DNA of 46,756 nt from Gallionellaceae bacterium (GTDB lineage Bacteria > Pseudomonadota > Gammaproteobacteria > Burkholderiales > Gallionellaceae), in assembly GCA_008080515.1 (NCBI GenBank), contig VIKH01000007.1:18095-64850 (forward strand), in the 5' to 3' direction. Below the pieces are notes generated by a model. It had not been told where the DNA came from, ran no database searches, and saw only the letters and a program-made list of their open reading frames with translations. Positions 1 through 46,756 of this stretch are shown piece by piece. Position 1 is the stretch's first letter. Every line of letters begins with the position of its first letter. A program made the translations under genes and the position numbers.

Positions 1-1
1 C

Positions 2-1079
2 CGGCATATCTCGCGCCTGACCGAACTTTCCAAGCCGGTGGATGCGATTACCGTGGCCGAGTCGCTGGAGAGCCATGCCGAGCTGGATAAAGCGGGCGGG
101 CTGGCTTACCTGGGCTCGCTGGCGCAGAACGTACCGTCTGCCGCCAATATCCGGCGCTACGCCGAAATCGTGCGCGAGCGCGCCATCATGCGCAAGTTGG
201 CCGAAGCGGGCGGCGACATTGCCACCAGCGCCTACAATCCGGGCGGGCGCGATGCGGGCCAGTTGCTGGACGAGGCGGAAAGCCGCATTTTTGAAATTTC
301 CGAGGCGGGCGAGCGCGGTCGCCAGGGCTTTATTCCCATTCCCCCGCTGCTGATCAAAGTGGTGGAGCGCATTGAAACGCTGCACGGGCGCGACAGCGCG
401 AGCGATGTGACCGGCATCGCGACCGGCTTCACCGATCTCGACACCATGACCTCCGGTTTACAGCCGGGCGACCTGGTTATCGTCGCCGGACGTCCGAGCA
501 TGGGAAAAACCGCTTTTGCCATCAACATTGCCGAGCATGTGGCGCTGGAAGGCGCCAAGGCGGTGGCGATCTTCAGCATGGAAATGGGCGGAACCCAGTT
601 GGCCATGCGCATGATCGGTTCGGTCGGACTGCTCAACCAGCACACCTTGCGCACCGGGCGATTGGCGGATGACGATTGGCCGCGCATGACGCACGCGCTG
701 GGGCGGCTGAACGACGCGCCCATTCACATTGACGAAAAACCGCGCCACCGAAATATCCGAAATATCCCGCTCGCTCAAGGCGCTGGCCAAGGAGCTGCAA
801 GTACCGGTGATGGCGCTGTCGCAGCTCAACCGCGGCCTGGAACAGCGCCCCAACAAGCGCCCGATGATGTCCGATTTGCGCGAATCCGGCGCGATCGAGC
901 AGGATGCCGACCTGATCCTGTTCATCTACCGCGACGAGGTTTACAACCCCGATTCGCCCGACAAGGGCAAGGCGGAAATCATCATCGGCAAGCAACGCAA
1001 CGGCCCGATCGGCAAGGTTGACCTGACTTTCCGGGGTGAATACACCCGGTTTGATAATTATGCTTCGGCCCAATATTGA
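2..1079 (+). pseudogene. dnaB: Replicative DNA helicase DnaB, 5'-truncated by the window edge and broken by an internal deletion
   Basis: DnaB is the hexameric helicase that unwinds the replication fork. The frame is already open at base 2 and matches the DnaB linker region, so the N-terminal domain lies outside the window. The Walker A motif GRPSMGKT is at about 490-513. Up to about 735 the protein reads as ordinary DnaB and ends in DAPIHIDE. A second frame, open from 729 to the stop at 1077-1079, resumes with [20 protein letters not shown] and runs to a normal C-terminus. In E. coli DnaB about 40 residues lie between these two points, including the Walker B segment IDYLQLM; here they are absent and the frame changes. 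The junction CGAAAA resembles both expected flanks, which suggests deletion at a short repeat. It could be real decay of an extra copy or an assembly error. Family identity is certain; the break is seen directly. Confidence 0.9.
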
Positions 1080-1125
1080 GTTCGCGACGCCGAAAAAAGT
1101 GCTCGTTAACGGTGCCGTTTCTCTT

Positions 1126-1131
1126 TATAAT
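1126..1131 (+). promoter_or_regulatory. -10 element of the tRNA-Val promoter
   Basis: A perfect TATAAT lies 15 bases before the mature tRNA 5' end at 1147, the right distance for a tRNA gene with a short leader. No good -35 hexamer is visible; TCGTTA at 1103-1108 has the right 17-base spacing but is weak. The leader also contains GCCTCC at 1134-1139, complementary to the tRNA 5' end GGAGGC, so a leader hairpin is possible. Confidence 0.5.
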
Positions 1132-1146
1132 TCGCCTCCTGCATCC

Positions 1147-1221
1147 GGAGGCATAGTTCAGCGGTAGAATACTTGCTCGACAAGCAAGGGGTCACTGGTT
1201 CGATCCCAGTTGCCTCCACCA
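1147..1221 (+). tRNA. tRNA-Val (anticodon GAC), integration target
   Basis: A full cloverleaf can be folded: acceptor GGAGGCA/TGCCTCC, D stem GTTC/GAAT, anticodon stem CTTGC/GCAAG with loop TCGACAA, T stem ACTGG/CCAGT with loop TTCGATC, and an encoded CCA at 1219-1221. The anticodon GAC (1179-1181) reads GUC/GUU, valine. The base before the anticodon is C rather than the almost invariant U33, which is odd and leaves the amino-acid call slightly open. An integrase gene begins 180 bases downstream, the usual arrangement when the 3' end of a tRNA is the attachment site. Confidence 0.88.
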
Positions 1222-1224
1222 ATT

Positions 1225-1254
1225 AGCAGTACAAGGCAGTCCAAAGCAGTACAC
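1225..1254 (+). repeat. Three tandem 10-bp repeats beside the tRNA, possible integrase arm sites
   Basis: Three 10-bp units start at 1225, 1235 and 1245 with consensus RGCAGTMCAM. They sit immediately after the tRNA CCA end and before the integrase gene. Short direct repeats at one helical turn in this position are what an arm-type binding site for the integrase N-terminal domain would look like. The repeats are seen; the role is inferred. Confidence 0.5.
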
Positions 1255-1256
1255 GA

Positions 1257-1291
1257 AACCCGCGTCAATCCTAGCGATTCGCGGGTTTTTT
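1257..1291 (+). terminator. Rho-independent terminator after tRNA-Val
   Basis: AACCCGCG (1257-1264) pairs with CGCGGGTT (1280-1287) and is followed directly by a run of T. It lies downstream of the tRNA and ahead of the integrase, so it would end the tRNA transcript. Confidence 0.75.
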
Positions 1292-1400
1292 GTTTCTGCG
1301 CGTCTTTTCCCGTCTATATGCAATCGTGGGGGCATTGGGGACATAATTTAACCAGTTATGCCACCTTTGTGTTTTCGATGCCCCCAAACGAGGTGATGCC

Positions 1401-2606
1401 ATGAAACTCATTGATGCTGCGGTAAGAAAAGCCAAGCCCGAAGCAAAACCCTACAAACTGGCGGATGGCGGCGGGATGTATCTTGAGGTAATGCCCAACG
1501 GATCGAAGTATTGGCGGGTGAAATACCGCTACGGCGGGAAAGAAAAGCGGCTTGCCTTTGGCGTCTATCCTGACGTGCCCCTTGCCCTCGCCCGCGAGCG
1601 CGGGGATGAGGCCCGCAGGCTGCTGGCCAACGATACCGACCCCGGCGCGGTGAAGCAGGCGCAGAAGGCCATGAAGCTGGAACGGGCGGCAAACAGCTTC
1701 GAGGCGATTGCCCGCGAGTGGTTCACCAAGCATTCCCCCGGCTGGGCGGCAAGCCACGCCAGCAAGATCATCCAGCGTTTTGAAAAGGACGTGTTCCCCT
1801 GGCTGGGCGGCAGGCCCATCGCGGAGATTACCGCGCCGGAACTGCTGGCGGTATTGCGCCGCATCGAAAGCCGTGGCGCGCTGGACACCGCGCACCGGGC
1901 GCACCAGAACTGCGGGCAGGTGTTCCGCTATGCCGTGGCAACCGGGCACGCCCAGCGCGACCCTTCCGGCGACCTGCGCGGCGCGCTTCCCCCGGCACGG
2001 GGCGGGCACTTCGCGGCCATCATCGAACCGGCAAAGGCGGGCGAACTGCTGCGGGCAGTTGAAGCCTTCCGGGGCACCTTTGCGGTCAAGTGCGCCCTGC
2101 TGCTGGCCCCGCTGGTATTCGTGCGCCCCGGCGAACTGCGCAAAGCGGAATGGGCGGATATTGACCTCGATGCGGCAGAGTGGCGCTACTTCGTCACCAA
2201 GACCAAGACCGAACATTCCGTGCCGCTGGCAACGCAGGCGGTGGCGATCCTGCGCGAGCTTCACCCCCTCACCGGGCACGGGCGCTATGCGTTTCCGGGG
2301 CACGATCCGCAAAGGCCGATGAGCGATGCGGCGGTGAATGCCGCCTTGCGGCGCATGGGCTACGACACCAAGACCGAAATCACCGGCCACGGCTTCCGGG
2401 CGATGGCGCGCACCATCCTGCACGAAGAACTGTACGTCAAGCCGGAAGTGATCGAGCACCAGCTTGCCCACCGCGTGCCGGACACCCTGGGCACCGCATA
2501 CAACCGCACCAAGTTCCTGAAAGAGCGCCGGGCCATGATGCAGCAGTGGGCGGACTACCTGGACAAGCTCAAGGCCGGGGCGGAAGTGATCCCGCTGCGC
2601 GCCTGA
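1401..2606 (+). CDS. P4-type tyrosine-recombinase integrase
   Basis: Site-specific recombinase expected to insert and excise a mobile element at the neighbouring tRNA gene. The 401-residue length and the N-terminal domain (about 1-90, starting MKLIDAAVRKAKPEAKPYKL with ADGGGMYLEV) match the DUF4102 arm-binding domain of P4/CP4-57-type integrases. The catalytic domain shows R242 in VRPGELRKAEW, H330 and R333 in HGFRAMARTIL, H357 in QLAHRV and the nucleophile Y367 in AYNRT, so all key residues are present. ATG at 1401 follows GAGGTGATGCC. It points away from the tRNA. No second copy of the tRNA 3' end was found in the window, so the far end of the element is not placed; genes to about 4.4 kb may be its cargo. 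Confidence 0.95.
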   Translation: MKLIDAAVRKAKPEAKPYKLADGGGMYLEVMPNGSKYWRVKYRYGGKEKRLAFGVYPDVPLALARERGDEARRLLANDTDPGAVKQAQKAMKLERAANSFEAIAREWFTKHSPGWAASHASKIIQRFEKDVFPWLGGRPIAEITAPELLAVLRRIESRGALDTAHRAHQNCGQVFRYAVATGHAQRDPSGDLRGALPPARGGHFAAIIEPAKAGELLRAVEAFRGTFAVKCALLLAPLVFVRPGELRKAEWADIDLDAAEWRYFVTKTKTEHSVPLATQAVAILRELHPLTGHGRYAFPGHDPQRPMSDAAVNAALRRMGYDTKTEITGHGFRAMARTILHEELYVKPEVIEHQLAHRVPDTLGTAYNRTKFLKERRAMMQQWADYLDKLKAGAEVIPLRA

Positions 2607-2693
2607 TTTTTCCTGCCCTTTCCTTCGCTGCCCAATATTGCCCTTGACATTCCCGGAGCAACCCATAAACTTTATAGGTACAATATAGCCGCC

Positions 2694-3007
2694 ATGGGAA
2701 CCGTAAGGCCGCTCAAACTTCCGATGCCAGCTTCCTCAAACGGCTGCGCGCCATCGCCAAAGAAAGCCAGCGCGTTATCCTGACGCACCATGCCAAGCGG
2801 CGCATGGCGCAGCGCAAGATAAACCTGCGGCAAGTGCTGGAGTGTCTGCGCATAGGAAAAATCAGCGAACCGGCGCACCTCACCACACAGGGCGACTGGA
2901 AGGCCACGCTGGAACACCTTTACGCGGGCGATCTGGTCAAGGTGGCGGTTGCCATCGAACCACAGGAAGACGGCGACTGGGCAATCATCATAACCGTCAT
3001 GGATTGA
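2694..3007 (+). pseudogene. DUF4258 toxin-like protein with a frame break at its start
   Basis: DUF4258 proteins are small and often paired with an HTH antitoxin. The conserved frame runs through the segment VILTHHAKRRMAQRKI, typical of the family, and ends at 3007 (VAVAIEPQEDGDWAIIITVMD). That frame has no ATG, GTG or TTG start before the internal ATG at 2804, although clear homologous sequence (FLKRLRAIAKESQR) lies upstream. An ATG at 2694 is one base out of frame; with one extra base the product would begin MGNRKAAQTSD. So either a one-base deletion has disabled the gene, there is a sequencing error, or a shortened protein starts at 2804. It lies 13 bases before the HTH gene, as in a toxin-antitoxin operon. 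A possible promoter TTGACA (2644-2649), N16, TAAACT precedes it. Confidence 0.65.
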
Positions 3008-3020
3008 GCAAGAGGAAACT

Positions 3021-3467
3021 ATGAAAAACGCCTACCACTACACCGAAAGCGGCCTGCGCAACATCTGGCTGGCGAACGGCTACACCGTGCGGAAAACGAA
3101 ATATGGCGAGGGTATCGCCATCCATGACGCGGACGGATTGCACCGCGCCATTGCCCGCGCCCTGGCGAACAAACCCCACCTCACCGGGGCGGAAGTGCGC
3201 TTCCTGCGCAAGGAAATGGGCATGTCGCAGCGCGGCCTCGGCGAACTGCTGGGCGTCACCGACCAGGCCGTCGCGCTATGGGAAAAGAAAGGCCGCCTGC
3301 CCCGAACGGCGGACAGGCTGCTGCGCCTGATCTATGTCGAACACGAAAACGGCAATGCCCCGATACAGGCCACCATCAAGCGCCTGAACGACATGGATCA
3401 GCAAGGCAGCGACCAGATTATCGCCGAAGAATACAAAGGCAAGTGGAAGACACGGCTGGCGGCATAG
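3021..3467 (+). CDS. HTH (XRE-type) antitoxin-like regulator
   Basis: A 148-residue protein with a helix-turn-helix region in the middle (about 55-100: LTGAEVRFLRKEMGMSQRGL followed by LGVTDQAVALWEKKGRLP). The first 50 residues resemble the N-terminus of regulators paired with DUF4258 toxins (YHYTESGLRNIWLANGY). It starts 13 bases after the DUF4258 frame with GAGGAAACT as ribosome site. Likely role: neutralises the partner and represses the shared promoter. Function is inferred from family and position. Confidence 0.8.
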   Translation: MKNAYHYTESGLRNIWLANGYTVRKTKYGEGIAIHDADGLHRAIARALANKPHLTGAEVRFLRKEMGMSQRGLGELLGVTDQAVALWEKKGRLPRTADRLLRLIYVEHENGNAPIQATIKRLNDMDQQGSDQIIAEEYKGKWKTRLAA

Positions 3468-3491
3468 CAAAGGTTATCCACGCCTAGCCCG

Positions 3492-3776
3492 ATGGGGCGA
3501 TTCAAAACGGGCAACCCTAACCCGCTGGCGTGGGTTCTGTTTAGGGACACTGTAGGGGGTGCTATGGTTGAAATACCAATAACCGGCGAATCCATTTTGG
3601 AAAAAGCGCGTCGTCTTAAATTGGAAAATGAGCGTCGTCTTAAACAGGCCGTAGCTGAAAGCGAAGCCGCTTGCGCATGGGTGCTATTCGCTTGCGGGTG
3701 TTCAAGGAGTTTCCGGGTCAGCCGACAACTTGAGCAGCAAAGCCAACCTTTCACAGCCGAAGGAGAATCACGATGA
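3492..3776 (+). CDS. Small hypothetical protein, uncertain
   Basis: A 94-codon frame that I do not recognise. It contains two copies of GCGTCGTCTTAAA (about 3608 and 3632), giving RRLKLENERRLKQ, a short charged helix. Its TGA overlaps the ATG of the next gene (ATGA at 3773-3776), which favours translation. The Cys-rich, low-complexity C-terminal third looks less like a natural protein. A shorter product from the ATG at about 3564 (MVEIPITGESILEKARRLK) is equally possible. Confidence 0.35.
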   Translation: MGRFKTGNPNPLAWVLFRDTVGGAMVEIPITGESILEKARRLKLENERRLKQAVAESEAACAWVLFACGCSRSFRVSRQLEQQSQPFTAEGESR

Positions 3777-4399
3777 GCGATCCGGCACACTGGGAAAAAG
3801 TGTATCAAACGAAAGCGCCCGATGCTGTGAGCTGGTATCGCCCCCACCTGGAAAGGTCGCTCGATTTCATCGGGCGCGCCGCGCCAGACCGGTCTGCGGC
3901 CATCATTGACGTGGGCGGCGGCGAATCCACGCTGGTTGACGATTTGCTTGCCGGCGGATTTACCGATGTCACCGTTCTGGATATTTCCCAAACAGCGATA
4001 GATGTCGCAAAGGCAAGGCTGGGCGCAACCGCTGAAAAAGTGACCTGGCTGGTTGCCGACATCACCACGGCGGCGCTGCCAGAGCAGCGTTTTGACGTGT
4101 GGCACGACCGCGCAGTATTCCACTTCTTGACCGACCCGCAGCAGCGCGCCGCTTACGTCAGACAGGTAGCCCGCGCCCTGAAGCCTGGCGCGCATGTCAT
4201 CATTGCCACCTTTGGCCTGAAAGGCCCGCTCCAGTGCAGCGGGCTGGATGTCACCCGCTACGACGCAGACTCTTTACACGACGAATTCGGAGAAAGTTTC
4301 CATCTAGTAAAAAGCGACATTGAACTGCACAAGACGCCCGCAGAAAAGAACCAGCAGTTTCTCTACTGCTTCTGCAAGATGGTCAGGGCGCCCGCATGA
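3773..4399 (+). CDS. Class I SAM-dependent methyltransferase
   Basis: A 208-residue Rossmann-fold methyltransferase. The SAM-binding motif I is IIDVGGGESTLVDDLL (about residues 44-59), followed by the acidic end of strand 2 (VTVLDIS), motif VADITTAAL and the post-motif region RFDVWHDRAVFHFL. ATG at 3773 has GAAGGAGAATCACG upstream. It belongs to the small soluble methyltransferases that begin WEKVYQTKAPDAVSWYRP; the substrate cannot be read from the sequence. It sits between the integrase module and the core gene ligA, so it may be the last gene of the inserted segment. Confidence 0.88.
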   Translation: MSDPAHWEKVYQTKAPDAVSWYRPHLERSLDFIGRAAPDRSAAIIDVGGGESTLVDDLLAGGFTDVTVLDISQTAIDVAKARLGATAEKVTWLVADITTAALPEQRFDVWHDRAVFHFLTDPQQRAAYVRQVARALKPGAHVIIATFGLKGPLQCSGLDVTRYDADSLHDEFGESFHLVKSDIELHKTPAEKNQQFLYCFCKMVRAPA

Positions 4400-4456
4400 A
4401 AATGTGCCGGATGTGTTTTTGCGGGCTGCAATGGCTGGCGCCTTTTGCGCTTTAGC

Positions 4457-6526
<2,070 letters not shown>

Positions 6527-7609
6527 TTAGAAAAACAGCCTGCGCGCCTGCGGGCTGCCGGGAACAATCGGATAGGCCAGCATGCGGCTCTCGATGGTGG
6601 CGACCTGTTCGCGTATCTGCGCGATGCCGGGCTCGCCCAGGGCGACACGGTGGTCGTCCACCACGGCGGCGTGCAAGCTCATCGCCAGTTGCCGCGCCAG
6701 CACCGCCATGTCGTCGAAGCGGCGCGCGGGTTGCTCCACGCACGGCACATCCAGCAGCAGCGTGAGGCCGTTCACCTGCATCTGATCGAGCCCCTGGTGC
6801 AGGAACGGGATATTGTCGTAATTGCCCAGGCTGAACACGGTAAAGCCGCGCGCATCCTGCAAGTGAAATATGCCGTCCGCCCGCAAAACCAGGCCGTGCA
6901 GCGCTGCCGCAGATGCGATTTCGCTGCCGGAAAATGCGCGCGCCCCACCTGGCAGGATGTTGAGCCCCACCATCTGGTCCACTCCGGCACAAAAATTATC
7001 CAGCTCCAGCGCGCGCGCCGCCGCCGACGCGACATCGGGCAACTCGGCTTCGGCCTGCTGCTGCTCCGCGATGCCGCGCACCAGGTTGCGGAAATCCTCC
7101 AGCTTGGCCTCGCTTGCCGCTCCCGAGCGGTCTGCCAGCTGCAACGCCAGTTTGAACGCGGAGTAGGACGACGGGCTTTCGGCCAGCATTTTCTCCCATG
7201 CGCCGCTGGCGGCGTTCAGCCCGCACACGCACACGTTTTTGCGAAAATCGAAACGCTGCTGCCACAACTGCGCCAGCGTCTGGGCGTTCGCCGGGCTACG
7301 GAACGACAGCACGGCAATATAATCGGTTGCGGCATCCAGCAAGCCGCACTCGCGCGGCCAGCGCCGCCTTTCCGACCGCGCTGCCGCCCGTGCGGGTTCG
7401 AGCGGCAAGGCATGGCCAAGCGCCGCCTCGCCCAATATGCCGACCGGCTGATCTTCCGCCGCATCGCGGATGAGCACGTCTTCCCCGCGCTGCCGGAATG
7501 TCGCGCCAAAGTGCCGCCGGTGCTGGCGTTGCTGCCAGAGGCTATAGCCGTATACCGCCAGCACCGCCAGGGCACCCGCAACCAGCAGGCCGATTTGTAA
7601 TTCGCTCAT
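6527..7609 (-). CDS. zipA: Cell division protein ZipA
   Basis: ZipA anchors FtsZ to the inner membrane. The 360-residue protein begins with a single membrane helix (LQIGLLVAGALAVLAVYGYSLW) and continues into a basic linker. The C-terminal third is the FtsZ-binding ZipA_C domain, recognisable by GIFHLQDARGFTVFSLGNYD and LTLLLDVPCVEQPARRFDDM. Immediately upstream of ligA, as in many betaproteobacteria. The middle section (about 90-200) is also ordered-looking rather than the Pro/Gln-rich linker of E. coli. Confidence 0.9.
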   Translation of the reverse strand: MSELQIGLLVAGALAVLAVYGYSLWQQRQHRRHFGATFRQRGEDVLIRDAAEDQPVGILGEAALGHALPLEPARAAARSERRRWPRECGLLDAATDYIAVLSFRSPANAQTLAQLWQQRFDFRKNVCVCGLNAASGAWEKMLAESPSSYSAFKLALQLADRSGAASEAKLEDFRNLVRGIAEQQQAEAELPDVASAAARALELDNFCAGVDQMVGLNILPGGARAFSGSEIASAAALHGLVLRADGIFHLQDARGFTVFSLGNYDNIPFLHQGLDQMQVNGLTLLLDVPCVEQPARRFDDMAVLARQLAMSLHAAVVDDHRVALGEPGIAQIREQVATIESRMLAYPIVPGSPQARRLFF

Positions 7610-7785
7610 GGGTATCTCTAAAAGGGCGCCTGTAAAACCACACCTCGGATCCCGGTGTGAACGGCGTTATTGTAAATCAGCAAGCCGCCTGTTCGTGCTG
7701 CGCGTTGCGATCCGCTACCCCGCATTTTATGCAGCTCCATCATGCGGCAGGTCTTCGGAATTATCCATCAGCCGTACCACCCGGT

Positions 7786-8763
7786 CTATTCCCGGCTATC
7801 CGGAGCCCCATAACCCGCCAACGGCCTGGCCCGCCGCCACAACATCCACGCTGCGCCGCGTGCCAGCACGAAGCGGCGCGCCGCCTCTCCCGGCACATCC
7901 AGAACAATTTGCGCGATGCGCCCGGCGCGCAACGCGCCCAGCAACGGCGCGGCGCAACGCTGCTCGAAATGCAACAAAGAATCCCGCCACCCCCGCAGGT
8001 CGCCGCGCAACACGGCGCGCTGCAAGCCCTCCCAAACCAGCAACACGTCGCCGCCGCCCAGACAGGCGCGGGGCGCGAAGGCGTCGGCCAATTCGCTGTC
8101 GCCGCACAGCTTGGCGCATGGCCGCGCCAGTTGCCCACCGCCCCGCCCGCCTCCCCACAGCCACACGCTGTTGATGGGTGTTTCGCCGCGCGCTTCGCGC
8201 TCCCGGTTCACCGCATGATCGTGGAACAGCATCTGGATTTCGTTGAGTACCGCGTGCCAGCGCAAGGCATCCCGCCCCTGCGGCAACTGCGCGCGGATGT
8301 CCTGCCCCGCCACTTGCGACAGGGGGCGCGTCTGTATGCCGGGCTCGTCATCCAGCCGCAAATACCAGCGCAGCGGATGCGGCGCAAAAAAATGCATTCC
8401 ATCCCCGGCAAAATGTACATTCAGGCTATCGCACAACCGGCTTGCCTCGCCTGCGCTCGGTGGCGCTTCCGCTTGCAGCACCATCTGGCTGCCCCGCAGC
8501 AACAGGTGTACCGGATCGGAGCGCAACCAGTAAGAGGTACCAGGCTCGATTCCATCGGCCCGCAAGGTAACCGGCGCGACTGCCGCTTCCGCCACCCCGA
8601 ACATCCCGCACAACCAGGTTTCCAGCGATCCCTGCGCCAAAGGCTCCGGGCGGGCGCGCGCCAGCAATATTTCCAGCGAGCGCAAATTCAACTGCCCGCA
8701 TACATCGGCTGCCACGGCTTGCGGCAGAAATAATGCGGGGATGACAATGTGAATATTTTTCAC
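7786..8763 (-). CDS. RpfE-like / phosphoglycerate-mutase-like conserved protein
   Basis: A 325-residue soluble protein. The conserved part begins GTG (8763) KNIHIVIPALFLPQA, and the signature INSVWLWGGG is at about residue 205. It belongs to the betaproteobacterial and Xanthomonas family usually found next to recJ and labelled RpfE or 'cofactor-independent phosphoglycerate mutase'; no metal-binding mutase motifs are evident, so enzyme activity is doubtful. The frame is open upstream to 9123, but that part lies opposite the pilU-like gene and is not protein-like, hence the GTG start. recJ is not adjacent here. Confidence 0.72.
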   Translation of the reverse strand: MKNIHIVIPALFLPQAVAADVCGQLNLRSLEILLARARPEPLAQGSLETWLCGMFGVAEAAVAPVTLRADGIEPGTSYWLRSDPVHLLLRGSQMVLQAEAPPSAGEASRLCDSLNVHFAGDGMHFFAPHPLRWYLRLDDEPGIQTRPLSQVAGQDIRAQLPQGRDALRWHAVLNEIQMLFHDHAVNREREARGETPINSVWLWGGGRGGGQLARPCAKLCGDSELADAFAPRACLGGGDVLLVWEGLQRAVLRGDLRGWRDSLLHFEQRCAAPLLGALRAGRIAQIVLDVPGEAARRFVLARGAAWMLWRRARPLAGYGAPDSRE

Positions 8764-8925
8764 GGGTTTCGCTTTAAAACTGGGCGGGATCTGTTGCGGG
8801 CGGGATTGTAGTAGATATTCTGCCCTGCTGTTGGCGCGGTGCCGCATTGACAAGTTTTTAATGCAACCGGGAATGGGGTATTCTGCCGGTTGTACGAATT
8901 CAGACCCGCTTTCGAGGATCGCCCG

Positions 8926-10101
8926 ATGATCATTACCCCGTTGCTGCAACTGGCCGCAGACCGGCAGGCTTCCGACCTGTTTTTTTCGGTTGGTGCGCCC
9001 ATCAACATCAAGATTGACGGCATCGTCATGCCGGTCAACGCGCAGGCGCTGGATGCCGCGACCATCAAGCACATCGCCTACGAGCTGATGACGCCGGAAC
9101 GGGCTGCGGCATTCGAAGCGCACATGGAAATGAATTTTTCATTCCGTGTGCCGGAAATCGGCAATTTCCGTATCAATATTTTCCGCCAGCGCGGCGACAT
9201 CGCCATCGTCGTCCGCTATGTGCGCGGAAAAATCCAGAATACCGAAGAGCTGAACCTGCCTCCGGTGCTGAAAGATCTCATCATGGAAAAACGCGGCCTA
9301 GTGCTGGTGGTCGGCGCGACCGGCTCGGGCAAGTCTTCCACCCTGGCATCCATGATAGAGCACCGCAATTGCACGCACACCGGCCACATCCTGACCATCG
9401 AGGACCCCATCGAGTATATTTTTCAGCACCAGAAATCCATCGTGAACCAGCGCGAGATCGGGACGGATACCGAGTCATATGGACGGGCGCTGGAGAGCGC
9501 CATGCGCGAAGCGCCCAACGTGCTGATGATAGGTGAAATCCGCGACCGCGACACCTTGAAGCAGGCGCTCATCTTTGCCCAAACCGGCCACCTGTGCCTG
9601 TCCACGCTGCACGCCAACAACAGCTATCACGCGCTGAACCGCATCGTCAATTTCTTCCCTTACGATGCGCGCCAGAGCGTGCTGTCCGACCTGTCCATGT
9701 GCCTGCGCGCAGTCATCTCGCAGCGCCTCATCCGGGGCAACACCGGCAAGCAACTGCCCGCTGTGGAAATTCTGCTCAACACTTCGCTCATCGGCGATTT
9801 GATCAAAACCGATGAAATCGAAAAAATCCGCGATGCCATCGGCCAGAGCGTGTCGCCCGGTTCGCAAACGTTCGAGCAAGCACTGTACAAAATGTTCAAG
9901 GCCGGCCAGATATCCAGGGAGGAAGCATTGCACAACGCGGATTCCGCCAGCAACCTGTCTTCGCTGCTCGACTTTTCCCAGACTACCCGGATGAAAGCCT
10001 TCGATTCCAACGATCCGCAAGCGGGCGCAAAGCCCACCCAGCCAGCCGCAAATTTTGGCGACATCACGCTGAACATCGAAATTCCGGGCGACCACAAGTA
10101 G
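8926..10101 (+). CDS. pilU: PilT/PilU-family type IV pilus ATPase (PilU-like)
   Basis: Hexameric motor ATPase that powers or assists type IV pilus retraction at the inner membrane. Start ATG at 8926 with GAGGA 7 bases upstream; 391 residues. N-terminal PAS-like domain (DRQASDLFFSVGAPINIKIDG), Walker A GATGSGKSS, Asp box and Walker B (VLMIGEIRDRDT), and His box (GHLCLSTLHANN). The C-terminal tail FEQALYKMFKAGQISREEAL is typical of the family. HILTIEDPIEYIFQHQ and the long C-terminus resemble PilU more than PilT. No pilT is adjacent, so it could be a third paralog. Confidence 0.88.
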   Translation: MIITPLLQLAADRQASDLFFSVGAPINIKIDGIVMPVNAQALDAATIKHIAYELMTPERAAAFEAHMEMNFSFRVPEIGNFRINIFRQRGDIAIVVRYVRGKIQNTEELNLPPVLKDLIMEKRGLVLVVGATGSGKSSTLASMIEHRNCTHTGHILTIEDPIEYIFQHQKSIVNQREIGTDTESYGRALESAMREAPNVLMIGEIRDRDTLKQALIFAQTGHLCLSTLHANNSYHALNRIVNFFPYDARQSVLSDLSMCLRAVISQRLIRGNTGKQLPAVEILLNTSLIGDLIKTDEIEKIRDAIGQSVSPGSQTFEQALYKMFKAGQISREEALHNADSASNLSSLLDFSQTTRMKAFDSNDPQAGAKPTQPAANFGDITLNIEIPGDHK

Positions 10102-10120
10102 GCGCACCCGGTGGCCCAGG

Positions 10121-10945
10121 TCACAGCCCGCCCACGGAATCCGCAAAGCGGCGCAAGGCGTCCCGGTAAATCTCGCCGCTCTGCATGAAGGCATCGTTGT
10201 GCCCGCCGTGCAGCCAGACCAATTCCTTCGGCGCAGGCGCCGCCGCCAGCAGCTTTTGCGCGTGTTGCGCGGAAAAAAATTCATCGTCGCGGCTGTGGAA
10301 TATCAGCAGCGGGGCGCGGATGCGACCCATCTTGCCCAGCGTGTCATAGCGGGAGCGCATCAACCGGCGCACCGGCAGAAACGGGTACATCTCCTGCCCG
10401 ACATCCGGTGCGGAAGTGAAGCCTTCCTCTAGCACCAGGCCCGCCACGGTGGCTTGGCTCGCCAGATCCACCGCCACGGCCACGCCGAGCGATTCGCCGT
10501 AAACCACCAGCTTGCGCGGGTCAACGCCGCGCCGCTCGACCAGATAGCGGTAGGCCGCGCGCGCATCGCGATACAGTCCGGCCTCGTCCGGTTCGCCCGC
10601 GCTGTTGCCGTAACCCCGGTAATCCGGCGCAAATACGTCCAGCCCCAACTGGTGGAAAATGCCGTACTTCTCGAAGCGGTGGGAGATATTGCCGGCGTTG
10701 CCATGCAGCAGCAGCACGGTCAACCCGGAGGGGCGACCGCAAGGCATGAACCAGCCGTTGAGCTGCACGCCATCCTCGGCTGTCAGCCAGACCTCCTCGT
10801 ATTTCATGCCGAGCTGTTGCGGAGTGGCCGCGATGGCGCGCTCCGGAAAATAAATCAGGCGCGGCTCGTTCAGGCGCAGCCAGAGCGACATGGCCGCCAT
10901 GGCAAGCAGGACAAGCAGCAGAATATGGGTGGCCGATTTCAGCAA
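10121..10945 (-). CDS. Alpha/beta hydrolase, membrane-anchored
   Basis: Serine hydrolase of the BEM46/YfhR-like type. From the TTG at 10945 the protein starts with one hydrophobic helix (THILLLVLLAMAAMSLWLRL) that probably anchors it in the inner membrane. The oxyanion region HGNAGNISHR, the nucleophile Ser in YGESLGVAVA, the acid Asp in FHSRDDEFF and the His in LHGGHNDAF form the expected triad. The frame is open further upstream, but that would overlap the previous gene, whose stop is at 10956-10958; TTG 10945 is therefore preferred. Substrate unknown. Confidence 0.83.
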   Translation of the reverse strand: MLKSATHILLLVLLAMAAMSLWLRLNEPRLIYFPERAIAATPQQLGMKYEEVWLTAEDGVQLNGWFMPCGRPSGLTVLLLHGNAGNISHRFEKYGIFHQLGLDVFAPDYRGYGNSAGEPDEAGLYRDARAAYRYLVERRGVDPRKLVVYGESLGVAVAVDLASQATVAGLVLEEGFTSAPDVGQEMYPFLPVRRLMRSRYDTLGKMGRIRAPLLIFHSRDDEFFSAQHAQKLLAAAPAPKELVWLHGGHNDAFMQSGEIYRDALRRFADSVGGL

Positions 10946-10955
10946 GGCGCGCCTG

Positions 10956-11753
10956 TCACAGCTCGAGTGTGAGGCATTTGCACGCGCCCCCCGCCTTGAT
11001 GAATTCCGAAACTCCAACCTCGATCACGTTAAAACCCTGCCTGCCGAGCGCCGCCTTCAACTCGTCCGAAGCCCGATGCAAGATGACATCGCTGCCGATG
11101 TTCACCGCGTTGCAGGCAAAACTGTTGGCATCCTCCTCCGAAACCCAGATGGTCCCGCCGCCGAACGCACGCTCTATACTGCCCACACCCTGCGCCGAGA
11201 ACGCCTTGTCGTAGGCGATCACGCAACCGCCCTCCAGCGGGCAAAAAGCCGTATCGAGGTGATACCACTTCGGGTCAACAAGAGCCAGGCCGTTTACCCG
11301 GCCATGCAGCATGGCGGCGATTTCATCTATTGCCCCTACATCGCTCCTTTGGCCGTAACCGGCCCACACCTGCCCGCTGGAGTCGCGCAGCGCATCGCCC
11401 GCCCCCTCGAAATGAACGCCGTTACCCAAGCCGCTCACACGATAGCCGGAGCCAACAAAAAAATCGCTGAAATAGCGCGACTCCACCCGTCTTTCCGGGT
11501 GGCGGAACGACGAAATGACAACCTCGCGGTCGCGGCACACAAACCCGCCATTGGCGGTGAACACCATATCGGGCAATCCCGCTACCGGCTCGATCAGTTT
11601 GATGGGTGCCTTGCCGGAAAGAACATCATACAGATCCCGCCATTGCCGCACCGCCAGCCCAGTGTCCACCCGACCCAGGTTGCCGTCCATCCACGGATTG
11701 ATGACATAGCAGACCTCAAAATATCTGGGCTCGCACATCAGGAGTGTTTTCAT
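10956..11753 (-). CDS. Amidinotransferase / dimethylargininase-family protein
   Basis: Guanidino-group modifying enzyme of the GME superfamily (265 residues). Diagnostic segments are PDMVFTANGGFV (substrate Asp), FEGAGDAL, YHLDTAFCPLEGG (catalytic His after H-L-D) and the C-terminal GGACKCLTLEL with the nucleophile Cys. The family includes dimethylarginine hydrolases, ArgZ-type arginine dihydrolases and relatives; all catalytic residues are present but the true substrate cannot be assigned. First gene of a two-gene unit with the hydrolase 10 bases downstream. Confidence 0.82.
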   Translation of the reverse strand: MKTLLMCEPRYFEVCYVINPWMDGNLGRVDTGLAVRQWRDLYDVLSGKAPIKLIEPVAGLPDMVFTANGGFVCRDREVVISSFRHPERRVESRYFSDFFVGSGYRVSGLGNGVHFEGAGDALRDSSGQVWAGYGQRSDVGAIDEIAAMLHGRVNGLALVDPKWYHLDTAFCPLEGGCVIAYDKAFSAQGVGSIERAFGGGTIWVSEEDANSFACNAVNIGSDVILHRASDELKAALGRQGFNVIEVGVSEFIKAGGACKCLTLEL

Positions 11754-11925
11754 CTGGCCAGGTATCTACGATGGGTTATCCGGTTTTGCCAATAGCCGGC
11801 GCAGCCGTTTGGCCTATTGATCCGGCACGATGAAGTTTTAACAGCGTTCGGGCTGAGCCCGTGAAACCCGCTCACCTTTGGGCAAGTTCAAGGCGAACGG
11901 GCTTCAGACTTAATATCCGACCGGA
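11754..11925. repeat. Gap with a diverged palindromic repeat
   Basis: No gene is apparent. The stretch contains GCGTTCGGGCTGAGCCCGTG (about 11840-11859) and GGCGAACGGGCTTC about 50 bases on, an imperfect inverted repeat related to the TTCG...CGAACGG palindromes near 16.26 and 16.78 kb, and the paired words TTGATCCGG / CCGGATCAA near 11817 and 11929. Confidence 0.4.
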
Positions 11926-12960
11926 TCAATAACCGGCCCCCCGCATCAGTTGCTCCAGGCGGATGCGCCCTTCCGCCGTGGCCATCACCATCAGCACATC
12001 GCCGCCCCGCATGGCATGCTGCGCGGAAGGGTTGAGCAGCCAATTACCGTCGCGCCGCATCGCCAACACCAGGCTGCCGCTGTTGCCTTGATAGAGCACG
12101 GAGAGCGTTTTTCCGGAAAGCGCCTCCGGCACGGCAATTTCTTCGATGCGCACGTTGTCATCCGACTTGAACATGTCGTCGAGGAAAGAGGCGATATTCG
12201 GGCGCACCATCGCGGAAACGAGCCGCAGTCCGCCGGTAAAATCCGGCGAGACCACTTCGTCCGCCCCGGCGCGGCGCGTCTTCTCGACGTTTTTCGTGTC
12301 GTGGCAGCGCGCCACCACGCGCAATGCCGGGTTGATCTGTTTCGCGCTCAGGCTGATGACGAGATTGGTGCCGTCGTCGTGCGCCACGGCGAACACGCCG
12401 CGCGCGCGCATCACCCCGGCCGCGTGCAGCATGTCGTCGCTGGTCGCATCTCCGTGCAGCCAGACCTGTTCGGGATGCGCCTCCAAAAAATGGTGGATGG
12501 CGGACATGTTCGCATCAACGATGACGCACGCCCGGCCGGTCGCCGCCAGCTCGTGCGCAACGTTGCTGCCGACCAGGCCGACGCCGCACACGATGTAATG
12601 GCCTTCCATTTGCGCGATTTTCTGTTTCATTTTCTTTCTCCGCCAGGATGAATTCAGATCACTTTCCAGCATGAATGCGGTGACAGTAGACAGCACGTAG
12701 CCGAGCACGCCGATGCCGGTAAAACCGATAAACACCGTAAACAGGCGACCGTATTCGTACTGGCGCACATCCACCGCCTCGATATAACCGATGGTGGTCA
12801 GCGTAATGAAGGTCATGTAGAAACAGTCCAGCCAGGAATATTGCTCGCCGCCAAGAATACGGTAGCCGACCGTGCCGGTCAGCATGATGGCAGCCAGCGC
12901 CAGGAATGCGAAAGTGAGATGGCGTAGCGCCCTGGCGGGGTTGCTGGCCTGCTCCATCAT
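11926..12960 (-). CDS. Two-helix ion channel with RCK (TrkA-N/TrkA-C) domains, unusual filter
   Basis: MthK/Kch-like channel of 344 residues: transmembrane helix 1 ([19 protein letters not shown]), pore helix, filter, helix 2 ([25 protein letters not shown]), then an NAD-binding TrkA-N domain ([18 protein letters not shown]; acidic VDAN at the end of strand 2) and a TrkA-C domain from about 250. In K+ channels the filter reads T-V-G-Y-G; here residues 55-61 are TTIGYIE, so the last glycine is isoleucine. Selectivity may differ from normal K+ channels. Last gene of the hpt operon, overlapping def by 4 bases. Confidence 0.85.
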
Positions 12961-13490
12961 TCATCCCGTTCCGCGCCGGCCGGAAACAGCACTTCGGTGT
13001 ACCCGAGATTGCGCAGGTCCCGCACCCGCATCGGGTACAGGATGCCCTCCAGATGGTCGCACTCGTGCTGCACCACGCGGGCGTGAAAACCGCTGACGGT
13101 GCGGTCTATCGGCGCGCCACGCTCGTCGCTGCCCCGGTAGCGCAAATGCGCGTAACGCGGCACCAGCCCGCGCAGACCCGGCACGCTGAGACAGCCCTCC
13201 CAATCTTCTTCAGTAGCGTCGGAGAGCGGGGTAATTACCGGGTTGATGAGCACGGTCTGCGGTACTTCTTCGGCGTCGGGATAGCGGGGGTTGCGGCCCA
13301 CGCCGAAAATCACCACACGCAGGCCCGCGCCGATTTGCGGCGCGGCCAGCCCCGCGCCATCCAGCGCCTGCATGGTGTCGCGCATGTCTTGCAGCAAGGC
13401 GCGCAGCTCCGGCGTGCCGAAGGATGCCACCTCCCGCGCGCGTGTCAGCAGGCGCTTGTCGCCCATTTTCAGCACTTCTTTAATCGCCAT
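12957..13490 (-). CDS. def: Peptide deformylase
   Basis: Removes the formyl group from the initiator Met of nascent proteins. From ATG 13490 ([15 protein letters not shown]) it is 177 residues with all three motifs: [17 protein letters not shown] (metal Cys) and [12 protein letters not shown] (HExxH with two metal His and catalytic Glu). The frame is open to 13631 but the extra N-terminus is the shadow of the upstream gene, which this start overlaps by 11 bases. Sequence resembles the second, Pseudomonas/Bordetella-type Def rather than the fmt-linked one, so a second def is likely elsewhere. Confidence 0.95.
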
Positions 13491-14226
13491 CGCACTCCAC
13501 CGCGCACTCCAGGATGTTGCGCACGCGCGCCATGGCCGGTTGCGCCACCGCGCTGATGTTTTCCATGCGCACGCCATCCTTGCTGCTGCCGCGCCCGGCC
13601 GCGTGGTTGACCACCACCGCGATGGCGGCATAAGTAAGGCCGAGCTCCTTGGCCAGCGCGGCCTCCGGCATGCCGGTCATGCCTACCATGTCGGCGCCAT
13701 CGCGCTCGAGGCGGTTTATTTCCGCCGCTGTTTCCAAGCGCGGCCCCTGCATGGCGGCGTATACGCCGCCATCGAGACAAGGCTCGCTGGCGCGCCGCGC
13801 GGCTTCGAGTATCTGCCGACGCAACTCCGGAGCGTAAGGGAGGGTGAAATCTATGTGTGTCACCGGACGATCTCGCCCTTCAAAATAAGTGAAGGCGCGC
13901 CCGTAGGTGTAATCAATGATCTGGTCCGGCACCGCGATGTCGCCTGGCGCAAGGTCTTTGCGGATGCAGCCCACCGAAGCGACCGATATGATGCGTTTCG
14001 CTCCCTGCTCCTGCAACGCCCACAGGTTGGCGCGGTAGTTCACTTCGTGCGGCGGAATGGTGTGGCCGTAGCCGTGGCGCGCGAGAAACATCACCTCGTG
14101 CTGCCGCAACCGCCCGAAAGTGATCGCGCCGGACGGCTCACCGTAAGGCGTGCGCAGCACCTGCCGGTGCGAGATTTCAAGGTTGGCCAACTGCGTCAGC
14201 CCGGTTCCGCCTATGATTGCCAGCAT
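13480..14226 (-). CDS. S-methyl-5'-thioinosine / purine nucleoside phosphorylase
   Basis: PNP/MTA phosphorylase-family enzyme of 248 residues. [10 protein letters not shown] opens the phosphate-binding fold; the central [23 protein letters not shown] and the [31 protein letters not shown] block are characteristic. In Pseudomonas-type relatives this class cleaves methylthioinosine to hypoxanthine and methylthioribose 1-phosphate. Being 3 bases downstream of hpt, which turns hypoxanthine into IMP, supports that specificity over methylthioadenosine. Substrate assignment is inference. Confidence 0.85.
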
Positions 14227-14229
14227 TTT

Positions 14230-14781
14230 CTATTTTCCTTTTACCGCATAAACTGCGGGCAAATTTCGCCACGCGCCATGCACGTCCATGCCGAAACCGA
14301 AGACAAAGCGATCCGGCACCTCCACCCCGACAAAATCGGCGCGCACCGGCTTCGCCATGCCGTTCAGTTTATCGGCGAACACCGCGCTGTAAAACTCCCT
14401 GGCCCCCAGCTCCATGACGCGCTGCTTGATTGCCGCCATGGTTCCACCTTCATCCAGGATGTCGTCCAGCACCAGCACCACCTTGCCGCGCACGTTCTCG
14501 CGCGGCTCGACTTTCCAGTGCAGATCGCCGCCCTGCCGGGCATCACCGTAGCGCGAAACGTGCACATAATCGAAATCGAGCGGGAACTCGAGCAGCGGCA
14601 GCAATTGCCCGGTAAACACCACCGCACCGCCCATCACCGACAGCACCAGCGGATGCGCGCCCGCCAGCGCCGCGCTGATCTCCCGCGCAACCCGCTCGAC
14701 CGCCGCGCGCACCTCGTCCGCCGGAACGATCAGGTCGGCCTGCTGTAACAGGTCATGCGCCTGCCGGTTGGATAGGGTCAT
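14230..14781 (-). CDS. hpt: Hypoxanthine-guanine phosphoribosyltransferase
   Basis: Purine salvage enzyme making IMP/GMP from the free base and PRPP. The 183-residue protein shows the PRPP loop VLVLDDILDEGGTM, the flexible-loop region VHVSRYGD, the PPi loop in LVLSVMGGAVV and the purine-binding segment VEVPDRFVFGFGMD. First gene of a tight minus-strand operon hpt - thioinosine phosphorylase - def - channel. Confidence 0.93.
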   Translation of the reverse strand: MTLSNRQAHDLLQQADLIVPADEVRAAVERVAREISAALAGAHPLVLSVMGGAVVFTGQLLPLLEFPLDFDYVHVSRYGDARQGGDLHWKVEPRENVRGKVVLVLDDILDEGGTMAAIKQRVMELGAREFYSAVFADKLNGMAKPVRADFVGVEVPDRFVFGFGMDVHGAWRNLPAVYAVKGK

Positions 14782-14924
14782 TCAGGAAGCCAGGAAAAGT
14801 CATGACGGCAAGGCGCAAGGAACGCGGGCGAAGAAACGCGCACAAAGATACCAGATTTCCGGGTTAAAGAAGCGGGCGGAACGCGCCGCATGGAGTTTCC
14901 ACCCTTGTTGCAACTTGTGGGAGG

Positions 14925-15368
14925 CTATTTCCCGCCGCTTTCCGCGACCATCAGTTGAACCATTCCCTCGACGATGCGGATGTCGCGGGGCGAGAGCCGC
15001 ACCAGCTTGTCCAGCAAGGGGACAATCCCTGCATATGGCGTTATTCCCGCATACTCCTTGCCCAGCATGACCAGGCCGGTATGCTGGGGCTGCGATACTG
15101 GCTCCGTTTTCGGGCCGGAACCATAGCGCAACCACTGCGCTGATACGCCCAGCCACGCCGCGAGCGCCAGTAACTTCGGTTGCGCAGGCACGGCTTCCGC
15201 GAACAGCCATTTCCTGACAGTTTGCGCGGTAACTGGCCGCCCGGAAAAGTTCCGGTTAAATGCGCGTGCGATTTTCGTCGGGCTGCCGACCGGCAGCCCA
15301 ATGCGTTTCAATTCCTGCGACAGCCGCCTGCTGAAAGAAGCCCGCTCCTGTTCGCTGGTCGTTTCCAT
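14925..15368 (-). CDS. Phage-repressor-type HTH regulator
   Basis: A 147-residue DNA-binding protein. The N-terminal half (SFSRRLSQELKRIGLPVGSP through RPVTAQTVRKWLFAEAVPAQ to LGVSAQWLRYG) is an XRE-like helix-turn-helix similar to the N-terminal domains of phage-type repressors. The C-terminus LVRLSPRDIRIVEGMVQLMV is conserved in a remnant at 17.0 kb. ATG 15368 is preferred over an in-frame TTG at 15386. The target is not identifiable; the neighbouring lipoprotein gene is divergent, 126 bases away. Confidence 0.75.
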   Translation of the reverse strand: METTSEQERASFSRRLSQELKRIGLPVGSPTKIARAFNRNFSGRPVTAQTVRKWLFAEAVPAQPKLLALAAWLGVSAQWLRYGSGPKTEPVSQPQHTGLVMLGKEYAGITPYAGIVPLLDKLVRLSPRDIRIVEGMVQLMVAESGGK

Positions 15369-15494
15369 ATGGGGGAAAAATACCAAGCCTGGCAGTAACT
15401 AAACAGAAACATCGGGGGTTGTAATCGTAACTTTTTGTTGTTATCGTGCGTCTTGTCGGCGCGGCAATCCGGCAAAACCACTGGGGAGAATACG

Positions 15495-16193
15495 ATGAAA
15501 ACACTAACTAACAGAATTGCGTTGACGCTCCTGGCGTCAGCACTGGTGACAGGGTGCGGTAGCGGGGGAGGCGGCGGTGCAGCCGCGCCCGCCGGACCGG
15601 TGGCTTCGACACTCACCTTTCCCCTGCAAAGCGCCTATAAAACATATACTGCGAACGGAGAAACAAGAAACTTCACGGTTTCCGGCTCATGCAGCGGCTC
15701 AGGCAGTTTAACCAGTGCCCCTGCGACAACGCCTGCAACTTTCGAGGGGGTGCCGGCGTTGTCCGCCGCTACCACGATTACCATGTCGCTTTCTGCCCCA
15801 TGCGCTCCATCTGGCGCAGCGACTAGCACCGATTACTACGACAGCAATTACACCCCCCTTGGCAGTGTCGGCGTAGATTATGGCGTGTACTCGGCTCTAA
15901 ACATACCACTGTCTGTGACTGTCGGCGGAACGGCGATAGTTGGGACAGAAAACCTTTACTCGAACAGCACCAAAACGGTTGGCGCCGGCAGACAAGACAT
16001 CAGTTACGTTATAGAAGCCGACACCTCAACCACCGCAATCGTGAATCTGATATCGAAGTACTACGACGCGGCAGGGATATTGACCGCAACCGAGCAAGGC
16101 CGTTACCGGATTACGTCGGTCGGAGCACTGGTGCGAGTTTCAGGTGATATTCAATATGCTTCCGGCCAGCATCTGATAATGACATTTAACTAA
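15495..16193 (+). CDS. Secreted lipoprotein, unknown function
   Basis: A 232-residue protein with a lipoprotein signal peptide: MKTLTNRIALTLLASALVTG followed by Cys and a glycine-rich tether (GSGGGGGA). The mature part is rich in Ser, Thr, Ala and Gly with beta-strand-like alternation and two internal Cys (SGSCSGS, SAPCAPS) that could form a disulphide. ATG 15495 has GGGGAG at -12. No known domain recognised. Start and signal peptide are clear; function is open. Confidence 0.8.
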   Translation: MKTLTNRIALTLLASALVTGCGSGGGGGAAAPAGPVASTLTFPLQSAYKTYTANGETRNFTVSGSCSGSGSLTSAPATTPATFEGVPALSAATTITMSLSAPCAPSGAATSTDYYDSNYTPLGSVGVDYGVYSALNIPLSVTVGGTAIVGTENLYSNSTKTVGAGRQDISYVIEADTSTTAIVNLISKYYDAAGILTATEQGRYRITSVGALVRVSGDIQYASGQHLIMTFN

Positions 16194-16253
16194 TCAGTTT
16201 GAGATGGGCGCAACAAACAGCGGGTATGCGCCAGAAGAATTTCTCCACACTCC

Positions 16254-16283
16254 CGTTCGTGCTGAGGTATCGAAGCACGAACG
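16254..16283. repeat. Palindrome, 10-bp arms
   Basis: CGTTCGTGCT (16254-16263) and AGCACGAACG (16274-16283) are exact inverse complements around GAGGTATCGA. A relative in the opposite sense, TTCGATACCTCACCACGAACG, is at about 16778-16798, and GGTTCGATACCTC recurs at about 16814. These look like a dispersed intergenic repeat family. There is no T-run, so it is a poor terminator, though it lies 60 bases after the lipoprotein gene. Confidence 0.7.
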
Positions 16284-16362
16284 ACCGATCAACCTCCGAA
16301 ATACCCGCTATGGCGGTTAGTTGCTTCACAATAGGCTTTGCCTCGAATGGCCATACCCGGCG

Positions 16363-16728
16363 CTAACGGGCATTGCAAGAGCCACCCCTGATCATGAAAC
16401 TTGCCATGCCCGTTTCCCTCACCTCAATCCTCTCCCGCCTGCGGGAGAGGAGGGTTCCCCATGCGATTTGTTGCACGGTTTTCCAGTCCCCGCGCATCAT
16501 GGCTTCCTTTTTCCTCCGGCTCCAACCCTTGATCTGCTGCTCGGCAGCCAACGCTTCCTCGCGCGTCGCACATTGCTGCGACCATAACAGCGTTACCGGT
16601 CGGCGTGTCGAAGTGTATCCGCCGCATTCGCCGCGCTGGTGCTCGGCCATCCGTTTTTCGAGGTTGTCGGTATGGCCGGTGTAATAGCTGGCATCCGAAC
16701 AGCGAAGAATGTAGACGCAAAAAGCCAT
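16363..16728 (-). CDS. GIY-YIG nuclease domain protein (UvrC-like, YhbQ type)
   Basis: Small single-domain GIY-YIG protein. CVYILRCSDASYYTGHTDNL gives the GIY and YIG elements (VYI...YTG), followed by the conserved Arg (EKRMAEH) and the Glu in TREEALAAEQQIKGWSR. Role probably in DNA repair or recombination, not established. ATG 16728 is preferred to the in-frame ATG at 16740. The last 30 or so residues (GTLLSRRRERIEVRETGMAS and on) are encoded by a dispersed hairpin repeat, so the natural C-terminus has been replaced or extended. Confidence 0.88.
   Translation of the reverse strand: MAFCVYILRCSDASYYTGHTDNLEKRMAEHQRGECGGYTSTRRPVTLLWSQQCATREEALAAEQQIKGWSRRKKEAMMRGDWKTVQQIAWGTLLSRRRERIEVRETGMASFMIRGGSCNAR
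16429..16450. repeat. Perfect 10-bp stem hairpin inside the GIY-YIG C-terminus
   Basis: CCTCTCCCGC and GCGGGAGAGG with a CT loop. With its surroundings (CCTCACCTCAATCC before, AGGGTTCCCC after) it has the look of a common proteobacterial intergenic repeat, here read as coding sequence on the minus strand. Confidence 0.75.
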
Positions 16729-17010
16729 TACCCCACCCACTCCTTAAACATGCGCGCTCCGGCGTCTCCGTTGTGGTTCGATACCTCACCACGAACGGGG
16801 GAAGAGAACTGGCGGTTCGATACCTCTCCGTGATCGGGGGGAGCATCGGTGAGGGCACAATTCCTGCTCGCGCCGAAATCAATGATGCGCCCTGCCCGCT
16901 ATTTCGCCGCCAGGCATCCCGTGTCGCCTGGGGTGCAATACGCAACTTCCGGCGCATTCAGGTGCAGACACATTGCACCCCTGATTATCGTGCTGCCGCC
17001 TTACGCGAAG

Positions 17011-17108
17011 TTACTGCCCGTCGTATTCCATGCACGTCAAGTGAAACACGCCTTCCACGATGGGAATATCCTTGGACGAAAGCCACAACGGTTTATCCAC
17101 CACAGGAG
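17011..17108 (-). pseudogene. C-terminal remnant of an HTH regulator
   Basis: The minus strand encodes ILTPVVDKPLWLSSKDIPIV followed by EGVFHLTCMEYDGQ and a stop at 17011-17013. It aligns with the end of the regulator at 14925-15368 (ITPYAGIVPLLDKLVRLSPR, DIRIVEGMVQLMVAESGGK). Nothing of the DNA-binding half is present and a stop lies in frame upstream within a hairpin repeat. It is a fragment of a paralog, 2 kb from the intact copy. Confidence 0.65.
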
Positions 17109-17115
17109 TAAGTAT

Positions 17116-17164
17116 CCACCGGCAAAGCCGGTGGCTTTACGATTGCTGGCCCCTCAAAGGGGCC
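17116..17164. repeat. Pair of hairpins (REP-like doublet)
   Basis: CCACCGGC/GCCGGTGG (17116-17134, loop AAA) and GGCCCCT/AGGGGCC (17148-17164, loop CAA) lie 13 bases apart. The region 16729-17183 otherwise holds only the regulator remnant and diverged palindromes; no intact gene was seen. Confidence 0.7.
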
Positions 17165-17183
17165 TAACCGCAATCGGTGAAAA

Positions 17184-17372
17184 TCAAAAGCCAAACCATA
17201 GCATGGGGTGAAGCACACTTTCCTTGTAGGACACATGTTTGCGGGCGACCGGATCAAATTTTTTCATCTCGAGCTTTTCCGGCGTGGTGCGCTTGTTTTT
17301 GCTCGTAGTGTAAAAATGGCCGGTACCGGCGCTCGACTCCAGCTTGATCTTTTCGCGTATGCCTTTAGCCAC
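17184..17372 (-). CDS. rpmG: Ribosomal protein L33, with altered C-terminus
   Basis: Large-subunit protein bL33. [20 protein letters not shown], then [20 protein letters not shown] and [12 protein letters not shown] are standard. The usual protein ends within a few residues after this (as in KEAKIK); here it runs on with [10 protein letters not shown] to 62 residues, next to the hairpin doublet. Probably the original stop was lost in a rearrangement. The zinc-finger Cys pairs are absent (the C-minus form of L33), which is normal for proteobacteria. 11 bases downstream of rpmB. Confidence 0.93.
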
Positions 17373-17383
17373 GTCAGTTCTCC

Positions 17384-17620
17384 TTAAACTTTCTCGCCGC
17401 GGGCGCGCATCTCAAACAGCACGGCATCAATGCCATTCTTGTCTATGGTGCGCAAGGCGGCGTTGGTGAGGCGCAGGGCAACCCAGCGGTTCTCGCTTTC
17501 TACCCAAAAGCGGCGGCGCTGCAAATTCGGCAGGAACCGGCGTTTGGTTTTGTTGTTGGCGTGGGACACGTTGTTCCCCACCATCGGGCGCTTCCCCGTT
17601 ACTTGACAGACACGTGCCAT
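17384..17620 (-). CDS. rpmB: Ribosomal protein L28
   Basis: Large-subunit protein bL28, 78 residues, full length: [20 protein letters not shown] start, [20 protein letters not shown] and the C-terminal [20 protein letters not shown] are typical. It is transcribed with rpmG. In many proteobacteria radC precedes this pair; here radC is 2.1 kb upstream with three unrelated genes or fragments between. Confidence 0.97.
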
Positions 17621-17702
17621 GAGAAATTACTCCAACCAGTTTCAAAGAGGCGCGATTCTACCCTAAAACCGGAAAAGTGTTCAACCGGCATTTGCGCCGC
17701 GC

Positions 17703-18803
17703 TCAACTTTCCACCATGCGCCGGATGACGGCGTTGAAGTGGGCGATCCACTCTGGCGCAAACTGGTTGTCGCAGGCATTGATCTCGGCGATGGCGCGCA
17801 CCAGCGAGCGCTGCTCGCCGTGTTGGGCGTATTTCAGCGTCACCGCCTCGAAAGTATCTATGATCGCCAGCAGCTTTGCGCCGGGATTGATCTGGTTATC
17901 CTTCAGACCGCGCGGATAACCGCCGCCACTCACCATCTCGTGATGTTGCAGCACCATCGCCGCCGCCGCCTGCCAGCCAGCCATGCGCTCCAGCAGGCCA
18001 GCGCCTATGCTGGCATGGTCCTGCAGCAACCTTTTTTCCTCTTCCGACAGCTTGTCTGTCTTTAGCCACTTTGCCTCGGGAATGAAAAGCATGCCAATGT
18101 CGTGCATATAGACAGCCGCCTCGAGCTGCAAAGGATCAACCGGTTTGCCGGCGACTGCATTGGTTTCCAGCGCAAGGCGCAATTGCCGGTCGCTACGCCC
18201 GCTGTATTGCGGAGAAAGCCCCTCGTAGCGCAATGCCAGCGAACGGAAAAAGCGCAGGTCGGCGGCATCGTCCTCCGCGTTGCGCACTTGGGCGGAAGCC
18301 AGCCGATTGATGGTTTTCGCGGCGCTGGGCGGGCGAAAACCGGTCACCGCCTCGATTACAAGAACCGCTTGTTCGTCAAGTTTGTCGGCGGGAGCCCCGG
18401 AAAGTTCTTCCAAGCCTCCGACCAACTCGACCAGTTTCAGATGGCTGACCGCGCGCCCTGCCGATAGCGCTTCGGTAGCCAACTCGAGCCGATCCAAAGC
18501 CAGCAGCACGGCCTCGGCAACGGTGCCGGAAAAACCGATCTCGCCGGCGCGCAAGCGTCCGAGCAGCGTCTCGATAGGGTGGGCGATCATCACCCCCATG
18601 TCAATCTTGCACAGGGCCGCATCCCCCTTGACAGTGTGCATGGCGCGAAACAGGTCGGCGATCAGCGCGGCATCGCCGGGCGAATGCTTGAGGCGGGCGA
18701 TGTCGCGCTCGATAAGGGGCGCGTGGTCATTCAACGAGTCGGCAAAATCTTGCAGCGATTCCGCATCCGAAATGCGCGGTTGCAGCAGAGCGGTGGTGTC
18801 CAT
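17703..18803 (-). CDS. HPt domain - HD-GYP domain signalling protein
   Basis: A 366-residue fusion. N-terminal HPt four-helix domain with phospho-accepting H56 in FRAMHTVKGDAAL, so it should receive phosphate from a histidine kinase. The C-terminal HD-GYP domain has HD at 234-235 (YMHDIGMLFIP), H263 (QDHASIG), HHE at 287-289, GYP at 295-297 and D in DTFEAV. HD-GYP proteins hydrolyse cyclic di-GMP. Two usual residues differ: the Lys of HDxGK is Met, and HHExxDG reads HHEMVSG, so activity may be weak or altered. No kinase is adjacent. Confidence 0.85.
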   Translation of the reverse strand: MDTTALLQPRISDAESLQDFADSLNDHAPLIERDIARLKHSPGDAALIADLFRAMHTVKGDAALCKIDMGVMIAHPIETLLGRLRAGEIGFSGTVAEAVLLALDRLELATEALSAGRAVSHLKLVELVGGLEELSGAPADKLDEQAVLVIEAVTGFRPPSAAKTINRLASAQVRNAEDDAADLRFFRSLALRYEGLSPQYSGRSDRQLRLALETNAVAGKPVDPLQLEAAVYMHDIGMLFIPEAKWLKTDKLSEEEKRLLQDHASIGAGLLERMAGWQAAAAMVLQHHEMVSGGGYPRGLKDNQINPGAKLLAIIDTFEAVTLKYAQHGEQRSLVRAIAEINACDNQFAPEWIAHFNAVIRRMVES

Positions 18804-18933
18804 GAGCGGTTTTTTCCGAAATGCCAGTGCTTATTTTGACAGGATACCAGAGAAGCTGAAGTTCCATTTCATCCGCGATACCGGGCCCGCTTGCCGCCAC
18901 CATGCCACGTTTGAGCCGGAGCCTTTTTCCCAG

Positions 18934-19332
18934 TCAATCCCCGTCTGAACCATCACTCTTCTCGTAAAATTTCCGATAAATGGCGGGGCCAAGAGTCAAC
19001 GCCAATACGACCGAACCGGTCGCATAGTAAACCAGCTTCTGGTCAGAAATGCCAAACACGTTGATCGGCAAGCCTATCAGGCAACCAAACGGGTACAGCG
19101 CCATTGCCAGCGCCAGCCCGACCATCGTGGCCGCAGACCCTTTCAGGTTCCAGATGGTTCTTTTCCTGACCATCTCGAAGGGAAGATTCCTGATTTGATC
19201 CGGGGAAAGATTATCCTTGTCGAAGAGGTGATGCCCGCCTTTTCTGCCCAGGGTGAAATGGACTACGATGCCCGGCACGACAATCGCCACGGCGAGCCAG
19301 AACAATATCGAAACCGGAGTCCAATCATTCAT
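18934..19332 (-). CDS. Small membrane protein, unknown function
   Basis: A 132-residue protein with three predicted membrane helices: VSILFWLAVAIVVPGIVVHF, GSAATMVGLALAMALYPFGC (continuing LIGLP) and KLVYYATGSVVLALTLGPAI. A soluble loop of about 35 residues with charged segments (KDNLSPDQIRNLPFEMVRKR) lies between the first two. I do not recognise the family. ATG 19332 gives a sensible N-terminus. Confidence 0.65.
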   Translation of the reverse strand: MNDWTPVSILFWLAVAIVVPGIVVHFTLGRKGGHHLFDKDNLSPDQIRNLPFEMVRKRTIWNLKGSAATMVGLALAMALYPFGCLIGLPINVFGISDQKLVYYATGSVVLALTLGPAIYRKFYEKSDGSDGD

Positions 19333-19401
19333 GCGCGTATCTCCCTTCTTGAAAGCTGCGCGAGCCCCGCGCCTTCGCGTCCCGGTTATCCGGGTTTGGA
19401 A

Positions 19402-19690
19402 CTAATCCAGCAAAGCGTTCAACCCGGCGATATCCTCCTCGGACAGACGCCCCACCGCAGCTTTCAGCTTTACTTGCGCGAGAATGCCGTCAATGCGCGC
19501 CTTGATCAGCCGTTGCCGGCTATCGGCAACCTGCGAAAGCGCGTTGAGGACATCGAGGTTGCGGCGAGTTCCGATTTCCAACCCCATGCGGTTGCCCTCC
19601 AGCGACGAAAGCGAGGACGCCAGGGCGGATTCGAGCGCGAGCGCCTGGGTCAATCCGTTGATAACGCCTAGATAGCTTTGTCTCGCCAAC
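19402..19690 (-). pseudogene. C-terminal fragment of a TolC-family outer-membrane efflux protein
   Basis: The frame encodes the last 95 or so residues of a TolC-like protein: QLARQSYLGVINGLTQALAL, EGNRMGLEIGTRRNLDVLNA and LIKARIDGILAQVKLKAAVG, then a stop at 19402. That covers the final coiled-coil helices; the signal peptide and first three quarters are missing. Homology ends about 15 bases from the radC stop (19704), so a deletion or insertion has joined the tolC end to radC. The frame stays open a little into radC but has no plausible start. Confidence 0.8.
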
Positions 19691-19703
19691 TGGCGGGCAA
19701 CCG

Positions 19704-20378
19704 CTACAAAATCCCCCGCTCGGCAAACGACAGGCATCCCGCTCCCGCCACGATAAAGTGATCGAGTACGCGCACGTCCACCAGCGCCAGCGCCTGCTTC
19801 AGCGCGTCGGTCAGCAGGCGGTCGGACTGGCTCGGCTCGGCTGCGCCGGAAGGGTGGTTGTGCGCGAAAATCACCGCTGCCGCATTGTGGTGCAGGGCGC
19901 GCTTCACCACCTCGCGCGGGTAAACGCTAGTTTGCGCGAGGGTGCCGTGGAACAGCTCTTCGCTGGCGATCACGCGGTGTTGCGCGTCGAGGAAGATGGC
20001 CATGAACACCTCTTGTCCGCGCCCGCGCAGCAGCAGTTGCAGGTAGCTTCGTACCGCGCCCGGAGAATTCAGCGCATCGCCGCAGTGCATTTCCTCCTTC
20101 AGCGCGCGCCGCGCCATTTCCAGCACCGCCTGCAATTGCACGTATTTCGCCTGCCCCATGCCGTGGATTTCGCAAAAATCCTTCTCGGCGGCGGCAAATA
20201 GTTGCGTGAGGTTGCCGAAGCGGGCGAGCAACTCGCGCGCCAGATCCACCGCGCTTTTTCCCTTCACTCCGGTGCGCAGGAAGATGGCGAGCAGTTCCGC
20301 ATCCGAGAGGGCGGCTGCGCCGCGCTCGAGGAGCTTCTCTCTTGGGCGCTCGCCAGCGGGCCAGTCTGTAATCGCCAC
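19704..20378 (-). CDS. radC: RadC-family JAB-domain protein
   Basis: UPF0758 protein of 224 residues, the normal length. N-terminal helix-hairpin-helix part ([36 protein letters not shown]) and C-terminal JAMM/MPN+ motif with AHNHPSG and the later Asp in PSQSD. The molecular role is not settled despite the historic name. Start GTG 20378 ([17 protein letters not shown]) fits the family N-terminus; another GTG lies at 20387. The long open frame upstream to 21476 is the shadow of coaBC. Divergent from coaBC with only 33 bases between starts. Confidence 0.93.
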
Positions 20379-20411
20379 CGCATTCACTTTCTTGTTAAGA
20401 TGCGGGGCATT

Positions 20412-21677
20412 ATGGGACAAAGCCAAACAAAACGCACGGTGCCGGAAAAGCGGATCATTCTCGGCGTCACTGGCGGTATCGCGGCCTACAAGGCGGCGGA
20501 GTTGGCGCGCCTGCTGATCCAACAGGGCATCGGAGTGCAGGTTGCGATGACCGAAGCGGCGACACGGTTCATCACACCTCTGGCGATGCAGGCGCTCACC
20601 GGACATCCGGTGCTGGTCAACCAGTGGGATGCCGCCGACAACGGCATGGCGCACATCGGCGCCAGCCGCGCCGCCGATGCCATCGTGATCGCTCCGGCCA
20701 CAGCGGATTTCATCGCCAAGCTGGCGCACGGACTGGCGGGCGATTTGCTGTCTGCGCTGTGCCTCGCGCGCGATTGCCCGCTGCTGCTGGCTCCGGCGAT
20801 GAATAAGCAAATGTGGGAAAACCCCGCCACGCAACGCAACATCGCACAACTGCTTGCGGATAGCGCGACTGTCCTCGGTCCATGCAGCGGCGCGCAGGCA
20901 TGCGGCGAGGAAGGCATGGGGCGGATGCTGGAGGCGGAAGAGCTGGCGCGGGAAGTGATGGCGTTTCTGCAAGTCGGTGGCCCCGTTGGCGAGCGCTCCC
21001 CCACCCCAACCCTTCCCCCGGAACGGAGGGAGCTGAACGGTGTAAAAATCCTCGTGACTGCCGGGCCGACTTACGAGGCGATAGATGCGGTGCGCGGCAT
21101 CACCAACCGCAGTTCCGGAAAAATGGGTTACGCCGTGGTGCAGGCCGCGCTGGAGATGGGTGCGGAGGTGACGCTGGTCTCCGGCCCGACCGCGCTGGAT
21201 AAACCGCCTGGCGCGCGGACAGTGGATGTCACCAGCGCAGCGGAAATGTTTGAGGCAGTCAAACAACGCGCGGCAGATGCCGATATTTTCGTCGGCGTTG
21301 CGGCGGTAGCCGACTACCGCGCAGCGCAACCCAGTACGCAGAAGATCAAGAAAGGCGACGGCAAACTGACGCTGGAACTGCTGCCCAACCCGGACATCCT
21401 GGCTTATGTGGCCGGGTTGCCAAAACCGCCGTTTTGCGTGGGGTTCGCGGCGGAGAGCGAAAAGCTGCACGAGCACGCCGCAGCCAAGCGCGCGGCAAAA
21501 AAAATTCCGCTGCTTGCCGCAAACCTCGCGCAGCAGGCCATCGGTGCGGATGAAAACGAGCTGATCTTATTTGACGATGCGGGCGAACACCTGCTGCCGC
21601 GCGCGGACAAACTGGCGCAGGCACGCGCGCTGCTGCGGCACACCGCCAAACTTTACCGGCAAGGAAACCTGCGATGA
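20412..21677 (+). CDS. coaBC: Bifunctional phosphopantothenoylcysteine decarboxylase/synthetase CoaBC
   Basis: Two steps of coenzyme A synthesis: joining 4'-phosphopantothenate to Cys (CoaB) and decarboxylating the product (CoaC). CoaC domain first ([20 protein letters not shown] for FMN binding; [15 protein letters not shown]; the Cys loop [10 protein letters not shown]), then CoaB ([37 protein letters not shown]; late Lys in [11 protein letters not shown]). Between the domains, about residues 193-212, is an extra Pro-rich stretch [16 protein letters not shown] that ordinary CoaBC lacks and that resembles a dispersed repeat. ATG 20412 chosen; an in-frame ATG at 20400 is possible. The dut start overlaps its end by 4 bases. 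Confidence 0.95.
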
Positions 21678-22126
21678 AGAAAACCGTTGACGTAAAAATC
21701 CTCGACCCGCGCCTGCACGACAACCCGCCGGCCTACGCCACGCCCGGTTCGGCGGGGATAGACTTGCGCGCCTGCATAGACGGCAGCATGGTGATCCAAC
21801 CCGGCCAGTGCGAGCTGGTTCCGAGCGGCATCGCCATCCACTTGGGTGACCCGCACTGCGCGGCGATGATCCTGCCGCGCTCCGGTCTCGGGCACAAGCA
21901 CGGCATCGTGCTGGGCAACCTGGTCGGTCTGATTGATTCGGATTATCAGGGGCAGATTTTTGTTTCGATCTGGAACCGCGGCCACCACCCCTTCACGCTG
22001 ATGCCGCTGGAGCGCATGGCGCAACTGGTGATCGTACCGGTGCTGCAATTGCGGCTCAACATCGTCGAGGAATTCCCGCCAAGCCAGCGCGGCAGCGGCG
22101 GCTTCGGCAGCACGGGGAAGCATTAA
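21674..22126 (+). CDS. dut: dUTP diphosphatase
   Basis: Hydrolyses dUTP to dUMP, keeping uracil out of DNA. 150 residues with the five trimeric dUTPase motifs: [10 protein letters not shown] (1), [10 protein letters not shown] (2), [11 protein letters not shown] (3), [12 protein letters not shown] (4) and the C-terminal [12 protein letters not shown] (5). The ATG overlaps the coaBC stop (ATGA), giving translational coupling, and coaBC-dut is a common pairing. Confidence 0.97.
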
Positions 22127-22566
22127 CCTTAAGAAATCAGTCGTCCGCGAAACTACACGAACAAACTCAAAAAGCATTTCTTGTGGTTGTACGATGCTCG
22201 GTTGGCGAGCCTCTATGAGGACATGCGTGGACACCCTATTGATCCGGCATATAAACAGTATCAGTTCCGTCATTCCGGGCTTGACCCGGAATCCAGCGAT
22301 AACAAACATCGGCTATCACACAGGAACCGCGAGGCAACCCAGCACAAAAACAGGGTTTGTTACTGTGCATCCCGGCACCATGGTAATTGACTCGACAGGC
22401 GGCGAAGTGCCAATAGGCCATGTCACCAGCGCAATCGACAACTCTGCGGAGCGGGAACTGATACTGAAAACACGCGCGTTCTTAAACGCGCCGGATGTTT
22501 TGAGTTTTAGGCATGAGACCAGTATTCACGGCATGTAAGGTGTTGCCGGTAAACCAAAACCGCTAA
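22127..22566. other. Gap with a possible gene remnant and a palindromic repeat
   Basis: No intact gene. Around 22153-22265 one frame gives a protein-like stretch (NYTNKLKKHFLWLYDARLAS), and around 22360-22540 another frame gives GTMVIDSTGGEVPIGHVTSA ending in a stop; both look like pieces of coding sequence that I cannot identify. Between them lies the hairpin ATTCCGGG-CTTGA-CCCGGAAT (22272-22292), a typical dispersed intergenic repeat. Confidence 0.4.
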
Positions 22567-23595
22567 TCAGCGCTCGAGTGTCAGGTCCATCTCGGTGTAA
22601 TCCCCTTTGCGCACCGATACCTTTTCGGCCACCATCCGGTAGCCTTCCAGCTTGACGCTGACAGTGTGTACGCCCGGATCAATTTCCAGACGCAAGGGCG
22701 ACAGGCCGTAGTACACGCTATCCAGATAAACCTTGGCGCGCCCCGGTATGGTATTGACGAGCAACATGCCGTTTGCCGCACTGGAGAGCGGCTGGCTGGC
22801 CGGAGCGGGCGCAGCAACTCGCGCTGCGGACAGCAGCGGTGCCGGTTGTGCGGCAGCGCCTGGCACCGGCTGCGCGGCGGCTGGCGGCGCCACCAGCACG
22901 GTCACGCCGGGAATGGGTTTGGTGCCGGGGGTCAGGTTGAACAGCTCGGGGCGCGACGCCATCAGGCTGGAGCTGATTGCTTCGACCGTTTTTTCGGTGA
23001 CAATGCCGAGTTCCTTGCGCAGATAGCCGACAACATCTTTTTTGTTGTTGCCGGAAATACCCGCAAAGCGGTCATTTTTTTCCACCACCACGCCCGACCA
23101 CACGACGGCACCTGTGCTCAATTCTTTCAGCGTGGTTTCAACCATGATCGAAATTTCGTCGCGATCCTTGACGTCCAGCGACAGCTCCTTCACCGAACCG
23201 CTCAACTCGAACAAGGCGTTGCTGTTTTGCGCTTCGCTCACCTGATACCCGGCGTCATCCAGGCGCGCTTTCATCGCGCCCGTCACCGTTGCCGCCACAT
23301 CCTGGTCGAGGTTGATATCCTTGCCGCTCATGCCGGATACCCGGTCGGCGCCGGTCCCGACTGTGCGCGAACTGGCGGCCTTGCGCGCATCCGCGTAACG
23401 GGTGACGCGGATGGTGGCGGCATATTTCATCAGGGGAGCGTTGGGGTTGGCCTTCTTGTTCGCGCTTTCGGCAATATGGATGGCGCTGTCGCCGCCACCG
23501 CCGAACCAGCCGGTAGGAATGCTGGGCATGGAGCAGCCCGCAGCAAACAGCACCAGCAATGGAAGTGAAACCCGCAGCAACAGTCGTTTCATCAT
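22567..23595 (-). CDS. Lipoprotein with C-terminal PEGA domain
   Basis: A 342-residue outer-envelope protein. The signal peptide MMKRLLLRVSLPLLVLFAAG precedes the lipid-bearing Cys (AAGCSMP). The middle (about 40-240) contains VRVTRYADARKAASSRTVGT and a CsgG/DUF-like region with EISIMVETTLKELSTGAVVW. A Pro/Ala-rich linker (PPAAAQPVPGAAAQPAPLLS) leads to a PEGA domain (about 275-342, VNTIPGRAKVYLDSVYYGLS). PEGA domains are found on surface proteins; function unknown. The extra upstream open frame to 23820 has no signal and is ignored. Confidence 0.82.
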   Translation of the reverse strand: MMKRLLLRVSLPLLVLFAAGCSMPSIPTGWFGGGGDSAIHIAESANKKANPNAPLMKYAATIRVTRYADARKAASSRTVGTGADRVSGMSGKDINLDQDVAATVTGAMKARLDDAGYQVSEAQNSNALFELSGSVKELSLDVKDRDEISIMVETTLKELSTGAVVWSGVVVEKNDRFAGISGNNKKDVVGYLRKELGIVTEKTVEAISSSLMASRPELFNLTPGTKPIPGVTVLVAPPAAAQPVPGAAAQPAPLLSAARVAAPAPASQPLSSAANGMLLVNTIPGRAKVYLDSVYYGLSPLRLEIDPGVHTVSVKLEGYRMVAEKVSVRKGDYTEMDLTLER

Positions 23596-23704
23596 GGCCG
23601 CCAGAAGAATGCGAAGGCGGGAGTATAACAAAGAGCGAGAGAGCAACCAAAGCCACCGCATGGCTCTGGTTGGCGCAAAAAATGGGGTATTGACAGGGGG
23701 GCTG

Positions 23705-24298
23705 CTAATGGGAGCCAGCCTGCTGCTCGATCCGTGCAAAGGTCTGCGTGATATCGCCCTCCACGGCCTGTATGCCCAACTGGCGCGCGATCTGCGTCGC
23801 GGAAAACAGGCCGCGCACAACCTGGTTGCCGTCGCCGCCCTCCTCGATCACGATACCGTGGTGGCGCTTGGCCTGCTTCAGGGTAGCCACAATCTGGCCT
23901 ACTCTGGCACCGGCGACATCCGGCAGTTTCATGACTTCCAGCTCGCGCTGCGTGGTCATCACGTCGCGCACCAGAATGTCGGCACGGGTGCCGCCCATGT
24001 GTTGCAGGAAACGGATGGGCTTGTCGCCCAGAATGTCGGTCGCGGTAATCAGGCCGGCCACCTTGTCGGCGTCGTCCAGCGCCAGCAACATGCGCACGCC
24101 GTAACGGATCATCCGGGCGTTGGCGCTGTCCATGGAAGCCTTGGCCCGCACGTTGATCACCGATACCACTTTCAGGTCGGTCATCACGCTGAACGCGGGG
24201 TCGTCCAGCGTCACCCGTTCCGGCAACTGCTGCGCGGGGCGGGCAAACGACGTGCTGGCTTTGAGCGGGTACGCCGCGAGGGGAGTATATTTTTTCAT
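23705..24298 (-). CDS. CBS-domain protein
   Basis: A 197-residue soluble protein with two CBS motifs: one around 55-95 (ASMDSANARMIRYGVRMLLA followed by AGLITATDILGDKP) and one around 135-180 (VGQIVATLKQAKRHHGIVIE, then VRGLFSATQIARQLG). CBS pairs bind adenine nucleotides and act as energy sensors. The N-terminal 35 residues are distinctive. Located between rppH and the PEGA lipoprotein, same strand. Confidence 0.83.
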   Translation of the reverse strand: MKKYTPLAAYPLKASTSFARPAQQLPERVTLDDPAFSVMTDLKVVSVINVRAKASMDSANARMIRYGVRMLLALDDADKVAGLITATDILGDKPIRFLQHMGGTRADILVRDVMTTQRELEVMKLPDVAGARVGQIVATLKQAKRHHGIVIEEGGDGNQVVRGLFSATQIARQLGIQAVEGDITQTFARIEQQAGSH

Positions 24299-24334
24299 AG
24301 TAAGTTGTGCCCTAAAAATTTGCGGCTTCGTGGA

Positions 24335-24859
24335 TTAGCCGCCTCTTGAAATTTGCCTGCCAACATCATGGCGTTTCGCGTGCTTGAGCGGCGGCAGGTA
24401 GCGCACCAGCTCGTTCAAGGCCAGGCAATACACATCCCGCTTGAACTCGATCACGCTGTCCATCTCGATCCAGTAGTCGGCCCAGCGCCAGGCGTCAAAC
24501 TCGGGGTGCCCCGAGGCGCGCAGGCAGACATCGCAATCGCGCCCTATCAGGCGCAACAGAAACCAGATCTGCTTCTGCCCCTTGTAGCTGCCGCGCCATT
24601 CGCGCCTTACCCACTGCTGCGGCACCTCGTAGCGCATCCATTCGCGCGTGCGGCCAAGTATCTGCACGTGGCAAGGCTTCAGCCCCGTCTCCTCCTGCAA
24701 TTCGCGGTACATCGCCTGCTCCGGCGATTCGCCGTGCTGGATGCCGCCTTGCGGGAACTGCCACGAGTCCTGCCTGATGCGTTTGCCCCAAAATACCTGA
24801 TTCTTGGCGTTAGCTAGAATGATGCCGACATTGGGGCGGTAACCGTCGCGGTCAACCAT
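24335..24859 (-). CDS. rppH: RNA pyrophosphohydrolase RppH
   Basis: Nudix enzyme that removes pyrophosphate from mRNA 5' ends and starts decay. From ATG 24859 ([20 protein letters not shown]) it is 174 residues. The Nudix box [23 protein letters not shown] has the three metal-binding Glu of [22 protein letters not shown] and [10 protein letters not shown] are family hallmarks. An in-frame ATG at 24904 would add 15 non-conserved residues. Divergent from proS, a frequent pair in betaproteobacteria. Confidence 0.96.
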
Positions 24860-25005
24860 CTTCGCCACCTGTTCGGTTAATTTCGATGGTCTGGATTTTT
24901 CCACATTTCTCGCCGCGTGAAAAGCGGCTTTATCAATAATCGGTGCAGCGCGCCCGCTGTTCCCGGTAAAATTGACGCCCTTAATTCATTTGCAAGAAGA
25001 ACACC

Positions 25006-26706
25006 ATGCGCGTTTCGCAATTTTTTATCTCCACCTTGAAGGAAGCCCCCGCCGAAGCCGAGCTGGTCAGCCACCGCCTGATGCTGCGCGCCGGTTACAT
25101 CAGGAAGCTGGCGAGCGGCCTTTATACCTGGATGCCGCTCGGCCTGCGCGTGCTGCGCAAGGTGGAGAACATCGTGCGCGAGGAAATGGATAAAAGCGGC
25201 GGCATCGAGCTGCTGATGCCCGCGGTGCAGCCCGCCGAGCTGTGGCAGGAAACCGGACGCTGGGACGTGTTCGGCCCGCAGATGCTGAAAATCACGGATC
25301 GCCACGAAAACCTGTTCTGCTTCGGGCCCACCCACGAGGAAGTCATCACCGACATCGCGCGCCGCGAAGTAAAAAGCTACCGCCAGTTGCCGCTGAATTT
25401 CTACCAGATCCAGACCAAATTCCGCGACGAAGTGCGCCCCCGCTTCGGCGTGATGCGCGCGCGCGAGTTCGTGATGAAGGACGCTTACTCCTTTCACGCC
25501 AGCTACGACAGCCTGGAGCAAACCTACCGCGCCATGCATGAAACCTACAGCCGCATCTTCACCCGCCTCGGCCTGCAATTCCGCGCCGTGGCGGCGGATA
25601 CCGGCGCCATCGGGGGTTCCGGCTCGCACGAATTCCACGTGCTGGCGGATTCCGGCGAAGACGCGCTGGCGTACTGCCCCGCTTCCGGCTACGCCGCAAA
25701 CGTGGAAATGGCCGAGGCGGTCGCGCCCGCCGCGCCGCGCGGGGCGGCGGGCCAGGCGTTGGAAAAAGTCATCACCCCCGGTCAGAAAACCATAGAAGAA
25801 GTCGCCACATTCCTCGGCGTGCCACCGCAAAACGTGATGAAAAGCATCGCGGTGGTGGATAGCTACGGCAACTTTACCCTACTGCTGTTGCGCGGCGACC
25901 ATACACTGAACGAAATCAAAGCAAGCAAGGTGCTGGGCGAATTCCGGTTTGCCACGGAAGAGGAAATCCAGCACAACATGGGCTGCCGCCCAGGCTATAT
26001 CGGCCCCGCAGCAACCGGGGTACGCGTCCTCGCCGACCGCTCCGCCGCCGCAATGTGCAATTTCGTCTGCGGCGCCAACGACGACGGCTTCCACTACACC
26101 GGTGCCAATTTTGGGCGCGACGCCCACCTGGATGAAACGGGTATTCACGACCTGCGCAACGTGGTTGCGGGCGACCCCAGCCCGGACGGCATGGGCCATC
26201 TGGAATTGTGCCGCGGCATCGAAGTCGGCCACATCTTCCAGTTGCGCACCAAATATTCGGAGGCGCTCAAGGCGACCTTCCTCAACGAAAACGGCCAGGC
26301 GCAAGTGATGGAAATGGGCTGCTACGGCATCGGCGTATCGCGCATCGTCGCCGCCGCCATCGAGCAGAATTACGACGAGCGCGGCATCACCCTGCCCGCC
26401 GCGATGGCCCCGTTCGCGGTCGCCATCGCCCCCATCGGCATCAAGAAAAGCGCGGCGGTGCGCGCGGCGGCAGAACAGCTGTACGGCGAACTGGTCGCGG
26501 CGGGCGTCGAGGTGCTGCTGGACGACCGCGACGAGCGCCCCGGCGTGATGTTTGCCGACCTCGAACTGATCGGCATCCCGCACCGCATCGTTATCGGCGA
26601 GCGCGGACTGAAAGAAGGCTCCGTGGAATACAAGGGGCGGCGCGACCCGGAAGCGCAACCGATACCCTTGCAAGATATCGCCAAGCTCGTACAATCGAAA
26701 CTGTGA
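25006..26706 (+). CDS. proS: Prolyl-tRNA synthetase
   Basis: Charges tRNA-Pro. The 566-residue bacterial (ProS type 1) enzyme has motif 1 ([16 protein letters not shown]), motif 2 ([20 protein letters not shown]), the INS editing domain (about 224-405, with [20 protein letters not shown]), motif 3 ([20 protein letters not shown]) and the anticodon-binding domain ([20 protein letters not shown]). ATG 25006 after AAGAAGAACACC. Confidence 0.98.
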
Positions 26707-27359
26707 AGTTACTCCGGAAAATTTGTTTGCCCTTCCTCGCGCCGCCGTTGCTGGCAGGCGGGCTGTTGTTCGCCCCTGCGGCGCAGGGCGGCGCACAGGA
26801 CTACCAGCCGCTCTCGGCAAGCGTGCGCGGTGTGCTGCACCACGCCGTTTCAGATCAGGCCGTATCCGGTTCCGTTTTCGGCTCGCAACCGGAAGCCGAT
26901 GCCTGGCTGGCAGGCATGTCGCGCCACCTGCAAAGGCGCATTCCGGATCAGGACGCGCGCATGGATTTTCTCAATACCGTGCATTACGAGGCCCGGCGCG
27001 CGGGGCTGGATCCGCAGATGGTACTGGGGCTGATCGAGGTGGAAAGCGGTTTCCGGAAATACGCCGTCTCTGGCGCGGGCGCGCGCGGCTACATGCAGGT
27101 GATGCCGTTCTGGGTGAAGGAGATCGGCGCGAAAGGGCATAACCTGTTCCACCTGCGCACCAACCTGCGCTACGGCTGCACCATCCTGCGCCACTACCTG
27201 GACATGGAAAACGGCGAGCTCTACCGCGCGCTGGGCCGCTACAACGGAAGCCTGGGCCGACCGGAGTACCCCAACCTGGTACGCGCTGCCTGGCACAAAT
27301 ACCGCGACACCGCCCACCGCGCCGACACCCTTAAAATCAAACAACCCGCTGCCGGCTGA
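26703..27359 (+). CDS. Lytic murein transglycosylase (SLT family)
   Basis: Cleaves peptidoglycan glycan strands in the periplasm. GTG 26703 overlaps the proS stop by 4 bases; 218 residues. The signal peptide [20 protein letters not shown] (ends near AAQG) is followed by a spacer and the SLT domain: catalytic Glu in [20 protein letters not shown], then [21 protein letters not shown] and the late Tyr/Asn in LGRYNGSLG. Co-transcription with proS is a common betaproteobacterial arrangement. Confidence 0.9.
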
Positions 27360-27596
27360 AGGTTTGTGCCCGGCGTGGTCGGCCCTGTTGCTGGCACAGG
27401 CAGAAACAAATCGAACATGACCTTCCCTCGGTTTTTCGTCTTCCTATAGGTGGGTTTCATGCCACCAGTTTTTCATATTTCTGAGCGTTGAACCGGTCGT
27501 CCAGAAACTGCATCCTCATCTTCCTTTCCAATGGGATCGTTAATTTTACGTCACCCTTGGAAGACGATTTTTCGGGGGAAGGTCAGGGCGGGCATC
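27360..27596. other. Gap with two tiny unassigned frames
   Basis: On the minus strand a 20-codon frame at 27457-27519 (MRMQFLDDRFNAQKYEKLVA) has a good ribosome site (GGAAAGGAAG) and its TGA overlaps an ATG that opens a second small frame (MKPTYRKTKNRGKVMFDLFL). I cannot tell whether these are real or remnants. Nothing else seen. Confidence 0.3.
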
Positions 27597-27863
27597 TCAT
27601 TCATAGTGCGCCCACATCCGCAAGACGCGAACCGTTTTCGCTTTGGTAAAAACTTCGTACACGATGCGATGCTGAATATTGATGCGGCGAGAGTATGCAC
27701 CAGCAAGATCACCGACCAACTTCTCGAAGGGAGGTGGATTCTGAAATGGGTCGTTGGCGAGAACCGCTAGCAGTTCATGCGCCTTTGACTTAAGGCCGCT
27801 TGCCGCAAGTTTTTTAGCATCCTTCATTGCTTGCTTGGCATAAACAACCGCCCAACTTACCAT
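27597..27863 (-). CDS. Txe/YoeB-family mRNA-interferase toxin
   Basis: An 88-residue RelE-superfamily toxin expected to cut mRNA at the ribosome. The C-terminal half is diagnostic: EKLVGDLAGAYSRRINIQHR, then IVYEVF and the ending RVLRMWAHYE, corresponding to YoeB LSGFWSRRITEEHRLVY and its terminal HY. The start overlaps the antitoxin end by 7 bases, antitoxin first, the standard order. Confidence 0.9.
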   Translation of the reverse strand: MVSWAVVYAKQAMKDAKKLAASGLKSKAHELLAVLANDPFQNPPPFEKLVGDLAGAYSRRINIQHRIVYEVFTKAKTVRVLRMWAHYE

Positions 27864-28099
27864 TTAAGCGCCTTCGAGCTTTTTGCGAGAGGTTCAGCCA
27901 TACCTGCCTTGATGGACTCGCGCATGCCAGGCACGGCCAGTAAGTACAGGGTTTCTTGAATTGCGCTCCAATCTTCCGCAGAGAGCAGTACGGCACTGCT
28001 GCGTTTTCCGGAAATAACAATGGGTTCATGAGATTCAACTGTTTGATCAATAAGCCGGTACAGATTTGCGCGAGCTTCGCTGGCGGTAAGTGTGTTCAT
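27857..28099 (-). CDS. Phd/YefM-family antitoxin
   Basis: An 80-residue antitoxin: MNTLTASEARANLYRLIDQT opens the DNA-binding fold, and HEPIVISGKRSSAVLLSAED is the typical core. The acidic C-terminal part neutralises the toxin. ATG 28099 follows AAGGAG; an in-frame ATG at 28114 is a less likely start. It probably represses its own promoter together with the toxin. Confidence 0.92.
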   Translation of the reverse strand: MNTLTASEARANLYRLIDQTVESHEPIVISGKRSSAVLLSAEDWSAIQETLYLLAVPGMRESIKAGMAEPLAKSSKALKW

Positions 28100-28123
28100 T
28101 TCGTACTCCTTCAAAGAGTTTTG

Positions 28124-28152
28124 AAGGTACGTTATTGCGTACGCACTGTCAA
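28124..28152 (-). promoter_or_regulatory. Promoter of the YefM/YoeB-type operon
   Basis: On the minus strand TTGACA (28152-28147), 17 bases, TACCTT (28129-28124), which lies 24 bases before the antitoxin start. The spacer contains the palindrome TGCGTACGCA (28136-28145) and the downstream leader contains CAAAACTCTTTG, candidate operator sites for antitoxin autoregulation. Confidence 0.6.
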
Positions 28153-28248
28153 GTAGCTATGCGAGTGGTGCGTGAATCGCCCCGGGTTTTGAGGAGGCTT
28201 CCGTCACATACCCGATGGTGAGATTCTCCAAAGCATAATAATTTTATT

Positions 28249-28268
28249 CGACCACGGCCCCTTTAATT
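28249..28268. repeat. 20-bp direct repeat, left copy
   Basis: CGACCACGGCCCCTTTAATT. An identical copy is at 29044-29063, and the last 14 bases recur at 29064-29077. The two copies bracket the DUF433/DUF5615 gene pair. Confidence 0.9.
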
Positions 28269-28303
28269 TTAATTCTTCTTTAATCCTGAAAAACTTTCTT
28301 GGC

Positions 28304-28328
28304 CACAGAGCACACAGAGATCACAGAG
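28304..28328. repeat. Three CACAGAG units at 9-bp spacing
   Basis: CACAGAG at 28304, 28313 and 28322. It is a commonly seen simple intergenic repeat type and far too short to be a CRISPR array. Confidence 0.8.
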
Positions 28329-28429
28329 GGAAAGCAATAAGTTACTGGCAAACCGCCGGTTTTAAGGTTTATTCTTATCCGGCCCGTTTTAATTTGCTCT
28401 ACAATCCGGCCAGCATAGGAGATAAGGCC

Positions 28430-28657
28430 ATGACAACCAACCTGCTGGACCGCATCACCATCGAACCCGGAAAATGTGGCGGACGACCCTGCATTCGCGG
28501 AATGCGCATTCGTGTCAACGATATTCTTGAAATGCTGGGTGACGGGGTTGACATGAGCGAGATTCTCGCCGATTTTCCAGACCTTGAGCGCGACGACATT
28601 CTTGCCTGCCTGCAATTTGCGGCGCGCAGATCGGATATCGTCCGGCTTGCCGCGTGA
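28430..28657 (+). CDS. DUF433 antitoxin-like protein
   Basis: A 75-residue protein of the DUF433 family: LLDRITIEPGKCGGRPCIRG, then MRIRVNDILEMLGDGVDMSE and DFPDLERDDILACLQFAARR. The fold contains a helix-turn-helix and the family is usually coded just before a PIN-like DUF5615 protein, as here with a 4-base overlap. AGGAGA precedes ATG 28430. Expected role: antitoxin and repressor. Confidence 0.88.
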   Translation: MTTNLLDRITIEPGKCGGRPCIRGMRIRVNDILEMLGDGVDMSEILADFPDLERDDILACLQFAARRSDIVRLAA

Positions 28658-28986
28658 AATTCTGGATAGACGCCCAGCTCCCGCCGCTGCTTGCGGAATG
28701 GCTTTTCGCGCAATTTAATGTTGAAGCGTTTTCCTTGCGGGCTTTGGGGTTGCATGACGCCGCTGATGCGGTAATCTTTCAGGCGGCCCAGCAGCAGGGG
28801 GTGGTTCTCATCAGCAAAGACAGCGACTTCGTAGAACTGCTCTCCCGTTACGGGCCGCCGCCACAGTTGATATGGGTGACCTGCGGCAACGTCACCAACA
28901 GACAGTTGCAAACCGTGTTTGATAAAACTTTCGCCGAGTCGCTGGAGTTGCTATCGGCGGGGCAGGCGATGGTTGAAATCGGCTGA
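28654..28986 (+). CDS. DUF5615 PIN-like toxin
   Basis: A 110-residue protein of the PIN-like DUF5615/COG4634 group: MKFWIDAQLPPLLAEWL (first acidic residue D6), LGLHDAADAVIFQAAQQQGV and VLISKDSDFVELLSRYGPPP with the conserved KDxDF. Such proteins are thought to be RNases held in check by the DUF433 partner. The sequence is complete with no missing acidic residues. Confidence 0.87.
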   Translation: MKFWIDAQLPPLLAEWLFAQFNVEAFSLRALGLHDAADAVIFQAAQQQGVVLISKDSDFVELLSRYGPPPQLIWVTCGNVTNRQLQTVFDKTFAESLELLSAGQAMVEIG

Positions 28987-29043
28987 CATAGGGTTTTTGT
29001 ATCTTAAATCCGAGCCTAGCCCCTTTTGCCGCGCCTTTTGCCG

Positions 29044-29077
29044 CGACCACGGCCCCTTTAATTCGGCCCCTTTAATT
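29044..29077. repeat. 20-bp direct repeat, right copy, plus a partial third copy
   Basis: CGACCACGGCCCCTTTAATT at 29044-29063 matches 28249-28268 exactly; its last 14 bases are repeated in tandem at 29064-29077. Marks the right edge of the DUF433/DUF5615 cassette. Confidence 0.9.
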
Positions 29078-29099
29078 CTGCACACACAAAGATGGTAGT

Positions 29100-29219
29100 A
29101 TGATCCATTATGTGCAAGGATATATCCCATTGGATTCGGACTCCGCTTGGGATTTGCTGCTTCCAGGCTTGAAATCGAAGTATGCCCAGATAGAATTTTC
29201 TACAAAAGAAGGGGGGTGA
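29100..29219 (+). CDS. 39-residue frame upstream of the DUF3883 gene
   Basis: Encodes MIHYVQGYIPLDSDSAWDLL and LPGLKSKYAQIEFSTKEGG, then stops 3 bases before the next start. The composition is protein-like. It may be a small partner protein, or the tail of a longer gene cut off at the repeat, because the frame is open back only to the TAA inside the repeat at 29073. No family recognised. Confidence 0.4.
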   Translation: MIHYVQGYIPLDSDSAWDLLLPGLKSKYAQIEFSTKEGG

Positions 29220-29222
29220 GAC

Positions 29223-30272
29223 ATGAAGCCGCTTCTTGTTCTGCGTGTTGGTTATATGGAACGTTATGAGGGGCCTGCCACGATTACAGGTGGTGGAGCT
29301 TACATTGCAGCAAATGGAGTTGGGGGCGAAGTTTTTAACTTTAAGCCAAGCCGTGGCAAGTGCTATGGATATGCAATGAGCCTACACTTTGCTGGTTTGA
29401 ATCTGCGATTCCTCGACAACACGAGACAGTGGCGGGAGGGTGATGAACTTGCCGATGTCGATATTGTATTCATCGCTCGCAAGCCTGGTGTTGGGCAAGT
29501 TGTTGTTGGCTGGTATCGGGATTCGACAGTCTTCCATAAACAATATCGCGTCCGCCGTGGGGCAATACCGGGAATGAAGGAAACCATGCGCCATTTTCTC
29601 TGTGTGGCGGATGCGGATTCAGTTCAATTGCTTCCCGAGGACGAAAGAACCTTCGTAGTGCCCTATGCACCAGCAGGACACAAAGGGTTCCCCGGGCAAT
29701 CGAATGTATGGTACCCAGAGCATCACGCAAAGCAACCCGGCGTAACGAATTTTATTAAGCGCTTACAAAAGTACATCTCAAATACTTCCGGTGTGCCACT
29801 TGTACCTGATGAAATTGACGAGCCAGCTAGAAGCGGTAAGGGTGGTAGAGGTAGAAAGCCAGATCATGCGCATAATGCGGCTGTTGAATCTGCTGCAGTC
29901 GATGTGGTGTGGAATTACTATGAGGCTGCCGGTTATCGCCTTAAATCGGTAGAGAGTGAGAATGCTGGATGGGATCTAGAGGCACGAAAAGGATTCCAAA
30001 CCCTGCGCATTGAAGTGAAGGGAACATCAGGCTTATCCATTTACTTCGAATTAACTCCGAATGAATACTCGAAACTCAAACAGCATGCTGACCAATATCG
30101 CGTTTGTGTTGTATGTGAAGCACTCCTAACACCTCGAGTGCATGAGCTATTGCCTGAGCAAATCGATAAAGGATGGCACCTCGTTTCGAAGGAGCAGGGC
30201 GTGCATGTCCCATTGATGGAGCGTATTGCCGCCATTGGTGCTGAAATTGCCCGAGAAGGTCAAACAAATTGA
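29223..30272 (+). CDS. DUF3883 (PD-(D/E)XK-like) nuclease-type protein, probable defence gene
   Basis: A 349-residue protein in two parts. The C-terminal region (about 215-345) is a DUF3883/Mrr-like restriction fold: AAGYRLKSVESENAGWDLEA with D251 and LRIEVKGTSG with E264 and K266, matching D...ExK. The N-terminal half (1-170; VLRVGYMERYEGPATITGGG, FNFKPSRGKCYGYAM, FIARKPGVGQVVVGWYRDST) looks like a beta-rich domain that might recognise DNA, possibly modified bases; this is inference. A Gly/Lys-rich linker (ARSGKGGRGRKPDHAHN) joins them. Strong ribosome site AAGGGGGG. AT-richer than neighbours and surrounded by toxin-antitoxin genes, which fits acquired defence. Confidence 0.78.
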   Translation: MKPLLVLRVGYMERYEGPATITGGGAYIAANGVGGEVFNFKPSRGKCYGYAMSLHFAGLNLRFLDNTRQWREGDELADVDIVFIARKPGVGQVVVGWYRDSTVFHKQYRVRRGAIPGMKETMRHFLCVADADSVQLLPEDERTFVVPYAPAGHKGFPGQSNVWYPEHHAKQPGVTNFIKRLQKYISNTSGVPLVPDEIDEPARSGKGGRGRKPDHAHNAAVESAAVDVVWNYYEAAGYRLKSVESENAGWDLEARKGFQTLRIEVKGTSGLSIYFELTPNEYSKLKQHADQYRVCVVCEALLTPRVHELLPEQIDKGWHLVSKEQGVHVPLMERIAAIGAEIAREGQTN

Positions 30273-30450
30273 AGAGGGCAAAAGGGGGCAAAAGGGGCCA
30301 GGCTCACATTGTTTTCTTGACCACCAACCTAACCCACCCCAACTCCTACCAGTTCATCCAGCCCCAACCATGATTCGCAGTATTCCAGGAGCACGCAAGG
30401 GGCTCAATTATCTATTGCTTCATAAGCAATAGAACAGCCCTTGACTCCTC
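30273..30450. other. Gap with short G/A-rich repeats
   Basis: Contains GGGCAAAAGG twice in tandem at about 30277-30296, then a stretch (GGGGCCAGGCTCACATTG) of the kind often found near IS200-like or REP-associated elements. A 20-codon frame at about 30369 (MIRSIPGARKGLNYLLLHKQ) is not convincing. Confidence 0.35.
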
Positions 30451-30708
30451 TTATCGCGCATTGTCGCTGCTGCGTTTGGTAGCAGCTCCGCCAGTATGCC
30501 GCTTTTTCGTTACCGCAGAACGCGCAATACCTACCAGCGATTCAAGTGCTGCATTTACTGCCTCGTTGGTTGGAAATATCTTCGCCAACTCGGGAGTGAG
30601 CAACACCAGGTTGCTGCCTTTTTGGAAGGCTGCGTGATGTTTTCCCCGGACGCCTTTCCCGAGGTCTTCTCGCCGATATTCGGCACGCATTTCATCAGTC
30701 TTCTTCAT
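30451..30708 (-). CDS. BrnT-associated antitoxin-like protein
   Basis: An 85-residue basic protein: MKKTDEMRAEYRREDLGKGV, then RGKHHAAFQKGSNLVLLTPE and LAKIFPTNEAVNAALESLVG. Proteins of this type commonly follow brnT-like toxin genes. ATG 30708 overlaps the end of the BrnT fragment by 14 bases; an in-frame ATG at 30723 is possible. Appears intact although its toxin is truncated. Confidence 0.75.
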   Translation of the reverse strand: MKKTDEMRAEYRREDLGKGVRGKHHAAFQKGSNLVLLTPELAKIFPTNEAVNAALESLVGIARSAVTKKRHTGGAATKRSSDNAR

Positions 30709-30889
30709 AGATTTTCTTTTCATGTTTCGTGGCTACTCGCGCGCTGACCAAGCGAATTTTTCCCCTGCGCTCGGTGTATATCACTGCCAGAACCCGCCCT
30801 TTGCCGGACATGCCAAACGACAGCCAGCGCATTTCGCCAACGGAATGATCTGGATCGGGGAAGGTATCCGTTTCAGCTTCGCGCCTTCC
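30695..30889 (-). pseudogene. BrnT-family toxin, C-terminal fragment only
   Basis: The frame reads TFPDPDHSVGEMRWLSFGMS, then GKGRVLAVIYTERRGKIRLV and SARVATKHEKKIYEED, the second half of a BrnT ribonuclease. A stop at 30890-30892 closes the frame upstream, and the N-terminal half with the catalytic region is missing. The end of the adjacent membrane-protein gene (30912) lies where it should be, so the loss came with rearrangement at this border. Confidence 0.75.
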
Positions 30890-30911
30890 TCACGCTGGCA
30901 CTTCTTCAGTA

Positions 30912-31877
30912 TCAACCCTGTTCTTTTCTCGCAGACATCAGCAGCGCAACGATGCCCAGCGCCACGGCGAACCATAACGTGGCGAGGCGGATCAGCACCG
31001 TTGCGGCCACGGCCTGCGGTTGCGCGACGCCGTTCAGCACCAGCAGCGCCAGCATGGAGGCTTCCACGCCGCCGAGGCCGCCGGGCAGGAAACTGAGCGC
31101 GCCGACCAGCATGGAGAAGGCGTAGATGAACATCGCGGTCTGCAACGAAAGATCGCTGCCGAGCAGGTGCATGATGTAGTAAAACGCCACGCCCTCCGCA
31201 CCCCACGCCACGACGCCGAGCACGATGCCTTGCAGCAGCATGGGCAGGCGGAAGCAGCGCCCGGAGTGCAGCACGATTTCTATGCCGTGGGTGAGGAAGC
31301 GGGCGATGCGGGCGGGCAACCGGTCTTGCGCGATGCGCTCGATCGCTTGCAGCCATCTGGTCTGCTGAAGAACAATCAGGCCGGTCAGGATCAGCCCAGC
31401 CAGGATCATCACCGGCAGTTGGGCCTGCGGGTAAACCCACAGCCCTACCGCCGCCAGCAGCAGCATGCTGATGAAGTTGGAAAGGTGTTCGGAAAAATAG
31501 GCCGCCAGGCTTTCCGGGTAGGAGACGCCGTGCTGCTTGAGGAACACGCTGCGTATCGTCTCGCCGACCTTGACCGGCAGGATGGTAAAGCCGAAACCCG
31601 CGATGTAGATGCGCAGGCTTTCCGGCGCGTACACCCGATGCCCGAGCAGGGCGAGGAATTTCTGCCAGCGCACGAAGCGCAGGCCGTAATTGACCAGCGA
31701 TAGCGCCAGCGCGATGGCCGTACCCGCCAGGCCCACGCGGGCGATGGCTTCCACGACTTCACGCCAGCCGCCCCACAGGGAAAACCCGAGGTAGCCGATC
31801 GCGCTCAGCAGCACGGTCAGCAGCAGCGCGCGAAATCGCCACCCGCTCAGGATGGCGTTTGGCTTGTGTTCGGACAT
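30912..31877 (-). CDS. UPF0104/YbhN-like membrane protein (LPG-synthase TM-type), possible lipid-sugar flippase
   Basis: A 321-residue integral membrane protein with about eight helices. Family hallmarks: NYGLRFVRWQKFLALLG near the start and PGGLGGVEASMLALL near the end, as in the transmembrane half of lysylphosphatidylglycerol synthase and YbhN/AglD proteins. Lacking the synthase domain, such proteins are suspected lipid or lipid-linked sugar transporters. It starts 2 bases after the UbiA-family gene, so it is translated with the DPA pathway; moving the arabinose lipid across the membrane is an attractive but unproven role. Confidence 0.82.
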   Translation of the reverse strand: MSEHKPNAILSGWRFRALLLTVLLSAIGYLGFSLWGGWREVVEAIARVGLAGTAIALALSLVNYGLRFVRWQKFLALLGHRVYAPESLRIYIAGFGFTILPVKVGETIRSVFLKQHGVSYPESLAAYFSEHLSNFISMLLLAAVGLWVYPQAQLPVMILAGLILTGLIVLQQTRWLQAIERIAQDRLPARIARFLTHGIEIVLHSGRCFRLPMLLQGIVLGVVAWGAEGVAFYYIMHLLGSDLSLQTAMFIYAFSMLVGALSFLPGGLGGVEASMLALLVLNGVAQPQAVAATVLIRLATLWFAVALGIVALLMSARKEQG

Positions 31878-31879
31878 GG

Positions 31880-32755
31880 CTACAGGATCAGCCACAGGGT
31901 GGCCGCCAGCCAGCCGACCACCACCCCGATCAGGTGGATGTCGCGCACCAGGTCGTGCGAGGTATCCCCTCCCCCGCGCTGGTGGTGCAGCAGGTAGATG
32001 TAACGGAACACGCCATACATCACGAACGGCACGGTGTAGATCAGGTTGGCCGTGCCGTGGATGCGTATGGTGTCGGGGTTCATGGTGTACAGGCTGTAGC
32101 TCATGATCAGGCCCGCCGCCGTCACGCCTATCATTTTGTCCAGCAGCACCGGGCTGTAATGCTCCAGCACCTTGCGGTGGGCGGCCTTGTTGTCTTCGTT
32201 CAGCGCGATGATTTCCGCGCGCCGCTTGGTGAAACCGAGGAACAGCGTCACCATCAGGCCGCACAGCAGCAGCCATTGCGAGGGCGGAATGCCGACTCCG
32301 AGCGTGCCAGCGAGGATGCGCAGCATGAAGCCGGTGGCGATGATGAAAATATCCAGGATCACCACGTGCTTGAGCCGGAGCGAATAGGCAATGTTCATCA
32401 GGGCATAGGCAACCAGGACAAACAGCACGATCTTCGATGCCGCGAAGGCCAGCGCCAGGCTACATGCGGCGAGCAGCGCGGCAAGCATGGCCGCAGCGGC
32501 CATAGATATGCTACCCGAGGCCAGGGGCCGCTTGCATTTTTTGGGGTGGTGGCGGTCCTGCTCCACATCCACCATGTCGTTGATGGTGTAGATGGCGCTG
32601 GACATCAGGCAGAAAGCGACAAATGCCAGCAAGACATGGGCAACCAGGGATGAATCATGCCAGGCGTGGCCGAACAGCAAGCCGACAAACACGAAGGTGT
32701 TTTTTACCCACTGGTGCGGGCGCATCAGGCGCAACAAATCGAGGAGTTTTTTCAT
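31880..32755 (-). CDS. UbiA-family decaprenyl-phosphate phosphoribosyltransferase
   Basis: Membrane prenyltransferase-fold enzyme of 291 residues. In this branch PRPP is joined to polyprenyl phosphate, giving polyprenylphosphoryl-5-phosphoribose, the first step of the DPA pathway (M. tuberculosis Rv3806c). The motif YTINDMVDVEQDRHHPKKCK (N59, D60, D63, D67) followed by RPLASG corresponds to NDxxDxxxDxxHPxKxxRP of that branch; the later YSLRLKHVVILDIF also fits. ATG overlaps the upstream stop (ATGA at 32757-32754). Context (HAD phosphatase, DprE1, DprE2) strongly supports the call over quinone prenylation. Confidence 0.88.
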   Translation of the reverse strand: MKKLLDLLRLMRPHQWVKNTFVFVGLLFGHAWHDSSLVAHVLLAFVAFCLMSSAIYTINDMVDVEQDRHHPKKCKRPLASGSISMAAAAMLAALLAACSLALAFAASKIVLFVLVAYALMNIAYSLRLKHVVILDIFIIATGFMLRILAGTLGVGIPPSQWLLLCGLMVTLFLGFTKRRAEIIALNEDNKAAHRKVLEHYSPVLLDKMIGVTAAGLIMSYSLYTMNPDTIRIHGTANLIYTVPFVMYGVFRYIYLLHHQRGGGDTSHDLVRDIHLIGVVVGWLAATLWLIL

Positions 32756-34344
32756 CAGTCTGGCTTCATGTAATCAGCGGGTTTCTTTCCGAATATCGCG
32801 CGCGAGCCGAGCAGCCACCAGATAGCCGGAAACCCGACGCAGACAGCCGCAGAAAAGAGGGTGTAAATCTCATCGAGGCCGATGCCGGAAATTGCGCCTT
32901 GCAGCGCAGGCTGCTCGAAATACCGGTTGATGTCAATCTCGAACAACTTGCCGATCCCCGTGGCAATGCCGATTCCGAGCAAGGGGAAGGCCACTCTCCG
33001 GTCGGCTGCAAAAAGCGCCGCCACGACCATCAGGAACAGGTAGTAATAGTTGGACATCTCGGACCACGCAAACGGGATAAACGTCGCCCCCAAGGCGACC
33101 GCCTGCCAGGTTCCGCCCGCTATCACCGCCAGCACAAACAGCGGCAGGCAAACCGCGACGACGGCGATATAGGCGGGCACCACCTTTTTCTTGGCTTCAG
33201 CTTTGGCCTCCTCCCATTTCCAGTACAGGTGGGCTTCCCGGGCGTTAATGTCTATGGTGTTGCGCACCGCCGTATCGGGCCGGTAGGTCAATACCGTGCG
33301 CAGCCCGACATTGTTGGTGCTCACCACCGCAGAGTGCTTGCGGGTGTTATCCGCAAACGCCTGCAGCGAGTCTGTTCCATAGAGAGCAGAGACGGCAACG
33401 AGCAGAACGGCGCCCGATATGGCCATTCCGGCAAAGAACTTCCCGTACGCCAGCATCTGGCCGCGCTGCCGCTTGACCAGCGCATAGAGCAAACCGATGA
33501 AGGGCCCCAGTGCAAATATTGCCGGAAAAACCCGCAACGCCGCCGCGTAGCCCAGCGCCGCTCCGGCCAGCACATAATGCTCTCGTTTCATCGCGCAAAC
33601 CGAAAGCACCGCCATGAAAAACCAGTCGAGGCGCAACACGCCACCGCCCGCCCACGACCAATCTATCCCGCCCGAAGCCGTGCTCGCAATGGCGGCAAAC
33701 GCCGCCACCGGCAACCCGAAGGCCCAGACTATAAGGGCAACGCTACCCAGCAGAAGGATGACATCCAGCAGCACCATCCCTGTTATTGCGGTATCGGACA
33801 ACGCAACCGTGCCAGAAACGAGGCCCCCCGCCAGAATCCACACCGGCGACGGGTTGAACCCGTGGTCAATCTGGGCCAGCTCCCACAAGTCCTGCAAGCG
33901 GTCGCGGAAAAATCCGATGTCGTTCTTGAAAGATTCCCAGCGTGCGGCGGAAAACCGTTCCTTGCAGTAATTCTCTGAAAAGAAATAATTGCGCGAGGCC
34001 ACCAGTTCGTTGGTTTCGAGGTCGCGGATGGTGCGCCGCTTCGCCGCGTGGGACACCGCCTCGTCATCGCTTTCCGCTTCGGCCCTCGCCACGCAGGCAT
34101 ACAGCCGGGTATAGCCGATCTCCGGAAAGTATTTCGCCCCGACGTAGTAGTGAAACAGGTCCCAGTTGTTCGGCTGGGTGGAAAGCGGCTTGAAATTGAG
34201 ATATGACAGCAGCGCAAGCGCCCCCAACACTGCCAGAATGGTGTCGGTAGCTTTTGCGTGCCGGCGCTCGCCATCGCGCTTGTTCAGATATAGCCCGAGC
34301 GAGATGACGATCAGGGAGGCGATCAGGATAGCAAGGTTTAGCAT
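32755..34344 (-). CDS. GT-C membrane glycosyltransferase (GT87/DUF2029-like)
   Basis: A 529-residue protein with ten or more membrane helices. After the first two helices the periplasmic loop holds WDLFHYYVGAKYFPEIGY, the Asp/Tyr signature of GT87-type polyprenyl-phosphosugar glycosyltransferases (the family of AftC and PimE). A further long loop contains NYFFSENYCKERFSAARWES. Within an operon making an arabinose-lipid donor it is a good candidate arabinofuranosyltransferase; acceptor unknown. ATG 34344 is chosen because the open frame upstream lacks membrane character and overlaps the HAD gene. Confidence 0.75.
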   Translation of the reverse strand: MLNLAILIASLIVISLGLYLNKRDGERRHAKATDTILAVLGALALLSYLNFKPLSTQPNNWDLFHYYVGAKYFPEIGYTRLYACVARAEAESDDEAVSHAAKRRTIRDLETNELVASRNYFFSENYCKERFSAARWESFKNDIGFFRDRLQDLWELAQIDHGFNPSPVWILAGGLVSGTVALSDTAITGMVLLDVILLLGSVALIVWAFGLPVAAFAAIASTASGGIDWSWAGGGVLRLDWFFMAVLSVCAMKREHYVLAGAALGYAAALRVFPAIFALGPFIGLLYALVKRQRGQMLAYGKFFAGMAISGAVLLVAVSALYGTDSLQAFADNTRKHSAVVSTNNVGLRTVLTYRPDTAVRNTIDINAREAHLYWKWEEAKAEAKKKVVPAYIAVVAVCLPLFVLAVIAGGTWQAVALGATFIPFAWSEMSNYYYLFLMVVAALFAADRRVAFPLLGIGIATGIGKLFEIDINRYFEQPALQGAISGIGLDEIYTLFSAAVCVGFPAIWWLLGSRAIFGKKPADYMKPD

Positions 34345-34388
34345 AAGCCTTAAGGATTGGGGGTGGCCGCACACCCTGTGCGCCCGGT

Positions 34389-35003
34389 TCAGCCGCTCCC
34401 GAAGTTGCGATAATAAGCATGGTCGGCACTGGCAAGCAATTCCCTGTCGCCCCGGCTGTCGCCGTAGGCGTACAGCGTGTATCCGCTCCTCTGGCCCAGC
34501 AATGCTTCGAGCCGCCTGACTTTCTCGGGGCCGAAACAATTTTCCCCAGACAGGTTGCCGGTGATGCGGCCATCTTCCCCCGTTTCCAGGTGCGAGGTGA
34601 TCGCGTCATCAAAACCGGCTTTCTGCGCCCAGGGCAGCACGTAGAGATCCAGCGAGGCGCTGATGACCACGCAACGGTGCCCCTGCCGCTTGTGCCATGC
34701 CAGCCGTTCCAGCGCCTCGGCGCGCAGCGTCCCGGCCAGTTTCTGCTCCGCGAACTGCACCGCCTTGCGTTGCAGTTCCCCGATCTCCGCGCCGGACAGG
34801 AAGCGCGCGAGCACCCGTTCTTTGGCGATGTCGTTGCGGATCATGCCCAGGCCGTAGCCCGCCAGCGTCGGGGCGAGCACCAGAACATGCCGCACAAATG
34901 CGCCCCATCCGGCGACATGCAGCAGAAACGGAAACAGGGTGTCGCGGCGGGTCAGGGTGCCGTCAAAATCGAAGGCCGCCACCACCGGTTTATTTTCGCT
35001 CAC
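34389..35003 (-). CDS. HAD-IB phosphatase, probable DPA-pathway phosphatase
   Basis: A 204-residue SerB-like HAD phosphatase. Motif I is FDFDGTLTRRDT (D12 nucleophile, D14), motif II is the Ser in VVISAS, and motif III is the late Lys and YGDSRGDRELL. In many Gram-negative DPA loci a HAD protein of this kind accompanies or is fused to the UbiA enzyme and would remove the 5-phosphate from polyprenylphosphoryl-phosphoribose. Its start overlaps the reductase stop by 4 bases. Substrate is inferred from context only. Confidence 0.85.
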   Translation of the reverse strand: MSENKPVVAAFDFDGTLTRRDTLFPFLLHVAGWGAFVRHVLVLAPTLAGYGLGMIRNDIAKERVLARFLSGAEIGELQRKAVQFAEQKLAGTLRAEALERLAWHKRQGHRCVVISASLDLYVLPWAQKAGFDDAITSHLETGEDGRITGNLSGENCFGPEKVRRLEALLGQRSGYTLYAYGDSRGDRELLASADHAYYRNFGSG

Positions 35004-35737
35004 AGCTTCAGCCGCTTGAACACCGGCTCCGGGATGTGCCGGATGATGAGCATGATGTAGCGCCAGAACCAGGGCAGATAAACCACATCCGCCGACTTGT
35101 CGAGCGCGCGCACGATGCGTTCGCCGATGTCCTGCGGGGAGGCGACCAGGAACAGGCCGGGCAAGCCGTAGGTCATGGCGGTATCCACGAAACCGGGCTT
35201 CACGGTGATGACGCGCACGCCGCTGGGGTAGAGGCGGTTGCGCAAGCCTTGCAGGTACAGGCTCAACGCGCCCTTGGCGGCGCCGTACACATAATTGCTC
35301 TGCCTGCCGCGATCTCCCGCCACCGAGGAAATGCCGATGATGAAGCCGCTTTTCAGCGGCTCGAAATAATTGGCGCAGTGGCTCAAAATGGATGCCGCGC
35401 CGGTGAAATTGGCGGCGATGACTTTCTCGCCCACTCTGAAATCGCGCGCCGCCATCTGGTCGCCGAGGTAACCGAAGGCCAGCACCACGCCGCGAAGATT
35501 CGGCATGGCCGCGACCACGGATTGAAAAAACGCCTCGTGGGTCGCGGTCGCTTCCGCATCGAATTCCCCGTGTCGCACCTCGACGCCGTAGCGCAGCCGC
35601 AAATCTGCGGCGATGCGACGCAATTCGTCGGCGTCGCGCGAAGCCAGGTACAGGGCATATCCTTGCCCGGCAAAGGCGGCGGCAGTGGCGCGCGCGATGG
35701 CAGATGTCGCGCCCAGTATCAGTACGGATTCACTCAT
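35000..35737 (-). CDS. dprE2: DprE2-like short-chain reductase (decaprenylphosphoryl-2-keto-erythropentose reductase)
   Basis: NAD(P)H-dependent SDR of 245 residues. Nucleotide site LILGATSAIARATA (6-19), NAG-like VLAFGYLGD, catalytic Ser in GISSVAG (137-138) and Y151xxxK155 in SNYVYGAAKGAL. The segment ALSLYLQGLRNRLYPSGVRV and the C-terminal hydrophobic helix (WFWRYIMLIIRHIPEPVFKR) are as in mycobacterial DprE2. It would finish the epimerisation begun by DprE1, yielding decaprenylphosphoryl-arabinose. Confidence 0.87.
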   Translation of the reverse strand: MSESVLILGATSAIARATAAAFAGQGYALYLASRDADELRRIAADLRLRYGVEVRHGEFDAEATATHEAFFQSVVAAMPNLRGVVLAFGYLGDQMAARDFRVGEKVIAANFTGAASILSHCANYFEPLKSGFIIGISSVAGDRGRQSNYVYGAAKGALSLYLQGLRNRLYPSGVRVITVKPGFVDTAMTYGLPGLFLVASPQDIGERIVRALDKSADVVYLPWFWRYIMLIIRHIPEPVFKRLKL

Positions 35738-35790
35738 AAAACACCTGAAAATTCAAATTCAACAACAGGCCCCAGGCTCATCAGGAGAGC

Positions 35791-35818
35791 GTAGGTCGGG
35801 CTGAAAAGCCCGACCTAC
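35791..35818. repeat. 12-bp perfect stem hairpin with GAAA loop
   Basis: GTAGGTCGGGCT and AGCCCGACCTAC around GAAA, between the acyltransferase and the reductase genes. There is no T-run on either side, so it is more likely a dispersed intergenic repeat than an intrinsic terminator, though it could slow transcription within the operon. Confidence 0.85.
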
Positions 35819-35864
35819 AACACATTGATTCCGCATGGCAGGTTCATCAATCCGCAATCCGGGT

Positions 35865-37010
35865 TCAATGCGGTTTAGCAGCAGAAGTTCTAGCAAAATA
35901 CTTGTCTTTTGAATTGATGAATCGTTTCTCCATCAACTCATAACTCACCATACTGATGATAACCGTAATCAAAAGGGTTGCGGATGCGCGCACAATTTCC
36001 GGGGAGCGGTGCATCGTGGAATATACCAGCCAGAGAACCGGATAATGAAACACATACAGGCCGTAGCTTATGGTACCAAGATAAACCAGCAAGGGGTTCT
36101 CGAATAGCGCGGGCATGAAAGTTTTGTTCCTGATCTGGACCAGCATATATCCCAGCACCAGAGTCACTGCCGAATACCCCCAGACATATTTGTACGAGTC
36201 CTTCATGAACGGCCCATAGCCAAGCTCGCCCAGGTGAAGCTGCCCCGCCGACAGCCAGCTCGTCACAAAACCCAGCGCGAGCACCAGCAATAGGGACGCC
36301 CACACCAGATAACCCGGCCTGCTTTTCCCATACAGGGCAAAGAAGCCTCCTATTGCAAAAGCATCAATATGCGAAAAAGGCAGGATGTAAATGACAAGAT
36401 CCGTCTGGCGAAGCACGGGGAGCATATTCGCATCTACAGCCACCGCCAATAAGAAGCGCGTCAACGGCCCTGCCACGATAACCAGCAACAGGAATTTCTT
36501 CAGGTGGCGGGCCGGAATAAAAAATATCGCCAGCGGCCATACCAGATAGAACTGCTCCTCCACCGCCAGCGACCAGAAGTGCGTAGCCAGGAACGAGTGC
36601 CTGAAATAATTGCTGACGTGATAAAAGTCGTAGGTGTAGGTCACCGTCCAGGGCAATTGCTTGATGAACTGGTTCAAATCCGCGGCCAGCCTGGTATTGC
36701 CGCCGGAATAGGCAGGCTGCGATAAAAGCCAGAAGGATATGGCCGCAACGATAAGCAGGTATGCGTAGTAAAGCGGGAATATCCTGAGCGCGCGCCTGCC
36801 ATAGAAATGAATAAAAAAATCTCTTTTATTCAAACTGGACTTCATCTCAACCAGTATGGGCGTCAGCAAAAACCCGGACAGGACAAAAAAAGCCTCAACA
36901 CCGAGATAGCCGCCCTGGACATCGAAACGGCTGGCGCCAGGGTCGCCCAAATGAAACAGGAAAATGGCAAAGAATGCCAGCGCCCTGAATGAGGTCAGCC
37001 CTTGGTTCAT
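35865..37010 (-). CDS. Acyltransferase-3 (OafA-type) membrane O-acyltransferase
   Basis: A 381-residue protein with about ten helices that transfers acetyl or similar groups to sugars. From ATG 37010: MNQGLTSFRALAFFAIFLFH with the family R and H, GGYLGVEAFFVLSGFLLTPI, then RRALRIFPLYY and FWSLAVEEQFYLVWPLAIFF with the conserved SLAVEEQ. The C-terminal soluble SGNH domain of larger OafA proteins is absent. It lies between dprE1 and dprE2 with 100- and 127-base gaps, unlike the overlapped neighbours, and appears AT-richer, so it may have been inserted later. It may decorate the arabinose-containing glycan. Confidence 0.88.
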   Translation of the reverse strand: MNQGLTSFRALAFFAIFLFHLGDPGASRFDVQGGYLGVEAFFVLSGFLLTPILVEMKSSLNKRDFFIHFYGRRALRIFPLYYAYLLIVAAISFWLLSQPAYSGGNTRLAADLNQFIKQLPWTVTYTYDFYHVSNYFRHSFLATHFWSLAVEEQFYLVWPLAIFFIPARHLKKFLLLVIVAGPLTRFLLAVAVDANMLPVLRQTDLVIYILPFSHIDAFAIGGFFALYGKSRPGYLVWASLLLVLALGFVTSWLSAGQLHLGELGYGPFMKDSYKYVWGYSAVTLVLGYMLVQIRNKTFMPALFENPLLVYLGTISYGLYVFHYPVLWLVYSTMHRSPEIVRASATLLITVIISMVSYELMEKRFINSKDKYFARTSAAKPH

Positions 37011-37110
37011 ACTGCTGACCCTGCACGACCGTATGCGGCTGCGCGAGCTCCTTTCATACTGCAATGCCCGGTCAAACACCAGCTCTTGGCCGCTCTGTTC
37101 ATCATAAAAA

Positions 37111-38460
37111 TCATGCCATGTCGCCGTCTACCCCCAGGCGGCGCGACAGGCTCGAGCTGAACACGTTTTTCGGATCAACCACATTCTTGATCTTGAGCCA
37201 TTCACCGTAGCGCGGATACATGGCGCGAAACGACTCGGCGGAGAGCCGCGCATCCTTGGCGAGGTAGATGCGCCCGCCACACTTCAGAACTATTTGGTCC
37301 AACTCGTCCAGCAACTCGAACAAGCCAGTATCGCGAATCGGCAAATCCAGCGCCAGGGTGTAACCGGCCATGGGGAAAGACAGCAGCCCTTTGCCTTGCG
37401 CGCCGAACCGTTTCAACACGGCCAGGAAAGAAGCGCGGCGGCTATCGGCCAATTTCCCCAGCAACGCCTTGATGCCATCGAATGCGGTTGCACCCGGGAT
37501 CACGCACTGGTACTGCACGAAGCCGCGCTTGCCGTACATGCGGTTCCAGTTGCCGATCGCATCCAGCGGGTAAAAATACGGGTCGTAACCACACAGGAAA
37601 GGCTCCCGTTTTTTTCCTTCCCGCGCGTAATACCATGCGTTGAAAGCACCGATGCTGGCCGGGTTCAGCGCAATGGCCGGAAAATCGAAGGGGATGGCGC
37701 GGCTGCGCCCCGGCTTGGGTGAGTTGTCCAGTCCTGCCGGAAGATCTTCGCTTGCCGCATGGTGCCCGAACATGGCGATGCCCCGCCCCAGGTGCTGCCC
37801 GGTCGCCAGACTGTCGAGCCAGGCAACGGTATAGCGGTCATCCATGGCCGGATCTTCCAGCAACTGGAACAATTGCTCCAGATTGCCGGCCGCGCGGTGA
37901 TGCACCTTCATGTAGCCGTTCTGGATCGGGATGAGCTTGAGCGTCACCTCGCCGATGATGCCGGTCAGCCCCATGCCGCCCACCGTCGCCCAGAACAGCG
38001 CCGCGTTTTCGGCAGGGGAACACGGTAGCCGCCTGCCGTCGGCCAGGATCATTTCCAAGCCGAGAATGTGATCGCAGAAAGAGCCGTCGCGGTGGTGGTT
38101 CTTGCCGTGTACATCCGCCGCTACGCAGCCGCCCAGAGAAACGAATTTCGTCCCCGGCGTAACCGGCAGGAACCAGCCCTTGGGCACGATCACACCGAGA
38201 ATCTCTGCCAAAGTGACGCCCGCTTCGGCGCGCAGGATACCCTGCTCCGCATCCAGATCGAGCAGGCGGTTGACGCGCTCGGTCAGCAGCACCCGCCCAT
38301 CCTCGTTCAGCGCCGCATCGCCGTAGCTGCGCCCCTGCCCCCGCACGATCAGCCCGCCATCAAACGGGCGCAGGTCGGCGTAGCGTTCCGGGCGCTCCAG
38401 CTCGCAGGATTGCACCGGATAGCGCCCCCACCCGGAAACGGGCGCGACTCGCGTACCCAT
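37111..38460 (-). CDS. dprE1: DprE1-like decaprenylphosphoryl-ribose 2'-oxidase
   Basis: FAD-dependent oxidase, 449 residues, the first half of the ribose-to-arabinose epimerisation. FAD-binding VRGQGRSYGDAALNEDGRVL, PVTPGTKFVSLGGCVAADVH with the HGKNHH motif (118-123), and FWATVGGMGLTGIIGEVTL. The substrate domain has FYPLDAIGNWNRMYGKRGFV followed by QYQCVIP, and IYLAKDARLSAESFRAMYPR with K402 matching mycobacterial K418. The position of the benzothiazinone-reactive Cys387 is A370 (GYTLALDLPIRD). ATG 38460 overlaps the stop of the upstream glycosyltransferase (ATGA). Confidence 0.93.
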   Translation of the reverse strand: MGTRVAPVSGWGRYPVQSCELERPERYADLRPFDGGLIVRGQGRSYGDAALNEDGRVLLTERVNRLLDLDAEQGILRAEAGVTLAEILGVIVPKGWFLPVTPGTKFVSLGGCVAADVHGKNHHRDGSFCDHILGLEMILADGRRLPCSPAENAALFWATVGGMGLTGIIGEVTLKLIPIQNGYMKVHHRAAGNLEQLFQLLEDPAMDDRYTVAWLDSLATGQHLGRGIAMFGHHAASEDLPAGLDNSPKPGRSRAIPFDFPAIALNPASIGAFNAWYYAREGKKREPFLCGYDPYFYPLDAIGNWNRMYGKRGFVQYQCVIPGATAFDGIKALLGKLADSRRASFLAVLKRFGAQGKGLLSFPMAGYTLALDLPIRDTGLFELLDELDQIVLKCGGRIYLAKDARLSAESFRAMYPRYGEWLKIKNVVDPKNVFSSSLSRRLGVDGDMA

Positions 38461-39962
38461 CAGCCGCGCTCCTCCGGAAAGTATTTCTCGCAAAAATAGC
38501 AGGGCGCGTGCGGCAGGAACGCCGGGATGTTGTAATACTTGTCCTTGATCGGTTTCAACACGAGATTTCTGTACCTGGCGTAATCGAAGCCGTAACCTAA
38601 CACGAAATAAAAACTTACGCCGCGCAGTTCGAACTGCCTGCTTTCCGCGCGGTTGAAGAACGGTTGATACTGGGACATGTCGGGCGCGGATTTTTTTACG
38701 ATCAGGATATTGCGCCCGGCAAACTGCCGGAAATCGGTAACCATGTCGTCCTGCCGTGCATGCAGCGAACCTTCGCCGAACACGAAAAAATTTTTGCCGT
38801 AATGGTAAGAAATGATGGCGGCAGGCGTGTAGCCATCCGCCGCAAGCAGGAATTGCTGCTGCTCGTAAGGCCGCACTTTCTCGACGATCTCATCGTTCTC
38901 GAACATGAACACGATGCCGTCGTAGAGCTTGGTGTTTTTCCAGGTTTCCATCGGCAGAAAAGCGATGAGCGCGATTGCCGCCAGGTGTGCGGCGCTGAAC
39001 CAGACTGTGAAATTGAGCGACTTGACCAACTCTTCGCGCGTCAGGAGATGGTGCAGCAGCAGATACAGAAAGGGGTAAAACGCCAGCACCCAGTGCAGGC
39101 CGATCACCTTTTTGATGGACAGCAGCGCGAATACCGCCATCGGCAACAGGAACGCGCAAGCGAACAGCCTGAAGTCATCGCGCCGGATTTTTTGCCGGAG
39201 CCCCGCGCGGTGCCTGAACAGGTAGTAAATGACCGGCGGGGTCATCAGATAAATTTGCGTACCGAGGTAAATGGCGACCTTGCCCGGCGAGAGTTGCTCG
39301 CCTTCGTTCCGGGTGTAGAAATTGAACAGGATGTTGTCCCAGCAATGGGTGTAGTTCCAGTACAGGTTGAGCAACACGAACGGCAGCGCCGCCAGGAACA
39401 GCAAGGCAAGCCCGCGCATTTTCTGCCTGCTCCCGGGCGAAAAAACAAAATACGCCAGATAGCCGAGCCCCAGCAGCACCGCAAAATATTTCGACAGGAA
39501 AGCCAGCCCGAAAAAAACGCCGGACAGCGCATACCATGCAGAACTATTGAGTTGCAGCGCCCGATATAGCGATGCGGCGGACAGAAAAACAAACAGGATC
39601 AGCGGCGTGTCGGTGGTGACCAGAACATTCATCAGATTCAGCGGCGCAACCAGAAACAGCATCGCCACCAGCGCCGCCCGAGCCTCGTCGTGCTGCTTGA
39701 GCAACCGGTAGATGCCGATGCCGATCACCGTGGAAAGCAGGATGGCGGGGAGGCGCAGCACCACTTCCGAACTGCCAAAATACAGCAACAACTGGAGCAA
39801 CCAGCCCACCATCGGCGGGTGGTCGTAAAAACCGAAATCCGGGTGTTTTGCCCAGACGACGAAATAGGCCTCGTCGCCCGACATGGGGAGCACCCACGCG
39901 AGCAGAAGCTTGATTGCCAGCGTGGTCAGCAGTGCGAATTTGAAGGTTGGCGTCAGGCCCAT
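38460..39962 (-). CDS. GT-C membrane glycosyltransferase (PMT/ArnT-like, GT83-like)
   Basis: A 500-residue protein with a long series of membrane helices and a periplasmic C-terminal part of about 150 residues. The first loop carries SGDEAYFVVWAKHPDFGFYD and HPPMVGWLLQLL, the DEAYY...YDHPP signature of PMT_2/ArnT-type enzymes that take sugar from polyprenyl phosphate. First gene of the DPA operon, coupled to dprE1. Together with the GT87-like protein it gives two possible users of the arabinose lipid. ATG 39962 is preferred over 40016, whose extra residues are not hydrophobic and have no ribosome site. Confidence 0.82.
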   Translation of the reverse strand: MGLTPTFKFALLTTLAIKLLLAWVLPMSGDEAYFVVWAKHPDFGFYDHPPMVGWLLQLLLYFGSSEVVLRLPAILLSTVIGIGIYRLLKQHDEARAALVAMLFLVAPLNLMNVLVTTDTPLILFVFLSAASLYRALQLNSSAWYALSGVFFGLAFLSKYFAVLLGLGYLAYFVFSPGSRQKMRGLALLFLAALPFVLLNLYWNYTHCWDNILFNFYTRNEGEQLSPGKVAIYLGTQIYLMTPPVIYYLFRHRAGLRQKIRRDDFRLFACAFLLPMAVFALLSIKKVIGLHWVLAFYPFLYLLLHHLLTREELVKSLNFTVWFSAAHLAAIALIAFLPMETWKNTKLYDGIVFMFENDEIVEKVRPYEQQQFLLAADGYTPAAIISYHYGKNFFVFGEGSLHARQDDMVTDFRQFAGRNILIVKKSAPDMSQYQPFFNRAESRQFELRGVSFYFVLGYGFDYARYRNLVLKPIKDKYYNIPAFLPHAPCYFCEKYFPEERG

Positions 39963-40100
39963 GGGTAACACTGAATAAGTCGTATGGCTGGTGCGAAGCA
40001 CAAACCCCGGCATCATACGCTCATGAAATGCATGGGTTCGTGCTTCGCACCACCCAGCATACTTTCATCTTCCGTCGGAGGCGACCGCATGGCGCGCCCA

Positions 40101-40129
40101 ACAAAAAACCCCGCCCATCGGGCGGGGTT
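40101..40129 (-). terminator. Rho-independent terminator after fccB
   Basis: CCCCGCCC (40107-40114) and GGGCGGGG (40118-40125) form an 8-bp G/C stem with flanking A/T pairs. On the minus strand it ends in a run of T (40106-40101). It lies 24 bases after the fccB stop and before the next minus-strand operon. Confidence 0.88.
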
Positions 40130-40152
40130 TTAACGGTTTACTCACCGCTATT

Positions 40153-41424
40153 TTATCCCAGCATGTCTGCCCAGATGTTCTGTGCCCAGCCTTCTGCGTA
40201 CATGCCCTCGATATCGGTGGCTGCGCTCGACAGGCCGCCGCTGTCTGGTACCGAGGCCATGGTTTTGCCAGCGGTATCGTATTTGTAGATTGCCGAAACA
40301 TGCACTGCCTGGGTTTCGTTCACGAAGCTGTAACAGGTGTTAGCGATCACTGGAGCGGCGTAGACCGCCTCGCCATGCATCAGCGCTACTACCGCAGCAG
40401 CACACACCTTGGCGTGCTGGTTTGCTACGTGGCCGGATTTCGGCATCTTGGGTGCGGCGAGAATCGCATCTCCCAGCACATGGATGTTTTTATGCGCCAC
40501 TGATTCGAAGGTGAGGTAATCCACTCCGCACCAGCGGTTGTTGGCGGTGATCAGACCGGCGCCGGCGGCGATTTTCCCTGCCCGCTGCGGTGGAATCACG
40601 TTAAGCACATTAGCCTTGACATCCTCGAACTGCAGCTTGGCAGTAAGGGTCTTGACATCCACGTCCACCAGTTCGCTGTTGGCGCGGTATTCCACCATGC
40701 CGGGGTACAAATCTTTCCACGCCTTGGTGAACAGGCCTTTCTTCGCCACGACTTCCTCGTTCGCATCAAGGATCAGTACCTTGGATTTGGGTTTATGCTT
40801 ACTGAGGTAGGCGGCTACAAGGCAGGCGCGCTCATAAGGGCCGGGTGGGCAACGGAAGGGGGCCTTGGGGATCGAAATCGCAAACACTCCGCCATCCGGC
40901 ATGGCTTCAAGCTGCTTGCGCAATGCCACGGTCTGCGGGCCCGCCTTCCAGGCATGCAGAACATTCTCCTGGGCTGCAGCATTGCTCAAGCCGGGGATGG
41001 TGTCGTACATGAAATCTATGCCCGGAGCAACAATCAGGCGGTCGTAGCTAAGAGCGGTGCCACGCGCAAGGGTGACAGTGCGCTTGGCTGCATCAATTGC
41101 GGTTACTTCATCATTGATAACCTTTACCCCGTACTTCGACCCCAGCTTGTTGTAGCTGACCGTCAGATCCTTGATGCTTTTCCCCCCCGACAGCACAAGG
41201 TTGCTCAACGGACAGGAAACGAAATCGGTGTTGCGCTCAACCAGGGTCACTTCGATATCCGGCCCCCACATGCGCACATATTTTGCCGCAGTCGCTCCCG
41301 CGTAACCGCCCCCTACCACCACCACGCGGCCTATGCTTTTGCCACCGCCCACCGAAGCGCAACCGGGTATCGCGGCCAGCGCGGCAGTTGCCGAGGCCAG
41401 TTTGATAAATTCTCGTCTTTCCAT
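40153..41424 (-). CDS. fccB: Flavocytochrome c sulfide dehydrogenase, flavoprotein subunit
   Basis: Oxidises sulfide to sulfur in the periplasm and passes electrons to cytochrome c. 423 residues with a Tat signal (RREFIKLASATAALAAIPGC), FAD-binding VVVVGGGYAGATAAKYVRMW, Cys in DFVSCPLSNLVLSGG and CGVDYLTFESVAHKNIHVLG closing the FAD site. The redox Cys pair is SCPLS and the later NRWCGVDY. C-terminal FCSD-flavin-binding region with ANTCYSFVNETQAVHVSAIY. Cytochrome partner 31 bases upstream. Confidence 0.93.
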   Translation of the reverse strand: MERREFIKLASATAALAAIPGCASVGGGKSIGRVVVVGGGYAGATAAKYVRMWGPDIEVTLVERNTDFVSCPLSNLVLSGGKSIKDLTVSYNKLGSKYGVKVINDEVTAIDAAKRTVTLARGTALSYDRLIVAPGIDFMYDTIPGLSNAAAQENVLHAWKAGPQTVALRKQLEAMPDGGVFAISIPKAPFRCPPGPYERACLVAAYLSKHKPKSKVLILDANEEVVAKKGLFTKAWKDLYPGMVEYRANSELVDVDVKTLTAKLQFEDVKANVLNVIPPQRAGKIAAGAGLITANNRWCGVDYLTFESVAHKNIHVLGDAILAAPKMPKSGHVANQHAKVCAAAVVALMHGEAVYAAPVIANTCYSFVNETQAVHVSAIYKYDTAGKTMASVPDSGGLSSAATDIEGMYAEGWAQNIWADMLG

Positions 41425-41455
41425 GATTTCCTCCTATTGAGCGCGTCAGCCGGCG

Positions 41456-41761
41456 CTATTTCTGTTTGGAATAGTAATCAGCAATCAGCGCGATCTGATC
41501 GTCGCTATAGCCCTTGGCGATCTGGTGCATCAAAGTCGCGGGCCGCTTACCGGTCTTGAATTCCTGCATGACCTTGACGATGTAAGTCTTGTCCATGCCG
41601 GCCATCGCCGCCATGCCTGGCACGGCATGACCATTGGTGCCGTGGCATGCCGCACACGCTGCCGCCAGATTGCGGCCACCCACATCATCCGCCGCCTGAA
41701 CCGCTCCGGCGCAAAACGCCAGCACACCCGAAACGCATATTGCCGATGCTATTTTTTTCAT
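41456..41761 (-). CDS. Monohaem c-type cytochrome, partner of FccB
   Basis: A 101-residue exported cytochrome. Signal peptide MKKIASAICVSGVLAFCAGA ends at AVQA. The haem site is CAACH in LAAACAACHGTNGH, with a probable axial Met in KRPATLMHQIAKGYSDDQI. Diheme FccA proteins are twice this size, so this is the single-haem type. Gene order cytochrome-flavoprotein with a 31-base gap fits one operon. ATG 41761 is preferred over an upstream in-frame ATG at 41776; it follows AGGAGATC. Confidence 0.9.
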   Translation of the reverse strand: MKKIASAICVSGVLAFCAGAVQAADDVGGRNLAAACAACHGTNGHAVPGMAAMAGMDKTYIVKVMQEFKTGKRPATLMHQIAKGYSDDQIALIADYYSKQK

Positions 41762-41918
41762 GATCTCCTCCTGCAATAAGTGGAAATTGCCCCTACAACC
41801 GGAAATGATTTTCCGCTGTTAATTCGGCAGCGTCAAGGCAGTTTGCAATAATGTTCGCAAAGTATAAATGTGGTGGTAAGCTGCATTCGCAATCCCGACC
41901 AATTCAGAAGGAATAATC

Positions 41919-42512
41919 ATGCCCTCCCCACTGGATCAGACCGCGCTCGACCAACTTTTCCTGACTGCCCGCACCCACAACGCCTGGCAGAACCGCCCGC
42001 TGCCGGATGAGCTGCTGCACCGCCTGTACCACACTTTCCGCATGGGGCCGACCTCGGCCAACTGTTGCCCGGCGCGCATCGTGTTCGTCAAATCGAAGGA
42101 AGCAAAGGAGAAGCTTCAGCCCGCACTCGCCGAAGGCAACCGCGCCAAAAGCATGGCGGCGCCGGTTACCGCCATCATCGGCTACGACATGAAATTCTAC
42201 GAAAATATGGAACGCCTGTTTCCCCATGTAAAGGGCGTGCGCGGCTGGTTTGACACGGACGAGCAGACCGCCTTCACCGCCGCCTTCCGCAACGGCACGC
42301 TGCAAGGCGCCTACCTCATCGTGGCGGCGCGCGCCCTCGGCCTGGACTGCGGCCCGATGTCGGGCTTCGATAACGCGATGGTGGACCGGCTTTTCTTTTC
42401 CGGCACCGAGGTGAAATCAAATTTTCTCTGCAACCTCGGCTACGGCGATCCTGCCGGGGTGTACCCGCGCAGCCCGAGACTGGAATTCAGCGAGGCTTGC
42501 AGCATCGCCTGA
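41919..42512 (+). CDS. Nitroreductase-family protein (RutE/HadB-like)
   Basis: FMN-dependent oxidoreductase of 197 residues, close to RutE malonic-semialdehyde reductases: [76 protein letters not shown] and [10 protein letters not shown]. The usual rut genes for pyrimidine degradation are not nearby, so it may serve another carbonyl or quinone substrate. ATG 41919 follows AGAAGGAATAATC. Confidence 0.9.
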
Positions 42513-42687
42513 TGCCGCTGCTGGGGAATGCCGGGCGAAGATTAATCGAGCCCGCTCCATTGGCTTTGCAGGCTGACCAAATGGACGACCGGTTGTTGCG
42601 GCCATTATTTATGCGCGGGCTTTGAAGCAGCGCTGGCCTCCCCCCACCTCTGACACGCTGGAAGATTTAATTGCAGTCGCATTATTA

Positions 42688-43950
42688 ATGCATAGCATAG
42701 AAACTCTTAATAAGAATATCGCAATTAAACCTTTCAAAATGCGCAAAACCGATCTTCATCCCACGTTGCAGCGAAGCTGCGTGCCGGTACCGCAACGTTC
42801 GGGATGCTTTGCAGTTATACCGCCGCCAGCGCCTGACACCGTCAATGTCCAGTCCTGTCATGGCTTGCTGATGCTCGCCCATAGAGAACTGGAACTGCTC
42901 ACCAACGCGATCCGCAGAAACCCGCGCGATGCCGAGCTGCTGATGTACATGCTGAACCGTCGCGAAGCGGTTGACAGCAGCCAGATCGAAGGTACGCACA
43001 CCGGCTTTGATGGCCTGCTGATACACGAGATCGAAGCGGGAACGGAAGATGAGATCACCGATAGCGATGCCAGCGCGACCCTCAACTATGTACGCGCCTT
43101 CATGATGGGCTCGCGCGAAGTCGAAGCACGCAGCCAGGCAGCGCTGGACTTGAACCTCATCCGCAACCTTCACACACGACTGATGGCGGGACAATCCCAA
43201 TACGCGCCGGGACAATGGCGCGACCGGCAGAACTACATCGGCCTGCGCATGGAAACGGCCCGCTACATCCCGCCGCCGCCCGGCGAAGTGCCGCGACTGA
43301 TGGATGATCTGCTCGGCCTGCTGCAATACGAACCGGATGGCGTGGCGGTAAGCTCCATCCTGCTGCGCGCCGCAATCGCCCATGTACAATTTGAAGCGAT
43401 CCACCCCTTCCTCGACGGCAACGGCCGCACCGGTCGCCTGCTCCTACCGCTGATGCTCAAGGCCGAGGGCAAGCCCCCCATCCATCTCGCCTCGTTCCTG
43501 AAACTGCGCCAGCAGGAATACTACGACGCGCTATTGCAAGTGCAGACTAGGCTGGAATGGGAACCGTGGATATGCCTCTTTCTGGAAAGCGTGATCGCCT
43601 CCTGCCGCCACACCACACAATTGTTAGATGACATGCGCGCCATCCACCAACGCTGGCAAAGCCTGCTGACCCAACAAGGCAAGCGCCGCCACGCCACCAT
43701 CTGGAAGGTCGGCGGACTGCTGCTGGGACAGCCCGTGGTAACGATCAACTTGATCGCCCGGCGCCTTGGTGTCACCTTCCCGGCAGCCAACGATGCCGTC
43801 ACCGAACTGGTTGCGCTCGACATCCTGCGCCCCGCCACCCAGCAACGACGTCACCGCGTTTTCCATGCCCACGAAGTAATGAACGTGCTTTACAGCGGCC
43901 TTGATGCCGTGATCGAAGATGTCGGACGGCACACCAACATCAATACGTGA
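42688..43950 (+). CDS. Fic-domain AMP-transferase-type protein with C-terminal winged helix
   Basis: A 420-residue class II Fic protein. The inhibitory helix SSQIEG (97-102) precedes the Fic core, and the catalytic motif HPFLDGNGRTGRLL (H239) is intact, so AMPylation of a target protein is expected and self-inhibited. N-terminal Fic_N region with NRREAVDSSQIEGTHTGFDG; the C-terminal 80 residues (INLIARRLGVTFPAANDAVT, ELVALDIL) form a winged-helix DNA-binding domain. Several starts are possible (TTG 42622, ATG 42688, ATG 42739) and none has a good ribosome site. Overlaps the HTH remnant by 32 bases. Confidence 0.85.
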   Translation: MHSIETLNKNIAIKPFKMRKTDLHPTLQRSCVPVPQRSGCFAVIPPPAPDTVNVQSCHGLLMLAHRELELLTNAIRRNPRDAELLMYMLNRREAVDSSQIEGTHTGFDGLLIHEIEAGTEDEITDSDASATLNYVRAFMMGSREVEARSQAALDLNLIRNLHTRLMAGQSQYAPGQWRDRQNYIGLRMETARYIPPPPGEVPRLMDDLLGLLQYEPDGVAVSSILLRAAIAHVQFEAIHPFLDGNGRTGRLLLPLMLKAEGKPPIHLASFLKLRQQEYYDALLQVQTRLEWEPWICLFLESVIASCRHTTQLLDDMRAIHQRWQSLLTQQGKRRHATIWKVGGLLLGQPVVTINLIARRLGVTFPAANDAVTELVALDILRPATQQRRHRVFHAHEVMNVLYSGLDAVIEDVGRHTNINT

Positions 43951-44205
43951 GGCGCTGATTGAATCGGAAGCTCAAGAAATTGCGCGCCGCCACGGCATAT
44001 CGCAAAGCGCCTACGCCAAACAGGAAGCCAGAGAACCGGTAGGAAGGCTACGCGCGAGAAGATCGCCGCGGCGTTGGGTATTGCGGCAGAGCAGTTGGCG
44101 GTTTGGAAAATCAATTGCGATGCTGACCCGTTTTTGCGTTTTTGGTGTCTGGTGGGTGAAGTGATGGCCACAAAGAAACTGTGGCCTGTCTCCGATTGTT
44201 TGTAG
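43919..44205 (+). pseudogene. HTH (XRE-type) regulator, frameshifted
   Basis: The first frame from ATG 43919 gives EALIESEAQEIARRHGISQS and AYAKQEAREP; from about 44041 the matching continuation KATREKIAAALGIAAEQLAV is in another frame, which runs to a stop at 44203-44205 (ending KKLWPVSDCL). Joined, they read as a short HTH domain of the antitoxin type. One or two bases lost or gained near 44035 explain the break. It may have been the cognate regulator of the Fic gene it overlaps. Confidence 0.6.
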
Positions 44206-44251
44206 CGAAACCAGCCCCACTCAATTTATTGTCCATCATAAGGTTAAAACC

Positions 44252-44328
44252 ACCGGCTTTAGCCGGTCAGCTTTAGCCTTGCAAATTCAGCAAGAGTGGA
44301 ATAACAGAATCAACCTGCTTTAGCAGGT
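44252..44328. repeat. Two hairpins with identical TTTA loops, REP or IS200/IS605-end type
   Basis: ACCGGC-TTTA-GCCGGT (44252-44267) and ACCTGC-TTTA-GCAGGT (44313-44328) are 45 bases apart, 24 bases before the Mrr-type gene. Paired hairpins with a conserved loop are usual at IS200/IS605 ends and in REP elements; no transposase is present. GCTTTAGCCTTGC between them echoes the motif. Confidence 0.75.
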
Positions 44329-44351
44329 GGTAGTTAAGTTAGGACGGCACC

Positions 44352-46616
44352 ATGGAAGATATTCTCGAACGTGTAAGCGGCCCCTCTGCACCGCTCATTA
44401 AGTGCCCACGCCCCCCGATCGGCGAAGGTGAAATCACCGCACTAATGCACAATCTCCAAGATGAGTCCACCTTCCGAGGAGTCTGGACTCTCGCTGACAA
44501 CGGTTCCCCGGTAGCGATTCTTCACGCTTTAGACGAGAAAAATTTTCGTGCGGCACGTACCAGTATGACTGGTGTTCTTGTGTGGAACTGGCCTACACAC
44601 TTTGGCAAGCTTCTAAGTTTTGCCTTGGTCATACCAGGTGAACACTCTCCCCGAATCTTTGTTCCAGATGACAGCGCTTTGGCTCGCGCTGTCTCAGAGT
44701 GCGGGCGCATTGCCTTTGCGGTCAGCTATGGCAAGCAACTTTCGCCGTTTTACTTGGCTGACTTCACCAAGCATCCTGAGCACCCAGATATGCTAGAGGC
44801 TTTACGCGCCGTGCTGCGTTTCGAAAATGACGAGCATTTCTTATTCCGCGACAACGAGCTTTCCTTCTGGTTGCTGATGTATAACAACAAGATGCATTGG
44901 AATGCCGATCTGCCACTGAAAGACGCGATGCGCGCACGATGGGCCTATAACTACGCATCTGTGATCAAAACCGTGAATTCAGAATTGCTAGACGTTCGCG
45001 CTCACGGCTTGCTTAACGATGCGTATGCCAATGATGATGCCCGTGCGAATGCTCCGGTTGTGATGCCATTTTTTGACGAGGTCATGCGCGCCATCATCTC
45101 GCCATCCACGACAACGGCAGATGCCCTCAAGATGGTAAGTTCTGCAATTCCCGATCCGGCAAAAATGGGAGACTTGGTCAGCGGAATATTCACAAGCTTC
45201 AAGAAAGAAGTCCTTACCGATCAGCTCAAGTGGGTAGTTCGTGATTTGCTATGGGCAAGCCTATGGAGCCCCGCTGTAACGAAAAGTGGTCTTCGCCGTC
45301 CATGGTTTGATGGAAGAAATGAATCAGGTGACGTTGCGGTTCGGTACATCGACCTTGATCCCACCGCTTTGGGTGAAGACGCCCGTTGGTATTGGGCAGG
45401 CTTCGAGTTCCAAGAGCTATTTGACATAGGGAACGTGATAACGGGCAAAGATGTACCGATTCCACGAATTCCCTTATATCAACAATTGGCTGATCTCAAA
45501 CTCGAATGCACTGAAGCCGAAGCCGCAGATGCAATCTCGGAGCTCTTGGCCGAGGCACGTGAGAATCGACAGTGGAGCGCACCTTGGGGGGCGCGTGTGC
45601 AGATTGACGTTGGAGCGCTCAAATACCTCGACATCTACGAGATTGAGGGCGAATTCATTGCACTCTTCAGGGGCTTGCACGAGCGGTTCATGATGGTTCC
45701 TGTGAACGTGTCATCGGGAAACTATAGCCCTCCATTTATTCTCAAGGCCGAAGAAGACATTGAAGACAAAGAGAAAATCGAAGAGAACACTCAGGCGGCA
45801 CTTGCACTTGTGCTGATTGTCGCTTCAGTTGTTCGTGACTTTCTGGTCGTCGAAGATCGTCAGTCGCAGTTTGTAGCGAGGCCAGCCAAGCTCCCCCGCT
45901 GCGCTACCAATCAAGCACTGTCGATTATCTACCTGCCACGGGTACGGTACTTGCACCCGAATATCGGAGCATTCAACAAAGCGCTGGCCGGAGATACACA
46001 CCATGCGGCACATGACGTAAATCCACACTTGCGGAAGGCCGAGAAAGCGTCGGCAGCGCAGATGCTGCTCGCGATGCGATATGGTTTTAGTGTTCCGCGC
46101 GGTTACACGTTCGTCCGACCGCATCGCAGGGGCGACGCTGTCGCGCAGGAGCGACAGCGTTTATATCGTAGCCGCTCGGCCTCTGCCATTCTTTACCGCG
46201 CTCTCGCGAAGGCACCGTCCGGTTCGCGACCGGCGTGGTTTGATTTTGAGAAAGACGTCGCCGCAGTGCTATCACAGATGGGCCTACGGATAATTCACCA
46301 AGCCGCTTCCCGCAACGGCGATGGCGGTGTTGACATCTATGCTCACGACGAGGCTGAAGATCGAGTGTGGGCGGTACAGTGCAAGTGCTATGCATCTGCG
46401 CAAAAGGTTGGTCCAGATGTTGTTCGCGAGCTTGCTGGAAGCCTTCATAGATACCCAGAAGGAACTCGCGGAATGATCGTGACCACATCATCATTCACAG
46501 CGGGCGCACTTGAGGAAGCTGCTGTGCTCAACATCAAAACAATAGATGGCCTGCAATTCATAGCCCTTGGCAAAAAAGCAGGAAAGATAGCGGAGTCGAA
46601 TTCTTACAGCGCATAA
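44352..46616 (+). CDS. Large protein with C-terminal Mrr-type restriction nuclease domain
   Basis: A 754-residue protein. The last 125 residues are an Mrr_cat PD-(D/E)XK domain: FEKDVAAVLSQMGLRIIHQA, then GDGGVDIYAH with D661 and VWAVQCKCYA with Q676 and K678 (the QxK form used by Mrr), and GMIVTTSSFTAGALEEA. The 600-residue N-terminal part is unfamiliar; it is acidic and mostly helical, with WNWPTHFGKLLSFALVIPGE, a helical middle and a RVRYLHPNIGAFNKALAG segment. No ATPase, methyltransferase or clear DNA-reading motif is seen. AT-richer than core genes. Likely a stand-alone defence nuclease whose sensor is the N-terminal part; that is inference. Confidence 0.8.
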   Translation: MEDILERVSGPSAPLIKCPRPPIGEGEITALMHNLQDESTFRGVWTLADNGSPVAILHALDEKNFRAARTSMTGVLVWNWPTHFGKLLSFALVIPGEHSPRIFVPDDSALARAVSECGRIAFAVSYGKQLSPFYLADFTKHPEHPDMLEALRAVLRFENDEHFLFRDNELSFWLLMYNNKMHWNADLPLKDAMRARWAYNYASVIKTVNSELLDVRAHGLLNDAYANDDARANAPVVMPFFDEVMRAIISPSTTTADALKMVSSAIPDPAKMGDLVSGIFTSFKKEVLTDQLKWVVRDLLWASLWSPAVTKSGLRRPWFDGRNESGDVAVRYIDLDPTALGEDARWYWAGFEFQELFDIGNVITGKDVPIPRIPLYQQLADLKLECTEAEAADAISELLAEARENRQWSAPWGARVQIDVGALKYLDIYEIEGEFIALFRGLHERFMMVPVNVSSGNYSPPFILKAEEDIEDKEKIEENTQAALALVLIVASVVRDFLVVEDRQSQFVARPAKLPRCATNQALSIIYLPRVRYLHPNIGAFNKALAGDTHHAAHDVNPHLRKAEKASAAQMLLAMRYGFSVPRGYTFVRPHRRGDAVAQERQRLYRSRSASAILYRALAKAPSGSRPAWFDFEKDVAAVLSQMGLRIIHQAASRNGDGGVDIYAHDEAEDRVWAVQCKCYASAQKVGPDVVRELAGSLHRYPEGTRGMIVTTSSFTAGALEEAAVLNIKTIDGLQFIALGKKAGKIAESNSYSA

Positions 46617-46706
46617 AAGCTAAAAGGGTCATCGCAATAATTTCCCAATCTCTTGGCAGAGAATAACGAACAATCAGGGGCGACGGATCGCGGTTCCTGT
46701 AAACTT

Positions 46707-46745
46707 GGGTGATTTGGGTGATTTGGGGTCGGGTGATTTGGGGTC
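46707..46745. repeat. Short tandem repeat at the window end
   Basis: GGGTGATTTGGGGTC occurs twice head to tail (46716-46730, 46731-46745), preceded by a truncated unit GGGTGATTT at 46707. The 140 bases after the nuclease gene contain no gene; the repeat may mark the edge of a further element outside the window. Confidence 0.85.
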
Positions 46746-46756
46746 AGCATCACCAT

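Follow-up and report, generated by a model that had tools for sequence, protein, structure and literature searches.

Organization of the locus

The window, that is, the whole stretch of DNA analyzed here, comprises 46,756 nt from a Gallionellaceae bacterium (GCA_008080515.1, contig VIKH01000007.1, positions 18,095-64,850 of the forward strand). Reading of the ORFs together with Pfam and NCBIfam scans identified an operon of eight minus-strand genes running from 39962 to 30912 (Table 1). All seven genes named in the original prediction open where it had placed them, on the minus strand; its list was one short, an acyltransferase gene (AT3) between those for DprE1 and DprE2 having been overlooked.

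Table 1. Features of the operon
Feature	Coordinates	Strand	Remarks
GTC1, PMT_2/ArnT-like GT-C glycosyltransferase	38460..39962	-	500 aa; proposed lipid-phosphate-arabinofuranose transferase
DprE1-like FAD oxidase	37111..38460	-	449 aa; FAD_binding_4/ALO in Pfam; 1-nt overlap with GTC1
AT3, acyltransferase-3 (OafA-like) membrane protein	35865..37010	-	381 aa
REP-like palindrome	35791..35818		between AT3 and DprE2
DprE2-like SDR reductase	35000..35737	-	245 aa; adh_short in Pfam
HAD-IB phosphatase	34389..35003	-	204 aa, GTG start; proposed to remove the 5'-phosphate
GTC2, multi-pass protein with weak similarity to GT87	32755..34344	-	529 aa; in variable slot
UbiA-type polyprenyl-phosphate phosphoribosyltransferase	31880..32755	-	291 aa
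YbhN/MprF-type (LPG_synthase_TM) protein	30912..31877	-	321 aa; proposed lipid-linked pentofuranose translocase

As read from the sequence, HAD and DprE2 overlap by 4 nt (GTGA, 35000-35003) and UbiA and YbhN are separated by 2 nt (31877-31880), both as predicted, while the junctions at 38460 and 32755 proved to be 1-nt overlaps (TGATG) and not the 4-nt overlaps or 2-nt gaps originally described. The spacer between AT3 and DprE2 measures 127 nt and contains the REP-like palindrome, the pattern of which has three exact matches genome-wide.

Predicted enzymes of donor synthesis

UbiA reaches the NCBIfam model for decaprenyl-phosphate phosphoribosyltransferase (277 bits; cut-off 234) and has a Pfam match of 104 bits; its best solved relative is the DPPRS structure 8j8j (1.9e-36). 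On these values a quinone or haem prenyltransferase could be discarded, ubiA_proteo and haem o synthase (cyoE) scoring 38 and 44 bits in NCBIfam. The DPA-branch NDxxDxxxD/HPxK motif that had been predicted is present as N59-D60-x-x-D63-x-x-x-D67 (loop II) and H70-P71-x-K73, accompanied by R178/E181 in loop IV, and all of these residues are invariant in 7/7 aligned sequences, the window's copy counted. Their spacing is that of the residues named for Citrobacter ORF15 (N247/D248/D251/D255 and R366/E369) in the available text of PMC11127046. HAD scores 163 bits on TIGR01490 (cut-off 98) and 134 bits on Pfam HAD.

The oxidase scores 428 bits on the NCBIfam DprE1 model, below the equivalog cut-off of 500. 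Its sole close relative in the PDB is the solved DprE1 (316 bits), and the next family, xylitol oxidase, scores 51 bits, which disposes of an enzyme unrelated to DprE1. Residue K402 aligns with Lys418 of Mtb DprE1, which we take to be the catalytic lysine, and is invariant in 7/7 sequences. Judged by sequence, the oxidase is predicted to work like DprE1 despite the missed cut-off.

When the reductase was compared with DprE2, as had been suggested, it scored 184 bits on the NCBIfam DprE2 model, below the equivalog cut-off of 250 and second to the general SDR model PRK07102 (310 bits; cut-off 267), the only model above its cut-off among the matches listed (25 models). In 76 of the 80 loci (the best 80 of at least 580 matches), a match to a DprE2 profile, which may pick up other SDRs too, is no more than 6 kb away from DprE1. 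Because the similarity of UbiA and DprE1 to the mycobacterial enzymes far exceeds that to quinone or haem enzymes and other oxidase families, the central reading of the original prediction stands, having come through the refutation set for it there.

Distribution

UbiA of this type is carried by 32 of 159 genomes of the family, 25 of which (own genome counted) have the core order DprE1-DprE2-HAD-UbiA-YbhN on a single contig; this count takes in one genome in which YbhN runs off the contig (G013) and one with DprE1 in two pieces (G009). The core parts are spread over two contigs in G006 and G020, and in G027 the contig stops inside UbiA and a close DprE1 was not found in that assembly. The other four (G023, G159, G175, and G182) depart from the core arrangement, G182 having UbiA and HAD without DprE1 or DprE2 nearby.

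The 80 DprE1 loci fetched (the best 80 of at least 580 matches) come from over a dozen phyla, so any rarity implied by the original prediction is unsupported; since three-component pentofuranose systems have also been published, the operon is not a first. As a separate observation, L098 and L068 (genome G100, of the same family) have an identical 2 kb in common.

A DprE1 tree was built from 92 of 93 chosen rows, L084 being dropped for its split DprE1 and the doubtful long row L093 being kept. The window's DprE1 groups, in a starred set of 12 rows, with DprE1 of its family and of three further proteobacterial loci. Recent transfer from Actinobacteria finds no support here, in a tree that holds few actinobacteria because its rows are the best 80 of at least 580 matches.

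Putative glycosyltransferases and the variable slot

Two GT-C glycosyltransferases had been predicted. This holds for GTC1, with 102 bits on Pfam PMT_2, and in weaker form for GTC2, which from the ATG at 34344 scores 24.3 bits on GT87 (E 3.1e-5), under the Pfam gathering score of 25; read from 34389, with 15 more residues, it has no Pfam match at E≤0.001. GT87 is recognized in 2/7 aligned GTC2 members, and the G002 copy has no GT87 match at E≤0.1. Against solved structures GTC2 found nothing at E≤1 alone or at E≤5 as a profile, and its single-sequence structure model (pLDDT 42) was set aside. It is present in all three members of the genus, with relatives in four further genomes of the 369 searched. 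AT3 scores 96 bits on Pfam Acyl_transf_3 and 3.2e-42 on a PHROG O-acetyltransferase; none of the other family loci examined has a relative of it in the DprE1-DprE2 interval.

GTC1 was found in 19 of the 159 family genomes, all 19 of them within the 32 that bear UbiA (p 2e-16 by a hypergeometric test without correction for kinship). Linkage alone does not account for this in G012, where GTC1 is on C33 and the locus on C67. The GtrA-type DPA locus of Undibacterium jejuense (L127) also includes a relative of GTC1, and L105, from Paraperlucidibaca baekdonensis, has relatives of GTC1, YbhN, and DprE1. In G076 the core is present, and no neighbouring gene resembling a GT-C was seen. The donor-making core is constant and surrounds a slot in which the other membrane proteins vary, which should help separate donor steps from acceptor steps.

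GTC1 had no match at E≤0.001 in NCBIfam, including the L-Ara4N transferase model; against solved structures its profile found nothing at E≤1 and its single sequence one chance match only (0.41). Structure comparison places the GTC1 model nearest ArnT and protein mannosyltransferases and farther from Emb or Aft, the fold being like that of ArnT over ~424 residues with 13-16% identity. It is a nearly even possibility that GTC1 acts in the manner of ArnT but with D-arabinofuranose, the acceptor being LPS or another envelope glycolipid; however, the fold does not fix the acceptor, a separate ArnT-like gene adjoins an ArnB-like gene on C64 (232 and 321 bits, both under cut-off), and a Pfam scan of ten flanking ORFs gave no match to an O-antigen family.

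The proposed membrane-crossing protein

The YbhN-type protein, read from 31880, scores 151 bits on PF03706 in Pfam (cut-off 33) and 80 bits on the flippase-like model TIGR00374 (cut-off 43); a sequence search against solved structures found nothing at E≤1. Among the 80 loci (the best 80 of at least 580 matches), 10 have YbhN, 24 GtrA, none both, and 46 neither (Fisher p 0.028), and among the 55 of these with UbiA on the same strand the corresponding counts are 9, 21, 0, and 25 (p 0.009). Fisher's test ignores kinship, and p rises to 0.09 at 76 loci with L098-L101 removed, to 0.07 at 52 UbiA-bearing loci with L098, L099, and L101 removed, and to 0.056 at all 80 loci if three weak GtrA matches of 19-22 bits (L137, L164, L177) are counted as none. 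The GtrA profile was rebuilt from locus neighbours, two of them at Pfam's cut-off.

YbhN sits between UbiA and DprE1 in L125, L160, and L167, a position held by GtrA in 16 loci of the same set; judging from gene order and family, the YbhN-type protein apparently fills the place held elsewhere by GtrA. On the DprE1 tree the translocase type switches at least five times, three of the switches being forced by starred branches. A stricter repeat, without L084 and L093 and with GtrA counted only above 30 bits, gives three switches, two of them forced, and this cut from five to three lowers the odds that we give to the YbhN reading, raises those of its rival, and slightly reduces our confidence in the pathway as a whole.

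Seeds taken from the window's genome for GtrA and for two Wzx proteins, the latter standing for MATE flippases, gave no matches in the loci, and the locus counts above cover YbhN and GtrA. The MATE Pfam models had no match at E≤0.001 among the eight operon products.

In the accessible part of PMC11980842, the transport domain of MprF, which moves many lipids in vitro, is likened to YbhN, and bulk-lipid roles are suggested for free YbhN proteins. These roles favour a different explanation, to which we give roughly one chance in three: YbhN would serve, for example, in phospholipid balance, and the donor would cross via a flippase encoded elsewhere. The genome does have one GtrA-domain match (C182) and two Polysacc_synt matches, the YbhN/GtrA exclusion is weak in its stricter forms, and the translocase need not be local, since 46 of the best 80 loci showed neither type; however, YbhN adjoins UbiA in the conserved core, takes the GtrA position in the three loci named above, and never occurs together with GtrA in the 80.

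We would tentatively propose, with slightly less than even confidence, that the YbhN/MprF-type proteins form a separate class of polyprenyl-phosphate-pentofuranose translocase, swapped with GtrA/SMR or MATE more than once, and that a constant Araf-donor core with an exchangeable GT-C/acyltransferase set varies the surface glycan between species. In the literature searched no YbhN-type protein is tied to the DPA pathway, though one may already be shown in Fig. S11 of PMC11127046.

Proposed pathway

Taken together, the operon quite probably directs the synthesis of D-arabinofuranose linked to a lipid phosphate and its use outside the cytoplasm, the polyprenyl carrier probably being undecaprenyl. 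HAD would take the 5'-phosphate off the lipid-linked sugar, DprE1 would oxidize C2, and DprE2 would reduce it with inversion to give polyprenyl-phosphate-D-arabinofuranose. The YbhN-type protein would let this product cross the inner membrane, and GTC1 (ArnT/PMT fold) would transfer the arabinofuranose to a periplasmic acceptor; GTC2 may contribute one more sugar or another type of arabinofuranose linkage, and AT3 may O-acylate the product in the source species.

Donor synthesis is predicted from close homology and conserved motifs, we infer the roles of GTC1 and YbhN from co-occurrence, position, and fold, and those of GTC2 and AT3, like any acceptor, are suggestions. Of the completeness originally claimed for the locus, donor synthesis holds, and transport and transfer are putative.

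A type IV pilin acceptor, as in Pseudomonas paraeruginosa, with some GT-C of the genome being a TfpW-like pilin arabinosyltransferase, is unlikely: the sole pilin match (C171), in a search with PF00114 only of an assembly 90% complete in 183 contigs, has no GT-C-like neighbour in 14.6 kb, as far as a crude list of ORFs showed on inspection. No acceptor gene was recognized in the flanks of the relatives examined, where SppA, SelD, GT9, FbaA, and Pyk were seen by inspection. It is very improbable that the lipid carries ribofuranose or some other epimer in place of arabinofuranose, for although ribofuranose would be expected from UbiA and HAD alone, the pair seen in G182, the same operon encodes DprE2 and a DprE1 with conserved K402, and PMC11127046, in its available text, links homologues of DprE1/E2 with glycans that contain Araf and a homologue of ORF13 with Xylf.

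The pathway itself is known; less ordinary are the likely YbhN-type crossing protein, the confinement of GTC1 within the family to UbiA-bearing genomes, and the constant core around a variable slot. GTC1, DprE1, UbiA, and YbhN may be used as a marker set for predicting D-arabinofuranose in Gram-negative envelopes.

Comparison with known systems

D-Arabinofuranose is best known from mycobacterial cell walls, and its setting is here widened to a betaproteobacterial family. The mycobacterial DPA pathway comprises Rv3806c, Rv3807c, DprE1, DprE2, Rv3789, and Emb/Aft (PMC11127046, available text). Homologues of UbiA, DprE1, and DprE2 and a GT-C of the same overall fold are common to both, whereas here a HAD protein stands instead of an unrelated phosphatase, YbhN instead of an SMR-type protein, and a GTC1 structurally nearer ArnT and PMT instead of Emb or Aft.

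Three-component pentofuranose glycosylation has already been published for Citrobacter youngae O1/O2, and the portion of PMC11127046 at hand describes a PRPP-dependent UbiA-fold phosphoribosyltransferase, a HAD-family phosphatase, a separate flippase, and a GT-C, with the pentose set by epimerase genes, as would be the case here. By gene family the whole set (PPPRS, phosphatase, flippase, and GT-C) is present in our locus, the flippase and GT-C in putative roles. The differences are that HAD is a separate protein, DprE1/DprE2 replace the SDR epimerase, a YbhN-type protein replaces MATE, and the locus here also has an acyltransferase and another GT-C-like gene.

The pilin D-Araf system of Pseudomonas paraeruginosa is likewise Gram-negative and has its DPA donor genes grouped in a single block, but its transferase TfpW goes with pilA (PMC12369383 and PMC11841053, in the parts available). 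In two other Pseudomonas loci (L128, L136), GtrA occurs with a DUF212 protein. With ArnT, the lipid A L-Ara4N transferase, GTC1 shares its fold and, as proposed, a lipid-phosphate-pentose donor; it differs in its low identity and in that the genome carries a separate ArnT-like gene as well.

Operon layout and flanking genes

All seven genes of the original prediction lie where it placed them; it overlooked an eighth, which encodes an acyltransferase-3 membrane protein (AT3). Its description of the junctions as 4-nt overlaps or 2-nt gaps is right for DprE2/HAD (a 4-base overlap) and UbiA/YbhN (a 2-base gap), but wrong for GTC1/DprE1 and GTC2/UbiA, each a 1-base overlap (TGATG). Wider gaps separate HAD from GTC2 (44 bases), DprE1 from AT3 (100 bases) and AT3 from DprE2 (127 bases). 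The last space holds a REP-like palindrome, whose pattern has three exact matches in the window's genome (G000) against none for the reversed control.

Features of the operon and its surroundings in the window
Feature	Position	Strand	Remark
Operon: GTC1 (PMT_2/ArnT-like GT-C), DprE1, AT3, DprE2, HAD, GTC2 (weakly GT87-like), UbiA, YbhN	39962 to 30912	minus	eight genes, read from sequence
DprE1	37111-38460	minus	
REP-like palindrome	35791-35818		in AT3-DprE2 space
Terminator-like hairpin and T run	~40130-40100		by eye; between operon and flavocytochrome gene
Flavocytochrome c sulfide dehydrogenase flavoprotein, small cytochrome c	40153-41776	minus	immediately upstream of operon
DUF5615, NOV_C-domain, Fic and Mrr-type restriction endonuclease proteins	28654-30272, 42622-46616	plus	flanking operon
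Lower G+C (about 0.49-0.52)	29-31 kb, 44-46 kb		

The flavocytochrome and cytochrome c genes suggest sulfide oxidation in this lineage, and the DUF5615, NOV_C, Fic and Mrr-type genes possibly form defence or toxin-antitoxin islands.

Donor enzymes

With 277 bits, UbiA passes the cut-off of 234 set for the NCBIfam decaprenyl-phosphate phosphoribosyltransferase model, against 38 bits for the proteobacterial UbiA model and 44 for that of haem o synthase; its closest solved relative is DPPRS (8j8j). Among solved structures, DprE1 is the closest to the oxidase at 316 bits, with the next family at 51, and both DprE1 and DprE2 fall under their NCBIfam equivalog cut-offs. In alignment with M. tuberculosis DprE1, the catalytic lysine position also holds a lysine in the window, and alanine 370 lies opposite Cys387, the benzothiazinone site. 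HAD is an HAD-IB protein by NCBIfam. The loop positions that PMC11127046 singles out in Citrobacter ORF15 are also conserved in UbiA.

Elsewhere in G000, ArnT-like and ArnB-like genes lie close together (G000:C64:3001-12386), both under curated cut-offs.

Distribution in the family

UbiA was found (E<=1e-40) in 32 of 159 family genomes, and in 25 of these 32, G000 included, DprE1, DprE2, HAD, a variable slot, UbiA and YbhN follow in the same order on a single contig. The G000 assembly has 2.9 Mb in 183 contigs (90.5% complete), and G065 is one contig of 3,162,471 bases. Operon parts are split over two contigs in G006 and G020; the G027 contig stops within UbiA, and its assembly yielded no close DprE1. 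G023, G159, G175 and G182 depart from the core arrangement. The G182 locus pairs UbiA (55%) with HAD, with no DprE1, DprE2 or YbhN matches nearby, and is perhaps a ribofuranose-type relative. The G001 copy of GTC1 (G001:C9:16429-17928) has one in-frame stop and may be broken or misread. The loci of G100 and Nitrosomonadales bacterium isolate nzgw562 have 2 kb of identical sequence in common.

About half of the 25 core loci have nothing between HAD and UbiA; in the others this slot is filled by one or two other multi-pass proteins. It holds GTC2 in all three members of the genus, joined in G001 by a TPR-bearing protein; other occupants bear TPRs or lack a Pfam match, and GT-C likeness was judged by inspection only. 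AT3 sits between DprE1 and DprE2 in G000 alone among the family loci read, and G106 has a distant acyltransferase-3 relative (23%) after YbhN. AT3 relatives (66-73% identity) occupy other sites in G034 (three copies), G085, G105 and G126, and the family genome search found none in G001 or G002. Two of the three G034 copies sit in one cluster (G034:C7:1-12000), which has three acyltransferase-3 genes in all, one of them distant, along with a relative of GTC2 (48%), two multi-pass proteins with TPRs and what looks by inspection like a small GtrA-type protein. This mixture fits surface-glycan genes that would be drawn from a shared pool.

YbhN and GtrA as possible alternatives

A scan of named genomes confirmed at least 580 DprE1 relatives, and the best 80 loci, which span over a dozen phyla, were compared; relatives at E<=1e-60 also occur on 62 plasmid records. 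Within 6 kb of DprE1, these best 80 have a YbhN-type protein in 10, a GtrA-type protein in 24, both in none and neither in 46 (p 0.028, or 0.056 if three weak GtrA matches of 19-22 bits are scored as none). Where UbiA lies on the same strand (55 of the best 80), the counts are 9, 21, 0 and 25 (p 0.009). Removing the window's near relatives gives p 0.09 (76 loci) or 0.07 (52 loci). In three of the best 80, YbhN lies between UbiA and DprE1 (L125, L160, L167); GtrA does so in 16 others, not always adjoining both.

On a DprE1 tree of 92 rows the type changes at least five times, three forced by starred branches; leaving out L093 and the weak GtrA matches lowers this to at least three changes, two forced, over 91 rows. 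Together with YbhN-type loci in Bacillota (L115, L125), Rhodospirillales (L139, L167) and Alcaligenaceae (L160), these changes would fit repeated swapping; the pattern is not equal to 34 independent events.

Comparison with known systems

The HAD role is fused to the phosphoribosyltransferase in Citrobacter, whereas the window has a separate protein. Among UbiA frames of DprE1 loci, 37 of 58 are long (at least 438 aa), four of which match the HAD profile, and a DUF212 protein occurs in four of the best 80 loci (one confirmed by Pfam). With these variants, YbhN or GtrA, and varied multi-pass transferase-like proteins, the parts of the pathway look interchangeable between loci.

Against the MprF model, which has a cut-off of 600, YbhN reaches 40 bits. 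Lipid movement by MprF needs no energy source (PMC11980842), and in P. aeruginosa a YbhN-type protein, GpgF, is predicted to flip a glycolipid (PMC12713373). PMC11127046 describes MATE and SMR types, with no word beginning MprF or LPG in its main text. Our literature search found no YbhN-type translocase in print for a lipid-linked arabinofuranose donor. PMC11127046 already reports both the pathway and the three-component concept, and pilin D-arabinofuranose is in print for P. paraeruginosa (PMC12369383 and PMC11841053). The operon is real, is mostly known in kind and carries a testable new part.
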